A stretch of DNA of 64,000 nucleotides from positions 1-64,000 of the forward strand of contig NZ_LDJG01000003.1 in the NCBI RefSeq assembly GCF_001431425.1. The letters run 5' to 3'. Both the position numbers and the translations under genes were made by a program. The notes under the pieces were generated by a model. That model was given only the letters and a program-made list of their open reading frames with translations, had not been told where the DNA came from and did no database searches. The DNA comes from Stenotrophomonas nitritireducens. Its GTDB lineage: Bacteria > Pseudomonadota > Gammaproteobacteria > Xanthomonadales > Xanthomonadaceae. Below, one piece after another: positions 1 to 64,000 of this stretch (its first letter is position 1; every line of letters begins with the position of its first letter).

Positions 1-44
1 GCCTGGGCATGGACGCCCAGATAGTTGGAAATCAGATTGGGCAT
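1..44 (-). CDS. flgB: FlgB, flagellar basal-body rod protein (5' end only)
   Basis: Only the first 14 codons are inside the window, reading leftwards from an ATG at 44 (MPNLISNYLGVHAQ). This matches the usual start of FlgB in Xanthomonas relatives, the proximal rod subunit of the flagellar basal body. A GGGAGG ribosome binding site lies about 6-11 bases upstream and a sigma-54 promoter lies 36-51 bases upstream. The position beside cheV and flgA supports the call. The identification rests on a short stretch plus context. Confidence 0.6.
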   Translation of the reverse strand, partial: MPNLISNYLGVHAQ

Positions 45-79
45 GGCGCGCCTCCCCGGGGGAACGATGCCCGGGAGGC

Positions 80-95
80 TGCAAGCGGTGTGCCA
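80..95 (-). promoter_or_regulatory. Sigma-54 (RpoN) promoter for flgB
   Basis: Read on the minus strand the sequence is TGGCACACCGCTTGCA: a -24 TGGCAC and a -12 TTGCA with the invariant GG and GC at the right spacing. Transcription would start near 68-70 and run into flgB at 44. Class II flagellar operons in this family are known to depend on RpoN/FleQ; that regulation here is inferred. Confidence 0.85.
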
Positions 96-319
96 GAACC
101 GCAGGAACGGGGGAGGGGGCGGGGAAACGGGGCGGATGAGCGGGGCCGCCGTCCCCATCACCGGGAGGCTCTGGGCTTCCCCCGCCCCTCGTGCCCGGCG
201 CTCCCTGCCCCGCACTGGCACGGCCGGGAACGCCCGCATGCGGGGCGGTCCCTGGATCTATGACGCTGCGAGCGCCTTACCCTTCATGGAAGAGCGCCTG
301 CCTTCACTCCTTGCCGGCT

Positions 320-1264
320 TCAAGCCGCCTCGGCCACCTGGCGCAGGCGGTGCAGCACGAAGTCGGCCAGTTCATGGGGGCTGTACTTGGGCACGAAGGC
401 ATTGGCGCCGACGCGCTCCACCATGGCGTTGTTGAACACACCGGACAGGGAGGTATGCAGCAGTACGAACAACCCGGCCAGGCCCGGATGGCGGCGGATT
501 TCCGTCGTCAGGGTGTAGCCGTCCATGGCCGGCATCTCGATGTCGGAGATGACCATGGCATAGCGCTCGGCCGGATTCTCGCCCGCCGCGTGGATCTGCA
601 GGAGGTGTTCCAGGGCCTGCCTGCCGTCCGACAGCAGGGTGGCGGTAACGCCCAGCTGGTCGAGCACGCTGCGGATCTGCTGGCGGGCCACGCGCGAGTC
701 GTCCACCACCAGCACCTGCATCGGCGGCGTGCCGGCGGGCAGGACCATCGATGGATCCAGCACCGCTTCCTTGCTGATCTGGGCGATGTCGGCCAGCACG
801 CTCTCCACGTCGATGACCTGGATCAGCTCCCCCTGGAACCGGGTGACCGCGGTGAGGTAGCTGGCCTCGGCGCCCAGTTCCGGCGGCGGCTGGATGTCCT
901 CCACCGCGATGTTGACGATCCGCTCCACGCCACTGACCAGGAAACCCTGCACCGAACGGTTGAATTCGGTGACAACCAGGTAGCCGGGCGAGGTGTCCGC
1001 GTCGGGTTCGCGCTCGGGGTGGCCGATCGCCAGGCCCAGGTCCAGCACCGGCACCGAACGGCCACGCACGTCGGCCACGCCGGAGAACTGCACCGGCAGG
1101 CCCGGAACCTGGAACAGGGGCGGGCGCCGCAGCACTTCCTGCACCTTGAAGACATTGACGCCAAAAAGCTGACGGCCGCCGAGACGGAACAGCAGCAGGG
1201 CCAGTCGGTTGTGGCCGGCCAGCCGGGTGCGCTGGTCGATGCGGTTGAGCAGGTCATGTGACAT
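320..1264 (-). CDS. cheV: CheV chemotaxis coupling protein (CheW domain plus receiver)
   Basis: A 314-residue adaptor linking chemoreceptors to the CheA kinase in the cytoplasm. A CheW-like domain fills roughly residues 20-165. A receiver domain starts near residue 182, with acidic residues D188/D189, the phosphorylatable D241 in VISDIEMP, and K293 in VPKYSP. The length is normal for CheV. The start at 1264 (MSHDLLNRID) is chosen over an upstream in-frame ATG at 1456 because the intervening translation is arginine/proline-rich shadow sequence. It sits between flgB (same strand) and the divergent flgA, as in Xanthomonas flagellar clusters. No convincing promoter was found directly upstream. 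Confidence 0.92.
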   Translation of the reverse strand: MSHDLLNRIDQRTRLAGHNRLALLLFRLGGRQLFGVNVFKVQEVLRRPPLFQVPGLPVQFSGVADVRGRSVPVLDLGLAIGHPEREPDADTSPGYLVVTEFNRSVQGFLVSGVERIVNIAVEDIQPPPELGAEASYLTAVTRFQGELIQVIDVESVLADIAQISKEAVLDPSMVLPAGTPPMQVLVVDDSRVARQQIRSVLDQLGVTATLLSDGRQALEHLLQIHAAGENPAERYAMVISDIEMPAMDGYTLTTEIRRHPGLAGLFVLLHTSLSGVFNNAMVERVGANAFVPKYSPHELADFVLHRLRQVAEAA

Positions 1265-1511
1265 GCAGCCGGTATCGGCAGGGCGGGGGCGGGACTTGAG
1301 GCCTGGAGCAGGGCAACGGGCGAACAGGAACCCGGAAAGAGGGAAAACCGGACGTCGCCGCAGGGGCAGGGCGCGGCCTGCGTCGGCATTGCCGGGAAGG
1401 CCGATACGCGGGCGCGCGCCCCGCATCCAGCAAGGATCGAGCGCCGTTCCCGTCACGGAGGGCTCTTGCCTTCTCCCGCTCCCGGTTCCTGTTCACCCGC
1501 TCCGGCCCGTC

Positions 1512-1527
1512 TGGCACGCCGCTTGCA
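1512..1527 (+). promoter_or_regulatory. Sigma-54 (RpoN) promoter for flgA
   Basis: TGGCACGCCGCTTGCA is an essentially perfect -24/-12 element. It lies in the 301-base gap between the divergent cheV and flgA, with a predicted transcription start near 1538 and flgA at 1566. No other convincing signal was seen in the gap. Confidence 0.88.
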
Positions 1528-1565
1528 GCATGCCGGGCGACCTTTCATACATGGCGGAAATTCCC

Positions 1566-2210
1566 ATGCGCCTGTCGGCCCTGCTATGCCTGCTGCTGGC
1601 CCTCCCGGCCCAGGCCGGCGATTTCCAGTCGGTAGCCTCGATCCGTGCGGCCGCGCTGTCCACGCTGGACCCGGCCACCGAAGGCGAGGCCAGCGTCGAT
1701 GCCGGTCTGCGCCTGCCGGCGTGTCCGTCGGCGCTGCAGGCGCGGGCCACCGGCAACCGTACCGTCGAAGTGGCCTGCCCGCAGGCCGGCGGCTGGAGGC
1801 TGTTCGTGCCGGTGACCGTGCGCCGCGAGCAGGACGTGCTGGTACTGGCCCGCGGCGTGGCCGCTGGAGAAGTGCTGGCCGCTGCCGATATCGGCAGCGT
1901 ACGCCGCGACACGGCGCGCATCGCCGGTGCGGTATTGTCCGACCCGCAGGCGGCTGTCGGCCGGGTGGCGCGACGCGCGATGGGCGCCGGCACGCTGCTG
2001 TCGGCCGGCGATCTGGTCGCTCCGCGTATCATTCGGCGGGGAGACAGCGTGGCCCTGGTGTCCCGGCGCGGGGGGGTCGAGGTCCGGGTGGCCGGCAAGG
2101 CCCTCGCCGACGCAGGCGAGGCCGAGCGGGTTTCGGTCGAGAACCTCTCCTCCCGGCGGGTGGTGCAGGGCGTGGCCACGGCAGCGGGCGACGTGCTGGT
2201 TTCCCGATAG
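1566..2210 (+). CDS. flgA: FlgA, flagellar P-ring assembly chaperone
   Basis: A 214-residue periplasmic chaperone needed to assemble the FlgI P-ring. The N-terminus MRLSALLCLLLALPAQA is a signal peptide with a cleavage site near residue 17. The C-terminal half is a SAF-type domain with the family pattern of basic-plus-hydrophobic strands (VLARGVAAGEVL, then a late VLVSR end). The ATG at 1566 is preferred because it begins the signal peptide; an in-frame ATG at 1551 (MAEIPM) is possible. It is followed after a sigma-28 promoter by flgM. Confidence 0.9.
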   Translation: MRLSALLCLLLALPAQAGDFQSVASIRAAALSTLDPATEGEASVDAGLRLPACPSALQARATGNRTVEVACPQAGGWRLFVPVTVRREQDVLVLARGVAAGEVLAAADIGSVRRDTARIAGAVLSDPQAAVGRVARRAMGAGTLLSAGDLVAPRIIRRGDSVALVSRRGGVEVRVAGKALADAGEAERVSVENLSSRRVVQGVATAAGDVLVSR

Positions 2211-2217
2211 ATTCCAC

Positions 2218-2244
2218 TAAAGATCGCCCCGTCATTGCCGTTAA
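2218..2244 (+). promoter_or_regulatory. Sigma-28 (FliA) promoter for flgM
   Basis: TAAA at 2218-2221, a 15-base spacer, and GCCGTTAA at 2237-2244, one base away from the FliA consensus GCCGATAA. The position 30-60 bases before flgM is what is expected for an anti-sigma factor gene expressed by the sigma factor it inhibits. Confidence 0.8.
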
Positions 2245-2275
2245 CCCTTGTGTACCGAAACAGGACTTCCATCAC

Positions 2276-2578
2276 ATGAGCCAGAAAATCGACGGCGGGA
2301 TCACGGCAGGCGCCCAGCTGCGCCCGGTCGCCACGCCCGCCAAGGCCACTCCTGCCGGCGGCACCGAGGCTCGTCCGGTCGAGGCCGCCGACAGCGTGCG
2401 CCTGACCGGCGAGGCCACCAGCCTGCAGGCGATGCAGCGCGAACTGTCCGCGGCCCCGGCGATCGACACCGCCCGCGTGCAGGCCGTCCGCGAAGCGCTG
2501 GAGAACGGCAGCTACCGGATCGATCCGGATGCCATCGCCAAGCGCATGCTGGACATGGACGGACAGCTGCAGGCATGA
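2276..2578 (+). CDS. flgM: FlgM, anti-sigma-28 factor
   Basis: A 100-residue inhibitor of FliA that is exported through the flagellar hook once it is complete. The family hallmark is the C-terminal sigma-binding region, here VQAVREALENGSYRIDP followed by DAIAKRMLDMD, with a disordered N-terminal half rich in A, T and P. An AGGA ribosome site lies about 10 bases upstream of ATG 2276. Its stop codon overlaps the flgN start (ATGA), so the two are translationally coupled. A FliA-type promoter precedes it. Confidence 0.92.
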   Translation: MSQKIDGGITAGAQLRPVATPAKATPAGGTEARPVEAADSVRLTGEATSLQAMQRELSAAPAIDTARVQAVREALENGSYRIDPDAIAKRMLDMDGQLQA

Positions 2579-2913
2579 AGCTTGGCGTGGCCGATCCACT
2601 GCAGCAGCTGAGCGACGCGCTCGATGGCGAGCGCCAGGCGCTGGTCGAGCACGACGTGCAGGCGCTGGTGGCGGCCACGAGCCTGAAACTCGAAGCCCTG
2701 CGCATCCTCGAGGCGCGGCCGCCGCTCGAGCATGCCGAGCGGCTGCGCGAACTGGCCGAACGCAACCACGCCAACGGCGTATTGCTGGCCCGACGCCGGC
2801 GCGAGGTCAGCTGGGCGCTACGCCAGCTCGGTCGCAGTGAAGCTTCCTCCGCCTACGACGCCAAGGGCCAGGCGCACCTGCTGCATACGCGCAAGCCACT
2901 CGCGGTTGCCTGA
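2575..2913 (+). CDS. flgN: FlgN-type flagellar export chaperone
   Basis: A 112-residue, mostly helical cytoplasmic protein, the usual size of FlgN, which escorts the hook-associated proteins FlgK and FlgL to the export gate. The sequence is weakly conserved: heptad-like leucine and alanine spacing with many E/R pairs (LVEHDVQALVAATSLKLEAL). The call rests on length, helical character and the overlapping position directly after flgM. Confidence 0.8.
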   Translation: MKLGVADPLQQLSDALDGERQALVEHDVQALVAATSLKLEALRILEARPPLEHAERLRELAERNHANGVLLARRRREVSWALRQLGRSEASSAYDAKGQAHLLHTRKPLAVA

Positions 2914-2997
2914 CCGCGCCACGCGCCAGACCCGGCGCGGCGGCACCGGCGCATCCCCGGTTATAGTGGGCGTCCGTTCCGCCGACCCACCGTCTCC

Positions 2998-4218
2998 GTG
3001 GCCGAAAACGCCTCCACTCCATTCGCGCCCCTCCCGTCTCCGGCCATGCTTCATGCATTGAGCGACCGCATGCGCGACGGCATGCTCCTGTTCAACGACA
3101 AGGGCGAAGTGGCTCTGGCCAACGCGGTCGTGCGCGAACTGTTCGGTACGCAGCCCGGGGACGTGGCCGAACTGGCGCGGCGCCTGGTCGAACTGCTGCC
3201 GCCGGTGGCGCTGGCGCAGGCCCGGGAATCGGGCAGCTGGAGCGGCAGCCTGCCGCTGGGCGCGCGCGCGGTGATCGTGCACCTCTATCACCACGACAAC
3301 GATGGCGAGCGGGCCTGCCTGGCACTGTTCCGCCATATCGACGGGCAGGAGGACTACGAGAACGAACTGCAGCGCCGCCACGCGGAGCTGCGCCAGGCCT
3401 ACCTGAGGCTCAACGGCGCGCAGGAAAAACTGCTGCAGTCGGAGAAGATGGCCTCGATCGGCCAGCTGGCGGCCGGTGTCGCCCATGAGATCAACAACCC
3501 GATCGGCTACGTCCACTCCAACCTGGGCAGCCTGCAGGAATACCTGCGCAGCCTGTTCACCGTGATCGAGGCCTATGAACGCGCCCTGCGCGCGCCCGAC
3601 CCCAAGGCCCTGATCCCGGAAATCGACGATATCCGCGACCGCTTGGACATCGACTTCATCAGCCGCGACCTGCCGCAGCTGATGGCCGAATCGCGCGAGG
3701 GCATCGAGCGGGTGACGCGCATCGTGCGCGACCTGAAGGACTTCTCCTACTCCGGGCGCGACGAGTCGTGGAAGCTGGCCGACCTGCACTCGGGGCTGGA
3801 ATCGACCATCAACATCATCTGGAACGAACTCAAGTACAAGGTCACGCTGGAGCGCCGTTTCGGTGAGCTGCCGATGGTCGAATGCCTGCCGTCGGAGTTG
3901 AACCAGGTGTACATGAACATGCTGCTCAACGCAGGCCAGGCGATCGCCGAGCGCGGGCATATCGTGGTCGGCACCGGCGTGGACGGGGACGAGGTCTGGA
4001 TCGAGTTCCAGGACAACGGTTCGGGCATTTCCCCCGAGCTGCGCCAGCGCATCTTCGATCCGTTCTTCACCACCAAGCCGGTGGGCAGCGGCACCGGGCT
4101 TGGGTTGTCGATCTCCTACGGCATCGTCAACAAGCACCACGGCCGCATCGACGTGGACAGCACGCCGGGGCAGGGCGCCACGTTCCGGATCACGTTGCCG
4201 GTGCGGCAGCCGAAGTAG
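2998..4218 (+). CDS. Cytoplasmic PAS-containing sensor histidine kinase
   Basis: A 406-residue sensor kinase without membrane segments. An N-terminal PAS-like domain (about 20-120) is followed by a coiled-coil linker, then an H-box with H163 in GVAHEINNP, an N-box with N311 in NMLLNAG, a G1 box near D339 (DNGSG) and a G2 box GSGTGLGLS near 363. These are complete, so it should autophosphorylate. The start is a GTG at 2998; an ATG at 3046 is possible and neither has a good ribosome site. A TATAGT at 2962-2967 could be its -10. No response regulator is adjacent. Ligand unknown. Confidence 0.85.
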   Translation: MAENASTPFAPLPSPAMLHALSDRMRDGMLLFNDKGEVALANAVVRELFGTQPGDVAELARRLVELLPPVALAQARESGSWSGSLPLGARAVIVHLYHHDNDGERACLALFRHIDGQEDYENELQRRHAELRQAYLRLNGAQEKLLQSEKMASIGQLAAGVAHEINNPIGYVHSNLGSLQEYLRSLFTVIEAYERALRAPDPKALIPEIDDIRDRLDIDFISRDLPQLMAESREGIERVTRIVRDLKDFSYSGRDESWKLADLHSGLESTINIIWNELKYKVTLERRFGELPMVECLPSELNQVYMNMLLNAGQAIAERGHIVVGTGVDGDEVWIEFQDNGSGISPELRQRIFDPFFTTKPVGSGTGLGLSISYGIVNKHHGRIDVDSTPGQGATFRITLPVRQPK

Positions 4219-4960
4219 GCGGCCGGGCCTTGGCCGCTTCGATCGCCGCGGCCAAGGCCTGCGACTGGTCGAACGGCACCTCGTGCGAGGTGCAGGCCAG
4301 ATCGATGCGCCGGCGCGAGGACGCCAGCAACCACGACCGGGTCTGCTCGTGCGCCTGCTCCCGGGCGCGCGCCACTTCGGGAGGCGTTCCCGCATCCGCT
4401 GGCGGCGCCGGTTCAGCGAGCAGGATCAGCGGCAGCTCGCCCAGGTCTTCGCCGGGCGGCACCGGCACGGCGAACAGGACGGTGTTGGCGTCAAGTTCCG
4501 AGCGCAGCTTGCGCCGGTAGGCCGGTTGCAGCTTGCGCGTAGCGACGCACGATATTGCTGCCGAGCGCGTGGTCGACCAGCACCCGCGGCGTGTCCAGGC
4601 GAGCGGCCGCGATCAGCGCGACGAGGTCGACGATGTCCGCGTCCAGATCGCGCGGCAGCGGACCTTCGTCACTTGTAGCCATAGCCGGCACGGTCGCAGG
4701 CGCAGATGCGCACCGCGGCCGGCAACAGCCCCTGCACCCGGTACCAGGTGGACGAATCGGCATTGGCGCCGGCCTCCAGCAGCACCGTGCGCGGGCCGGC
4801 GCCGGAGCAGCACAGGTCGAGCGCGGCCCGGTTCGACCGCGACCTTCCCGCCGGGAGCGGCACAGGCCAGCGGCAGGGACGGCGCGGCGGCCGCGAGGGC
4901 AGGCAGGCACAGCAGCCCCCTTACTTCCAGGGGAACATCGCCTTCATCCTTCCTCCGCAC
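4190..4960 (-). pseudogene. Decayed alpha/beta-hydrolase gene
   Basis: Three reading frames on this strand together spell one alpha/beta-hydrolase. The pieces are: a signal-like start near 4960-4830; TVLLEAGANADSSTW...CACDRAGYG (about 4860-4670); DEGPLPRD...VLVDHALGSNIVRRYA (about 4668-4520); and a C-terminal SHEVPFDQSQALAAAIE (about 4290-4230). The frame breaks around 4820, 4668 and 4480. Beyond the frameshifts, the nucleophile elbow that should read GHSxG is DHALGS, so the catalytic serine is gone. In the family the order is an oxyanion loop, GHSxG elbow and a late histidine. It overlaps the 3' end of the convergent kinase gene by 29 bases. Confidence 0.75.
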
Positions 4961-4987
4961 CTGCGGCCCGGGATCGTCCGGAGAGGC

Positions 4988-6754
4988 TCAGCCGCCGTCG
5001 CCGGGCAGGGTGTCGCGCCTTGGCAGGCCGGTCGCCTCGCGGCCCTTGCGCAGTTCGTCGTGGGTGCGGAACGCCTGGCGGATGTGCTCGCGCAGTTCGT
5101 CGTCGTTCCAGGGCTTGGTCAGGAAGCGGTAGATCGCGCCGCGGTTGATGGCGTCGGTGACGGTGTTCAGATCCGTATAGCCGGACAGTACCAGGCGGAT
5201 GGTGTCCGGGTAGAGCATCTTCACCCGCCCCAGGAACTCGGTGCCGCTCATGTCGCTCATGCGCTGGTCGGACAGGATCACCTGCACGTCGTTGATCGCC
5301 AGCAGGTCGAAGGCGTCGCGCACGTTGCCTGCGGCCAGGATGCGGTAGCCGTCGCGGCGGAACAGGCGCACCAGCGAACGCAGCACGTTCTCCTCGTCGT
5401 CGAGCAGCAGCAGGGTACGGTCCGGGCGGGTCTCGGCGAAGGCTTCCGGGCGCAGGTAGCGGCGGCGCAGGGTCATGCCGGCGGCTTCGGCCGACATCGG
5501 TTCGCCGAACAGATAGCCCTGGAACACGTCGCAGTCGTTGCGGCGCAGGAAACCCAGCTGCGCCTGCGACTCGACGCCATTGGCGATCACGGTCATGCCC
5601 AGCTGGTGGCCCATGGCGATGATCGCGCGCGAGATCGCCGCCTCGCGGTTGGCCGCCGGCGCGCTCTTGATGAAGCTGCGGTCGATCTTGAGCTTGTCCA
5701 CCGGGTAGCGCACCAGGGCGCTCAGGCTGGAATCGCCGGTGCCGAAATTGTCCAGGCTCAGGCTGATGCCTTCGTTGCGCAGGTTGGCCAGCGTCTCGTA
5801 GACGAAATTGACGTTGTTGGTCAGCGCGCTTTCGTTGATCTCCAGGGTCAGCATGCGCGCCGGCACGCCAGTGGACTGCAGCAGCACCATGACCTCGGCG
5901 AAGAAGCCCGGGCGCAACAGCTGCAGCGTGGACACGTTGACCGCGACGTTGAAGTCGTCGAAGCCCTGGTCGCGCCAGATGCGCGCCTGGCGCAGGGTCA
6001 TTTCCAGCACCCAGGCGCCGATCTGGACGATGATCCCCAGCCGCTCGGCGGTGCGCATGAAGCGTTCCGGCACCAGCATGCCCAGTGTCGGCGACTGCCA
6101 GCGCAGCAGCGCCTCCATGCCCACGACGTGGCCATCGCGGGCGCTGACCAGCGGCTGGTAGCGCAGGCGCAGCTCGCCGTTCTCGATGGCGTCCACCAGC
6201 TGCCGGGAAATGATGCTCTCGCTGTGCGCGCTGAGCGGCTTGTGCAGCATGTGCACCTGCACGACGTTGCCGCCTTCGCGGCCGGCCTGGTGCAGCGCGT
6301 CCTCGGCCAGGTCGAGCAGGCGGCTGGGGTCGGTGGCGTGTTCCGGGCACAGCGACACGCCGATCTTCGCGGTCAGGAACAGGGTATAGGGCAGCACCGA
6401 CAGCGGAAGCTCCATCTGCTGGCGCAACTGCTCGGCCATTTCCTCGGGCAACGGCACCCCGCCGGCGCGCGGGATCGCCAGTACGAACTCGTCGCTGCCG
6501 TGCCGCCAAAGCCGGCCACGGCCACGCAGGTGCTCATCCAGCCGCTGCGCGATCAGTACCAGCGCCTGGTCGCCGACCTCGGCGCTCATGTTCTCGTTGA
6601 CCGAAGCGAAATGGTCGATGTCCAGATGCAGCAGCATCAGCGGGGTACCGCCGCTGGCGGCAGCGGCGACCATGGCCGCGAGCTCGGGATTGCCCGCCCC
6701 CAGGCGCGGAGGGGCGGGCATCGCGGCAGCCGGTTGCGGCGCGGGGTTCCACAT
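4988..6754 (-). CDS. GGDEF-EAL-REC protein with degenerate active sites
   Basis: 588 residues. A GGDEF-like domain (about 35-170) reads GSDEF at 86-90, and the usual INDxxGHxxGD region is altered (SVNENMSAEVGD). An EAL domain (about 185-430) keeps E214-A215-L216 and KIDRSF, but the metal-binding DDFGTG is DNFGTG (335-340) and VIAEGVE is VIANGVE (N392). A receiver domain (about 446-565) has D496 and LTKPW, of the HupR/RpfG-like type. It probably binds rather than makes or degrades c-di-GMP and is driven by phosphorylation. Its ATG lies two bases after the stop of the upstream kinase gene, so the pair is an operon. The longer upstream frame is the shadow of that kinase. Confidence 0.88.
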   Translation of the reverse strand: MWNPAPQPAAAMPAPPRLGAGNPELAAMVAAAASGGTPLMLLHLDIDHFASVNENMSAEVGDQALVLIAQRLDEHLRGRGRLWRHGSDEFVLAIPRAGGVPLPEEMAEQLRQQMELPLSVLPYTLFLTAKIGVSLCPEHATDPSRLLDLAEDALHQAGREGGNVVQVHMLHKPLSAHSESIISRQLVDAIENGELRLRYQPLVSARDGHVVGMEALLRWQSPTLGMLVPERFMRTAERLGIIVQIGAWVLEMTLRQARIWRDQGFDDFNVAVNVSTLQLLRPGFFAEVMVLLQSTGVPARMLTLEINESALTNNVNFVYETLANLRNEGISLSLDNFGTGDSSLSALVRYPVDKLKIDRSFIKSAPAANREAAISRAIIAMGHQLGMTVIANGVESQAQLGFLRRNDCDVFQGYLFGEPMSAEAAGMTLRRRYLRPEAFAETRPDRTLLLLDDEENVLRSLVRLFRRDGYRILAAGNVRDAFDLLAINDVQVILSDQRMSDMSGTEFLGRVKMLYPDTIRLVLSGYTDLNTVTDAINRGAIYRFLTKPWNDDELREHIRQAFRTHDELRKGREATGLPRRDTLPGDGG

Positions 6755-6756
6755 CC

Positions 6757-7770
6757 TCAGACTCCCTGGCAGGCGGTCGCCTGCGGCTTTCGGTAAGGCA
6801 GGTGCAGCTCGACCCGGGTGCCTTCGCCGGGTGCGGTATGGATGCGCAACCAGCCGCCGACGCTCTGCGCGCGCTCGCGCATGACCACCAGCCCCAGGCC
6901 GCGTGGGCCGTCGGGGTCGAAGCCTTCGCCATCGTCGACCACCCGCAACCGCAGCCGGCCGGCGCCGTCGTCCTCCAGGCACAGCTGGACCTGGCTGGCC
7001 ATGGCGTGGCGCAGGACGTTGGTCAGGCTTTCCTGGGCGATGCGGAAGCAGGCCTGCTCGACCTCGTTGTCCGGCCGCTGCGGCAGGGCGTCCACCTCCA
7101 TCTGCAGTTCCACCGGCGAAGAGCGGAACAGCTGCCCGGCCTGCCAGCGCAGGGCGGCCTCCAGCCCCAGGGCGTCGAGCTGCGGCGGGCGCAGCAGCAT
7201 CGACAGGTTGCGCAGGCGCACCACGGTGCTGTCGACCAGTTCCACGATCTGTCCCAGGTCCTCCCGGCGCCGAGGCGCATCGTCCTCGTCCATCGCCGCG
7301 TGCGCGGCCAGCTTGATCGCGGTGACCGCCTGGCCGATATCGTCGTGCAGGTCGCGGGAAATGGCCCGGCGCTCGTCCTCCTGCACCGAGAACAGGCGTC
7401 CGGCCATGGCCTGCAGTTCCCGGTTCCCGGTTTCCAGCGCCTTGCGCCCGGCCTCCAGCTCGGCCAGGTCGCGCGCCGCCAGCACCCGCACCTGGGCCAG
7501 GCGCGGAAGGAGCAGCGCCAGAGCCAGTGCCATGTAGACCGCCACCAGCATGACGGAGATCACAGTCCAGGCCAGCGGATGGGCCGGGATCGCCCCCCAG
7601 GCCCAGGGCAGCACGCCGCACAGCAGGATCAGCGCGCCACCGGCCGCCACTACCCCATAGGTAGTGCGTTGCAGGCAGGCCATTGCAGAGTCCGTGGATG
7701 CCGGGTGCCGGGAAGGAGGGGAGCCGTTGTGCATTTCCGTGGCGGGGGGCCGTGTTCGATCCGCCCACAT
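6757..7770 (-). CDS. NarL-family (HisKA_3) sensor histidine kinase
   Basis: 337 residues from the longest start. Two membrane helices lie at about 38-60 and 66-90 with almost no periplasmic loop, then a coiled coil, then the HisKA_3 dimerisation domain with H142 in SRDLHDDIGQ, and a HATPase domain with VDDGEGF and GLGLVVMRERA. The N-terminal 29 residues look non-native (P/R/T-rich); starts at 7734 or 7683 are possible, and 7683 begins just before the first helix. The next gene downstream, two bases away, carries a receiver domain and is the obvious partner. The signal is unknown and perhaps membrane- or redox-related. Confidence 0.85.
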   Translation of the reverse strand: MWADRTRPPATEMHNGSPPSRHPASTDSAMACLQRTTYGVVAAGGALILLCGVLPWAWGAIPAHPLAWTVISVMLVAVYMALALALLLPRLAQVRVLAARDLAELEAGRKALETGNRELQAMAGRLFSVQEDERRAISRDLHDDIGQAVTAIKLAAHAAMDEDDAPRRREDLGQIVELVDSTVVRLRNLSMLLRPPQLDALGLEAALRWQAGQLFRSSPVELQMEVDALPQRPDNEVEQACFRIAQESLTNVLRHAMASQVQLCLEDDGAGRLRLRVVDDGEGFDPDGPRGLGLVVMRERAQSVGGWLRIHTAPGEGTRVELHLPYRKPQATACQGV

Positions 7771-7878
7771 CTTAACGGGCCGTCGCCAACCACGATGACG
7801 GAGTACTCAATTTCTTTTCGCGGCTGCCGTTATGGATAGAGTTCCCGGACCTCGGGCGGATTACTGGAGCGGTAGCGC

Positions 7879-10671
7879 GTGGATCAGGGCGTGATTGCGA
7901 GCATGATGAGCCACCCGCTGGAGGGGGCGATCGTGCTGCTCGATCCGGAGGGCCATCCGCTGGCCGCCAATGCCGCGGCCCGTACGCTGGACCTGCCGCG
8001 CAGGCTGCTGGGCCATCGCCAGGCGTTGCTGGGGCTGCGCGACCGGGTCGCCGGCGAAGGGCTGCTGCCCTGTTCGGTACCCGCCGGCGAGCAGCGCCTG
8101 GATGGTTTCCTGAGCGCGGCGCGTGCGCAGGACGGAACGGTCTGCGCCTATATCTATAGTGTCGCTCCGGCCACTCCCCTGGCGGACGGGCGCTGGTCGA
8201 AACTGCTGCATGACGCAGGGCACGGCGTCTGGGAGTGGGACGTGCCGGCCCACCTGCTGGCCCATCTGGAAGGGCAGGCCGGCGCCGGCGCCGGCATCGC
8301 CGTCGATACCGTGCAGGAATGGCTGGAGCGGACCCATCCGGGCGACCGCAGCGCGCAGCGGGCCGCACTGCAGGCGCACCTGCAGGACGCCGCCGTGCCC
8401 TATGCCTGCCGCATGCGCGTGCGCCGGGCCGATGGCAGCTGGCAACTCGTGCACGATCACGGCCAGGTGGTGGCGCGGACGGCCGACGGTCATCCGCTGC
8501 GCATGGCCGGCATCCGCATCGGTGTCGCCGCGCAGGATCTGCCGGGCGCCGACATACAGGAACAACAGGCGCAAATGCGCCAGCTGCAACGCATCGCGGG
8601 CCTCGGCACCTGGTCCTGGGAGCGCGATGGCGCCGGCTTTTCCTGGTCCGACGAACTGCATGCCGCCGTCGGCCAGGCCCCGGGCAGGCTGCCCACCGGC
8701 CGTCGCTGGCTGGACCTGCTCGACGGCGCCGCCCGCGCCCAGGTGCGGGCGGCGTGGCGGCGGCTGCACCGCGAAGGCCAGCCGCACGCTTTCGAGCTCG
8801 TGCTGCCGCCCGGGCCGATCGAAACCTCCGGCATCCACCTGCGGGTCTGGATGCATCCCGAACACGATGCGACAGGGCGCGTCCACCGCGTGGCCGGGCT
8901 GCTGAAGAACGTCACCGAGCAGCGCCAGACCGATGCGTTGATCCGCTGGCGCACCGAACTGCTCAATCGCGTCTCGGCCCTGGGCCGCATCGGCGGTTGC
9001 GAGATCGAAGTGGCCACCCGCGGCATGCTCTGGACCGACGAGTGCTACCGCATCCATGGCCTGCGCAAGGAACCGGTCACGCTGGAGCAGGCGCTGGCCC
9101 TCTACACGCCGGACTCGCGCGACAGTTTCGAGGCGGCGCTCACCCGTATCGCCGAAGGCGGCCTGCCCGAGCAGCTGGACCTGTGCTTCTACCGGCATTC
9201 GGGGCAGCGCGTGTGGGTGCAGGTGCAGATCGAACTGGACCGCCGCGAAGGCCTGCCGGAGCGTTTCGTGGTGCTGTTCCGCGACATCACCCGCGAACGC
9301 GAGGCCAACGAGCGCATCGAACTGCTGGCCCACTACGACCTGCTGACCGGGCTGCCCAACCGCATCCTGCTGCGCGAGCAGGCCGAGGAGGCCATCGCCG
9401 AATCGCGCCGCAACGGCACGGTCCTGGCGATGCTGTTCGTCGACCTGGACGGCTTCAAGTCCATCAACGACACCTTCGGCCACGCCACCGGCGACATGCT
9501 GCTCAAGGCCGCCGCCGCGCGCCTGCACCAGAACCTGCGCAACGCCGACCTGTTCGCGCGCTTCAACGGCGACGAGTTCGTGGTCGTGCTGCGCGACCTG
9601 GCCGACCCGGCAGACGCCGGCCATGTCGCACGCAAGCTGATCGCTTCGCTGGCTTCGCCCCTGCATCGCGGCGACACCACGCTGAAGGTCGGCGCCAGCG
9701 TCGGCATCGCGCTCGCCGACGACAGCCATCGCGACTTCGATACGCTGCTGCGCGCGGCCGACGCCGCCATGCACGCGGCCAAGGAAGCCGGGCGCAACAC
9801 CTACCAGTACTACAGCCAGGACGTACTGGCCGGGATCCAGCGGCGCCTGCAGATCGAACATGCGCTGCATGGCGCGCTCGAGCGCGAGGAATTCCAGCTG
9901 GTCTACCAGCCGCTGGTCAACGTCGATCCGGCGCGGCCTCCGGCCATCGAGGCGCTGCTGCGCTGGGTCTGCCCGGAACTGGGCCCATGCAGCCCCGCCG
10001 AGTTCATCCCGGTGGCGGAGAAGTGCGGCGAAATCGCCCGCATCGGCGAGTGGGTGCTGAACGAAGCCTGCCGCCAGGCCGCCGTCTGGCACGCCGCGGG
10101 GCTGGCGTTCGAGCGCATCGCGGTCAACGTATCGGCCATGCAGCTGCGCGAGCGCGGCTTCGCCGAACAGGTCATCGCCATCTGCGAGCGCCACCGCTGG
10201 CCATCGCAGCGCCTGGAACTGGAATTGACCGAATCGGCGCTTATCCGCGACAGCGACGCGCTGCGCCAGTGCTTCGACACCTTCGAACGCAACGGCGTGC
10301 TGCTGGCCGTGGACGATTTCGGCACTGGCTTTTCCAACCTGCATTACCTCAACCGCTTCCCGGTGCAGCGCCTGAAAATCGACCGCAGCTTCGTCCAGCG
10401 CATGCTGCACGACGCCGGCACCGCCGAGGTGACGCAGGCCATCGTCCACCTCGGTCACGCCCTGGGCATGCAGGTGGTGGCCGAAGGCGTGGAAACGCGC
10501 CAGGAAGAAGCCCTGCTGCTGCGGCAGGGCTGCGACGAGATACAGGGCTACCTGTACTCGCGTCCGCTGCCGTCGCGGGACATGGCGCAATGGTTGCGCC
10601 AGGGGCCCGGCGGCGACGGACCGAGCCCGACGCTGTCCGCGCAAACGGACCGCCCGGTCGCCGTACTCTGA
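7879..10671 (+). CDS. PAS-GGDEF-EAL c-di-GMP phosphodiesterase
   Basis: 930 residues, cytoplasmic, with no membrane segment seen. Several PAS-like sensor modules fill the first about 470 residues. The GGDEF domain has the motif NGDEF at 563-567 (first G replaced by N) with an otherwise good LDGFKSINDTFGHATGD. The EAL domain is complete: E691 in IEALLRW, NVSAMQL, LTESALI, DDFGTG from D812, KIDRSF and VVAEGVET. It is probably a phosphodiesterase whose GGDEF may bind GTP as a regulator. GTG start with GGAG at 7866-7869. Divergent from the histidine-kinase operon, so the 108-base gap holds both promoters. Confidence 0.88.
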   Translation: MDQGVIASMMSHPLEGAIVLLDPEGHPLAANAAARTLDLPRRLLGHRQALLGLRDRVAGEGLLPCSVPAGEQRLDGFLSAARAQDGTVCAYIYSVAPATPLADGRWSKLLHDAGHGVWEWDVPAHLLAHLEGQAGAGAGIAVDTVQEWLERTHPGDRSAQRAALQAHLQDAAVPYACRMRVRRADGSWQLVHDHGQVVARTADGHPLRMAGIRIGVAAQDLPGADIQEQQAQMRQLQRIAGLGTWSWERDGAGFSWSDELHAAVGQAPGRLPTGRRWLDLLDGAARAQVRAAWRRLHREGQPHAFELVLPPGPIETSGIHLRVWMHPEHDATGRVHRVAGLLKNVTEQRQTDALIRWRTELLNRVSALGRIGGCEIEVATRGMLWTDECYRIHGLRKEPVTLEQALALYTPDSRDSFEAALTRIAEGGLPEQLDLCFYRHSGQRVWVQVQIELDRREGLPERFVVLFRDITREREANERIELLAHYDLLTGLPNRILLREQAEEAIAESRRNGTVLAMLFVDLDGFKSINDTFGHATGDMLLKAAAARLHQNLRNADLFARFNGDEFVVVLRDLADPADAGHVARKLIASLASPLHRGDTTLKVGASVGIALADDSHRDFDTLLRAADAAMHAAKEAGRNTYQYYSQDVLAGIQRRLQIEHALHGALEREEFQLVYQPLVNVDPARPPAIEALLRWVCPELGPCSPAEFIPVAEKCGEIARIGEWVLNEACRQAAVWHAAGLAFERIAVNVSAMQLRERGFAEQVIAICERHRWPSQRLELELTESALIRDSDALRQCFDTFERNGVLLAVDDFGTGFSNLHYLNRFPVQRLKIDRSFVQRMLHDAGTAEVTQAIVHLGHALGMQVVAEGVETRQEEALLLRQGCDEIQGYLYSRPLPSRDMAQWLRQGPGGDGPSPTLSAQTDRPVAVL

Positions 10672-11226
10672 ATCTCCAGCGCATCGCATTCCGCTTTCCC
10701 GCGCGGCAAGCTCCGCGCAATCGCGGCGTTGCCGGGCCTGTGATCCGTTTGCGCGCTCCACGGCGAGCGTCGTGGCTGCATCGGGGCGACAGGGCGACAG
10801 GGGTTGCCGCCATCGGTAACCGCAGCCTTCCAGGCGATCGACGGGCCATGTCAAAACCATGCCCGATCGTTCCGCTAGTGGGTTCCTGACACGACTCCAT
10901 CGATGAAGTCCGACTCCATGCCCGTCCGGCGATACCCGGCAGCGGGCCTCGATGCGCCGCACCCATGCGGCGCCGGCGTGGACCATGGCTGGCTACAGGG
11001 CCGCCGGTAACCGCGGGGCGGCAGAGTGGCGCCAAACGCCCGCGATCCTGGCAGGGCGCAGGCGCCGGCATGACTTCATCTCGGCCGCGAGGCGGTCCAT
11101 GGCCATCGTTCATGGCCAGCCGGCGCACCGCAGGGCCATGGTCGATACGGCCTGGAAGGCGGGTGATTCGGAGTGACGCCACCTTCGGTTCCGCGGCAGA
11201 GGGCCACGATCCGAGGGAGGCCAGGC

Positions 11227-11391
11227 CTAAAGCGCGAGATCCCAGGCCACCAGGATCGCAAGCAGCTCGTCCCGCTCGGGTACATCCGCGATCCGCATCC
11301 GCGGCATGCAGGACAGCTCCCGCTGTGCCTGCGTCTCCAGCGCCGCCAAACGGCCCAGGGCCGCTGCGCTCCCGGGACCCCGCGCGGAATC
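11227..11391 (-). pseudogene. Possible 3' remnant of an unidentified gene
   Basis: This stretch translates in one frame to a credible protein C-terminus (alanine/leucine/glutamate helix, then ERDELLAILVAWDLAL and a stop), with G/C-rich third codon positions like its neighbours. No sensible start codon or ribosome site precedes it, and the translation further upstream looks random. It may be the tail of a gene lost by deletion or a small hypothetical gene with a non-ATG start. Function not recognised. Confidence 0.3.
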
Positions 11392-11476
11392 CCGCTCCGC
11401 AGGCGTGCAACGCGCGGGGGTTCCAGTTCCAGGTGCCGTCTTCACTGCGACCGGGAAGGACGCCCGCAACGACGAA

Positions 11477-11496
11477 ACCCCGGCCTGGGCCGGGGT
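11477..11496 (-). terminator. Hairpin after the chemoreceptor gene
   Basis: An 8-bp perfect stem (ACCCCGGC / GCCGGGGT) with a 4-base loop, 22 bases after the chemoreceptor stop. On the minus strand it is followed by TTCGTCG, a weak U-tract, so it is a plausible but not strong intrinsic terminator. Confidence 0.55.
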
Positions 11497-11518
11497 CCTT
11501 GTTTCGCCACGCGGGGAA

Positions 11519-12709
11519 TCAGAACAGTTCAACCGTTCCCGCGCCCATGCTCTGCTGCGCCACCGGCTTGTGCGGCGGGCGCTCCCACTCGTTGCGCATA
11601 TCGCGCAGGCGGCTGCCGGTGCGCTGCAGTGCGGCCACCAGCTCGCTGTCGAGCACGCCGCCACTGCGGTGCAGCAGTTCCTGCAGCGCCACGGCCTCGC
11701 GGTTGATCGCGGTCAGGCGGTCCAGATGGGTATGCACGCCGCCCAGTGCCTGGGTGGCGATGTCCTCGAACTGCAGGGCGCGCACCGCCTCGGCGACGCT
11801 GCTGTCGATGGCGCGGCCGCACTCGGAGATCTCGCGCATGCCTTCGCCCAGCGAACTGTTGATCGCCGCCACGTTGTCCAGCATGGCCGCCGCTTCATGG
11901 CGCGCCTCGCGGGAGCGGTCCATGTCGCGCGAGGCCATGTGGGTGACGGTCTCGCGGACCTTGGCGATGGCGTCCTTGGAACTGTGCGCCAGCTTGCGGA
12001 TCTGCTCGTTGAAGGTGGTCGAGCGCTCGGACAGGTTGCGCACCTCGTCGGCGACCACCGCGAACCCGCGCCCGGCCTCACCGGCGCGCGCGGCTTCGAT
12101 GGCGGCGTTCAGCGCCAGCAGGTTGGTCTGGTCGGCGATGGACTTCACGTCCTCCAGCAGGGCGAAGATGCCGTCCAGGTGCTGCGCCATCTGGTCGATG
12201 TGCTGCACGGTATTGCTGCTCTGGCCGCTGACCTGCTCCAGCGCCTCGACCAGCTGCTCCATCTGGTGGCTGGCATGCTGGGCGAAACGGGCCACGTCCA
12301 CGCCGCCATGGCCTTCCTCGCCGGCGCGGTCGACGATGCGGGCCAGCGCCTGGCTCTGCTGGCGCGACTTGCGGTTCATCGCATCGAAGCTGCTGCCCAG
12401 GCCCGATACCGCCTGGCGGATCAGCTCGCGGGCGCGCTCGATCTCGCCGCGCGAACCGTCGATCTCGTTGCTGACGAAACTGCGCAGCTCGTTGAGCAGC
12501 TGGTCCTGTTCCTTGAGCACGCGGGCATGCTCGGGCGAACGCTGCGACTGGCTGTAGGCGCTCCAGTAGGCGAACACCAGCCAGCTCAGCGCCATCGTGG
12601 TCAGGATCGCCCACACCACGGCCACGGGCCATGCGAACGCCAGCGCCAATGCCAGCAGGAAGGTAAGGGCCAGCGGGGCGGCCAGGCGGATTGCAATGCG
12701 TGAATACAT
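11519..12709 (-). CDS. Methyl-accepting chemotaxis protein without sensor domain
   Basis: 396 residues. Two adjacent membrane helices (about 8-24 and 28-48) with almost no loop, then a long coiled coil. The signalling hairpin tip is around [20 protein letters not shown] followed by [18 protein letters not shown], the CheA/CheW-contact region. There is no periplasmic ligand-binding domain and no clear HAMP, so it would sense something inside the cell or in the membrane, or act as a structural partner in arrays. It starts at ATG 12,709, 52 bases after the hflD stop on the same strand, and may be cotranscribed with nudJ-mnmA-hflD. Confidence 0.87.
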
Positions 12710-12761
12710 GGACGTTCTCGGGAGAGTCACGATTGCAGTATCGGCCGGGGGGGGGCGGTCT

Positions 12762-13382
12762 TTAGCCTCCGTGAAGGCGCCGCCCGATCGCCTCGAGCAT
12801 GGCCTTGCGCGAAAACAGGAAATCCCAGTAGCTGCCGCCGAGCTGGCGCCACAGCACCGCCGAGCGCACCGCGGCCAGCAGCAGGGCACGGATCTCCGCG
12901 ACCACGCCGGCCTGCCCCAGATAGTGCGGGTTGCCCTGCACCATGATCCGCGGCTTGAGCTGGCTGATGGTGTCCGCATACAGGGCGCCCATGGCCGCCA
13001 GCACGTCCGGATGGGCCGGATCGCCCAGTTCGCCCGCCTGTACGGCGGCGCGCTCGATGCCGGCCTGGACCTTGTCCACGGTCGCGCCTTCGCGCACGAA
13101 GCGGCGCTCCAGCTGCAGCACCGACAACGCAAGGCGCGGCAGCAGCTCGTCCTTGCCGCTGTTGCCGAAATAGTCGCGCAGCAGGCGCAGCCCGGCCTCC
13201 ACCTGGCGGTCGTCGCCGTACACCGCGGCGGGCGAGGGCGCATCGATGCGGATCACGCTGTCCATGGCGGTGCGCACCACCGCGGCGTCGGAATGGCCGG
13301 TCTCGGCGATGCGCCTTACCTGCTGCAGGGCCTGGGCGATGCCGGCCAGCGCCAGGACACGGTCGTCGAAGGAAGAACTCAT
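12762..13382 (-). CDS. hflD: HflD, high-frequency lysogenization protein homolog
   Basis: A 206-residue all-helical peripheral inner-membrane protein, of normal HflD length. In E. coli HflD binds the lambda CII protein; its housekeeping role is unclear. Family features include [15 protein letters not shown] near the N-terminus, a central [10 protein letters not shown] helix and [17 protein letters not shown]. It follows mnmA with an ATGA overlap, the same order as in E. coli (nudJ-mnmA-hflD), which makes the call secure. Confidence 0.93.
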
Positions 13383-14512
13383 GCTTGCCTCTCAAGGAAA
13401 TCGGGCCGGGACGCGCGCTGCTCCAGCGGTGCGTCGGTGGTGGCGATGACCGCGCCGCCCAGGCATTCGGCGCCGTCGTACAGCACCAGCGACTGGCCGG
13501 GCGTGACCGCCCGTTGCGGCCGGTCGAAATCGACCTGCAGGGTGCCATCGTCGCGCACGCTCACGCTGCAGGCCTCGTCCGGCTGCCGGTAGCGGGTCTG
13601 GGCGGTGCACCGGAAGCGGCCGGCGGGCGCGCTGCCGGCGATCCAGTGCATGGATTCGGTATGCAGACGGTTGGACTGCAGCCAGGGGCTGTCGTGGCCC
13701 TGGTCGACGTACAGGATGTTGGCCGCCACGTCCTTGCCGACCACGTACCAGGGGGCGGCCGGCCGGCCGCGCACGCCACCGATGTTCAGGCCTTCGCGCT
13801 GGCCCAGGGTAAAATAGAACACACCAGGATGGCGGCCGATGGACTGTCCGTCCGGGTCGCGGATCTCGCCCTCGCGGGCGGGCAGGTACTGGCCCAGGAA
13901 CTGGCGGAAATCGCGCTCGCCGATGAAGCAGATGCCGGTGGAATCCTTCTTCGCATGGGTCGGCAGCCCGGCCTCCTGGGCGATGCGGCGCAGCTGGCTC
14001 TTCTCCAGGTGGCCGATCGGGAACAGGGTGGCGGCCAACTGCTCCTGGCCCAGCTGGTGCAGGAAATAGCTCTGGTCCTTGCCGCGGTCGGCCCCGCGCA
14101 GCAGGCGCCAGCGGCCGGCGGATTGTTCCACCCGGGCATAATGGCCGGTGGCGATGCGCTCGGCCCCGAGCTCGCGGGCGGCGTCGAGGAAATGCTTGAA
14201 CTTGACCTCGCGGTTGCACAGCACATCCGGATTGGGCGTGCGCCCGGCCGCGTATTCGGCCAGGAAGTGCTCGAACACGCCCTGCCAGTACTCGGCGGAG
14301 AAATCGCGGAAATGGAACGGGATGCCCAGCCGCCCGCAGACTGCCACCGCATCGCGGCGGTCGTCCTCGGCACGGCAATGGCCGCTGCCATCGTCCGCCC
14401 AGTTCTGCATGAACAGGCCGGCGACATCCAACCCCTGCTGCACCAGGACGAGTGCGGCGACAGAGGAATCCACGCCGCCGGACACGCCGACGACCACACC
14501 CGGCCGGCTCAT
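13379..14512 (-). CDS. mnmA: MnmA, tRNA-specific 2-thiouridylase
   Basis: A 377-residue cytoplasmic enzyme that puts sulfur on C2 of U34 in tRNA Lys/Glu/Gln, using ATP and a persulfide from the Tus/IscS relay. The ATP pyrophosphatase P-loop is SGGVDSS at 11-17, the catalytic cysteines are C99 in NPDVLCN and C195 in [12 protein letters not shown], and the family motif [11 protein letters not shown] is present. The start at 14,512 ([13 protein letters not shown]) is preferred to upstream starts that would overlap nudJ. It overlaps nudJ (ATGA) upstream and hflD (ATGA) downstream. Confidence 0.97.
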
Positions 14513-14970
14513 GGCACCTGCCTCAACATCGACAACGGATGGCGTTGCCCGGCCAGCCAGTCCGACACGGCCTGCCAGACCAGCGGGCTGCGCAGCCGCG
14601 CCATGTCGGCCTGCAATGCGGCCGGAGTCAGCCACAGCGCCCGCACGATGCCGATATCCAGCGGCTGATCCGGGTAATGCCGCACCGGCTCGGCGGCGAA
14701 GGCGAAGCGCAGGAACGGCTTGCCGTCCGGCGCATCCCACTGGTAAGCACCGATGAAAGCGCTCGGCCGCACCTCCCAGCCGGTTTCCTCGCGGGTCTCG
14801 CGCACCGCGGCTTCGACCAGGCTTTCGCCCGGTTCCAGGTGGCCGGCCGGCTGGTTCAACACGCGCCGGCCATGCTTTTCCTCTTCCACCAGCAACAACT
14901 GCCCGGCGCGGGACACCACGGTGGCCACGGTGACATGCGGCGCCCAGCGCTGGGAGCTCAACGCGTTCAC
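14509..14970 (-). CDS. nudJ: NudJ-type NUDIX phosphatase
   Basis: 153 residues. The NUDIX box is [16 protein letters not shown] followed by TREETGW. The N-terminus PHVTVATVV and the run [17 protein letters not shown] and [11 protein letters not shown] closely follow E. coli NudJ, which hydrolyses thiamine pyrophosphate and nucleoside di/triphosphates. The position immediately upstream of mnmA is the same as in E. coli. It starts at a GTG (14,970) with a GAGGG ribosome site lying inside the end of the preceding gene, two bases away. Confidence 0.9.
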
Positions 14971-14972
14971 CC

Positions 14973-15449
14973 TCAGTACTCGTCCTTGGCCGTCAATTCC
15001 AGTTCGATGGCATCGGCGCTCTTGATCGCCGCATCGATGGCGTCGCTGAGGACATCGGCTTTCGCGTTTGCGTCGATCTTGACCACGAACATGGCCATGT
15101 CGCCCTGCTTGACCCAGCTGCCGAGCTTGGAATCATTGGAGTCCTCGAGCAGGCGGTTGGCCACCAGGGCAGGCAGCTGCGCGCTGGCGGACTTGTAGCC
15201 CGGCGACCAGATCTCGCGGATGCGATGGGTGCCATAGGTCTCGACCGAGGAGCGCACGAACACCAGCTGGGTGCGGTCGCCCTCCATGTCGAACACCATG
15301 CGGTAATCGCCGTCGTCGTCGATCTCGTACTTGTACTCCAGCGAGTCGAGCAGCCGCCCGACCGCGGCATCGGGCTCGCCGGCGAGCGCCGTCCCGGCCA
15401 TGCCGCACAACATGCCCGCCATCATCATTCCGGCCACGTACTTCTTCAT
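14973..15449 (-). CDS. Exported protein of unknown function (possibly YbjN-like)
   Basis: 158 residues with a clear signal peptide ([23 protein letters not shown]), so periplasmic after cleavage. The mature part has a single compact domain with alternating strands ([28 protein letters not shown]) and a C-terminal helix; this pattern resembles YbjN / type III chaperone-like folds, but I cannot confirm it. A GCAGGGAAAG ribosome site is good. It ends two bases before nudJ and may share its transcript. It is divergent from clpS. Confidence 0.7.
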
Positions 15450-15541
15450 GCTTTCCCTGCGGGATTGGTTGATCAGGCGCAAATTGTGCGTTGGCCGGGG
15501 CGTTCGAGTCCAATTCGGCGCAGCTTCGCGGGGCCAGCCGG

Positions 15542-15547
15542 TATAAT
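15542..15547 (+). promoter_or_regulatory. -10 element of clpS, leaderless arrangement
   Basis: A perfect TATAAT ends seven bases before the clpS ATG at 15,555, and there is no ribosome binding site. Transcription would therefore start at or one base before the A of the start codon. The -35 region is poor. Confidence 0.6.
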
Positions 15548-15554
15548 TGCGCGC

Positions 15555-15875
15555 ATGCCCCGCAAGCTCCAACACGAGAACGATCACGGCCTGCTGGTGG
15601 AACCCGGCAAGCCCGAGGTCGCACCGCCGCCGCTGTACCAGGTGATGCTGCTGAACGACGACTACACGCCGATGGATTTCGTGGTCGCCGTGCTGCAGAA
15701 CTTCTTCGCCATGGACCTGGACAAGGCCACCCAGGTGATGCTGCACGTCCATACCCGCGGCCGCGGCATCTGCGGCGTCTACAGCCGCGAGGTGGCCGAG
15801 ACCAAGGTCGCGCAGGTCAACGAGTTCGCGCGGATGAACCAGCACCCGCTGCTGTGCACGATGGAGAAGGCCTGA
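15555..15875 (+). CDS. clpS: ClpS, adaptor for the ClpAP protease
   Basis: A 106-residue N-recognin that delivers N-degron substrates to ClpA. Signature: [19 protein letters not shown], with the acidic/asparagine loop and the downstream [24 protein letters not shown] that lines the N-end binding pocket. The normal partner, clpA, is 955 bases downstream on the same strand, separated by an opposite-strand kinase gene, which is an unusual interruption. The start codon coincides with the predicted transcription start. Confidence 0.97.
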
Positions 15876-15883
15876 CCGGCCCG

Positions 15884-16693
15884 TCAGCCGGCCAGCGCCT
15901 GCAGCGCCAGCGCGACGACCGCCAGGTCGACATCGGCCCGGTCCCCGTCGTCCAGGAACCAGGTCGCCGACAGCCCGCGGCTGGCCGCGATCCAGCGCAG
16001 CAGGCGCGTGCGTTCGAGGCCGGCTTCCGCCGATACCTGCGCCAGGCGCGCGTGGAAGCGCCCGGGCCGGACGGCGACATGGATGCCCGGGCCGCACAGG
16101 TCCGGATTGGCGAACAATGCCGTGTAGTCGAAGGCGCGGTCACCCTGCAGGCGCTTGGGGTCGATCGCCAGCCAGCCGCGCGCACCGAAATCGAGCACGT
16201 TGTCGTGGTGCAGATCGCCATGCAGCGGCATCCGCTCCTGTTCGGCGGCAAGCAGTTCCTCCGCCAGCGATCTGCACTGTTCCAGCATTGGCGACAGTCC
16301 CGTGCGCGGCCGCAGCAGATCGGCGAACCATTCCCGCAGCGGGACCAGGCCCGGCGGCGCCACGCCGCGCGGCCGGTGCAGGCGCTCCAGCACCCCGCAC
16401 AGGATCGTGGTGCATGCCGCGTCTGCGCCCTCGATCGAGCGCCGGCGCAATGATTCCCCCTCGGCGCGCTCGAGCAGGATCGCCGGGCCGTCGTGCGCCA
16501 GCAGCCGGGCAGCACCATCGCCGTCCCACCAGCGCAGCAGGCGGTGGGCATCGCGCTCGTCGTCCGCGCTGCTCACCTTCAACATCGCCGGCGCCCCGGC
16601 CGGTGTCAGCACCGGCCACAGCCGCGCGCGCGGCGTGCTGATCGGCGCGCCATCGCGACGCAACTGCCAGCGGGTAAGGTAGGGTTCGCTCAT
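15884..16693 (-). CDS. Aminoglycoside/hydroxyurea kinase family protein (APH(6)-like)
   Basis: 269 residues of the phosphotransferase family that includes streptomycin 6-kinases. The catalytic loop is LHGDLHHDNVL, and the metal-binding aspartate lies in AIDPKRLQGD, a sequence typical of this family. The N-terminal lobe has a putative ATP-binding lysine in AMLKVSS. Chromosomal members are often of unknown substrate, so resistance should not be assumed. It sits between clpS and clpA on the opposite strand. Confidence 0.8.
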   Translation of the reverse strand: MSEPYLTRWQLRRDGAPISTPRARLWPVLTPAGAPAMLKVSSADDERDAHRLLRWWDGDGAARLLAHDGPAILLERAEGESLRRRSIEGADAACTTILCGVLERLHRPRGVAPPGLVPLREWFADLLRPRTGLSPMLEQCRSLAEELLAAEQERMPLHGDLHHDNVLDFGARGWLAIDPKRLQGDRAFDYTALFANPDLCGPGIHVAVRPGRFHARLAQVSAEAGLERTRLLRWIAASRGLSATWFLDDGDRADVDLAVVALALQALAG

Positions 16694-16829
16694 GGTGCAA
16701 GGCCCCCCCCAAGCGAGGGCCGTCGCGCCAGCCGCAGTGCTAACGCTGTCTGAACACCGGCATCCGGTAGGGTGATGGAAAACGTGCAGTCAGGCCGCAT
16801 ATTGTCTCCAACCGCAGTCGGAGTCCCCC

Positions 16830-19109
<2,280 letters not shown>

Positions 19110-19129
19110 AACGGACAGGACCTACTCCT

Positions 19130-19155
19130 ACGACGGCGGCTGCGGCCGCCGTCGT
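19130..19155 (+). terminator. Hairpin after clpA
   Basis: A perfect 11-bp stem (ACGACGGCGGC / GCCGCCGTCGT) with a TGCG loop, 20 bases after the clpA stop, followed by CGTTTCC. The U-tract is short, so it is a likely but not ideal intrinsic terminator. Confidence 0.6.
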
Positions 19156-19197
19156 CGTTTCCGGCATAGGGGGAAGTCCGGATCGCGGCCACGCAAA

Positions 19198-19220
19198 AAA
19201 GCCAGCCCAAGGCTGGCTTT
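19198..19220 (-). terminator. Intrinsic terminator of infA
   Basis: A 7-bp GC stem (GCCAGCC / GGCTGGC, extended by AAA/TTT pairs) with a 3-base loop. On the minus strand it is followed by a run of six T, a classic rho-independent terminator 22 bases after infA. It may also stop leftover clpA transcription from the other side. Confidence 0.85.
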
Positions 19221-19242
19221 CCGGGTGCCCGGCTACCGCCGC

Positions 19243-19461
19243 TTACTTCATGCGGTAGGTAATGCGGCCCTTGGTGAGGTCGTACGGCGTCATTTCAACC
19301 TTGACGCGGTCGCCGGTAAGGATGCGGATGTAGTTCTTGCGCATGCGGCCGGAGATGTGGGCGATGATTTCGTGCCCGTTTTCCAGTCGAACGCGGAAAG
19401 TGGTGTTCGGCAGCGTCTCGCTGACGGTGCCCTCGAACTCGATGGAGTCGTCTTTCGACAT
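19243..19461 (-). CDS. infA: InfA, translation initiation factor IF-1
   Basis: 72 residues, the full S1-type OB fold that sits in the ribosomal A site during initiation. The sequence is nearly canonical ([40 protein letters not shown]). AGGA precedes the ATG. It is flanked downstream by a strong terminator. aat lies upstream on the same strand after an 87-base gap. Confidence 0.98.
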
Positions 19462-19548
19462 GTAATCCTGTGCGGTTCTGCGGATGGCCTTTTCAGGCCC
19501 GGAAGCCGAGCATTTTACCCCGCGCCGCGGAATGATGCAAAGTTTGCG

Positions 19549-20301
19549 TTAAACCGGGGCTGAGACCGCCAATACCGAGGCCGGCCAATGGCCGAAACGC
19601 CGCGTCCAGCTCCCGGCCGGCTCCGTTTCCGCGTCCTGGACCAGGGTCCGCACCCTGGCCAGGAAGGCATCGCGCGGCAGATGTGCGGCCCCCATGCGCA
19701 GCAGGTGCGGGTTCTCGACCTGGGCATCGATCAACGGCCAGCCCCAGCCGTACAGGGTGCGCGCCAACGCGGCCAACGCCACCTTGGAAGCGCCGCTGCG
19801 CCCGCTGAACATGCTTTCGCCGAAGAACATCCGGCCGATGGCCACGCCATAGATCCCGCCGACCAGCTGCATGCCGTCGAACACCTCCACCGAATGCGCG
19901 TACCCGAGCTGGTGCAGTTGCACGTAGGCGCGATGCATCGCGGCGGTGATCCAGGTGCCATCCTGGCCCGGGCGCGGCGCGTCGGCGCAGGCCTGCATCA
20001 CGCGGGCGAACGCAGTGTCGGCGGCGACCGTCCAGGTGCTTGAACGCAATGTGCGGCGGAAGCGTGAGGACAGGCGTACGCCGTCGGTGCGGAACACCAT
20101 GCGCGGGTCCGGCGACCACCACAGGACCGGCTGCCCTTCGGAGAACCATGGAAAGATGCCGCCGGCGTAGGCATTGAGCAGCCGCACCGGGGACAGGTCG
20201 CCGCCGACGGCCAGCAGCCCGTCGGGCTCGGACAGCGCCAGCTCGGCCGGCGGGAAGGGCGCATCGGGTTCGGGCGGCAGCAGGAAGGGCGGGCGACTCA
20301 T
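19549..20301 (-). CDS. aat: Aat, leucyl/phenylalanyl-tRNA--protein transferase
   Basis: A 250-residue enzyme that adds Leu or Phe to proteins with N-terminal Arg or Lys, making them N-degrons for ClpS/ClpAP, so it is functionally linked to the clpS and clpA genes a few kilobases away. Signature stretches are LLAVGGDLSPVRLLNAY, GIFPWFSEGQPVLWWSPDPR and SVEVFDGMQLVGGIYGV. The start at 20,301 (MSRPPFLLPP) is taken; 20,310 is an alternative. A REP-like element lies directly upstream. Confidence 0.95.
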   Translation of the reverse strand: MSRPPFLLPPEPDAPFPPAELALSEPDGLLAVGGDLSPVRLLNAYAGGIFPWFSEGQPVLWWSPDPRMVFRTDGVRLSSRFRRTLRSSTWTVAADTAFARVMQACADAPRPGQDGTWITAAMHRAYVQLHQLGYAHSVEVFDGMQLVGGIYGVAIGRMFFGESMFSGRSGASKVALAALARTLYGWGWPLIDAQVENPHLLRMGAAHLPRDAFLARVRTLVQDAETEPAGSWTRRFGHWPASVLAVSAPV

Positions 20302-20310
20302 CTGCCGCAT

Positions 20311-20398
20311 TGTAGGTGCGAGGCTTGCGCCTGCACCCGGCATCCGGCATCCGGGACCGCAGGAAGGCTCCCGGCGCGGCAAGCCCGGCGCCTACGGC
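20311..20398. repeat. REP-like inverted repeat pair
   Basis: Two short imperfect inverted copies, GTAGGTGCGAGGCTTGCGCC at 20,312-20,331 and, in the opposite orientation, GTAGGCGCCGGGCTTGCCGCG ending at 20,394. They flank about 40 bases of spacer. The GTAGG-GC-GGCTTG-GC pattern resembles the REP families of Xanthomonas and Stenotrophomonas. The inner strand of the right copy supplies the TAG stop of the neighbouring GNAT gene. Confidence 0.6.
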
Positions 20399-21510
20399 TT
20401 GAAGGGCGAGTGCGCTGCCAGTTGTCCTGCGTAGCGCGCCACGTCCCGCCGCTCCCGGTCGCACCATTCCGCCAGCGCCTGCCGGAAGGCGGGGTCGGCG
20501 ATCCAGTGCCGGCTGCGCACCTCCACCGGCAGGAACCCGCGCGCCAGCTTGTGCTCGCCCTGCGCGCCCGGTTCGAACCGCTGCAGCCCCTCGCGCAGGC
20601 AGTAGTCGATGCCCTGGTAGTAGCAGGTCTCGAAGTGCAGGCCGGGCAGGGCGGCGCCGCCCCAATAGCGGCCGTACAGCGTATCGCCGCCACGCAGGCA
20701 CAGCGCGCCCGCGATCGGCTCGTCGTCCTGCAGGGCAAGGAAAAGCACCAGTTGCCGCGGCAGGGCGTTGGCCAGATGGCGCAGGAATGGCAGGGTCAGC
20801 GCCGGCGCGTTGCCGTACTCGGCGAAGGTCCGCAGGTAGAAGCCATGCATGGCGCGCAGGTCGCCGTCGCTGGCTTCATCGCCATGGACGATACGGAAGC
20901 CGATGCCGGCGCGGCTGATCGTCGCGCGCTCCTGGCGGATGTTCTTGCGCCGCTTGTGGTCCATCGCGCCGAGGAAATCGTCGAAATCCCGCCAGCCGGG
21001 CTGGCGGTGCCACTGGAACTGCACGTCCACGCGCCGCAGCCAGTCCGCGTCGAACACCTCGTCCTCGGCTCCGGAATGGAAGTTGACATGGGCCGAGGAC
21101 AGCCCCGCGTCCCGTACGTGTTCGACGACAGCCTGCAGCAGCAGGCGCCGGTCCGCGTCGTCGCGGGCCAGCAGGCGCGGGCCGGTGACCGGCGAATAGG
21201 GAACGGCGCCGAGCCACTTCGGGAAGTAGTCCAGTCCATGCCGCGCATAGGCATTCGCCCAGGCATGGTCGAACACGAACTCGCCGTGGGAGTTTTCCTT
21301 CAGGTAGCCGGGAACCGCGCCGACCAGCTCATCGCCGCGCCACAGGGTCAGGTGCCGCGGCTGCCAGCCCCATTCCCGGCGCAGGCAGCCATGCTGCTCC
21401 AGGCCGCCGAGGAAGGCGTGGCTGACGAAAGGATTGCAGTGGTCGTGCAGGGCATCCCAGCGTCCGGCCGGGATGTCCTGCAAGGTGTCCAGCCAGCGGA
21501 TCTGCGCCAT
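20392..21510 (-). CDS. FemAB-like GNAT-fold N-acyltransferase (PF04339-type)
   Basis: 372 residues. It belongs to the family of FemAB-like proteins annotated as peptidoglycan-biosynthesis or GNAT proteins: the run FVSHAFLGGLEQHGC, HAWANAYARHGLDYFPK, MDHKRRKNIRQER and LHFETCYYQGIDYCL is typical. Two tandem GNAT-like halves are expected. The biochemical substrate is not established for the family. The ATG at 21,510 is chosen; a TTG at 21,525 would add five residues. The stop codon TAG falls inside a REP-like repeat. Confidence 0.8.
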   Translation of the reverse strand: MAQIRWLDTLQDIPAGRWDALHDHCNPFVSHAFLGGLEQHGCLRREWGWQPRHLTLWRGDELVGAVPGYLKENSHGEFVFDHAWANAYARHGLDYFPKWLGAVPYSPVTGPRLLARDDADRRLLLQAVVEHVRDAGLSSAHVNFHSGAEDEVFDADWLRRVDVQFQWHRQPGWRDFDDFLGAMDHKRRKNIRQERATISRAGIGFRIVHGDEASDGDLRAMHGFYLRTFAEYGNAPALTLPFLRHLANALPRQLVLFLALQDDEPIAGALCLRGGDTLYGRYWGGAALPGLHFETCYYQGIDYCLREGLQRFEPGAQGEHKLARGFLPVEVRSRHWIADPAFRQALAEWCDRERRDVARYAGQLAAHSPFKP

Positions 21511-21558
21511 GGCCAGGAATGCCAAGGGAGGCCAGCCTGGCCGGCGCTCCCTCCGGCC

Positions 21559-22596
<1,038 letters not shown>

Positions 22597-22821
22597 TCAT
22601 AGAGTGGCGACCGGGCTCCGGTGAATCAAGGCGCAGGAATGGAACTGCGCGACCCGCAGGGCCGCTTCCGCCTCCGCCGCAGACCGGCCCCGGCTTTCCG
22701 CATGGCTTTCCGATGTCCCTGTGCCCCCGCTGTCGCCGCGCCCCGGAACAGGCGGATGAAACGGCGCCGCGTGTCGTTTAATATCAATCACTAACCATGC
22801 ATTTCTAAGGTCTGGTCCAAG

Positions 22822-25179
22822 GTGGCGAAACAGGTCCCGGAACGTGACAAAGGCGCTGGCGCCAGCGGCAACGCGCGCAGGCAGGCGGCCGCTTCGGACA
22901 ATCCGCGTCGCAACAAGCTCTGGCGCGACCTGGCGCTGATCGCGGTCGCGCCGGCCCTGCTGTACCTGCTGGCGAGCCTGTTCACCTATTCCCCGGCCGA
23001 CCCGGGCTGGTCGCAGGCCGGGTCGGTGGTCGCGCCGATCCACAACATGGGCGGTCGGGTCGGCGCGTGGATCGCCGACGTGCTGCGCCAGCTGTTCGGC
23101 TACGTGGCCTATCTGATTCCGCTGATGCTGGCGGCCGTCGCGTGGATCGCCATGTTCGGGCTCAACCGCGAGGACCGCGGCCACGACGACCTCGGCCCGG
23201 CGTTGCGGCTGGTCGGCATCGTCGGCTTCCTGATCGGCGCCACCGGCTTCCTCTACCTGCGCCTGCCGCCGGGCGATGTCGCCCGCGCCGGCGGTGGCCT
23301 CGGCGTGCTGGTCGGCAAGTCGCTGCAGAGCGGGTTCGGCCCGGTCGGCAGCAACCTGTTCCTGCTGGTGCTGCTGCTGACCTCGATCACCCTGGCCACC
23401 GGGCTGTCGTGGTTCCTGGTGATGGAGAAGATCGGCAAGTGGGTGCTGGCGCTGGGCCCGTTGCTGGACAAGAAGAAGGAACAGGCCAGCGAATGGCAGC
23501 AGACCCGCGCATTGCGCGAGGAACGCGAGGAAGTACGCAAGGTCGACGCCGAAGTCCGCGCAAAGCGCGAGCCGGTGAAGATCGAGCCACGCCCGGCGCC
23601 GGTGATCGAGAAGAGCGAACGCGCCAAGCGCGAAACGCAGATCCCGATGTTCCAGGGCGTCAACGGCGACGGCTCGGATCTGCCGCCGCTGGCGCTGCTG
23701 GACGACCCCAGGCCGCAGCCGAAGGGGTACGACGAGCAGACCCTGGAAACGCTGTCGCGGCAGATCGAATTCAAACTCAAGGATTTCCGCATCGACGCGC
23801 AGGTGGTCGGCGCCTATCCGGGCCCGGTGATCACCCGCTTCGAGATCGAGCCGGCGCCGGGCATCAAGGTCAGCCAGATCAGTTCGCTGGACAAGGACAT
23901 CGCCCGCGGCCTGTCGGTCAAGTCGGTGCGCGTGGTCGACGTGATCCCCGGCAAGTCGGTGGTCGGCCTGGAAATCCCCAACGTCACCCGCGAGATGATC
24001 TTCCTGTCCGAGCTGCTGCGCTCGAAGGAATACGACAAGTCGGCCAGTGTGCTGACCCTGGCGCTGGGCAAGGACATCGCCGGCCGACCGACCGTGGCCG
24101 ACCTGGCGCGCATGCCGCACCTGCTGGTGGCCGGCACCACCGGTTCGGGCAAGTCGGTGGCGGTCAACGCCATGGTGCTGAGCCTGCTGTACAAGGCCAG
24201 CCCGAAAGACCTGCGCATGCTGATGATCGACCCGAAGATGCTGGAACTCAGCGTCTACCAGGGCATTCCGCACCTGCTGGCGCCGGTGGTCACCGACATG
24301 AAGGAGGCCGCCAACGGCCTGCGCTGGTGCGTGGCCGAGATGGAGCGCCGCTACAAGCTGATGAGCGCGGTGGGCGTGCGCAACCTGGCCGGCTTCAACA
24401 AGAAGATCAAGGACGCCATCGACGCCGGTCAGCCGCTGATGGACCCGCTGTTCAAGCCGAACCCGGAAATGGGCGAGGCGCCGCGCCCGCTGGAGCCGCT
24501 GCCATTCATCGTCATTTTCATCGACGAATTCGCCGACATGATGATGATCGTCGGCAAGAAGGTCGAGGAACTGATCGCACGCCTGGCGCAGAAGGCGCGC
24601 GCCGCCGGCATCCACCTGATCCTGGCCACGCAGCGTCCTTCCGTGGACGTGATCACCGGCCTGATCAAGGCCAACATCCCGACCCGCATCGCCTTCCAGG
24701 TCAGCTCCAAGATCGACTCGCGCACCATCCTCGACCAGTCCGGCGCCGAGGCGCTGCTGGGCAACGGCGACATGCTGTACCTGCCGCCGGGCACGGCGAT
24801 GCCCGACCGCGTGCACGGTGCCTTCGTCTCCGACGAGGAAGTGCACCGCGTCGTCGAGCACCTCAAGGCGAGCGGCCCGGCCGACTACATCGAAGGCGTG
24901 CTGGACGAAGTGCAGACCATGGGCGACGGCGTGGTGGTCGGCGCCACCGGCCTGCCGGAAACCAGCAGCAGCGGCGATGAATCCGACCCGCTGTACGACG
25001 AGGCCCTGCGCATCGTCACAGAGACCCGCCGCGCCTCTATTTCCGGCGTGCAGCGGCGCCTGAAGGTCGGCTACAACCGCGCCGCACGCCTGATCGAGGC
25101 GATGGAAGCGGCCGGCGTGGTCAGCGCCCCGGAGCACAATGGCGACCGCGCCGTGCTGGCGCCACCACCGCCCAAGTGA
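22822..25179 (+). CDS. ftsK: FtsK/SpoIIIE DNA translocase
   Basis: A 785-residue membrane-anchored motor that pumps chromosome ends through the division septum. Four N-terminal membrane helices (about 32-55, 85-110, 125-150, 170-195), a short charged linker (shorter than in E. coli), an alpha/beta/gamma motor with Walker A GTTGSGKS at 438-445, Walker [13 protein letters not shown], and a C-terminal winged-helix gamma domain ([18 protein letters not shown]) that reads KOPS. GTG start. First gene of ftsK-lolA-rarA-crcB. Confidence 0.96.
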
Positions 25180-25249
25180 GGGCAGGGCGGCGACGATTGC
25201 CGCCCATTCAGTTTCTCCCGGGCAGACTCAGCCCATCCTCCGTCCATCG

Positions 25250-25900
25250 ATGACAACCGCCATGAACGTCCTCCTGCGCCCCACGTTGATCGCCGTCGCC
25301 CTGGCCGCCGCCGTTTTCGCCGCCGATGCCCATGCCGGCGCGCGCGACGACCTTAAGGCCTTCACCAACGGCCTGCGCGGGCTGGACGGACAGTTCAGCC
25401 AGCAGGTGTTCGACGCCAAAGGCAAGCTCAAGGAGTCCTCCAGCGGCCGCGTCGCGTTGTCGGCGCCACGCCTGTTCCGCTGGGAGTACACCCGCCCGCA
25501 TCCGCAGTTGATCGTGGCCGACGGCAGCAAGGTCTGGGTCTACGAGCCCGACCTGGAGCAGGCCACGGTGCGCGGCCAGGGCGAGGAAGAACAGAACAGC
25601 CCGCTGACGGCGCTGATCAACCCCGCGCAGCTGGAGCGCCAGTACGACGTCAGCGAAGAAGCGGCACCGCGCGATGGCATGCAGTGGCTGTCGCTGAGTC
25701 CCAAGCGCGAGACCGATGCCAGCTTCCAGTACGCCGCGCTCGGTTTCGGCCAGGGCGGCCTGGGCCGCATGGAAGTCGTCGATGCGGTGGGGCAGCGCAC
25801 CGTGATCGATTTCAGCGGCTGGAAGAAGAACCCTTCCTTCGCCGCCGGCACCTTCCGCTTCACGCCGCCGAAGAATGTGGACGTCATCGGCGAACGCTGA
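25250..25900 (+). CDS. lolA: LolA, periplasmic lipoprotein carrier
   Basis: 216 residues from this start. It shuttles outer-membrane lipoproteins from LolCDE to LolB. A signal peptide ends near AAVFAADAHA. The mature protein shows the LolA pattern DGQFSQQVFD, SSGRVALSAPRLFRWEY, DGSKVWVYEPDLEQATV and FRFTPPKNVDVI. An ATG at 25,262 could be the true start. It lies 70 bases after ftsK on the same strand. Confidence 0.95.
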   Translation: MTTAMNVLLRPTLIAVALAAAVFAADAHAGARDDLKAFTNGLRGLDGQFSQQVFDAKGKLKESSSGRVALSAPRLFRWEYTRPHPQLIVADGSKVWVYEPDLEQATVRGQGEEEQNSPLTALINPAQLERQYDVSEEAAPRDGMQWLSLSPKRETDASFQYAALGFGQGGLGRMEVVDAVGQRTVIDFSGWKKNPSFAAGTFRFTPPKNVDVIGER

Positions 25901-25994
25901 CGGCCCATGCAGTGCCGGCCGCCGGCCGGCACTTCGCCTATCCCGACATGCCCGACGGAGCGCTCATCGGCGCTACCGGACTGGACAGCCACGC

Positions 25995-26000
25995 TAGAAT
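25995..26000 (+). promoter_or_regulatory. -10 element of rarA, leaderless arrangement
   Basis: TAGAAT ends exactly six bases before the rarA GTG at 26,007, so transcription would begin at the start codon. No ribosome binding site is present and the -35 is weak. Confidence 0.5.
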
Positions 26001-26006
26001 GCGGGC

Positions 26007-27377
26007 GTGGCCAGATCCAGAAACACGTTCTCCGATCCTCCTGCCGACCTGCTGAGCGCGGACCGGGAAGGCATGCGCCCGCTCGCCGAGCGCATGCGCC
26101 CGCGCACGCTCGACGAGATGGTCGGGCAGAAGCGCCTGCTGGCGCCCAACACCGCCCTGCGCCGCGCCATCGAATCCGGCCGCGTCCACTCCATGGTGCT
26201 GTGGGGGCCGCCCGGTTGCGGCAAGACCACCCTGGCGCTGTTGCTGGCACGCTATGCCGACGCCGAGTTCCGCGCGATCTCGGCAGTACTTTCGGGCCTG
26301 CCCGAGGTACGCCAGGTGCTGGCCGAAGCCGCGCAGCGCTTCGCCGAAGGCCGGCGCACCGTGCTGTTCGTCGACGAGGTGCACCGCTTCAACAAGTCGC
26401 AGCAGGACGCCTTCCTGCCGCACATCGAGCGCGGCACCATCATTTTCGTCGGAGCCACCACCGAGAACCCGTCCTTCGAACTGAACTCGGCACTGCTCTC
26501 GCGCTGCCGCGTGCATGTGCTCGAAGCGGTATCGCCCGAGGACGTGGCCGAAGCCCTGCAGCGTGCGCTGGGCGACAAGGAGCGCGGGCTGGGCGAGGAG
26601 GACATCCGCGTCTCGCCCGAATCGCTGCTGGAAATCGCCCGTGCCGCCGATGGCGATGTGCGCCGCGCCCTGACCCTGCTGGAAATCGCCGCGGAACTGG
26701 CGGCGGGCGAGGGCGGCCAGATCACGCCGGAAACCCTGCTGCAGGTGCTGGCCGACCGCACGCGCCGCTTCGACAAGGGCGGCGAGCAGTTCTACGACCA
26801 GATCTCGGCGCTGCACAAATCGGTGCGCAGCTCCAACCCTGACGGTGCGATCTATTGGCTGGCACGCATGCTCGATGGCGGCTGCGACCCGTCCTACGTC
26901 CTGCGCCGGCTGACCATCATGGCGGTGGAGGACGTCGGCCTCGCCGACCCGCGCGCCCTGGAGATGGCGATCAACGTCTGGAACGCCTACGACCGCATCG
27001 GCGCGCCGGAAGGCAACATCGCCCTGTCCAACCTGGTCATCTACCTGGCCAGCACCGCCAAGTCCAACGCCAGCTACAAGGCGCTGGCCGCGGCCCAGGC
27101 CGACGTCGCCACGCTGGGCTCGCAGCCGGTGCCCATGCACCTGCGCAATGCGCCGACACGGTTGATGAAGACCCTCGGCTACGGCAGCGGCTACCAGTAC
27201 GACCATGACGTCGAAGGCGGCATCGCCCTTGACCAGACCGCGTTCCCCGATGAAATGGGCGAACGCGTGTACTACCGGCCGGTCGAACGCGGGCTGGAGA
27301 TCAAGCTCAAGGAAAAGCTCGATCGCCTGCGCACCGCGCGCGAACAGGCGAGGGCGGGCGGCAAGCCGCAGGACTGA
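26007..27377 (+). CDS. rarA: RarA (MgsA), replication-associated recombination AAA+ ATPase
   Basis: A 456-residue clamp-loader-like ATPase that acts at stalled forks. PLAERMRPRTLDEMVGQ start, Walker A GPPGCGKTTLA, Walker B VLFVDEVHRFNKSQQD, sensor 1 GATTENPSFELN, and the C-terminal oligomerisation part PVPMHLRNAPTRLMK and GYQYDHDVEGG. Normal length. Located between lolA and crcB, the order seen in Xanthomonas relatives. Confidence 0.96.
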   Translation: MARSRNTFSDPPADLLSADREGMRPLAERMRPRTLDEMVGQKRLLAPNTALRRAIESGRVHSMVLWGPPGCGKTTLALLLARYADAEFRAISAVLSGLPEVRQVLAEAAQRFAEGRRTVLFVDEVHRFNKSQQDAFLPHIERGTIIFVGATTENPSFELNSALLSRCRVHVLEAVSPEDVAEALQRALGDKERGLGEEDIRVSPESLLEIARAADGDVRRALTLLEIAAELAAGEGGQITPETLLQVLADRTRRFDKGGEQFYDQISALHKSVRSSNPDGAIYWLARMLDGGCDPSYVLRRLTIMAVEDVGLADPRALEMAINVWNAYDRIGAPEGNIALSNLVIYLASTAKSNASYKALAAAQADVATLGSQPVPMHLRNAPTRLMKTLGYGSGYQYDHDVEGGIALDQTAFPDEMGERVYYRPVERGLEIKLKEKLDRLRTAREQARAGGKPQD

Positions 27378-27446
27378 ACAGCGCATCGTGTCCCGGACCC
27401 ACAGTCTTCCGGGGAGTTCCATGACAGCAGCGGGAGACATAGACCG

Positions 27447-27833
27447 ATGTGGCTTTCCTTTGTTGCGATAGGCGTCGGAGCGGCGATCGGCGCATGGCTG
27501 CGATTCGGCCTGAGCGTATGGTTGAATCCGATCCATCCCACCGTTCCGCTGGGCACGCTGGCCGCCAATCTGCTTGGCGGTTACGTCATCGGCCTGGCGC
27601 TGGCCTGGTTCGCGGTGCGGCCGGACATCGCGCCGCAGTGGCGGCTGTTCATCGTGACTGGCCTGCTTGGTGGTCTGACCACTTTCTCCACATTCTCGGC
27701 CGAAGTGGTGCAGTTGTTCCTGCGCCAGCAGCTGGGCTGGGCGCTTGCGACGATCGGCCTGCATCTTGCCGGCTCGTTGTCGATGACGGCCTTGGGCTGG
27801 ACTACCTGGCGGATGCTGCGCCCCTTGGCGTAA
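27447..27833 (+). CDS. crcB: CrcB/Fluc fluoride channel
   Basis: A 128-residue four-helix membrane protein that forms dual-topology fluoride channels. Signature G[11 protein letters not shown], [10 protein letters not shown], and the [15 protein letters not shown] loop with the conserved phenylalanines. A GGGAG ribosome site lies about 11 bases upstream. I looked for a fluoride riboswitch in the 69-base gap before it and did not find one. Confidence 0.95.
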
Positions 27834-27887
27834 GCCATCCTTCCAACGCATGATTCGCCTTCCATTTTGGAACGACCGAAAGACGAC

Positions 27888-28928
27888 ATGCCGGTAGAGC
27901 AGGGCGGAGTGAACGAGCCGATGGCGGCAACGACCATCATCGGCGCTGACGTCGGCGGGACCTACGCCCGACTGGGCTGGACCACCTTGCGAGCGGGCGA
28001 ACCGATCCGGGTCAACGATTTCCGCCGCTATGCGTGCGCCGACCACCCGAGCCTGGCGGCGATCCTGCGCGATTACGCCGCGTGCCTGCACGACAACCCG
28101 GCCATTCCGCCGGTCAGCCGCGCGGTCGTGGCCATCGCCGGGCTGCTGGACGGCGACCGCCTGCTCAATACCAACCTGGCCTGGCAGGTTTCGCTGGCCC
28201 AGACCCGCAGCGAGGCCGGGCTGGGCGAGCTGGAACTGATCAACGACTTCGTGGCCGTGGCCCAGGCCATTCCCCATGTCGAGCGGGAAACGCTGCACCT
28301 GCTCTGCGGCGACGCCGATCACCGTCCTCACGGCCCGGCGCTGGTGTTGGGGCCAGGCACCGGGCTGGGCGTGGCGCTGCGCCTGGAGAGCAGCCGCCCG
28401 CCGGTGCTGGCCAGCGAGGGCGGGCATGCCTCCCTGGCCGCCGGCAACGCGCTGGAACTGGACGTGCTGCGCCAGTTGCTGCAGCGCCACGGGCATGTGG
28501 ACAGCGAACGCATCCTGTCCGGCCCGGGGTTGATGACGCTCTACGCCTGCCTGTGCGAGCGGGAAGGCGCGAAGCCGCACTGGGAAACGCCCGCCGCCCT
28601 GGTGGATGCGGCGCGCAATGGAAACGATCCGCTCGCACTGGCCAGCGCCCGCGCGTTCTGCGCCTGGCTGGGCAGCGTCGCCGGCGACCTGGCGCTGACC
28701 TTCGGCGCAAGATCGGTCTATCTCACCGGCGGCATCACCGGGCATCTCGCCGACTGGCTGCACGAAGGCGATTTCCAGCAGCGCTTCCTGGCCAAGGGCG
28801 TGCTGTCGTCCGCCCTGCAACGGGTGCCCGTGTGGCGCATCGACGATGGCGAACTCGGCGTGCTCGGCGCGCTTGCCTGGCATGCAGACGACGCCTGCAG
28901 CCCCACCACAACCGGAGAAACCCGATGA
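27888..28928 (+). CDS. glk: Glucokinase (ROK/Glk type)
   Basis: A 346-residue ATP-dependent glucokinase, forming glucose 6-phosphate in the cytoplasm. ATP motif IIGADVGGTYARLGW, catalytic aspartate in LELINDFVAVA, and the second phosphate loop LGPGTGLGVALR with SEGGHASLA. ATG 27,888 is chosen; a TTG at 27,867 or an ATG downstream (MAATTIIGADVGG) are alternatives. Its stop overlaps the start of the glycosylasparaginase gene, suggesting joint use of N-glycan or amino-sugar material. Confidence 0.92.
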   Translation: MPVEQGGVNEPMAATTIIGADVGGTYARLGWTTLRAGEPIRVNDFRRYACADHPSLAAILRDYAACLHDNPAIPPVSRAVVAIAGLLDGDRLLNTNLAWQVSLAQTRSEAGLGELELINDFVAVAQAIPHVERETLHLLCGDADHRPHGPALVLGPGTGLGVALRLESSRPPVLASEGGHASLAAGNALELDVLRQLLQRHGHVDSERILSGPGLMTLYACLCEREGAKPHWETPAALVDAARNGNDPLALASARAFCAWLGSVAGDLALTFGARSVYLTGGITGHLADWLHEGDFQQRFLAKGVLSSALQRVPVWRIDDGELGVLGALAWHADDACSPTTTGETR

Positions 28929-29938
28929 GCACACGCAGGCAGTTCCTGCAGACCTCCATGCTGCTGGCCGCGGCCGGCGCCGCACCGCGCATGCTGGCAT
29001 CGCCTCCTGCGGGAAATGGCGCGCGGGTGGTATCGACCTGGGATTTCGGCGTCGGCGCGAACCAGGCGGCGTGGAAGGTGCTGGCAACCGGCGGCAGCGC
29101 CCTGGACGCGGTGGAGGCGGGCGCCCGCTGGGCGGAAAGCGACCTGTGCAATCCCACCGTGGGCCACTGCGGCAATCCGGACCGCGATGGCGTGCTTACG
29201 CTGGACTCCAGCATCATGGACGGCGATGGCCGCTGCGGATCGGTCGCGGCGCTGAGCGACATCCTGCATCCGGTGTCGGTCGCGCGCCGGGTGATGGAAC
29301 AGACGCCGCACGTGATGCTGGTGGGCGAGGGCGCCCGGCAGTTCGCCGTGCAGCAGGGCTTCGAGAGTCGCAAACTGCTGACACCGGAAGCCGAGAATGC
29401 ATGGCGCGAATGGCTCAAGACCGAGCATTACGCACCGCAGATCAACGCCGAGCGGCGCGGTCGTCCCGGCGACAAGGACAACCACGACACCCTGGGCATC
29501 CTCGCCATCGATGCGAAGGGACGCATGGCAGGCGCCTGCACCACCAGCGGCATGGCCTTCAAGATGCATGGCCGGGTCGGCGACAGCCCCATCATCGGTG
29601 CCGGCCTGTACGTCGACAATGAAGTCGGCGCGGCCACGGCCTCGGGCATGGGCGAGGAGATGATCCGCAACGCCGCCTCCTTCCTGGTGGTGGAACTGAT
29701 GCGCCAGGGCCGCTCGCCCGCCGATGCCTGCCGCGAAGCCATCGAGCGGGTAGTGCACAAGCGCCCAGAAGCCAGCCGCACCCTGCAGGTGTGCTTCCTG
29801 GCGATGAACAGGAACGGCGAGGTCGGCGCTTATGCACTGCATCGCGGCTTCGTCTATGCGGTCTGCGATTCCCGCAGGCAGGACGCCCTGCTGAGGGTCG
29901 GCAGGGATTCGTGTAAAAACGGGCCGAAAGTGAGCTAA
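28925..29938 (+). CDS. N4-(beta-N-acetylglucosaminyl)-L-asparaginase (glycosylasparaginase)
   Basis: 337 residues. An N-terminal nucleophile hydrolase that splits the GlcNAc-Asn bond of glycoproteins. The N-terminus STRRQFLQTSMLLAAAGAAP is a twin-arginine signal, so it is exported folded. Autocleavage would occur before T189 in NHDTLGILAID, and the oxyanion/substrate region is CTTSGMAFKMHGRVGDSP. It overlaps glk by four bases (ATGA). The last 18 or so codons look unlike the family end and run to the border with the mer genes, so the native C-terminus may have been altered by the island insertion. Confidence 0.9.
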   Translation: MSTRRQFLQTSMLLAAAGAAPRMLASPPAGNGARVVSTWDFGVGANQAAWKVLATGGSALDAVEAGARWAESDLCNPTVGHCGNPDRDGVLTLDSSIMDGDGRCGSVAALSDILHPVSVARRVMEQTPHVMLVGEGARQFAVQQGFESRKLLTPEAENAWREWLKTEHYAPQINAERRGRPGDKDNHDTLGILAIDAKGRMAGACTTSGMAFKMHGRVGDSPIIGAGLYVDNEVGAATASGMGEEMIRNAASFLVVELMRQGRSPADACREAIERVVHKRPEASRTLQVCFLAMNRNGEVGAYALHRGFVYAVCDSRRQDALLRVGRDSCKNGPKVS

Positions 29939-30360
29939 CTGCCTGTCGCAGCTGGCTTTATTGGCCGCTCCAGAAAATCGAGGGTTGGGCAGCACTCTCC
30001 CGCCGGCACTTGGGCGCACCGCGCTATTTTCTGTTCGAGATCCCTCTCCAGCTGTCGCAGCTCGCGGATTCGTAGACGGACATCGACGAGCTTTCGCTCG
30101 GTCAGCTGACGGGTCTGCTCGCAAGAACCTTCGCCTGTGATCTCTAGCAGGCCAGCGATCTCGTCGAGGCTGAATCCCATCATCTGAGCGCGCCGGATGA
30201 ACTGAAGCCGATTGACATCGTTTTCGTCGTAACGACGCACGCCTCCTATGGGTCGCTCGGGTTGACGCAGCAGCCTACGCCGCTGGTAGTAGCGCACGGT
30301 TTCGACGTGCACATCGGCCGCCGCCGCCAGCCGGCTGATCGTAAACGTGTTCGGACGCAC
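29935..30360 (-). CDS. merR: MerR, mercury-responsive regulator
   Basis: 141 residues. Helix-turn-helix with TISRLAAAADVHVETVRYYQRR, then a coiled-coil dimer. The Hg(II)-binding cysteines are present at the family positions: C80 (GSCEQ), C115 (IARCAQ) and the C123/C124 pair in GECCPT, equivalent to C82, C117 and C126 of Tn501 MerR. It overlaps the end of the asparaginase gene by four bases on the opposite strand. Divergent from merT with the mer operator-promoter in the 41-base gap. Confidence 0.92.
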   Translation of the reverse strand: MRPNTFTISRLAAAADVHVETVRYYQRRRLLRQPERPIGGVRRYDENDVNRLQFIRRAQMMGFSLDEIAGLLEITGEGSCEQTRQLTERKLVDVRLRIRELRQLERDLEQKIARCAQVPAGECCPTLDFLERPIKPAATGS

Positions 30361-30363
30361 GGC

Positions 30364-30395
30364 TTGACTCCGTACCTAGGTACAGAGGCTAGTAT
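30364..30395 (+). promoter_or_regulatory. mer operator-promoter
   Basis: -35 TTGACT at 30,364-30,369, a 12-base perfect palindrome GTACCTAGGTAC at 30,372-30,383, and a -10 TAGTAT at 30,390-30,395. The spacer is 20 bases (19 if the -10 is read one base earlier), the overlong spacing that MerR-family regulators untwist. The merT ATG lies six bases after the -10, so the message is probably leaderless. Confidence 0.88.
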
Positions 30396-30401
30396 GCTCT
30401 G

Positions 30402-30758
30402 ATGCAAACAACCCCGGCCAAATCGTCTGTTCCAGCCATCGTTGGCGCGAGCATCGCCGCCATTGGCGCATCGGTCTGCTGCGTCGTGCCGCTGGTGCTG
30501 GTCCTGCTGGGCATCAGTGGCGCCTGGATCGGCACCCTGACAGCTCTCGATCCCTTGAGGCCCTGGTTCAGCGCCGCCGCCGTACTGTCCTTGGCCGTGG
30601 CGTTTTGGATGCTGTATCGACCGGCGGCACGGTGCGGTGTGGATGGCAGTTGCATCGCCCCGGACGCTCTGCGACGCAGGCGACGTTGGCTCTGGTTGGC
30701 GACAGCCCTCATCGTCCTGTTGCTGCTGTTTCCCTATTACATCGTCTGGATTCTGTAG
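30402..30758 (+). CDS. merT: MerT, mercuric ion transporter
   Basis: A 118-residue inner-membrane protein with three helices. C26/C27 in the first helix (ASVCCVVPL) and C78/C84 in the cytoplasmic loop (ARCGVDGSC) form the two relay pairs that take Hg(II) from MerP into the cell. Normal MerT length. Its stop sits inside the ribosome site of merP (TAGGAGG). No mercuric reductase gene follows. Confidence 0.93.
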   Translation: MQTTPAKSSVPAIVGASIAAIGASVCCVVPLVLVLLGISGAWIGTLTALDPLRPWFSAAAVLSLAVAFWMLYRPAARCGVDGSCIAPDALRRRRRWLWLATALIVLLLLFPYYIVWIL

Positions 30759-30766
30759 GAGGCGCG

Positions 30767-31054
30767 ATGCACAAGTGGATACTGGCCCTGGTGGCTGCTC
30801 TGTCGGTCGGTGCCGCTCTTGCGACGCCCGCAACCGTAGTGATGCTCGATGCTGAGAACATGACCTGTCCCGCCTGCGGCATCACCATCAGGAAGGCGCT
30901 GGAGAAGGTGCCGGGCGTGGCCGATGTGAAGGTGGACACCCGGGCTGAAACAGTCACGGTGACGTTCGAATCGAGCCAGACGGATGCAGCCGGAATCGCG
31001 CGTGCAGTCACGGAAGCAGGCTTCCCGGCCAAGGTGCGGACTGGCGGTGAGTGA
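30767..31054 (+). CDS. merP: MerP, periplasmic mercury-binding protein
   Basis: 95 residues: signal peptide (about 1-20) and an HMA domain with the metal site MTCPACG (C34, C37) and the typical VPGVADVKVDTRAETVTVTF. It scavenges Hg(II) and passes it to MerT. A strong GTAGGAGG ribosome site lies just upstream. The stop region overlaps the start of the GDCCVxC protein gene by eight bases. Confidence 0.93.
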   Translation: MHKWILALVAALSVGAALATPATVVMLDAENMTCPACGITIRKALEKVPGVADVKVDTRAETVTVTFESSQTDAAGIARAVTEAGFPAKVRTGGE

Positions 31055-31259
31055 CGTCAAGCTGGAAAGCATCTTGACCTGCCCGGAGTGCGGCCATCGG
31101 GCGACCGAGACAATGCCCATCACAGCGTGTCAATTCTTCTATGAGTGCACGGGCTGTGGAGCGGTTTTGCGTCTGCATCAAGGCGACTGCTGTGTGTTCT
31201 GCTCGTTCGGAACAGTGCCATGTCCACCGATCCAACAGAACAATCCCTGTTGTGGTTGA
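31047..31259 (+). CDS. GDCCVxC-domain protein of mer operons
   Basis: 70 residues with 11 cysteines: C12/C15 (CPEC), C28, C34/C37 (CTGC), C48/C49/C52 (GDCCVFC), C59 and a terminal CC. This family is found almost only in mercury operons and is presumed to bind Hg(II) or zinc in the cytoplasm; the function is unproven. GTG start at 31,047 overlapping merP. The extra CC at the end is a potential additional thiol site. Confidence 0.85.
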   Translation: MSDVKLESILTCPECGHRATETMPITACQFFYECTGCGAVLRLHQGDCCVFCSFGTVPCPPIQQNNPCCG

Positions 31260-32553
31260 ACCGCGGACTCCGATAATAGTTGGACAGACAGGCTGCGAGA
31301 TCGACTGTGCCACCCTGGAAAGCGCGCCGCTCAACCAGCGGTGTGCATGCGAAGTGGTCGACATCCTCCGTCTGCACGAGTCGATCCGGGGTGCCTTTCC
31401 GGAGTTCACGACTGATCCCGCCGTACACGCGCACTTATTTTCACCCTATGCCTTGTTCGTTGATCGGCCCGCGTTGGAGGCCATGGGACGAGTCGCGGCG
31501 GCGGTCTTCGACGTCGCAGGAAACCCGGGATATAGCCAACGGGTCCTGCAATGGGCCCCTGACATTGCAACCCATGATCCGGGTTCGGCGGGGGGCGTCC
31601 TGGGTCTGGACTTTCACCTGACGGTCGATGGCCCGCGGCTGATCGAGGTCAACACCAATCCAGGCGGTCTGCTCCTCAATGCCTTGTTGCTCGATGCCGT
31701 GCGGTCTTGCGCGCCGCCAGCATGGGCCACCTGGACCAACGCGGCCCAAGCGCGTGATGCGGCCGTCACGGCCTGGATGGAGGATGCTCGGCAGCAATCC
31801 GGGCGCACGCCGTCGCGCCTGGCCATCGTGGACAGCACTCCGCGAGCGCAGTTCCTTTACCCCGAGTTTGTGCTGTACGCGAACGCGTTTCGGGACCATG
31901 GCGTGGACTGCGTGATCAGCGCTCCCGAGGATTTGTCGTTTGGTTCGGACGGGCTTGAGGATGCCCACGGTCGAATCGACACTGTCTACAACCGGTTGAC
32001 CGATTTCGCGCTCGAGGATGCCTCGCATGCAGACATTCGTGAGGCTTACCTGGCAGGGGACGTCGCGCTGATGCCGCATCCCCGAGCACACGCGCTGTTT
32101 GCCGACAAGCGCAACCTTGCGGTGCTCGGGGACCCGGCTCTGCTCGGCGGGTTCGGGGTCGATGCGGGTTCGACGGCACTGCTGGGCCAGGTGATCCCGC
32201 CCACGGTCGAACTCGTGCCCGCGAACCGGGATGCGTTGTGGGCAGTGCGCAACGGATATTTCTTCAAGCCTGCAGCAGGGTTTGGCAGCCGTGGGAGTTA
32301 TCGGGGCGACAAGTTGACCCGGCGGACTTGGGCGTCTATGGCGTCGGCGACCTACATCGCACAGGCCTTCGCGCCACCGAGCATGCGGATCGTGCATGGG
32401 GGCCAGTCCCTCAAGGCGGATGTGCGCTGCTTCGCGTCCGAGGCGGGTGTCCTGTTGTTCGCGGCCAGGCTGTACCAGGGCCAGACCACGAACATGCGCA
32501 CCCCCGGTGGTGGATTCGCAGCGGTGCTCACGTCGTCACGGATCGAGGAGTGA
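31252..32553 (+). CDS. ATP-grasp-like ligase of unknown substrate
   Basis: About 433 residues. Recognisable ATP-grasp features are the metal/phosphate motif EVNTNPGG at about 132-139 and, later in the chain, FFKPAAGFGSRGSYRGD, which looks like the nucleotide-binding loop. The reversed order of these motifs suggests a circularly permuted ATP-grasp, as in glutathionylspermidine-synthase-like or tyramine-ligase-like proteins. The start is uncertain: a GTG at 31,252 overlaps the previous gene; other starts lie further in. The overlap suggests the gene is the last of the mer transcript. It could make a thiol or peptide that handles mercury, but that is only inference. The substrate is not known. 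Confidence 0.65.
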   Translation: MVEPRTPIIVGQTGCEIDCATLESAPLNQRCACEVVDILRLHESIRGAFPEFTTDPAVHAHLFSPYALFVDRPALEAMGRVAAAVFDVAGNPGYSQRVLQWAPDIATHDPGSAGGVLGLDFHLTVDGPRLIEVNTNPGGLLLNALLLDAVRSCAPPAWATWTNAAQARDAAVTAWMEDARQQSGRTPSRLAIVDSTPRAQFLYPEFVLYANAFRDHGVDCVISAPEDLSFGSDGLEDAHGRIDTVYNRLTDFALEDASHADIREAYLAGDVALMPHPRAHALFADKRNLAVLGDPALLGGFGVDAGSTALLGQVIPPTVELVPANRDALWAVRNGYFFKPAAGFGSRGSYRGDKLTRRTWASMASATYIAQAFAPPSMRIVHGGQSLKADVRCFASEAGVLLFAARLYQGQTTNMRTPGGGFAAVLTSSRIEE

Positions 32554-32589
32554 TTCCCCACCGGAGCCGACCCTTGGGGCGTGTCGTGG

Positions 32590-33693
32590 CTACAGCCAGG
32601 CGAGTGCCGATTCAGCCAGTTCGCGCTCCTCATCGATCGCGACGTTCCATATGCTCGGCCCGCCCCCGCGGTCGATCCGCGTGGCTCCAGCATCGTTGAC
32701 GTCAGGTGCCAGCGCCAGGCCGAGCCAGGCCAGTCGCGCGACGATGCGAGCCCGCAAAACCGGCGCGCGATGGCCGATGCCGCCGGAAAAGACGACATGG
32801 TCGAGACCGCCAATTGCCGTGGCCATGGCCGCGATGGACTGCGCAATCCGGACTGCAAAGAGCTCCACGGCAAGCTGGGCCTGCGGGCCGGGATCCGTCA
32901 GCAACACGCGCATGTCGCCATGGCCGGCGATTCCGGCAAGGCCTGCACTGCGGTACAGGCCGTTTTCAAGCGCCTGCGCATCCAGGCGTTCATGCCTCAG
33001 CAGATACAGCAACGCGCCGGGATCGAGATCTCCGGAGCGGGTAGGGCTCGGGATTCCACCCAGCGGAGTGAGCGCCATGGTGGTGTCGCGGCTGCGGCCG
33101 CCCTCGACGGCGCAGACGCTGCAGCCACCCCCCAGATGCGCGAAGACAGCGCGGCCCTTCAGGATTCCAGCGTCGTGGCTGGCCACTATGCGGAGCGCGG
33201 AGGCAAAGGCGAGTCCATGGAAACCGTAGCGGCGGATGCCCAGCGCATCCCATGCTTCAGGGACAGGCAAGCGCCGGCTCCAGGGCGCGAGCGACGCGTG
33301 GAAGTCGGTGTCGAAGGCCACGCCTTGGCGCGCGTGCGGCCAACGCATGCGCGCGGCACGCGCGAAAGCGAGGGCTACCGGCTGGTGCAAGGGTGCGAAC
33401 GGCACCAATGCATCCAGTTTCGCGAGCACGGTTTCGTCGAGCTCGCGGGCGTCGTGAAGGTCACCGCCATGTACGATTCGGTGCACCACCACGTCGGGGC
33501 TGGGCCACGGCTCCGACAATGCCTCGAGCAGGGTGGCAAGGCGCTCCTGCGCATCCACGCCGACTGGAATTTCGGCCCGGGAGCGCTCGAGCAGACGAGA
33601 CTGCGCGCCGTGTCCCTCAGTGTTGAACAGATAGGACGCGCCCTTGAGGGTGGACGAGCCAACGTTGAGTGCAAGAAGCCGGCGCGTGGTCAC
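32590..33693 (-). CDS. ackA: Acetate kinase
   Basis: 367 residues, a little short for the family (about 400). It converts acetyl phosphate and ADP to acetate and ATP. Motifs: LALNVGSSTLKGASYLF (usually GSSSxK), VVVHRIVHGGD, FDTDFHASL, RRYGFHGLAF, FAHLGGGCSVCAV and FSGGIGHRAP. GTG start 19 bases after the P-type ATPase stop. It is the last gene of the 12-gene block and uses the acetyl phosphate made by the phosphoketolase four genes upstream. Confidence 0.9.
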   Translation of the reverse strand: MTTRRLLALNVGSSTLKGASYLFNTEGHGAQSRLLERSRAEIPVGVDAQERLATLLEALSEPWPSPDVVVHRIVHGGDLHDARELDETVLAKLDALVPFAPLHQPVALAFARAARMRWPHARQGVAFDTDFHASLAPWSRRLPVPEAWDALGIRRYGFHGLAFASALRIVASHDAGILKGRAVFAHLGGGCSVCAVEGGRSRDTTMALTPLGGIPSPTRSGDLDPGALLYLLRHERLDAQALENGLYRSAGLAGIAGHGDMRVLLTDPGPQAQLAVELFAVRIAQSIAAMATAIGGLDHVVFSGGIGHRAPVLRARIVARLAWLGLALAPDVNDAGATRIDRGGGPSIWNVAIDEERELAESALAWL

Positions 33694-33712
33694 AGGTGTC
33701 CCCGAATCATGT

Positions 33713-35788
33713 TCATGGGGACCGCACCGCCCGGCGCAACAACTGCGCATTGATTGCCACAACGACGGTGCTCAGCGACATGAGCACTGCCCCAAGCGCA
33801 GGTTGCAGCAGGATCCCCCATGCGGCGAGAACGCCAGCGGCGAGAGGGATGGCGACGATGTTGTAGCCGGCGGCCCACCACAGGTTCTGGATCATCTTGC
33901 GATAGGTGGCCTTGCTCAATTCGATGATCGCTGGCACGTCGCGCGGGTCGCTGCGCACGAGTACGACGTCGCCGGCCTCGACCGCGACGTCCGTCCCTGT
34001 GCCGATGGCGATGCCGACGTCGGACGTGAGCAGCGCCGGAGCGTCATTGACACCGTCACCCACCATCGCGACGCGCTTGCCCTGGGCCTGCAGCTCCTCG
34101 ATCTTTGCCACCTTGTCCTCGGGCAATACCTCGGCGAAGACGGTGTCGATGTTGAGTTCCTTCGCGACCGCGTTTGCGACCGCCGTGGAATCACCCGTCA
34201 GCAGGACAACCTCCAGTCCTTCGTCGTGCAGCCGCTTGACCGCGTCGAACGATTCGGGACGGATGGCATCCGCGATCGCAAATACGGCGAGCACCCGGTC
34301 GCCTTCCACCAGGTAGGTTGCAGATTGACCATCGGCTGCCGCTGATTCGGCAGCCCGCCGAAGCGTCTCCGGCGGTTCGACCGCGAGCATTCTCAACAGA
34401 CCCGGCCCGCCAACGTGAAGCGAGCGCTCCTCGACGACTGCGCGCACGCCGCGTCCCGGCATGGACTCGAAGTCCTGCGACATCGGAACGTCGATGCCAT
34501 GTTCCTTGGCGCTGGTCATCAGCGCCTGCGCGATCGGATGTTCAGCGTCGCGCTGGACCGACGCGGCCACGCGAAGCACCTCGTCGTCGGTGAGTCCATC
34601 GGCGGCAGTGGTCTTCACGACGCGGTGCGAACCGAGCGTGAGCGTGCCTGTCTTGTCGAACACGACCGTGTTCAGCAAACGGGCCTCTTCCAGGCCGCGT
34701 CGATCGCGCACGAGCAGGCCGTTCCGTGCGCCAATCGTGGTCGAGATGGCGGTCACCAGCGGGATGGCCAAACCCAGCGCATGGGGACAGGCGATCACGA
34801 GCACGGTCACTACGCGCTCGATCGTGAAGCTCCACGGTCGACCGAGGAGTGGCCAGACAATGGCGGTAACCGCGGCGGAGACGATGGCGATGATCGTGAG
34901 GTAGAACGCCGCCCGGTCCGCCAGGGCCTGGGCGCGCGAGCGCGACGTCTGGGCCTGCTCGACGAGCCGCATGATACCCGCGAGCGCGGTCTCGTCGCCG
35001 GTTCCCGTCACCTCGACACGCAACGAGCCCTGTCCGTTGACGGTGCCGGCGATCACCCGGTCGCCCGTCGACTTGTCCATCGGCTTGGACTCGCCGGTGA
35101 TCATCGCTTCGTTGACGGCGCTGGTCCCTTCCTTCACGACGCCGTCGGCGGGAATGCTCGCGCCGGGCCTGATGAGCAGCAGGTCGCCGCGCTTCAGTTC
35201 CGCGACAGGGACTTCCTTCGCGGTACCGGCCTCATCCAACCGCACCGCCATATCAGGCAGCAGCTTCGCGAGTTCCTTGAGAGCGCCCTGTGCCTGGTTG
35301 ATCGAACGCATCTCGATCCAGTGGCCGAGCAACATGATCGCCACCAGCGTCGCCAGCTCCCACCACAGGTCCAAGCCCTCGACAACGCCGAGCGTGACCA
35401 ACGCGCTGTAAAGGAAGGCGACGGTGATCGCAAGCGAGATCAGCGTCATCATGCCCGGCAGGCGATTTCTCAGCTCGTGGTATCCGCCGCGGAGGAACGG
35501 CGAGCCGCCGTAGAAGTACACGATCGTGCCGAACACCGCCGGGATGTACGCCGACCCCGGGAACTGTGGTGCGGTGTAGTCGAACCAATGCTGGATCATC
35601 CCGCTCCAGATCAGAGTGGGGATGGTCAGCAGCAGCGTGAGCCAGAACTTGTCGCGGAAGCTCGCCACGCTGTGGCCGGCATGCTTGTCGTGCCCGGCAT
35701 GGACGTCACCTTCAGCACCCGTGCGGGGATGCGGCGGTTGCTCGCCGTGCGCCTGATGATCTTGATGATGATGATTGTGTTGCGTCAT
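33713..35788 (-). CDS. CopB-type (P1B-3) copper-translocating P-type ATPase
   Basis: 691 residues. A His-rich cytoplasmic tail (MTQHNHHHQDHQAHG and further HAGH) replaces an HMA domain. Actuator loop TGES at 231-234, transmembrane metal motif CPH at 334-336, phosphorylated D377 in DKTGTLTLG, and a GDGVNDAP hinge. CPH ATPases are Cu(II)/Cu(I)/Ag exporters. It lies 63 bases after the UbiB-like gene in the 12-gene block and just before acetate kinase. Confidence 0.93.
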   Translation of the reverse strand: MTQHNHHHQDHQAHGEQPPHPRTGAEGDVHAGHDKHAGHSVASFRDKFWLTLLLTIPTLIWSGMIQHWFDYTAPQFPGSAYIPAVFGTIVYFYGGSPFLRGGYHELRNRLPGMMTLISLAITVAFLYSALVTLGVVEGLDLWWELATLVAIMLLGHWIEMRSINQAQGALKELAKLLPDMAVRLDEAGTAKEVPVAELKRGDLLLIRPGASIPADGVVKEGTSAVNEAMITGESKPMDKSTGDRVIAGTVNGQGSLRVEVTGTGDETALAGIMRLVEQAQTSRSRAQALADRAAFYLTIIAIVSAAVTAIVWPLLGRPWSFTIERVVTVLVIACPHALGLAIPLVTAISTTIGARNGLLVRDRRGLEEARLLNTVVFDKTGTLTLGSHRVVKTTAADGLTDDEVLRVAASVQRDAEHPIAQALMTSAKEHGIDVPMSQDFESMPGRGVRAVVEERSLHVGGPGLLRMLAVEPPETLRRAAESAAADGQSATYLVEGDRVLAVFAIADAIRPESFDAVKRLHDEGLEVVLLTGDSTAVANAVAKELNIDTVFAEVLPEDKVAKIEELQAQGKRVAMVGDGVNDAPALLTSDVGIAIGTGTDVAVEAGDVVLVRSDPRDVPAIIELSKATYRKMIQNLWWAAGYNIVAIPLAAGVLAAWGILLQPALGAVLMSLSTVVVAINAQLLRRAVRSP

Positions 35789-35851
35789 GGGTCTGCCTTC
35801 CTGGATGCACTGATGCGCCGGGCACCAGCGGGGAGATAGATCAGTGTTCTG

Positions 35852-37444
35852 TTACAAGTGTCCCGATCTGGCGATGGCCATCACCAGCCGCAGTGAGAGC
35901 AATCCCGCAGCAGCGAAAGCCACCATAGCCAGGAAAGGCATGTGACCGAACACTTGCGGGCCGTCGGAATGCAGGCTCAACAGCGCACCGCTTACGTACA
36001 GGCCCAAGGTGACCAGGGCCAACGCCAGCCGGTTGCCCGTGCGCGCGATTGCCTCCTGCGTGGAACTCAGGCCATGGTGGTGTACGGAGAAGGCGGGTCG
36101 TCCGTCGCTCAGTTGCGCCTGCCGCAACAGGTCGGTGGCGATCTGTGGCAGTTGGCGCGCAGTGCGGGCCAGCCGCATGGCAAGCGGCCTGTTGCCGCTG
36201 GGGCGGCTGGCTTCGGCAATGTCGGCGATCGCGGCCGCCTGCGCGGACAGCGTCCCCAGCAGGTCCAGATTCGGATCCAGCGCCCGCAGCGTGTTCTCGA
36301 CCAGGAACAGCGTCCGGATCAGGGACAGCAGGTGGGCCGGAAGCCGGAAGCCAGCGCCCTGCCCAATGCGTGCCACGCGCCAGATTGCCTCGGCAATGGA
36401 CCACTGCGCCAGCGGACGGCTGGCCATCTCGGCCAGGATCAGGTGGATCTCGCGCACATGCGAGCGGCGGTCGACCTGCGACGGGAAGAAGCCCATGGCG
36501 ATCGCTGCATCCAGCACGCCCTCGGCGTCGTCGGCCGCAATGGCCTCGACCATGCCGCCGAGCGCGAGCCGGGATGCAGGGTCGAGCACGCCGATCGATC
36601 CAAAGTCATGCAGGCACAGGCGACCGTCGTCAAAGAAGAACAGATTCCCCGGGTGCGGGTCGGCATGGAAGACGCCGGCGCCGAAGAGCTGATGCACGTA
36701 GGCACCGAGCAGCGCCCTTGCCAGTGCGGGAGCGGCCGCTGTGCCGTACGCGGCCTCCAGACGGGTCCCGTGGCTTCGATCCTGCACAAGCACGTTGCGG
36801 GTGGCATACGGCTCGACGACGTGCGGCTGGGTGATGCCGGGCAGGGCATCCAGCACCTTGGCCATGCGCCGCATGTTCTGCGCCTCGTGACGCATGTCGA
36901 TCTCGTCACGCAGGAATGCGCCTAGTTCGTCCACCAGTTCGAGCGGCCGGTGGCGTTTCAGTGGCGGCCAGATCCACTGGGCGACGCGCATCGTGCGCCG
37001 CAGGAGCAGCAGATCCGCCTGCACCTGGGCATGGATCCCGGGGCGGGTGATCTTGACGACCACATCGCGACCATCATGCATGCGCGCTGGATGGATCTGG
37101 GCCACTGAAGCCGCGGCCAGGGGCTTGTCATCGAAGCTGGCGAAAAGTTCGCCGACCGGCGCGCCAAACGCCTGTTCGACGATACGCATGGCCTCCTCCG
37201 CCGGGAAGGGGGGCACATCGCTGTGCAATCGCGACAGCGCCTCGCGATAGGGCGCCGGCAGCAGGTCCCAGCGCAGGCTCAAGCCCTGGCCCAGCTTGAC
37301 GAAGGTGGTGCCCAACCCCACCAGTGTGGTGCTGACGTATGCCGGAAGCAGGTCGGGTGCACGTCGGCGCAGGCGCAGCACGGCGACGCCGAGCTTGAGT
37401 CCCGCCCAGGCAATCTGGCCTCCGCGCCGCACCGTGCCCGCCAT
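35852..37444 (-). CDS. ABC1/UbiB family atypical kinase
   Basis: 530 residues. Kinase-like fold with KxGQ motif (FVKLGQGLSLR), the ASVAQIH loop, VVVKI lysine, EIDMRHEAQNM, catalytic HADPHPGN and metal-binding LHDFGSIG, then two C-terminal membrane helices. UbiB proteins support ubiquinone synthesis, probably by moving lipids with ATP. This is an accessory copy, so its lipid may differ. ATG 37,444 has GGGAG 10 bases upstream; it begins 25 bases after the phosphoketolase stop. Confidence 0.85.
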   Translation of the reverse strand: MAGTVRRGGQIAWAGLKLGVAVLRLRRRAPDLLPAYVSTTLVGLGTTFVKLGQGLSLRWDLLPAPYREALSRLHSDVPPFPAEEAMRIVEQAFGAPVGELFASFDDKPLAAASVAQIHPARMHDGRDVVVKITRPGIHAQVQADLLLLRRTMRVAQWIWPPLKRHRPLELVDELGAFLRDEIDMRHEAQNMRRMAKVLDALPGITQPHVVEPYATRNVLVQDRSHGTRLEAAYGTAAAPALARALLGAYVHQLFGAGVFHADPHPGNLFFFDDGRLCLHDFGSIGVLDPASRLALGGMVEAIAADDAEGVLDAAIAMGFFPSQVDRRSHVREIHLILAEMASRPLAQWSIAEAIWRVARIGQGAGFRLPAHLLSLIRTLFLVENTLRALDPNLDLLGTLSAQAAAIADIAEASRPSGNRPLAMRLARTARQLPQIATDLLRQAQLSDGRPAFSVHHHGLSSTQEAIARTGNRLALALVTLGLYVSGALLSLHSDGPQVFGHMPFLAMVAFAAAGLLSLRLVMAIARSGHL

Positions 37445-37469
37445 CAACGCGCGCTCCCGGTTGGACAAC

Positions 37470-39935
37470 TCATGGCGTCGACCCACTTGCAGGACGCAGG
37501 ATCGTGGCCGGATCGCCCCGACCATCCACTGCCGCCAGCTCCGCTTCCGACAACAGGCCGCCCCGGGACTGGCCGAGGACGCCCGCGGCCGCATCGACCA
37601 CGTGCGCCCAGGTGCTGCGGTTGGCGAACAGCAGTCCCGGCACGTCCAGCGTGCCGCCGCGGTTGACGAAGCCGAGCGCCGCGGTCGTGGCCGGGCCAGT
37701 GTCGAGCCGGCGCAGCGCGCCCAGGAAGGGCTCGGGCCGCGTATGCGTGACGAATATGCGCGGCCGTTCCGCCGGGAACAGTGCATGGACCTCGCTGTCG
37801 GAGTGCACGTACCGCGCCTCGTCCGGATCGCGCGGCGTGCGGAACCGGCCGGGCTCGCCGAGATAGACGATCGCGGCCGACACGCCACGTTCAACGAGGC
37901 GCACCTGCGCGTGGCGCACTTCCTGCAATTGGTAAGCACCGGTGGCGACCAGCAGGATCGCCGCTGTCGCCGGGTTGCCGGCCAGGCACAGCGCACCTTG
38001 GGTGGCCAGCGCCTGCGCCTGCGTCGGTGTCAGCTCGTGCGGCACCGGTCGCTTGGGGACGACCAGGGTGGTGACCGTGCCGCGTTGCGCGTAGGCGTGG
38101 GCGAGGGCCGCGGCGGCGCCGTTGGCGTCCGGGGGAAACACCACGCGCGATATGTCGGCCATTTCGCCCAGGAGCGCCTCGGCCATGGTCGGATCCTGAT
38201 GGGACTGCTCGTTCTTCGCGTTCTCCCACGTGTGCGAGGTCAGCACGAGAGGCACGCCCAGCCAGCCGGGCGGTCGCCCCGCCTGTGCCTGGTGACGCGC
38301 GAAGATCAATTCCTGGCGCACGGCGCCAAGCATCTTCGGTGCGAACGCCTCGTAGGTGACCACCAGGTTCAGCCCGCCCTTGTTGCCGAGCGCGGCGCAT
38401 ACCACGGCTTCCTCATTAAGCGCGGTGATGACCGCGCCAGTGGTCGATTCCGCGACACCGGGCTCGGGCTCGTGCACCCGGTGCTTCATTGCGTCCAGGG
38501 TGCGATCGAGCTTGTTGCTGCGCAGCTCGTCAGGATTGCCCACGCGCACGCGCAGCCCCGGGTTCGCTTCGGCGATGGCGACGAACTGCTCGTCGAGCGC
38601 GGTCATCGGCGAGCTCTCGCCGCCGGCGCCGCGGTCGGCGATCGCCGGGACGCGGGGCGGTTCCACCTGGCGATCGGCCAGCGCATGGTCGCGCTCGCGC
38701 ACGCGCTGCTGGAGGTCGTGGCTGTTGAGTGCGGCAACAGCCTCCTCGAGCTCGGACGCGGCCACGAACAGCGCCGCGGCGCCTTGATTGAAGAGCGCGC
38801 GTGCCTCGGCCTCCTTCGACGGATTCCCGGGCAGGGGCAGGTTGTGCGAGGCGTTGGTCCCGGCGCCGGGGAATCCGAAGCCCTTCACGGTTTCGGCAAT
38901 GCCATAGGGCAGCCGCACGTCGGCATCGGGAACGGCGGCGCCCGCTTGCAGGCGCGACTCCATCACATGGATACCCCACGCGATGCTGGCCGGATCGCGC
39001 CCGTCCAGCGCGATCGGATCAAAGCCGTTCAATCGCAGGTGCCGGTCCAGCCACCGCTCGCCGCCCTGCTGGGCGATCTGGCTGCGCTGTTCGATGCGCC
39101 GCCCGTTGAGGATGATGATCGGGCTGACCAGCCCGCTGTCCTCGGCACGCCACCAGCGCGGCGCCCAGTCGCTGCCGCGCTGTTCCTCGAACGCACCGTC
39201 GCTGAGGAACGCCACCAGGCGTTCGTCCTTGAGCGGTGCATGCACGTACTGCAGTTCGGCAAAGCCGAGATAGCCGCCTTCCATCACGCCCCCGGCGGTG
39301 TGCGCATTGACGTGGGAGCCCAGGGGCGACGCCGGTGTTCCGTCCGGATTGAGGGTGTAGGCATAGAAGTCGCCGACGAACCGGCTCAGCCCCGCGTCGG
39401 AGCGGTCGTAACGTTCGGCGTGCCGGGCGGTCATGTTGCCAACCAGCACGTTCAGCGCGTCGATGGCGGCCACGCAGTGCCCCTGGCCCATCATCCATGC
39501 GCGGGTGACGCCATCCAGGGCGTCCATCAGCAGGTAGCCGGCGTAGGCCGGCACCATGTTGAGGGACCCGCCAGTGTGGCCTTCGGGCGTGGCCTTGAAG
39601 TCATCGGCCTCGAGGGCCGCGCCGTCGGTGCGGACCCGCTGGCTGTAGGTCATGTGGGCCACCAGCCACATGCCGGCGCTGGTGACGCGATCGGCCGCGG
39701 CGAGCCGCTGCCAGGCGGTGCCGGCATCGGGCGTGCGGCCCAGGGCCACCAGCTCGTGCACCATCTGGCGGACCCGGAGCTGGGTGAGCGGGTCATGTCG
39801 GATCACGCCGTAGCCGGCCGCCCAATGGTCAAACGCGGGATCGGCCCGCCGGTGGGCGTCGGCGAGTTCAAGGGTCCGCTGGCGCTCGGCGGCCGACAGC
39901 TGGTCGGCGGTGCAGCAGTTGAGATGCAGGTTCAT
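37470..39935 (-). CDS. xfp: Xylulose-5-P/fructose-6-P phosphoketolase
   Basis: An 821-residue thiamine-pyrophosphate enzyme that splits xylulose 5-phosphate (or fructose 6-phosphate) with phosphate into acetyl phosphate and an aldose phosphate. Motifs: PEGHTGGSLNMVPAYAGYL, GQGHCVAAIDALN, FLSDGAFEEQRGSDW, ASHNLPLPG, TYEAFAPKMLGAVRQEL and SHTWENAKNEQSHQDP. Full length. It starts within the stop of the PRPP-synthetase-like gene (ATGA overlap) and its product acetyl phosphate suits the acetate kinase at the end of the same block. Confidence 0.95.
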   Translation of the reverse strand: MNLHLNCCTADQLSAAERQRTLELADAHRRADPAFDHWAAGYGVIRHDPLTQLRVRQMVHELVALGRTPDAGTAWQRLAAADRVTSAGMWLVAHMTYSQRVRTDGAALEADDFKATPEGHTGGSLNMVPAYAGYLLMDALDGVTRAWMMGQGHCVAAIDALNVLVGNMTARHAERYDRSDAGLSRFVGDFYAYTLNPDGTPASPLGSHVNAHTAGGVMEGGYLGFAELQYVHAPLKDERLVAFLSDGAFEEQRGSDWAPRWWRAEDSGLVSPIIILNGRRIEQRSQIAQQGGERWLDRHLRLNGFDPIALDGRDPASIAWGIHVMESRLQAGAAVPDADVRLPYGIAETVKGFGFPGAGTNASHNLPLPGNPSKEAEARALFNQGAAALFVAASELEEAVAALNSHDLQQRVRERDHALADRQVEPPRVPAIADRGAGGESSPMTALDEQFVAIAEANPGLRVRVGNPDELRSNKLDRTLDAMKHRVHEPEPGVAESTTGAVITALNEEAVVCAALGNKGGLNLVVTYEAFAPKMLGAVRQELIFARHQAQAGRPPGWLGVPLVLTSHTWENAKNEQSHQDPTMAEALLGEMADISRVVFPPDANGAAAALAHAYAQRGTVTTLVVPKRPVPHELTPTQAQALATQGALCLAGNPATAAILLVATGAYQLQEVRHAQVRLVERGVSAAIVYLGEPGRFRTPRDPDEARYVHSDSEVHALFPAERPRIFVTHTRPEPFLGALRRLDTGPATTAALGFVNRGGTLDVPGLLFANRSTWAHVVDAAAGVLGQSRGGLLSEAELAAVDGRGDPATILRPASGSTP

Positions 39936-40846
39936 GGGTCCTCCGGGGAGTCGGCCGAAGCGGACATCAGGGTCGATGCCGCGTCAGCGAGGTCCGCGCC
40001 GAGCGCGATCGCGTTCGACGGGTGGGCAATGGTGTCGGTACTGACGATGCGGGCCAGACCTGCTTCCTGCAGGCGGGCATAGGCATCGCCGGCGAACACC
40101 GGATGGATGGCGACCAGCAGTGGCGGCGGCAACGACAACCGGCGCAGGTGTGCGAGGGTCTCCAGGATGGTGTGGCCGGACGACACGATGTCGTCGATCA
40201 GGACCGGGGTCCGGCCCGCCACGGCCTGCGGGTCGGGCAGGCTGACGCGCACGTCGTAGTCGCCGTGCCGCTCCTTGGCCAGCACCTGGTAGGGCATGCC
40301 GGACAGGGCGGCGATGTCCGCTACCCACTGCTCGCTCTCGCTGTCAGGGCCGATCAGCACAGCGTCGGGGACGGTCTCAGCGATCCAGCGGGCCACGGCC
40401 GGCGTCGCCGATACGTGGACCGTCGGAATGCGGTAGAGCGACTGCAGGCGCTCGACGCGGTGCAGGTGCGGGTCCACGGTCACCAGCCAGTCGAAAGCCT
40501 CTTCGAGGAATTGCGCAAACAGCGGTGTACTGACCGCCTCGCCGCGATGGAAGCGGGTGTCCTGGCGCATATACCCCAGGTAGGGTGCGATGAGGCCGAC
40601 CGAACGAGCCCCGAACTCGCGCGCGGTCCGGGCGGCGAAGCGCAGCGGGAGGGCCAGGGCATCGGCGTTGCGCAGGCTGGCCAGGATCGCCACATCGGCG
40701 CCGTCCAGTGCGTCGTCCAGGGTGACCAGCGACTCGCCATCGGGGAAGTGCCGCCAGGCCACGGGTGCAATGCGCGCCTGCAGGGGCTGGTTGATGGTGC
40801 CGGCCAACACTGCATCGGCCGGGAAGGGCATCAGCACACGGGTCAT
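39932..40846 (-). CDS. Ribose-phosphate pyrophosphokinase-like protein
   Basis: 304 residues of the PRPP synthetase family. Present: HFPDGESLV, the flexible-loop motif YMRQDTRFHRGEAVS, VDPHLHR, and the PRPP-binding loop VLIDDIVSSGHTI. It differs from housekeeping Prs and belongs to the group found next to AMP/thymidine phosphorylases, where it may work between ribose 1,5-bisphosphate, ribose 5-phosphate and PRPP. It overlaps both neighbours by four bases. Confidence 0.82.
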   Translation of the reverse strand: MTRVLMPFPADAVLAGTINQPLQARIAPVAWRHFPDGESLVTLDDALDGADVAILASLRNADALALPLRFAARTAREFGARSVGLIAPYLGYMRQDTRFHRGEAVSTPLFAQFLEEAFDWLVTVDPHLHRVERLQSLYRIPTVHVSATPAVARWIAETVPDAVLIGPDSESEQWVADIAALSGMPYQVLAKERHGDYDVRVSLPDPQAVAGRTPVLIDDIVSSGHTILETLAHLRRLSLPPPLLVAIHPVFAGDAYARLQEAGLARIVSTDTIAHPSNAIALGADLADAASTLMSASADSPEDP

Positions 40847-42360
40847 GGAACCTCTCCAAGCACAAAGGGTTGCAGCGTCGCGGCGTGCTCTAGGGCGTAG
40901 GCCAGTTCTCCCGGCGACTCCGCATGCAGGGTCATCATGGGCTGTCCGCGCTCGACCGTATCGCCGATCCGCAGACCGGTTTCGAGGCCGGCGGTGGGGG
41001 ATGTCGGGGCGCCGGCCAGCTTGGCCAGTTTGGCCAGCCTGCGGTTGTCGATCGCCGCGATGCGGCCCGATGCAGGCGCCGGGACGTCGGCGGTGAACGC
41101 CGCCCGTGGCGGTTCGCGGAAGCCTCCCTGGGCCTCGCAGATCGCCAGGAACTTGGCCAGCGCCGCCCCGGAATCCAGCACGCCGCGCGCGCGCTCCAGT
41201 CCGGTGCCGGCGTTGCTGCCCGCTGCCATGTCCAGCAGCGCCGCGGACAGCGCAAGTGCGCGTTCGCGAAGGTCGGCGGGTGCATCGGCCGCGTTGCGCA
41301 GCACCTTGAGCACGTCGTGCGCCTCGAGCGCCGGGCCGATTCCCCGACCCACCGGCTGGGTGCCGTCGGAGCGATGGATGCCCAACTGCAATCCCAGCGC
41401 GCCCGCGGTGTGGGCAAGCCGCGTGCCGAGGCTGTGGGCCGCGGCCTCACCTCGCACCTTGGCCGTCGGACCCACCGGCATGTCGATCAGGACGTGGGTG
41501 GAGCCCGCGGCTATCTTCTTCGACAGCACGCTGGCGACCAGTTGGCCGTCGCTGTCGAAATCCAGCGGGCGCTGGACCCGGATCAGGATGTCGTCGGCCG
41601 GGCTCAGGCGCACGTTGCCACCCCACACGATGCAGCCGCCCTCGCGCTCCACCACCCGGCGCATCGCCGCCAGGTCGAGCGCCACCGGCGCCATCACTTC
41701 CATGGTGTCGGCGGTGCCCGCGGGCGACGTGATCGCGCGCGACGAGGTCTTCGGGATGCGGTAGCCCAGCGCAGCCACGATGGCCACCACGATCGGGGTG
41801 GTGCGATTGCCCGGCAGGCCACCTACGCAGTGTTTGTCCAGCACCGGCCCTTCGCCCCAGTCCAGGCGCTGGCCCACGGAGATCATGGCTCGCGTCAGCG
41901 CGGTCGTCTCCGCATGGTCCAGGCGGTCACCCGCGCTGGCAGTGACGAAAGCTGCAAGCTCCAGGTCCGACAACCTGCTTTCCATCACGTCCTGCACCAG
42001 GGCGAAGTACTGCGCGTCGTCCAACCGGGCGCCGAACACCTTGGCACGGAGCGCGCCCGCCGACGCCGCGGGTTCCGCGTGCCTGACGCCGGCGAGGGCG
42101 TCGGGCGCGGGATCGAGGAGCGTCCACGCGGCCTCCGACAACGCCACCTCGTCCAGGCCGAGCCGATCGTCGATGACCACGTTCAGCGTCGCCACCAGCG
42201 TGCGGGCGTCCACGTCCAGCCTGACGCGCGTCATCGCGGCAAAGCCTTCCGAGCGACAGACCTCGCAGTCGCGGTGCATATAGACCACCGGCTGCTGGTA
42301 GGTGTCGATGCCGGCACGGGTGACGCGCAGGCGGGTGTGGCCCGGGGCCTGCGTGGTCAT
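40843..42360 (-). CDS. AMP/thymidine phosphorylase, type 2 subfamily
   Basis: 505 residues, the length of the archaeal AMP phosphorylase (DeoA) rather than bacterial thymidine phosphorylase (about 440). Motifs: DKHCVGGLPGNRTTPIVV (phosphate/nucleoside site), SSRAITSPAGTADTME, GGNVRLSPADDILI and a C-terminal barrel-sandwich domain (APASGRIAAIDNR). In archaea it releases the base from AMP to give ribose 1,5-bisphosphate. In bacteria the group is called putative thymidine phosphorylase. Substrate here is inferred. ATGA overlaps at both ends. Confidence 0.85.
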   Translation of the reverse strand: MTTQAPGHTRLRVTRAGIDTYQQPVVYMHRDCEVCRSEGFAAMTRVRLDVDARTLVATLNVVIDDRLGLDEVALSEAAWTLLDPAPDALAGVRHAEPAASAGALRAKVFGARLDDAQYFALVQDVMESRLSDLELAAFVTASAGDRLDHAETTALTRAMISVGQRLDWGEGPVLDKHCVGGLPGNRTTPIVVAIVAALGYRIPKTSSRAITSPAGTADTMEVMAPVALDLAAMRRVVEREGGCIVWGGNVRLSPADDILIRVQRPLDFDSDGQLVASVLSKKIAAGSTHVLIDMPVGPTAKVRGEAAAHSLGTRLAHTAGALGLQLGIHRSDGTQPVGRGIGPALEAHDVLKVLRNAADAPADLRERALALSAALLDMAAGSNAGTGLERARGVLDSGAALAKFLAICEAQGGFREPPRAAFTADVPAPASGRIAAIDNRRLAKLAKLAGAPTSPTAGLETGLRIGDTVERGQPMMTLHAESPGELAYALEHAATLQPFVLGEVP

Positions 42361-43742
42361 CTCGCATCCTCCAATCCGACTTGCTCCAGGTGCCCCGGCA
42401 CGCGCGCACGCCAGCCCAGTTCACGCTGCACGCGCCCGCGCAGCGTGTCTGCAGCGTCGGGCTCGCCGTGGGTGAGGTAGACCATGCGCGGCGCGGACGG
42501 CGCGGTGCGCATCCAGTCCAGCAGCTCCCCGGCGTCGGCGTGGCCGGAGAAGCCCTCCAGCTGCACCACCTCGGCGCGGATGGGGACCTCGCGGCCGAAC
42601 ATGCGCAACGTGCGCTTGCCTGCCGCCAGCGCGGCACCGCGTGTTCCTCCGGCCTGGTAGCCCGCGAGCAGGATCGCGTTGCGGTCATCGGGGCCGAACG
42701 CCTCGATGTGGTGCAGCACGCGCCCGCCGGTGATCATGCCGCTGGCCGAGATGATGATCATCGGCCCGCGCTGGCGGTTGAGTGCCTTCGACTCTTCTAC
42801 AGTGTTGACGAAGGTGGCCACGTCGAACATCCGCTGGCAGTCCTCGTCGGACACGTGGTGCTCGGAGTGGTGGTCGTGGTAGTGCCGGGTCGCGTTGATC
42901 GCCATCGGGCTGTTGAGGTAGACCGGCACGCGAGGGATGTCCTTGCGCTCACGCAGCCGGGCGATATGCAGCATGAGCGCCTGGGCGCGGCCGATGGCAA
43001 AGGCGGGAATGACGATCACGCCCCCGCGGGCGGCAACGCGGCGGATGATCGGTGCCAGCTCGGCTTCTTGGTCGATCGGAATGTGTTCCCGATTGCCATA
43101 TGTGGATTCGCAGACCAGGACGTCACAGGCGGGCAGGGGCGTCGGCGGATTCATCAGCGACTCCTGCTGCCGTCCCAGGTCGCCACTGAAGTGCAGGCGC
43201 TGGCCCTGGACGTCAAGGCTGACATGGGCAGCGCCCAGGATGTGGCCGGCAGGATGGAAGCGGATCGTGACGCCTGATGCGACCTCGATGTCGCGACCAT
43301 AGTCATGCCCCTTGAGCTGCTTCAGGCTGCGGCGGGCGTCATCCTCGGTATAAAGCGGCCGTGGTTCCTTGTGCTTGGAGTACCCCTTGCGGGCCGCGTA
43401 CTTGGCCTCCTCTTCGAGCAGGTGTCCGCTGTCGGGAAGCAGCAGGCCGCACAGGGCCACGCTGCCATGGGTGCAGTGGATCCGGCCGCGGAACCCTTGT
43501 TTGACCAGTGCGGGCAAGTAGCCCGAATGGTCCAGGTGGGCGTGGGTCAGGACCACCGCGTCGATTGATGACGCCTCGACGGGAAACGGAGCCCAGTTGC
43601 GCTCGCGCAATTGCTTGTAGCCCTGGAACAGGCCGCAGTCCACGAGCACGCGCTGACCGTTGGCCTCGACCAGGTAGCGCGAGCCGGTCACGGTGCCCGC
43701 GGCACCGAGGAATTGCAGGGTGGGGTTGGAAGACGCTGTCAT
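42357..43742 (-). CDS. Beta-CASP metallo-beta-lactamase nuclease
   Basis: 461 residues. Metallo-beta-lactamase core with LTHAHLDHSGY, and later HPAGHILGAAH and SGDLGR. The beta-CASP part has FAIGRAQ, SASGMITGGR and a final histidine in GFSGHADAGEL. These features match the CPSF73-like RNA exonuclease/endonuclease family, which is often linked to phosphorylases that recycle nucleotides. AGGAG ribosome site. It is 82 bases after the small periplasmic gene. Confidence 0.88.
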   Translation of the reverse strand: MTASSNPTLQFLGAAGTVTGSRYLVEANGQRVLVDCGLFQGYKQLRERNWAPFPVEASSIDAVVLTHAHLDHSGYLPALVKQGFRGRIHCTHGSVALCGLLLPDSGHLLEEEAKYAARKGYSKHKEPRPLYTEDDARRSLKQLKGHDYGRDIEVASGVTIRFHPAGHILGAAHVSLDVQGQRLHFSGDLGRQQESLMNPPTPLPACDVLVCESTYGNREHIPIDQEAELAPIIRRVAARGGVIVIPAFAIGRAQALMLHIARLRERKDIPRVPVYLNSPMAINATRHYHDHHSEHHVSDEDCQRMFDVATFVNTVEESKALNRQRGPMIIISASGMITGGRVLHHIEAFGPDDRNAILLAGYQAGGTRGAALAAGKRTLRMFGREVPIRAEVVQLEGFSGHADAGELLDWMRTAPSAPRMVYLTHGEPDAADTLRGRVQRELGWRARVPGHLEQVGLEDAR

Positions 43743-43824
43743 GGTGTGGCTCCTGTCCTGGAAGGGAAGTGATTGCGGAGGGCATGGCGAGGGCCGAGGC
43801 GCATCTGCATCGCCCGCGCGCCTG

Positions 43825-44232
43825 TCAGGGGCGGATCAGCTCCACTGTGTCGTTGACCTTGGGGCTCCCGGAGATCACTTCAGCCTCCGCGTAGTGGCTG
43901 TCGAACAGTTCGACGATGCGCACTTGGCCAACGTTCTCGCGGCGGTAGCGTGGACCGCCGGCCCGCGAATGCCGGATACGGCGCTTGTGCCGGATCACGT
44001 CCAGCACCTGCCCGACCTGGGCACCGTCGGCCTGCCCGACACAGACCACAAGCGTTCCGTCCTGCTTTTCCAGCACCTGGCCGCGCATCAACACGTTGTG
44101 GCGGAACCCACCCTCGTTCGCGGAGACGACCCCCGGCAATGCGAACGCGAGCGCGAGGGCCAGTGCGGCGACCCAATGGCTGCGATTGGTACCTCGGGGT
44201 CTGGAATGGGCGACGTGTGTGACCGTATTCAT
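43825..44232 (-). CDS. Small exported protein of unknown function
   Basis: 135 residues with a signal peptide ending near LPGVVSA. The mature part is strand-rich with small basic runs ([43 protein letters not shown]) and may be an OB- or SH3-like barrel. I do not recognise the family. Its ATG overlaps the stop of the CPD-type ATPase gene, so it is probably made with it and may be a periplasmic helper. Confidence 0.6.
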
Positions 44233-46616
44233 GGTGTGGACTCCTTAGATGGGCTGCGAGGGGTGGCGGCATCCGCCAGTGGAAGGCGTTTGAGCAGCAA
44301 CGCGTTGAGGGCGACGATCACCGAACTGCCCGACATCGACAGCGCGGCGATTTCTGGCGACAGCACGAACGGATAGAGCACACCGGCCGCCAGCGGAAAG
44401 GCCAGCACGTTGTAGCCCACGGCCCAGCCCAGATTCTGATGCATCTTGCGCAGAGTGGCGTGGGCGATGGTGGTCGCGCGAACGACGTCATAAGGGTCGC
44501 TGTGCATGAGCACGATGTCGGCACTCTCGATGGCGACGTCGGTGCCGGCGCCGATCGCGAACCCAACGTCGGCTTGGGTGAGCGCCGGTGCGTCGTTGAT
44601 GCCGTCGCCCACCATGCCGACCTTGAGGCCCTGCGACTGCAGCTTGATGACCTCATCGGCCTTGCCGCCCGGCAGCACGTCGGCCAGCACGATGTCGATT
44701 CCCAGGTCCTGTGCCACGCGCTCGGCCGTGGGGCGGTTGTCGCCGGTGATCATCGCCACCTTGATGTTGCGCCGGTGCAATTCGTCGATGGCCGCGCGCG
44801 AGGTCTCCCGGATCGCGTCGGCAATCGCGAAGAAGCCTGCGAGCCGGTCACCCACCCCGGCATAGATCACCGTGCGACCGGCACCGGTGAGGCGCGCAGC
44901 CTCCGCTTCCAATACCGAGAGGTCGATGCCGTGCTCGACCATCAGGATCCGGTTGCCCAGCACCACCTGCACCCCGTCAACCACGCCGGTAGCGCCCTGG
45001 CCATCGATGTTGGTGAACGCGGTAGCGCGCTCGGCTACCGGACCGGCACGCTTCAGGATGGCCTGCGCCAGCGGGTGCTCGGAGTGCGCCTCGACCGCGG
45101 CGGCCGCGGCCAGCAACCGCTCCTGCGTCCAGCCCGGCGCGACCGCCATGTCGACCACCTCGGGGGCGCCGACCGTCAGGGTGCCGGTCTTGTCGAAGAT
45201 CACCACGTCCAGGCGTGCGCTCTTCTCAATCGATTCGGCATGCTTGAAGAGGATGCCGTGTCGTGCCCCCAGGCCAGTGCCGATCATGATCGCCATCGGC
45301 GTGGCCAAACCGAGTGCATCGGGGCAGGCGATGACGAAGACGGTGATCGTCAGCGTGAGCGCGAACAGCAGCGGCTGTCCCAGCCACCAGAACCAGACCG
45401 CGAAGGTCAGCAGCCCGATCACGATCGCAGCCAGCACCAGCCATTGCGAGGCGCGGTCGGCGAGCAGCTGCGCGGGCGCCTTGGAGTTCTGCGCGGTCTG
45501 GACCAGCTTGATGATCTGCGCCAGTGCCGTGTCGCTGCCGATCTTGGTGGCGGTGTAGGCGAATGCGCCGCTCTTGTTGATCGATCCGCCGACGACGGAC
45601 TCTCCGGGATCCTTGCGCACCGGCATCGACTCGCCGGTCAGCATGGATTCGTCGACCTGAGAGCTGCCTTCCGTCACGATGCCATCGACCGGGATCTTCG
45701 CCCCGGGCCGCACGATCACGGTCTCGCCGACCAGCACTTCAGCGGTGGGAATGTCGAGCTCCTGCCCCTCGCGCCGGACGACCGCGCGGGGTGGGGACAG
45801 CTTCAGCAGCGCTTTCATGGCGTCCGAGGCGCCGGCGCGAGCCCGCATCTCGAGCCAGTGGCCAAGCAGGACGAAGGTCAGCAGGACGGCCGAGGCCTCG
45901 TAGAAGTTCGGCCCGTCGAAGAAGAACGTCGACGCGATGCTGAAACCGTAACCTGTGCCCACGCTCAGGAGCACCAGGACCGCCATGTCCAGCACACCCC
46001 GTCGCAGGGACCGGATCGCGGCGCTGAAGAATGGCCAGCCCGGATACAGCACGGCGCCGGTCGCCAGCAGGAACAACCAGACGTTCTCGCGCAGTCCGAA
46101 CGGCACCGGCGGCGGCTCTATCAGCCCGCCCATGGGCGACCACACGAATACCGGGATCGCGAAGGCGAGGGCGACCAGGAAGCGGCGGCCCATGTCGCGC
46201 GCCGCGGCGTGCAGATCGCTGCCGTGGTTCATGCCCGCATGGGCGTCGTGGCCCCCGGCATCCGTGGCGTCATCGCCGTGGCCGGCGTGGGCGTCAGCGG
46301 GGCGCTCTGCGGCCAATTCCTGTCCGTGCCCGGCATGCGCAGCATGGGCGTGCGCGCCTGCGGCGGGGTCGGCATCGGGCATCGGCGCGTTGCATTGGAA
46401 GCCGCAGTCGCGGATCGCGGTGGCGACCGCGCCCGCCGACAGGCGGGCCGGGTCGTAGGACACCTGCAGGGTCGCGGTAGCGAAATTCGCGCTGGTGGCG
46501 TTGACTCCAGGCAGCGCGGCCACGGCCTTCTCCAGCGTGCGCGCGCAGCCGGCACTCACCATGTCGCCGATGGGCCAGGTGCGCGTGCGCACAGTGGGTT
46601 TGTGGACGTGCGTCAT
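44229..46616 (-). CDS. Metal P-type ATPase with unusual CPD motif
   Basis: 795 residues. N-terminal HMA-like domain without a CxxC (DMVSAGC with C24; C71 and C75 later), followed by a His-rich linker ([27 protein letters not shown]). Actuator TGES, transmembrane metal motif C431-P432-D433 ([13 protein letters not shown]) instead of CPC or CPH, D475 in DKTGTLTVG, and GDGINDAP. All catalytic parts are intact, so it should be active; the metal specificity cannot be read from the motif. Overlaps both neighbours by four bases. Confidence 0.9.
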
Positions 46617-47278
46617 CGGGTTTCTCCTTGGGATGGAGCGGGGCCGCGCCGGCGTCGCGGGATGAAGGCCGGCACTTCCTGCATGTAGCGGACGTAGTCG
46701 TCGCCGAAGCGGCTCAAGCAGTCTTTTTCCTCACGACGCGCCAGGCGGGCATAGGCCCACACGAGCACTGGATAGCTGGCGAGCGTGAGCAGCGTGGGCC
46801 ACTGCAGCAGGAAACCGGTCAGCACGAGCAGGAAGGCGACGTACTGCGGGTGACGCATGCGCGCATACACGCCCTCGCGGGCGAGCCGGCCTTCACGCTG
46901 TGCCCGATACAGCACCGGCCAGGCGGCCGACAGCAGCCAGAAGCCGCCGCCGATCAGGACGAAGCTTGCGATGTGGAATGGGCCGAAATGCGGGTTGGCG
47001 CGCCAGCCGAACCACATCTCGAGCAGATGGCCCGCGTCATGGCTCAGCCAGTCCACCTGCGGATAGTTGGCGCTGAGCCAGCCGCCCAGGACGTACAGCG
47101 TCAGCGGGAAGCCATACATTTCCGCGAACAGGGCCACGACGAAGGCGGAGAACATACCGAACCCACGCCAGTCCCAACGGGTCAGCGGTTTGTAGAAGCT
47201 CCAGGCGAAGAAGATGAAGAACGCGGCGTTGATGGCGGCGAGGAGCCAAAGACCGTAGCCGGAGTCGGGTGCCTGCAT
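46613..47278 (-). CDS. Isoprenylcysteine carboxyl methyltransferase-family membrane protein
   Basis: 221 residues with about five or six membrane helices. The C-terminal half has the ICMT/PEMT signature [19 protein letters not shown] and [19 protein letters not shown], which bind S-adenosylmethionine in this family. Bacterial members near copper genes are common, but their substrate is unknown. It overlaps the CPD ATPase and follows the DUF2933 gene with a one-base gap. Confidence 0.82.
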
Positions 47279-47279
47279 G

Positions 47280-47594
47280 TCAGTGCCCTCCGTTCGAGGT
47301 GTCGGACGTTTCGTCGTTCAGTGCCCGCTTGCTACGGCTCTCATGCTGGCCATGGGGTGTGTCGTCGGCATTGCCGTCGCGCCCATGACTTCCGGAACCT
47401 CCATGACCGCCATGCCCCTTGTGCATGAACACATGCATCAAGGGACATAGCAGCAGGATGGCCAGGGGCAACCAGCGAAGCGTCCCCCCAAGGTGGGCGC
47501 GGTGCTCGACGGCGAGATAGAACACGGCCAGCGCCAGGAAGATCCAGAAGACCCAGCGTCGGGAGCCTGAGGGGGCAGGACTGGAGGCTGTCAT
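47280..47594 (-). CDS. DUF2933-family small membrane protein
   Basis: 104 residues. A helix (WVFWIFLALAVFYLAVEH), a second helix (LPLAILLLCPLMHVFMH) and a His/Gly-rich tail (HKGHGGHGGSGSHG...). The arrangement matches DUF2933 proteins that accompany copper and heavy-metal ATPases. The His-rich tail is a likely metal site. It overlaps the MerR-family gene by four bases. Confidence 0.8.
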   Translation of the reverse strand: MTASSPAPSGSRRWVFWIFLALAVFYLAVEHRAHLGGTLRWLPLAILLLCPLMHVFMHKGHGGHGGSGSHGRDGNADDTPHGQHESRSKRALNDETSDTSNGGH

Positions 47595-48103
47595 GGCAAA
47601 TTCTCCTCTGTGGGGCGGCGTCCAAGAAGTCGCCGGGGGGTGGACTTGACGAACCCGCCGCCTTCAGCAGCGGCAACAGATTCGATCAATGCGCAGACGT
47701 CATCGCCAGTCGGAATGGAGTCCGGAAGCTCCGCCCAGGCGTGGATGGCACGCTCCATTCGTCCGTGCATGGCGAGCAGCCTGTCCAGTTGTTGGCGGGT
47801 GTCGTCGAGCCTGCGCCGAATGATGTCCCGCACAAGCGGACAGGGACTATGTCGCAGCAGGCTGTGGTGGATGATTTCCTCGATTTCCCCCAGCGTGAAG
47901 CCAAGGTGTTGCGCCGTGCGAATGAAGTGCAGGCGAAGGAGCTCCGAGGTGGAGAACAACTGGTAGCCGCCCTCGGTATGCGTGGCCGCTTGCAACAGAC
48001 CGCGCCGCAGGTAGTTGCGCACCACATGCACCGTGACATCGCCCTGCCGTGCCAGCTGGCGGACCGTCATCAGCGGCAGCGTCACTTCTTCCTTGGTCGT
48101 CAT
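47591..48103 (-). CDS. MerR-family metal-responsive regulator
   Basis: 170 residues. N-terminal winged HTH (MTVRQLARQGDVTVHVVRNYLRRGLL, similar in places to MerD/MerR), a long dimer helix, and a C-terminal tail with cysteines in SPCPLVRD and DDVCALIES that could bind metal. It is the first gene of the 12-gene block and has a GGGAG ribosome site. A MerR-type promoter sits 28-58 bases upstream and would therefore be autoregulated. Ligand unknown; a soft metal is likely. ATG 48,070 is an alternative start. Confidence 0.87.
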   Translation of the reverse strand: MTTKEEVTLPLMTVRQLARQGDVTVHVVRNYLRRGLLQAATHTEGGYQLFSTSELLRLHFIRTAQHLGFTLGEIEEIIHHSLLRHSPCPLVRDIIRRRLDDTRQQLDRLLAMHGRMERAIHAWAELPDSIPTGDDVCALIESVAAAEGGGFVKSTPRRLLGRRPTEENLP

Positions 48104-48130
48104 CGGCTTGCTCCCGGCGAGGTGTTGATC

Positions 48131-48161
48131 AGGCTAGACCTGTGTCTCGCACACAGGTCAA
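48131..48161 (-). promoter_or_regulatory. MerR-type promoter and operator of the 12-gene block
   Basis: On the minus strand: -35 TTGACC (48,161-48,156), a 19-base spacer and -10 TAGCCT (48,136-48,131). The operator is a perfect inverted repeat, ACCTGTGT and ACACAGGT separated by five bases, which spans most of the spacer and overlaps the end of the -35. A 19-base spacer is diagnostic for MerR/CueR/ZntR-type activation. Transcription would start near 48,124, 21 bases before the regulator gene. Confidence 0.9.
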
Positions 48162-48275
48162 CCGGCCTTGCGGTGGGCGAAGCCAGTAACGCGCGAATTG
48201 GCCGTGGACGGACGGATGTTCGCGGCCACAGTTGCATGAGCCGTCGGTCCCTGCCTGCGTTGAACGGCCCCATCA

Positions 48276-51200
48276 CTACTTCTCCTTGGGTAGTGCGGAG
48301 GAGGGGTGCGGCTTCCTGGCCAGCTGCCGCTGCTTGATCAGCGAGTACAGCGCCGGGATCACGACCAGGGTGAGGATGGTCGAAGACACCATGCCACCTA
48401 CCATCGGCGCAGCGATTCGGCGCATGACTTCCGAGCCAGTACCGCTGCTCCACATGATGGGCAGCAGGCCCGCCATGATCGCGACCACGGTCATCATCTT
48501 CGGGCGCACGCGGTCGACCGCGCCTTCGATGATGGCCTCGCGCAGGTCCCGTGAATCCAGTGCCCGGCCTTCGGCCTGCCTCTGCGCGGCACGCGCTTCA
48601 AGTGCGTGGTCGAGGTAGATCAGCATCACCACGCCGGTTTCCGCGGCGACGCCGGCCAGCGCGATGAAGCCCACGATCACCGCGACGCTGGTGTTGTAGT
48701 CGAGCATCCACATCAGCCAGATGCCACCGACCAGTGCGAAGGGCACCGACAGCATCACGATCAGCGACTCGGTGACACGGCGGAAGTTGAGGTACAGCAG
48801 CAGGAAAATCAGCGCCAGCGTCACCGGAACGACGACACGCATCTTCTCCGCGGCACGTTGCATGTATTCGTACTGTCCACTCCAGGTCACGTAGTAGCCA
48901 GGCGGGAACTGCACCTGCTCGGTGACCGCTTCCTGCGCAGCCTTCACGTAGCGGCCGAGATCGCTCTCTCGGGTGTCGACGTAGATGTACGCCGCCAGCA
49001 TCGCGTTCTCGGTGCGGATGCTCGGCGCACCCTTCCTGACCTCAATCCGCGCCAGTTCGCCCAGCGGCACCTGGGCGCCGCCGGGCACCGGCACAAGGAC
49101 TTGGCTGCCTATCCGGTGCGGATCGTCGCGGAGTTCGCGGGGATAGCGCACGATCGCGCTGAAGCGTTCGCGGCCCTGGAGGATGGTGGTGACGATCTCG
49201 CCGCCCAGCGCGGCGGCCACCACGTTCTGCACCTCGCCCAGGGTGACGCCGTACTGGGCCAGGCTGCCAAGGTCGGGAGTGATGTCGAGGTAGTAGGCGC
49301 CGGTCAGGCGTTCGGCGAACGCGCTGGTCGTGCCCGGCACTTCGCGCACCACGGCTTCGATCTCGGTGGCCAGCGCGTCGAGTTGCTCAAGGTCCGTGCC
49401 GAAGAGTTTGATGCCCACGGGCGTGCGGATGCCGGTGGCCAGCATGTCGGTGCGCGCCTTGATCGGCATCGTCCAGGAGTTGGCGACGCCCGGGAACTTC
49501 AGCGCCGCGTCCATCTCGGCGATGAGCTTGTCGGTGGTCATGCCGTCCCGCCATTCGTCCTCGGGCTTGAGGTTGATGACGGTCTCGAACATCTCCAGCG
49601 GTGCGGGATCGGTGGCCGTCAGGGCACGGCCCGCCTTGCCGAACACCGACTCCACTTCCGGGAAGCCCTTGATGATCCGGTCCTGCTGCTGCAGCAGCTC
49701 CGAGGCCTTGGTCACCGACATGCCCGGAAGCGACGCGGGCATGTACAGCAGCGTGCCTTCGTTGAGGGTTGGCATGAACTCGCTGCCCAGCCGCGATGCA
49801 GGCCACAGGCTTGCAAACAGGGCGGCCAACGCAAACATGATTGTGGCCATGCGATGCCGCAGAACGACGTTGATCACCGGCCGATAGGCCGCAACCAGGA
49901 ACCGGTTCACCGGATTCTTGTGCTCGGGCACGATCTTGCCGCGCACGAACAGCAGCATGAGTACCGGTACCAGCGTGATCGACAACAGCGCGCCACCGGC
50001 CATCGCGAAGGTCTTGGTGAAGGCCAGCGGCTTGAACAGGCGACCTTCCTGAGCCTCCAGGGCGAACACGGGCAGGAACGAGACGGTGATGATCATCAGG
50101 CTGAAGAACAGCGCCGGCCCGACCTCGCGACAGGCATCGATGATCAGCTGGGTCCGGCTGCGGGAGCCGTCGGAGCGCTCGATGTGCTTGTGCGCGTTCT
50201 CGATCATCACGATCGCCGCGTCGACCATCACGCCAATCGAGATCGCGATGCCGCCCAGGCTCATGATGTTGGAGTTCATGCCCAGCATGCGCATCGCGAT
50301 CACCGCGATCAGCACGCCGACGGGCAGCATGACGATCGCGACCAGCGCGCTGCGCGCATGGAACAGGAATACCAGGCACACCAGTGCGACGATCAGGCTC
50401 TCCTCGAGCAGCGTCGTGCGTAGCGTCTTGATCGCGCGCACGATGAGATCGGAGCGGTCGTAGACCGCCTGGACGCTGACGCCCTCGGGGAGTCCACTCG
50501 CAAGCTGGGCGATCTTGTCCTTCACCCCCCCGATCACGGCCAGGGCGTTTTCGCCGAAGCGCGCAATGACGATCCCGCCCACAACGTCGCCTTCGCCGTC
50601 CAGGTCGACGATGCCACGGCGCTCATCGGGTACCAGTTCGACCCGGGCGACGTCGCCGATCAGCACCGGTGCGCCCCCTTCGGCGCGCAGAACCAGGCTC
50701 TCGATATCCTCGATACCGCGCAGGTAGCCGCGGCCCCGCACCATGTACTCGGTCTCGGCCATCTCGATCACGCGGCCGCCGACGTCGCGGTTGCTCTCGG
50801 CGATCACCTCGGACACGCGTGAAATCGGGATGTCGAACTCGCGCAGCCGGACCGGATCGACGGTGATCGAGTACTGGCGCACGAAGCCGCCGACGCTGGC
50901 GACCTCGGCCACGCCGGGCGCGGTGGTGAGCTGGTAACGCAGGTACCAGTCCTGCATCGCGCGCAGCTCGTCCAGCGAGTGGCGGTCGCTCTGCAGCACG
51001 TACTGGTAGACCCAGCCCACGCCGGACGCGTCGGGTCCCAGTGCCGGTGCCACGCCAGCCGGCAGGTTTTTCGACGCGACGTTGAGGTTCTCGAGCACGC
51101 GCGAGCGCGCCCAGTACAGGTCCGTGCCTTCTTCGAAGATGACGTAGATGAAGGAGGCGCCGAAGAACGAGAAGCCGCGGACGTCCTTCGACTTCGGCGT

Positions 51201-51425
51201 CGCGAGCAGGGCGCTGGTCAGCGGATAGGTGACCTGGTCCTCGACCACCTGGGGCGCCTGCCCCGGGTACTCCGTGAACACGATCACCTGCACGTCCGAC
51301 AGATCCGGTTGTGCGTCCAGCGGCGTGTTCATCAGTGCGTAGATGCCACCGGCGACAATCGCCAGCGCCATCAGCAGCACCAGGAAGACGTTGCGCACCG
51401 ACCATTCAACGAGACGGCCAAGCAT
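48276..51425 (-). CDS. cusA: CusA-type heavy-metal RND efflux pump
   Basis: 1,049 residues, the usual HME-RND length. It starts MLGRLVEWSVRNVFLV; NTPLDAQPDLSDVQVIV and GVMVDAAIVMIENAHKH (charged residue in TM4 for proton relay) are signatures. Twelve membrane helices and two large periplasmic loops. It exports Cu(I)/Ag(I) from the periplasm through CusB and CusC. It begins one base after the cusB stop. Close to silver/copper pumps; other metals cannot be excluded. Confidence 0.95.
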   Translation of the reverse strand: MLGRLVEWSVRNVFLVLLMALAIVAGGIYALMNTPLDAQPDLSDVQVIVFTEYPGQAPQVVEDQVTYPLTSALLATPKSKDVRGFSFFGASFIYVIFEEGTDLYWARSRVLENLNVASKNLPAGVAPALGPDASGVGWVYQYVLQSDRHSLDELRAMQDWYLRYQLTTAPGVAEVASVGGFVRQYSITVDPVRLREFDIPISRVSEVIAESNRDVGGRVIEMAETEYMVRGRGYLRGIEDIESLVLRAEGGAPVLIGDVARVELVPDERRGIVDLDGEGDVVGGIVIARFGENALAVIGGVKDKIAQLASGLPEGVSVQAVYDRSDLIVRAIKTLRTTLLEESLIVALVCLVFLFHARSALVAIVMLPVGVLIAVIAMRMLGMNSNIMSLGGIAISIGVMVDAAIVMIENAHKHIERSDGSRSRTQLIIDACREVGPALFFSLMIITVSFLPVFALEAQEGRLFKPLAFTKTFAMAGGALLSITLVPVLMLLFVRGKIVPEHKNPVNRFLVAAYRPVINVVLRHRMATIMFALAALFASLWPASRLGSEFMPTLNEGTLLYMPASLPGMSVTKASELLQQQDRIIKGFPEVESVFGKAGRALTATDPAPLEMFETVINLKPEDEWRDGMTTDKLIAEMDAALKFPGVANSWTMPIKARTDMLATGIRTPVGIKLFGTDLEQLDALATEIEAVVREVPGTTSAFAERLTGAYYLDITPDLGSLAQYGVTLGEVQNVVAAALGGEIVTTILQGRERFSAIVRYPRELRDDPHRIGSQVLVPVPGGAQVPLGELARIEVRKGAPSIRTENAMLAAYIYVDTRESDLGRYVKAAQEAVTEQVQFPPGYYVTWSGQYEYMQRAAEKMRVVVPVTLALIFLLLYLNFRRVTESLIVMLSVPFALVGGIWLMWMLDYNTSVAVIVGFIALAGVAAETGVVMLIYLDHALEARAAQRQAEGRALDSRDLREAIIEGAVDRVRPKMMTVVAIMAGLLPIMWSSGTGSEVMRRIAAPMVGGMVSSTILTLVVIPALYSLIKQRQLARKPHPSSALPKEK

Positions 51426-51426
51426 G

Positions 51427-52839
51427 TCAGTGCCCCTCGTGGCCGGTGGGGGCGGGCGGAGTCTCTTCCGGGGTAGCCGGCATGGAATGACCGGCGTGCG
51501 GATCAGAGGCCTCGTCACCATGACCTGCGTGCGGGTCGGCGGCGTCCTCGCCGTGCCCGGCGTGTGGATCCTCAGCGGTGCCCGAAGGCGCGCCGTGTCC
51601 TGTGTGACCCTCAAGACCCTGGAGTGCCGACTGCAGGTTGCTTTCGGCGTCGATCAGGAAGTTGGCGGAGACCACGACCTGCTCGCCCTCGGTCAGGCCG
51701 TCGAGGATCTCGATGCGATCGCCGCCGCGCCGCCCCAGGCTGACATCGCGCGGTGCGAAGCGGCCAGGGCCGGTCTCGACCAGCACCACCTGGCGCGTGC
51801 CGCTGTCGAGCACGGCCGAGCGCGGAACGGTCAGGACCGGTCCAGCCCCCGGCTCCTCCAGCACCACCGTCCCATACAGCCCGGGCCGCAGGTCGCCAGC
51901 GGGGTTGGGCAGGGCGATGCGCACATCCACGGTGCGCGTCATCGCATCGATGACGGGCTGCACGAAGGTGACCTCGCCCTCGGCCACCTGGCCCGGCAGG
52001 GCCACGGTTTCAAAGCGGGCCGTTTGGCCGGGCTGGATACCCGCGGCCTGCGCCGCCGGCACCTTGGCGATCACCCACACCTTCGACAGGTCCGCCAGGC
52101 GCAGGATGGTTTCGCCGGGCTCGAAACGCGCGCCCTGGACCACCGGCTTCTCGATCACGACCGCGTCCGCGGGCGCGGTGAGCACCAGGCCCGTCTTGCC
52201 CATCTGCGCGTCACTGATTTCCCAGTTGCGCAGGCGGGTGCGGGCGGCATCGCGCAGGCGGACCATCGACGCCGCGCTCGCGGGATCGGACCCGGCCAGC
52301 CTGCGGGCGGTCTCGTCGGCCAGCCGGTATTCCTGCTGCGCCGCGGCCAGCTGCGGGCTGTAGACGGAGAGCAGCGGCTGCCCGGCGCTGACCCGCATGC
52401 CGGTCTGGTTCGCGTACAGCCGCTCCACCCAGCCTTCGAAGCGCGGGGCGATCGCGTACTGCCGGGTCTCGTCGACCTCGACCGTGCCGCTGGTGCGCAC
52501 GGTAGCGGACAGGGCTCCGCGCTTGACCGCTTCGGTGCGCACGCCCAGCGCCTGCACCTTGTCCGGCGGCAGCACCACCGTGCCCGGTGCCGCCGGCGGT
52601 GCGTCGTCGGCATAGACCGGGACGTAGTCCATACCCATCGAATCCTTCTTCGGCACCGGCGACGTGTCCGCCAAGCCCATGGGATTGCGGTAATAGAGCA
52701 CCTTGCGTTCTGCGGCCGGGCCGTCGATCGACGTGCCCGCGGTCGGGGAGTCGTTCGTGGCGCGGCCGGCAATCCAGCCGACGGCGAGGGCGGCGAGTGC
52801 AACGCCGATGGCGAGCGACAGGGTCTGGACACGGGTCAT
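51427..52839 (-). CDS. cusB: CusB-type membrane fusion protein
   Basis: 470 residues. N-terminal anchor/signal (about 8-26), a heavy-metal binding domain (YYRNPMGLADTSPVPKKDS with MGMDYVPVY), lipoyl and beta-barrel parts, and a C-terminal tail with three DPHAGHG-type repeats plus GHTGHG and GHEGH. The tail is a natural metal-binding extension not present in E. coli CusB. Its ATG overlaps the cusC stop. Confidence 0.93.
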   Translation of the reverse strand: MTRVQTLSLAIGVALAALAVGWIAGRATNDSPTAGTSIDGPAAERKVLYYRNPMGLADTSPVPKKDSMGMDYVPVYADDAPPAAPGTVVLPPDKVQALGVRTEAVKRGALSATVRTSGTVEVDETRQYAIAPRFEGWVERLYANQTGMRVSAGQPLLSVYSPQLAAAQQEYRLADETARRLAGSDPASAASMVRLRDAARTRLRNWEISDAQMGKTGLVLTAPADAVVIEKPVVQGARFEPGETILRLADLSKVWVIAKVPAAQAAGIQPGQTARFETVALPGQVAEGEVTFVQPVIDAMTRTVDVRIALPNPAGDLRPGLYGTVVLEEPGAGPVLTVPRSAVLDSGTRQVVLVETGPGRFAPRDVSLGRRGGDRIEILDGLTEGEQVVVSANFLIDAESNLQSALQGLEGHTGHGAPSGTAEDPHAGHGEDAADPHAGHGDEASDPHAGHSMPATPEETPPAPTGHEGH

Positions 52840-54158
52840 CGGATCTCTCCTTCGATGGCGCGCACGGCGGCGGCGCCCAACAGTTCGTCACGCAGTGCAT
52901 CGACCCGTGCGAGGTCGGCGCCCTGCCATTCATTGAGTGCTTCCAGCAGCGTCCCGAAGTCGACTTCACCGACCTGGTAGCTGGCCAGGGCGGACTGCCA
53001 GGTGGCGTCGGCCTGCGGCAGCAGCGTGTTCTCGATCAGTCCGCGACGCTCGCGCGCGTTGGTCCACTGCGACCAGGCGGAAGCGCCGCGTTCCTCGACG
53101 GCCCGCAGCGTGGCGTCCCTGCGGGCAAGCGCTGCGTCTTCGAGCAGGCGCGATTCGCGCTCGCGCTCGCGGCGGGCACGCTGCTGGAACGGGATCTCGA
53201 CCTCGAACATCAGCTCGGTGCTCTCGATGCCGTTGCCGAACTGCATCGCACCCACGCCCAGGGTGATGTCGGGAAAGCGGTTGCGACGCTGCAGTACCAC
53301 GTTCGTGCGCGCCGCCTCGGCGCGAGCCTGCTGCGAGCGCACCGCGGGATGCGCATCGGCGTCATCCAGTGCCTCGGCAAGCGAGGCGCTGTGGACGGCG
53401 AGGCGCGGCGCCTCGTCGGGAGTCGCCAGCGGTGCATCGGACCGGCGCCCCAGCACCGCGTTCAAGGTGGCGGCCGCCTCCTGCTTGGTCGCGAGGCGTT
53501 CGATCCGCTCGCGCTGTAGGCTGGTCTGCTCGACCTGGGCGCGGATGGCATCCTGCTGCGCCGCGCGACCCAGGGCGTAGCGCACGCCGGCTATTTCCTC
53601 GACCTGCCGGAGCAGGGCGATGCGGCGGTCGAGCACGGCCACGGCCTGATCGGCATGCCAGTAGCGCACGTACGCCGCTTCAGCCTCTGCCAGCAGGTCG
53701 CGCGCCGCGGTGATGCGGTCAAGCCCGACCGCGACCGCGTCCTGGCTGGCCGCGGTCCGCGCCAGACCACGCTTGCCCCAGAGCGGGAAGCGCTGGCGCA
53801 ATGCGTAGTCGACTTGGCGGTCTGCACCGGCGGAGCGCCAGGGCTTGTCCGGATCGAGGCCGCGGAATCCAAGGGAAGCCGTCGGGTCGGGTAGGGCGCC
53901 CGCTGGCTGGATCCGTGCTTCGGCGGCCTGGGCCTCGAAGTCCATGGCCCGCAATTCCGGGTTGTGTTCCAGAACCCAGGCGCGGATCGACTCGAGGCTG
54001 TGCCCCGGGACGGGTTCGGTGGCGGTCACCGGCAGCGCCAGGGCCCACAAGGCGCCGGCAAGCACGCCGGCAAGAAGGTGCCGGAGCGGTGGCAGACGGC
54101 GGGACAGAGGGCGAGGGTGCAGGCGCCTGGCCGGCAGTCGGTCGAACGGGGATGCCAT
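52836..54158 (-). CDS. cusC: CusC-type outer-membrane efflux protein (TolC family)
   Basis: 440 residues from the ATG at 54,158, which has AAGGACA upstream; a longer start exists at 54,230. Signal/anchor around LRHLLAGVLAGALWALALP. Two repeats of the TolC-type helical domain, for example LESIRAWVLEHNPELRAMDFE and ATLNAVLGRRSDAPL. It forms the outer-membrane exit duct for CusA/CusB. The 129-base gap to the upstream gene shows no clear promoter. Confidence 0.88.
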   Translation of the reverse strand: MASPFDRLPARRLHPRPLSRRLPPLRHLLAGVLAGALWALALPVTATEPVPGHSLESIRAWVLEHNPELRAMDFEAQAAEARIQPAGALPDPTASLGFRGLDPDKPWRSAGADRQVDYALRQRFPLWGKRGLARTAASQDAVAVGLDRITAARDLLAEAEAAYVRYWHADQAVAVLDRRIALLRQVEEIAGVRYALGRAAQQDAIRAQVEQTSLQRERIERLATKQEAAATLNAVLGRRSDAPLATPDEAPRLAVHSASLAEALDDADAHPAVRSQQARAEAARTNVVLQRRNRFPDITLGVGAMQFGNGIESTELMFEVEIPFQQRARRERERESRLLEDAALARRDATLRAVEERGASAWSQWTNARERRGLIENTLLPQADATWQSALASYQVGEVDFGTLLEALNEWQGADLARVDALRDELLGAAAVRAIEGEIR

Positions 54159-54287
54159 ATCAGTGTCCTTGGGCCGACGCGACGCAGGTCGCTCGGACGA
54201 GGGCAGGAACACATGCCGTGACGCAGCCACGGCGCGAACGCACAGGACTGCGCCGCACAGACGTGCGGAGCAGTCAGCGTCCAGGCA

Positions 54288-54710
54288 TCAGATCAGCAGG
54301 AGTGCCGCTGGATGGGCCGTTGGTCGGTGCCAGGCGGGCCTGGGAGGTGAATCCACCCATGTGGACGTGGCACCGGGCGCAGCATCCGCAATCCCGGCGT
54401 CCGCGAACCAGGAGAGCCACGCCCCGACAAGGAGCGGCGGAATCGAAGGGATGCGCCCGCTGTCCGCCGAGATGTCACCCGCGGTGCAGTGCTCGTCGCA
54501 CAGTGCCTTGCTCGCCAAGGGGAGCTCGGCATCGCAGCCGTGGCCATGGTCGTGCTGGGTGTCGGTGGCGGCAGCGACCAGCGCCGCCGGCGTGCCTGGG
54601 AGGTCCAGGCACTCGCCATGGCCTGCCAGCGCGAACTGGGACCAGAGCAGCGCCGCCATCGCGAGGAAGACGGTGCGCTTGAACCAGTTCCGGTGGCGAA
54701 GACGGGCCAT
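54288..54710 (-). CDS. Small exported protein upstream of the cus genes
   Basis: 140 residues with a signal peptide (FLAMAALLWSQFALAGHG). The mature part has six His and four Cys (HDHGHGCDAEL, ALCDEHCTAGD), so it could bind copper. It is often seen ahead of copper efflux genes, but I cannot name a family. Upstream lie an FNR-like box and a -10 that place the transcription start on its ATG. Probably cotranscribed with cusCBA. Confidence 0.65.
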   Translation of the reverse strand: MARLRHRNWFKRTVFLAMAALLWSQFALAGHGECLDLPGTPAALVAAATDTQHDHGHGCDAELPLASKALCDEHCTAGDISADSGRIPSIPPLLVGAWLSWFADAGIADAAPGATSTWVDSPPRPAWHRPTAHPAALLLI

Positions 54711-54716
54711 GACTTG

Positions 54717-54754
54717 AGCTTACCACTTACCCGGTCCGAAGCAACTGATCCAGA

Positions 54755-54758
<4 letters not shown>
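54717..54758 (-). promoter_or_regulatory. Predicted FNR/ANR-type class II promoter
   Basis: On the minus strand TTGATCTGGATCAG (54,758-54,745) matches the FNR consensus TTGATnnnnATCAA in nine of ten defined bases. A -10 TAAGCT (54,722-54,717) follows and the ATG is six bases further (54,710). If transcription starts at that ATG, the box is centred at exactly -41.5, the textbook FNR activation position. The box overlaps the last codons of the upstream ATPase gene. Confidence 0.65.
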
Positions 54759-57181
<2,423 letters not shown>

Positions 57182-57242
57182 GCCGATGCTCGCTTTAGTG
57201 GGGATGGACTGCCAAGGCAGTGTGCCATTGCGGGTTACACAG

Positions 57243-58172
57243 CTATTCGGGGCTGAGCGTCCCGAGCACTGAAACAACAATCAGGATCAAGATGGCCAGC
57301 GCGGCCTCAGCCGTAACACTCTGCCGCAAAGCCCGCACCTCCTGCGCGGGATCTCCGCTGGTCAGCGCTCGTTCCAAGCGCGGCACCAGCGTCCATCGGT
57401 GCAGCGCTCCCAAACCCAGCATTCCAGCGAACAGGGCCAGTTTGAACAGCAGCAACTTCCCGTAGGTGCTCTGGAACAGGGCCGAAAACGACCACGCGGT
57501 GAGATCCCCGTAGTGCGCGATGCCGGACACGATGAGCGCACCAACGAAGATCGTTCCCAGCGTCGAAAAACCATGCAGAAAGTCATGCGTTGATCGCAGA
57601 CGCCCGCTGCCGTTCGTCTCTTTGCCGCGCAGCAGCATGGCAAGGAACATCAGGACCGCTGCGATCCAGCCGCCTGCCGCGAGAAGATGGACGATGCCTG
57701 CAGCAAGCCGGACCGCGCCTGCCAAGCCCTCGCCAGCGGCGGCGTGGCCGTTCCATGCCAGCGAAGCGAGTGCGCCGCCCGCCAGCATCGCCCCCAGCGG
57801 GAAGGCGGTCTCCACCTTCCCGCGGCGACGATGCCATCCGAGCACGAACATCAGGGCGACCAGCAGCGCGCCTCTCGCCATGGCTGCCCGGCCCGCGGAC
57901 GTCTCGAGCAGATACCAGCCAAGCGATGCGCGATCAACCTCGGCAAGCGGCATTCCCATGATGCCCGCGGTCTTGAAGACGACATCGAGCCCGGTGAGCA
58001 CGAGACCGGCTACGGCACCCGCCAATAGAACGCCCATGAGTGACCACCCGGCCAAGGCGTCGGCGAGTGCCGATCGACGCGACCCGTACCAACCGAAGAG
58101 TGGAACCCCGAAAAGAACCATGATGACAAGGTATTCCAGGAATCTCAGTGCATAAGCCGACAGGTCGAACAT
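57243..58172 (-). CDS. copD: CopD, copper-resistance inner-membrane protein
   Basis: 309 residues with eight or so membrane helices, of the CopD/PcoD family believed to import copper from CopC for use in the cytoplasm. Typical: [20 protein letters not shown], the periplasmic [17 protein letters not shown] and the [13 protein letters not shown] loop. ATG 58,172 chosen. It lies 10 bases after copC and 61 bases before the ATPase gene. Confidence 0.9.
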
Positions 58173-58182
58173 TCGCGACTCC

Positions 58183-58566
58183 TCAGCGCACCGTGAAGCT
58201 GAAGCTGCCCGGCATGGGGTGGTTGTCACCACCGACGGCGCGGTATTCCACGGTATAGACGCCCGGAGTCAGCGGCTGGGGCAACTTGGCACGCAGGGTC
58301 TTACCGTTGTTGACGATCTCGGTCGTGAAATTCTCGATCGGCATGGTGGAACTGCCGTGCTTCATGAGCAACTTGAGACGCGACGCCCGCGGAATCAATG
58401 TTTCGTTGAACACGAGATCGATCTGGCCCGGCGAAGCCACCACCGCATTTGCCGCCGGTGTGGACTGCTGCAGCGCGGCGTGGGCGTGCGCGATCTGCAG
58501 GGAGAACTGCCCAGCCGCAATCGCGAGGACGAGCGCGAAGGAGCGAAGGACGTTTGATGATTTCAT
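58183..58566 (-). CDS. copC: CopC, periplasmic copper-binding protein
   Basis: 127 residues: signal peptide ending SLQIAHA, then a mature domain beginning HAALQQSTPAANAVVASPGQ. The N-terminal histidine and a later histidine (DNHPMPGSF) form the Cu(II) site of the CopC family. Upstream of copD in the same transcript. A 12-bp hairpin terminates the gene before it. Confidence 0.93.
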   Translation of the reverse strand: MKSSNVLRSFALVLAIAAGQFSLQIAHAHAALQQSTPAANAVVASPGQIDLVFNETLIPRASRLKLLMKHGSSTMPIENFTTEIVNNGKTLRAKLPQPLTPGVYTVEYRAVGGDNHPMPGSFSFTVR

Positions 58567-58693
58567 AGGGATAAATCCTCATTGCGAATGTGATGCAAAG
58601 CCCCGTTCGGCGCCGTGCTGTGTTGGATCCGACAAGCGTTAGGTGTCGGGCTGTCACCGAAACCACGGTTGGTCGGCTTTTGATATTTGAGAT

Positions 58694-58722
58694 GAGGATC
58701 CCGCCGCTCAGGCGGGATCCTC
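58694..58722 (-). terminator. Strong hairpin between the Csp-like gene and copC
   Basis: A perfect 12-bp stem, GAGGATCCCGCC with GGCGGGATCCTC, and a 5-base loop, starting seven bases after the Csp-like stop. The following sequence on the minus strand (ATCTCAAATATC) is AT-rich but not a clean U-tract, so it may attenuate or protect the 3' end instead of terminating fully. Confidence 0.65.
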
Positions 58723-58728
58723 GACGCG

Positions 58729-59079
58729 TCAAGCCGCCATGGCGCTGCAGCTTTCCGCGCAACGGCGACAAACTTCGGCGCAGCGCGCCATCTCCGGGTC
58801 GTTCATGGCGTCGCATGCTTCGGCGCACTGGCGGCAGATCTCCGCGCAGGCACTGCAAACCACCGAGTGAGCGCTGGCGCCACGCAACATGGCGTCGGCG
58901 CTGGTGGCGCAGATATCGGCACACGTCGCCAGCAGGGCGATGTGCTCCGGGGCTGCGTGGGCACCTCCTTTGCTCAGGCAATAGTTGATGGTCTCAAGGC
59001 AAATCGCGTGGCATTGCGTGCAGTTGTCGATGCACTCGTTCATGGCCTGAGACCGGTGGTCTTCGGAATGGTGAGTCAT
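58729..59079 (-). CDS. Four-helix-bundle copper-storage protein (Csp/DUF326-like)
   Basis: 116 residues with 14 cysteines spaced along four helices (NECIDNCTQCHAICLE, LLATCADICAT, VCSACAEICRQCAEACD, RCAEVCRRCAESCS). The pattern, CxxxC along helices facing a core, is that of Csp proteins that hold many Cu(I) ions. No signal peptide, so it should be a cytosolic store like Csp3. The ATG at 59,079 has an AGGAG ribosome site. Confidence 0.9.
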   Translation of the reverse strand: MTHHSEDHRSQAMNECIDNCTQCHAICLETINYCLSKGGAHAAPEHIALLATCADICATSADAMLRGASAHSVVCSACAEICRQCAEACDAMNDPEMARCAEVCRRCAESCSAMAA

Positions 59080-59149
59080 GTGGATCTCCTGCTTCATCGC
59101 GGACGAGAATCGGCGCGCCCGCAACACCGCCCCCTGTTGCTCTTGCGGA

Positions 59150-59674
59150 TCAATGCTGTGCGAAGGGTTCGGTGGTTCCGTCGTGATGGACCAGCTCGAC
59201 CGTATACGGCTGCTGGCGTCCTTCCGGGACCTCCATGCCCGGCGAACCGAGCGGCATTCCGGGCAGGACCAGGCCGCGTGCGTCCGGCTTTTCTTCGAGG
59301 AGGCGCTTGATGTCCTCGGCCGGGACATGGCCTTCGATGACGTATCCGTCGACCTCGGCCGTGTGGCAGGAGCCCTTTGCATAGGGGACACCCAGGCGCT
59401 CCTTGACCGGACCCAGGTCATCCATGTCATGCACATCCACGGTGAACCCCGCCTTCTTCACGTGGTCGATCCAGCTACCGCAGCACCCGCAGGTCGGGGT
59501 CTTGTGGACGGTCATGCGTGGCAGGGCGGCTGGAGTCGCGTCGGCTGTTTCCGGGACGACCTGTGCAGTGGGCGCGATGGTGGATTGCGCGGGTGTAGCC
59601 GCTTGGGTGCAGGCACCCAGGCCGGCGACCGCAAAAGCCGCCCACGCCAGTCGGTTCAATCTGCAGGTTTTCAT
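59150..59674 (-). CDS. DUF411 metal-binding lipoprotein
   Basis: 174 residues. A lipobox LGAC with C22 suggests a lipoprotein. The domain has CGCC at 62-65 (HKTPTCGCCGSWIDHVKKAGF), DMDDLGPVKERLGVP and GSCHTAEVDGYVIEGHVP, the DUF411 signature; members bind copper or zinc in metal operons. It starts 14 bases after the SnoaL-like gene. Good AGCGGAG ribosome site. Confidence 0.88.
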   Translation of the reverse strand: MKTCRLNRLAWAAFAVAGLGACTQAATPAQSTIAPTAQVVPETADATPAALPRMTVHKTPTCGCCGSWIDHVKKAGFTVDVHDMDDLGPVKERLGVPYAKGSCHTAEVDGYVIEGHVPAEDIKRLLEEKPDARGLVLPGMPLGSPGMEVPEGRQQPYTVELVHHDGTTEPFAQH

Positions 59675-59688
59675 TTCTGGTTCTCCGC

Positions 59689-60198
59689 TTAGCGCTTGGT
59701 CCGCGAAGACCAGTGGATGTGGGCGATCCGCCAACCGTCGGTGGTCTGCTTCAGCACCATGGTCTCGGTGCTCTGGACGGTCAGTGGCTTACCGTCTTTC
59801 TGGGCGTGCAGCTCGCTTTCGGTTCCGACCCATGCGAACTCACCAGCGGTGCGTGCACGCTGACGGAGCAGCTGGCGATGGGCGCCCTTGAGGAATGCCG
59901 CATCGCTGACTGCGTGATGACCCAGATATTCCTCGCGGCTGCGCTCGGCACCCCCGGACTCGAGGATGAGGACGTCGGCAGCGAGCAGGGCTTCGACCGT
60001 GGCCAGATCGCCGCTAGACAGGGCCCTGTTGAAACGCTCCGCTACGGCGACCGCGGCCTCTGCAGTGACTGGGACGTCGACGTCCGCAGATGCCGCGGCA
60101 GCGGGGTGATGTGCGTGCGGCTGTGTCGCCTGCGCCATTGCGGGGGACACGACGGCCAGTGCCAGTGCGAGGGTGAACGAGATTGCTGTTGCGTTCAT
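59689..60198 (-). CDS. Exported SnoaL/DUF4440-like protein
   Basis: 169 residues: signal peptide (MNATAISFTLALALAVVSPAMAQA), a short His-rich stretch, then an NTF2-like cone (AEAAVAVAERFNRALSSGDLATVEALLA, EYLGHHAVSDAAFLKGAHRQ, MVLKQTTDGWRIAHIHWSS). The fold is common and does not reveal the role. ATG 60,198 rather than 60,243 because the signal peptide starts there. Part of the copA-copB-cytochrome operon, 19 bases after it. Confidence 0.8.
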   Translation of the reverse strand: MNATAISFTLALALAVVSPAMAQATQPHAHHPAAAASADVDVPVTAEAAVAVAERFNRALSSGDLATVEALLAADVLILESGGAERSREEYLGHHAVSDAAFLKGAHRQLLRQRARTAGEFAWVGTESELHAQKDGKPLTVQSTETMVLKQTTDGWRIAHIHWSSRTKR

Positions 60199-60217
60199 TG
60201 CGTGGGCTCCAAGGAGA

Positions 60218-60988
60218 TCAATGGGTGTGCGCATGGCCGTCATCGGCCACGGGCGTGTGTGGTGCAGGGTGCGACTCCACCTTGCCGTCGGGATGGCCGT
60301 GGCTCACCAACCCGACTTCCGTGTCGCTGGGTGTCGGGCCGTGGTGATCGTCGTCCACGCCCGGCGGGTGCGCATGCGGCATGGAGTTGTTGCCCGGCTC
60401 GAATAGGGCAGGGTGATCCTCGGCCTTTTCGTCGTCATGGTGGCCTTGCGTCTCGCCGCCGCCATGCGAATGACCATCACTGCTGGCCACCAACGCCTGG
60501 TAACCGGCCTTGTCCAGCGTGGGCAGCTTCTGCAGGAAGGCCGACATGTTCCAGATGAACTCATCGTCCATGCTGCCGCCCCACGCGGGCATGCCGCTGG
60601 CCTTGATGCCGTGCTTGATCACCCAGAACGCCTCAGCTGGAGCGACCGACTGTTTGCTTAGGTTCGGTGGCGCGGGGTACAGGCCCTTGCTCATCTCGGT
60701 GGCCGCCGCCTCTGGCGAAAGATGGCAGGTCACGCACATGGCGTTGTAGTTGCCCGCACCCTGGCGGATACGCTCAGGATCATCCAGGTTCGTGGGCACC
60801 TGAAGCTTGGCGGCGCGCACCTCAATGGAACGCTCGCGCGCCGTTTCAAGTAGCGCATACACCGGGCGACTATGCGGATCGTCGGCGGCCACGTTGTACA
60901 CGCCCAGAGAGACCGTGGCAGTTGCCGCGACCGCAACCAATCCCACGCCGGCACCGAGCCATACCCACATCCTTTTGTTGGATTTCAT
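60218..60988 (-). CDS. c-type cytochrome with a His-rich tail
   Basis: 256 residues. An N-terminal membrane anchor (VWLGAGVGLVAVAATATV), a heme site CVTCH at 85-89 with a probable methionine ligand in ASGMPAWGG, and a C-terminal extension of about 90 residues with many His (HSHGGGETQGHHDDEK, HAHPPGVDDDHH, DGHAHTH). The extension suggests copper binding. It may carry electrons to or from the copper oxidase encoded upstream. Confidence 0.88.
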   Translation of the reverse strand: MKSNKRMWVWLGAGVGLVAVAATATVSLGVYNVAADDPHSRPVYALLETARERSIEVRAAKLQVPTNLDDPERIRQGAGNYNAMCVTCHLSPEAAATEMSKGLYPAPPNLSKQSVAPAEAFWVIKHGIKASGMPAWGGSMDDEFIWNMSAFLQKLPTLDKAGYQALVASSDGHSHGGGETQGHHDDEKAEDHPALFEPGNNSMPHAHPPGVDDDHHGPTPSDTEVGLVSHGHPDGKVESHPAPHTPVADDGHAHTH

Positions 60989-61000
60989 TGTCAGTTCCCC

Positions 61001-62278
61001 TTAGAACCAGGTACGAAGGCCGATGACCAAGCGCGTGTCTTCAAAGGACTCGCCATGCTCGCGTCGCATGTCTGCGGTATTGCCAAACGCGCGCTCGTAC
61101 ACCACGCCGATGTAGGGAGCGAACTTTCGGGTGAACTCATAACGAAGTCGTAGCCCCGCCTCAGCGGTACTCAGACCCGAACCTATCCCGCGCAATGGAT
61201 CGTTCTTGCCATAGGCGGTGACTTCCACCAGCGGCTGCAAGATCAGCCGGTTGGTTAGCAGCAATTCGTACTCGGCCTCGACATTGGCGGCAGTCTGGCC
61301 CCCTTCGCCGAGATAGGCTGTGGCGGACACTTCGAACTTCATCGGCGCCAAGCCCTGTACACCGATAGCGGCGAAGTTTTGAGATGCCCCAGGCTTGAAG
61401 TCATGACGCACACCGGCCACCACATCCCACCACGTGGAGATACTGCGGCCGTAGAGCACTTCCAGATCAGCCGACTCGGTCTGACCATCCGTGCGTTCGC
61501 CTTCACTGCGGAGCCAGACGCGATTGAGGTCCGTACCGATCCAAGCCTGGCCCTCCCAGCCCAGCCCGGTGCCCGGATCGGCATCCCAGGCTTCCAGGCG
61601 ATTGAGCAGCACGTAGCTCTTGATCGAGTTGTCATGCACCGGATGCGCGTGTTCCGGCGCGATGGCCGCCTTGCGATCCGCGTCCGTCACCGCGGGTATC
61701 GGGGTGCGCGGCTGCGTTGGCACTGCAGGCCCGTGTCCCATCTGACTGTGGTCCATGCCCTGCATCGACTGTGTCTGCGCTTTGGGCGTTGCGGGCGTGC
61801 TCGGAGGCGCGCCGTGCCCCATCTTGGAATGGTCCATCCCCTGCATCGCAGGCGTGGCCGTACTAGAGGTGTCGGCTGCAGCGGGCTGTGCCATCTGACT
61901 GTGATCCATGCCCTGCATCGACTGCGCCTGTGCTGTGGGCGCCGCAGGTGTGCTCGCGGGCGAGACGTGCCCCATTTGCGAATGGTCCATGCCCTGCATG
62001 GCAGGCTCGGCTGCTTTAGCCTGCGGCGCGGCGTGGCCCATCGTCGCATGATCGATCGTCGCTTCGCTCGGCTTGGCCGGTGTTGCAGGCTTTTGGGCTG
62101 GCGCAGGTTTTGATGTCGGCGCCTGTTGTGCAGAGTGATCCTGAGTCTGGGTCTGCGCGCCCTGCTCCATCGGCATGGAGCCGTGCTGCATGGATTGGGC
62201 GCTGGCCGCATTGGCCAGGGCCAGCGAGATAGCCAGCGTCAGCGCAGTCAGGGTGGTATCGCGTCTATTGATGTTCAT
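61001..62278 (-). CDS. copB: CopB, outer-membrane copper-resistance protein
   Basis: 425 residues: signal peptide ending near ALANAASAQ, a repeat region with five MDHS(Q/K)MGH- or MDHSQMAQ-like units (Met/His copper ligands), and a C-terminal beta-barrel ([19 protein letters not shown] to the final [11 protein letters not shown]). The Met/His region is longer than in many homologues and holds copper outside the cytoplasm. The ATG overlaps the copA oxidase stop (ATGA). Confidence 0.93.
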
Positions 62279-64000
62279 TCGTCGACCCTCACCGTGCGCA
62301 TCATTCCGGCTTCCATGTGATAAAGCAGGTGGCAATGGAACGCCCAGCTGCCCAACGCATCGGCACGCACGCGATACGTGCGTCGGCTACCCGGCGGCAT
62401 ATCCACCGTGTGCTTGCGCACCATGAAGTTGCCGTTGTCGTCCTCCACGTCACTCCACATGCCGTGCAAATGGATGGGATGGGTCATCATCGTGTCGTTA
62501 ACCAATACGATGCGCATACGCTCGCCGTAGTTCAGCCGCAGCGGCTTGACATCGGAGAACTTCTGACCGTTGAAGCCCCAGGAGAATTTCTCCATATGTC
62601 CGGTCAGATGCAGCTCGATCTCGCGACCGGGGTCGCGTCCGTCAGGGTCTTCAAAGGTGCTCTTGAGCATGGAATACGTCAGTACATGACGGCCGTTATC
62701 GCGCAGGCCATTACCCGGATCATCCAAGCGCGAACTCACGCTCATGGCCTGGTTGTCCAACAGGGGATTGTTGGTCTCGCTGGCAGGGTGTGATTGCATG
62801 CCCCCGTGCTGCATGCCTGCCATGGCACCATCGCCGGCGGCGGGCATCGCATGGCCTGCATGGGCCGAGGTCGCGTTACCGCTGGCAGGTGGGGTCATGC
62901 CAGGCATGCCCATGGCCGCACCACAGCCGCCTTCCATGCCCTTGCTGCCGCCAGACATATCCATCGATCCATGATCCATGCCCATGTCTGCCATCGTCAG
63001 CAGCGGCCGGGGATCCACAGACGGAACGGGCGCGCGTAATCCTTCGCGCACGGCGAGCGTGCCGCTGACGTAGCCGGTGCGACCGGAGTCTTGGGCAAAG
63101 ATGGTGAATGCGTCCTGCCCGGAGGGCTCCACGATCACATCGAAGGTTTCTGCTACCGCGATGCGGAACTCGTCGACGGAAACCGGATGGACATACAAGC
63201 CATCTGCTGCCACCACGGTCATCTTTAGCCCCGGAATACGCACATCGAAGTACGTCATGGCAGAGCCATTGATGAAACGCAGGCGCACCTTCTCGCCACT
63301 GCGGAACAAACCGGTCCAGTTGCCCAGCGAGGTCGTGCCGTTCATCAGGTAGGTGTAGGTGTTGGCGTTGACGTCGGACAGATCCGTGGGCGTCATCCGC
63401 ATCACGCCCCACATCTTGCGATCTTCCAACGTGGCCGACAGGCCGTTGCGCTTCACATCGCGCGCAAAATCGCCGACCGTGCGCTTGTAGTAATTGTCAT
63501 GGCCCGGCATCTTCTTCAAACGATCGAACAGGGCCGTCGGGTCCAGGTCTGTCCAATCGCTCAGCATCACGACGTAGTCGCGATCGAAGCTGAAGGGCTC
63601 CGGCTCCAATGGGTCGATGATGATCGGGCCATAGAGCCCGGCTTGTTCCTGGAACCCCGAGTGGCTGTGGTACCAGTAGGTGCCGCCCTGATGCAGGGTG
63701 AACCGGTAGTGGTAGGTCTCACCACGTCCGATACCGTCAAAGCTCAGGCCCGGCACGCCGTCCATGTTGGCCGGCAAAATGATGCCGTGCCAATGGATGG
63801 AGGTGTCCGCGCCATGGAGGGAGTTAGCGGGCAATGCATTGGAGACACGCAGGTTGACCGTGGTGCCTTCCCGCCAACGCAGCAACGGCGCCGGAACGGA
63901 CCCATTGACGGTGATCGCGGTGCGGGTCTTGCCGGTGAAGTTCATCGGCGTCTCGCCGATGGTTAGGTCAAACTCGGTGCCCGATAGTACGTTGGGTTGT
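62275..64000 (-). CDS. copA: Multicopper oxidase CopA/PcoA, 5' end outside the window
   Basis: About 575 codons are present; the protein runs off the right edge (its start with a Tat signal would lie beyond 64,000). Cupredoxin copper motifs are visible: [13 protein letters not shown] (both near the N-terminus), HPIHLHG and [15 protein letters not shown] near the end. The central region has MDHGSMDM and many Met/His. It oxidises periplasmic Cu(I). Overlaps the copB start by four bases. Confidence 0.95.

Follow-up and report, generated by a model that had tools for sequence, protein, structure and literature searches.

In the archaeal pentose bisphosphate pathway, or NMP shunt, of Thermococcus kodakarensis, the enzymes are a nucleoside monophosphate (NMP) phosphorylase (TK0352), ribose 1,5-bisphosphate (R15P) isomerase and form III RuBisCO. 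R15P is also the substrate of PhnN, a ribose 1,5-bisphosphate phosphokinase that belongs to phosphonate metabolism and yields PRPP, not ribose 5-phosphate (R5P). Two further sources describe a nucleotide-degrading route tied to RuBisCO in CPR bacteria (PMC12628685), and a haloarchaeal non-carboxylating pentose bisphosphate pathway with a RuBisCO-free exit for R15P, which keeps the R15P isomerase (PMC9700705). In the open-licence literature searched, we found no description of a pathway joining a phosphorylase, a PRPP-synthetase relative and a phosphoketolase such as those reported here. The bacterial module resembles the archaeal shunt in its homologous phosphorylase with an N-terminal domain and in R15P as a predicted intermediate; it differs from it in lacking RuBisCO in this genome and an R15P isomerase above cut-off (the latter also sets it apart from the haloarchaeal pathway), in having a near-obligate PRPP-synthetase-like partner, and in its predicted exit through phosphoketolase and acetate kinase. 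With the phosphoketolase-acetate kinase couple of the bifid shunt (and rhizobial bll2518-bll2517) it would share the conversion of acetyl phosphate to acetate and ATP, but here both enzymes are divergent and their genes are tied to nucleotide phosphorolysis.

The genes lie on the reverse strand of a 64-kb stretch of the Stenotrophomonas nitritireducens genome (the window, meaning the whole stretch analysed). A beta-CASP metallo-beta-lactamase (MBL) nuclease (42357-43742, 461 aa), the type-2 phosphorylase (40843-42360, 505 aa), the PRPP-synthetase-like protein (39932-40846, 304 aa) and a divergent phosphoketolase (37470-39935, 821 aa) follow one another with ATGA overlaps at all three junctions, in agreement with the first-pass annotation, which had described the last three as coupled reading frames. 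That annotation omitted a divergent acetate/propionate-family kinase downstream on the same strand (32590-33693, from a presumed GTG start in a frame open to 33762). Between the kinase and the phosphoketolase are a copper/heavy-metal P-type ATPase (33713-35788; TIGR01525 and TIGR01511 above cut-off) and an ABC1/UbiB-family protein (35852-37444, presumed start ATG at 37444; Pfam ABC1, 200 bits). Upstream of the nuclease gene are a 135-aa protein with no Pfam or NCBIfam match (43825-44232), a copper P-type ATPase whose gene overlaps it by ATGA (44229-46616; TIGR01511, 595 bits) and, at the head of the run, an ICMT-family methyltransferase, a DUF2933 protein and a MerR-type regulator (46613-48103; Pfam matches, with MerR-type NCBIfam hits below cut-off). 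The metabolic genes sit inside a copper-resistance gene run; the 64-kb window holds no tRNA that might mark an island end.

The phosphorylase scores above the cut-offs of NF003338 (643.1 bits, cut-off 434) and TIGR02645 (552.6 bits, cut-off 434.6), by which it is annotated as a putative thymidine phosphorylase. The name AMP phosphorylase, proposed at first pass, cannot be taken from the curated family, since TIGR03327 (AMP_phos) gives 437.7 bits, under its equivalog cut-off of 535; the motif KHCVGGLPGNRTT is present as reported. In direct sequence comparison, however, the protein matches AMP phosphorylase at 308 bits versus 79-122 bits for nucleoside phosphorylases, and its loop PKTSSRAITS resembles those of AMP phosphorylase and TrpD and differs from that of DeoA. 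The predicted structure aligns with the AMP phosphorylase 4ga5 over residues 9-502 (Z 46.4, 2.2 A, 488 residues), and 4ga5 is the sole one of 50 listed solved structures to align from the N-terminal domain onward; the model thus has the full-length AMP phosphorylase architecture, an N-terminal domain plus the phosphorylase core. Judged from this model, the archaeal AMP phosphorylase is the nearest fold among the 50 listed structures, a comparison that re-examines a Foldseek list and leaves room for families outside it; human thymidine phosphorylase is also near (Z 46). Several lines together indicate that the enzyme probably phosphorolyses NMPs to the free base and R15P. Gene fusions point the same way: PhnN is fused to this phosphorylase in four genomes (G567, G641, G509 and G651), above its curated cut-off in all four, which suggests R15P as the phosphorylase product; the four loci, of 10-11.5 kb, contain no PRPP-synthetase-like match. 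These fusions make up half of the eight long-frame places surveyed; the 49 phosphorylase places listed include two further frames longer than 600 aa, one in G473 and one in G610, outside the survey. In one other genome (G065) the MBL nuclease itself is fused to the phosphorylase; a 1063-aa frame in locus L168 that looked like a further fusion proved to be spuriously long, MBL and phosphorylase being separate genes there.

The partner protein belongs to NF005537 (362 bits, cut-off 322) and has the PRPP synthetase fold (Z 32.8 to 3mbi across 285 residues). By alignment column it keeps F34, D36, E38, R94, Q95, H127, D168, K191, R193, D218 and D219, which we take to be the Mg-binding, adenylate-binding and catalytic residues of PRPP synthetase (PrsA). 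It departs from PrsA at the pyrophosphate-binding loop, where PDxGG is replaced by GPDxESxQW (GPDSES at the loop site in the window), with tryptophan for arginine three residues on, and in an extra LHR after DxH. The loop reads GG in all 28 other synthetases covering the site, versus ES in all 71 homologues scoring at least 200 bits in the best 80 of 586 relatives' loci. The earlier description of a divergent PRPP-synthetase relative holds, with the catalytic residues present and the loop changed; a separate, ordinary PRPP synthetase is encoded elsewhere in the genome.

The remaining members are assigned by family. The nuclease exceeds the Pfam cut-offs for Beta-Casp (122.2 bits, cut-off 27.7) and RMMBL (66.8 bits), as well as that for Lactamase_B, and its nearest solved structure is the RNase TTHA0252 (2dkf, 278 bits). 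The phosphoketolase passes Pfam XFP (136.2 bits, cut-off 22) and XFP_N and falls short of the curated NCBIfam cut-offs (best 124 bits versus 777); aligned with 8io8, it retains the histidines and SHQDP that are presumably active-site residues. The kinase is likewise below its NCBIfam cut-offs (NF005462, 290 bits versus 486; TIGR00016, 212 bits versus 293).

We think there is an even chance that the operon is an energy-salvage module for nucleotide ribose that works without RuBisCO, with a chemistry predicted as follows. The beta-CASP enzyme, as its family suggests, would cut RNA; the phosphorylase would convert NMP and phosphate to base and R15P; and the partner, in what is the least certain step, would move the phosphate on C1 of R15P onto AMP, yielding R5P and ADP. 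This last reaction would amount to the reverse of PRPP synthesis carried out with one phosphate less, and the pyrophosphate loop is the part altered. Housekeeping RpiA and Rpe (both families have matches in this genome) would then take R5P to xylulose 5-phosphate, phosphoketolase would split this into acetyl phosphate and glyceraldehyde 3-phosphate, and acetate kinase would form acetate and ATP. If so, a RuBisCO-free form of the archaeal nucleotide-degrading route would occur in about a fifth of the class sample and a tenth of the phylum sample; two widespread families, at present annotated as thymidine phosphorylase and as ribose-phosphate diphosphokinase, would gain a function, operons of the FixK2 low-oxygen response would make sense, and a new phosphotransfer reaction would be predicted.

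We put forward, more tentatively, a wider proposal: that the NF005537 partners descend from PRPP synthetase but now act as a new kind of enzyme, an R15P:AMP phosphotransferase whose loop glutamate replaces the terminal phosphate. It would be a third exit for R15P (to R5P, with gain of ADP) beside R15P isomerase and PhnN, and part of a widespread bacterial NMP shunt that ferments nucleotide ribose in low oxygen with phosphoketolase and acetate kinase. The two known exits were sought in this genome and rejected. No RuBisCO large subunit (PF02788) is matched in its 3.98 Mb, and the sole IF-2B-family match is MtnA, which reaches 198.6 bits with the R15P isomerase model TIGR00511 (cut-off 314.1) and scores better as MtnA. 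None of 274 genomes of the class has TIGR00511 above cut-off, versus three of 14 control genomes. The best PhnN match in this genome is 52.9 bits (cut-off 156).

Phosphorylase and PRPP-synthetase-like genes are an almost obligate pair. Among the 274 class genomes, they are paired at 58 of 62 phosphorylase places and 58 of 61 PRPP-synthetase-like places, and the partner gene occurs in 55 of 59 phosphorylase genomes versus 2 of 215 others (Fisher p = 2.5e-50, relatedness ignored). The phosphorylase itself is found in 59 of the 274 and in 43 of 398 genomes of the phylum sample. Phosphoketolase (XFP) is matched in 29 of 59 phosphorylase genomes versus 49 of 215 others (p = 1.5e-4, relatedness again ignored). 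Counts at the level of loci rest on the best 80 of the 586 relatives confirmed, a set weighted towards near kin (L036-L041 share 92-98% identity with the window, and a single island is carried by L063, L064, L066, L067, L069 and L070). In these best 80, the partner is present at 200 bits or more in 71, and two of the other nine have short pieces of it (an absence may reflect a contig end). A phosphoketolase match is present in 30 (26 at 400 bits or more, four weak at 49-92 bits; 22 on the same strand and eight on the other) and acetate kinase in 12 (nine on the same strand, 10 with a phosphoketolase match too). Since 50 of these 80 stretches and 30 of the 59 genomes have no phosphoketolase match, the pair appears to work without phosphoketolase as well. 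Across 88 loci searched, type II GAPDH, which would serve the other product of phosphoketolase, occurs in 12, and phosphotransacetylase in only two; in L168 a phosphate acetyltransferase lies between phosphorylase and acetate kinase.

Expression data come from Bradyrhizobium, whose genes we equate with those of the window by name. In PMC9104804, both the phosphoketolase-kinase operon bll2518-bll2517 and the phosphorylase operon bll3117-bll3116-bll3115 need FixK2 and have putative boxes. PMC6515984 records a microoxic increase of bll2518, bll3115, bll3116 and bll3117 in both protein and transcript; it does not mark bll2518 or bll3115-bll3117 as targets of FixK2 or as increased in bacteroids, which counts against the energy-salvage reading. 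The first-pass idea that nucleotide ribose ends as acetyl phosphate is the best-supported reading, given the acetate kinase in the same run, the recurrence of phosphoketolase and acetate kinase among the loci, the MBL and PhnN fusions, and the FixK2 dependence in Bradyrhizobium; what counts against it is that R15P-to-R5P conversion is a predicted step and that none of the 88 loci searched has an RpiA or Rpe homologue. Also on the negative side are the phosphorylase score under the AMP_phos cut-off, the loci and genomes in which phosphoketolase is unmatched, its weak or opposite-strand matches in others, the sub-cut-off NCBIfam scores of phosphoketolase and acetate kinase, and the lack of a near-perfect FNR-like box by this operon.

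The alternative that survives best, though we consider it unlikely, is PRPP recycling: the phosphorylase would make R15P from NMP, the partner would turn it into PRPP as PhnN does, ribose phosphate would be rescued for nucleotide or NAD synthesis, and the phosphoketolase would be an unrelated neighbour. A nadC-like gene adjoins the PhnN-phosphorylase fusion in all four loci. PhnN is of another protein family, acts on R15P, and has its place taken by the partner in paired loci; as an alternative partner that yields PRPP and not R5P, it would fit a PRPP-forming role and so speaks against energy salvage. The partner's retained synthetase fold and catalytic residues, and the phosphorylase genomes without phosphoketolase, agree with recycling. 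However, the diphosphate-holding loop has ES in 71 of 71 homologues of at least 200 bits (best 80 of 586 loci), where all 28 other synthetases covering the site have GG; the pair repeatedly has acetate kinase, phosphoketolase and GAPDH as neighbours; and both Bradyrhizobium operons depend on FixK2.

Ordinary nucleoside catabolism, in which thymidine, uridine or other nucleosides would give (deoxy)ribose 1-phosphate and a genuine PRPP synthetase would supply nucleotides, seems to us quite improbable. It would suit the thymidine phosphorylase annotation and the closeness of the human enzyme in fold; it is at odds with the 308 versus 79-122 bits, the N-terminal domain shared with AMP phosphorylase, the loop (PKTSSRAITS versus PMISGRGLGHTGG), the PhnN fusions and the ordinary PRPP synthetase encoded separately. 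We see little chance that the pair runs in reverse for base salvage, making R15P and AMP from R5P and ADP and joining R15P to free bases to give NMPs: phosphorolysis is reversible and the change from GG to ES would suit this direction, but the nuclease-phosphorylase fusion in one genome and the acetate-forming neighbours point to breakdown. That the metabolic genes are mere passengers of a mobile copper-resistance island, with no joint pathway, is very hard to credit. The pair turns up repeatedly in genomes of the class, the phosphorylase is found in MBL and PhnN fusions, and the Bradyrhizobium operons depend on FixK2. In favour of the passenger view are P-type ATPases, present at 44 loci among the best 80 of 586, the plasmid-borne copies and the lack of a match in the four other listed genomes of the genus.

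As to the energy-salvage reading and low oxygen, a scan of the window for FNR/FixK-type sites found none with at most one mismatch near the operon; the single such site is at 54745, and a two-mismatch site at 42895 falls within the nuclease gene.

Four genes on the minus strand of the window follow one another in the order of transcription: a beta-CASP metallo-beta-lactamase (MBL) nuclease (43742-42357), a type-2 phosphorylase of 505 residues (42360-40843), a PRPP-synthetase relative of 304 residues (40846-39932), and a phosphoketolase of 821 residues (39935-37470). All three junctions are ATGA overlaps, in agreement with the translational coupling of the last three genes claimed in the first-pass annotation. 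Downstream of the phosphoketolase are a UbiB-family gene, a copper-type P-ATPase, and an acetate/propionate-family kinase (33693-32590, minus strand); upstream of the nuclease are a gene for a 135-aa protein (43825-44232, without Pfam or NCBIfam matches), a second copper P-ATPase, an ICMT-family gene, a DUF2933 gene, a MerR-type regulator, and a CusA-type efflux gene. Since the copper P-ATPases, the regulator and the efflux gene flank them, the metabolic genes lie inside a copper-resistance gene run. The copper-resistance region at 48276-63945 includes the CusA-type efflux gene, and other efflux-like, P-ATPase-like and multicopper-oxidase-like frames were assigned there by eye. Against NCBIfam, the nuclease scores best with the type VII CRISPR nuclease Cas14, but at 355 bits it stays far below the cut-off of 800.

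The phosphorylase and PRPP-synthetase-like genes occur together. Among 274 genomes from the window's class, the phosphorylase, counted over its cut-off, is found at 62 places in 59 genomes, and at 58 of these places the PRPP-synthetase-like gene is next on the same strand; conversely, 58 of the 61 PRPP-synthetase-like places (at least 212 bits; the next lower score is 164) adjoin a phosphorylase. Both genes are present in 55 genomes, only the phosphorylase in four, and only its partner in two (p = 2.5e-50, kinship ignored). Among the loci of the best 80 of 586 confirmed relatives, the commonest spacing of the pair is a 4-base overlap (44 cases), and the MBL and phosphorylase genes overlap by 4 bases in 27 loci. 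These loci include some from Lysobacteraceae with 92-98% identity, which suggests that the class sampled is Gammaproteobacteria. In a phylum sample, 43 of 398 genomes have the phosphorylase over its cut-off, and it is missing in the four other genomes of the genus among those listed. A similar cluster occurs once more in the window's own genome, on a different contig.

The phosphorylase scores over the TIGR02645 and NF003338 cut-offs. The first-pass annotation called it an AMP phosphorylase, and its best solved relative is indeed that of T. kodakarensis (308 bits; nucleoside phosphorylases score 79-122), but it misses the equivalog cut-off (437.7 versus 535 bits). Its predicted model (mean pLDDT 91.8) aligns with 4ga5 over residues 9-502 (Z 46.4, 488 residues) and with 4ga4 over residues 98-505 (Z 52.5, 407 residues); the remaining structures among the matches listed align only from residue 96 or later, and human thymidine phosphorylase gives Z 46.1 over 399 residues. 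Ten sequences were aligned (the identities of five, labelled TrpD or DeoA, were checked). The window's loop PKTSSRAITSPAGTAD is common to AMP phosphorylase with one change and resembles AKHGNRS[IV]SSxxGSAD of three TrpD proteins, while two DeoA proteins have PMISGRGLGHTGGTxD at this site. TrpD binds a 5-phosphoribosyl compound as its substrate, and we infer that the loop may contact the 5-phosphate.

The PRPP-synthetase relative is a member of NF005537 (362 bits), and its model (pLDDT 95) is folded like a PRPP synthetase (3mbi, Z 32.8, 285 residues). It keeps the residues that we take to bind Mg, the adenylate and the transferred phosphate. We compared 30 sequences at the loop that in human PRPP synthetase binds diphosphate; one fragment stops short of the site and one (L160, G016:C64) is phosphorylase-linked, leaving 28 other TIGR01251 synthetases, all with GG at positions 170-171 and R at 174, versus ES and W in the window protein. 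The L160 protein carries the same E, S and W. GPDxESxQW is present in all 71 homologues of at least 200 bits at the loci of the best 80 of 586 confirmed relatives (66 QWV, 5 QWA), and in another set of 29 sequences E170 is found in 29 and S171 in 28. Because ES replaces GG in the diphosphate loop, the residues argue against filing the window protein as a PRPP synthetase. The own genome has an ordinary PRPP synthetase away from the operon. In G016 (97% complete), the sole PRPP-synthetase match over the cut-off is the L160 protein; an ordinary synthetase may be absent from the assembly or the species.

Gene fusions were also found. In G065 (L127:2516-5380) the nuclease and phosphorylase form a single 954-aa protein, followed with a 4-base overlap by the PRPP-synthetase-like gene; this genome also has a second, unfused phosphorylase pair (L128). 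In four genomes (G567, G641, G509, G651) a PhnN domain, over its curated cut-off of 156 bits (164, 186, 169, and 181), is N-terminal to the phosphorylase (L169:4159-6477, L170:4119-6275, L172:4149-6080, L175:4331-6433), with a nadC-like gene beside each; the phosphorylase part in G509 is under the TIGR02645 cut-off (410 versus 434.6) and over that of NF003338. As PhnN is a PRPP-forming ribose 1,5-bisphosphate (R15P) kinase, the phosphorylase family plausibly works with R15P in these proteins. The four fusion loci (10-11.5 kb) have no PRPP-synthetase-like match, so PhnN and the PRPP-synthetase-like protein look like alternative R15P-handling partners; the 88 neighbourhood loci yielded no PhnN homologue. 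The PhnN-phosphorylase and nadC-like genes could form a separate module from R15P through PRPP to pyridine nucleotide.

That RuBisCO and an isomerase are missing, as noted at first pass, holds more widely: the own genome has no RuBisCO, and R15P isomerase over the cut-off was found in 0 of 274 class genomes versus 3 of 14 control genomes. Therefore R15P must leave by another enzyme, for which the paired PRPP-synthetase-like protein is the candidate. Since the adenylate site is kept and the diphosphate loop altered, we favour R15P + AMP -> R5P (ribose 5-phosphate) + ADP as its predicted reaction; the main rival is R15P + ATP -> PRPP + ADP, by which the protein would form PRPP. RpiA and Rpe family matches are present in the own genome, with none across the 88 loci.

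From the favoured product, R5P, the route would lead to acetate. Among the best 80 of 586 relatives, sequence comparison finds the nuclease in 61 loci and phosphoketolase in 30; 12 loci have acetate kinase, and 10 of these 12 also show a phosphoketolase match. Of the phosphoketolase matches, 26 reach 400 bits, 22 are on the phosphorylase strand, and four are weak (49-92 bits; L068, L090, L100, L107). The order is phosphorylase-acetate kinase-phosphoketolase in L068, L076, and L077, and phosphoketolase-nuclease-phosphorylase-phosphate acetyltransferase-acetate kinase in L168. The phosphoketolase family XFP is present in 29 of 59 phosphorylase genomes versus 49 of 215 others (p = 1.5e-4, 274 genomes, kinship ignored). 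Type II GAPDH, found in 12 of 88 loci, would take up the glyceraldehyde 3-phosphate from phosphoketolase. The nucleotide-to-acetate salvage proposed at first pass is a coherent reading that gene linkage, fusions, residues and regulon data support, although every enzymatic step in it stays predicted. Its nearest known relative is the archaeal nucleoside monophosphate shunt (PMC9700705, PMC8376864, PMC12628685), from which it would differ in the phosphorylase partner and the R15P exit.

Genes likened by name to those of the window respond to low oxygen elsewhere. Table 2 of PMC9104804 lists Bradyrhizobium diazoefficiens genes of putative FixK2-box units lowered in both C183D-fixK2 and fixK2-deleted strains; bll2517 and bll2518 (acetate/propionate kinase, phosphoketolase) fall 10-fold in the deletion, and the drops given for bll3115 (MBL fold) and bll3117 (thymidine phosphorylase family) are 30.6-fold and 6.6-fold. 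The predicted operons are bll2518-bll2517 and bll3117-bll3116-bll3115. A DUF2933-ICMT operon (window counterparts at 46613-47594, matched by name) recurs in this FixK2-dependent table, a hint of genes shared between the copper run and the response to low oxygen. The entries of PMC6515984 have bll2518, bll3115, bll3116 (ribose-phosphate pyrophosphokinase by name), and bll3117 up in transcript and protein at 0.5% oxygen, and leave them unmarked as FixK2 targets or bacteroid-raised. For P. aeruginosa, the low-oxygen column in PMC8575079 marks PA3613 (phosphoketolase) and PA3614 (MBL) as up, while their Anr entries are blank; PA0836 (AckA) is marked up as well. A phosphoketolase is predicted as a member of the FixK regulon in PMC2908626.

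The second cluster of the own genome (L031:3088-17697, contig C9) consists of P-ATPase, MFS, TPM, nuclease, phosphorylase, PRPP-synthetase-like, DUF6629, UbiB, and type II GAPDH genes, and an Acidovorax plasmid (L033) bears a closely similar set.
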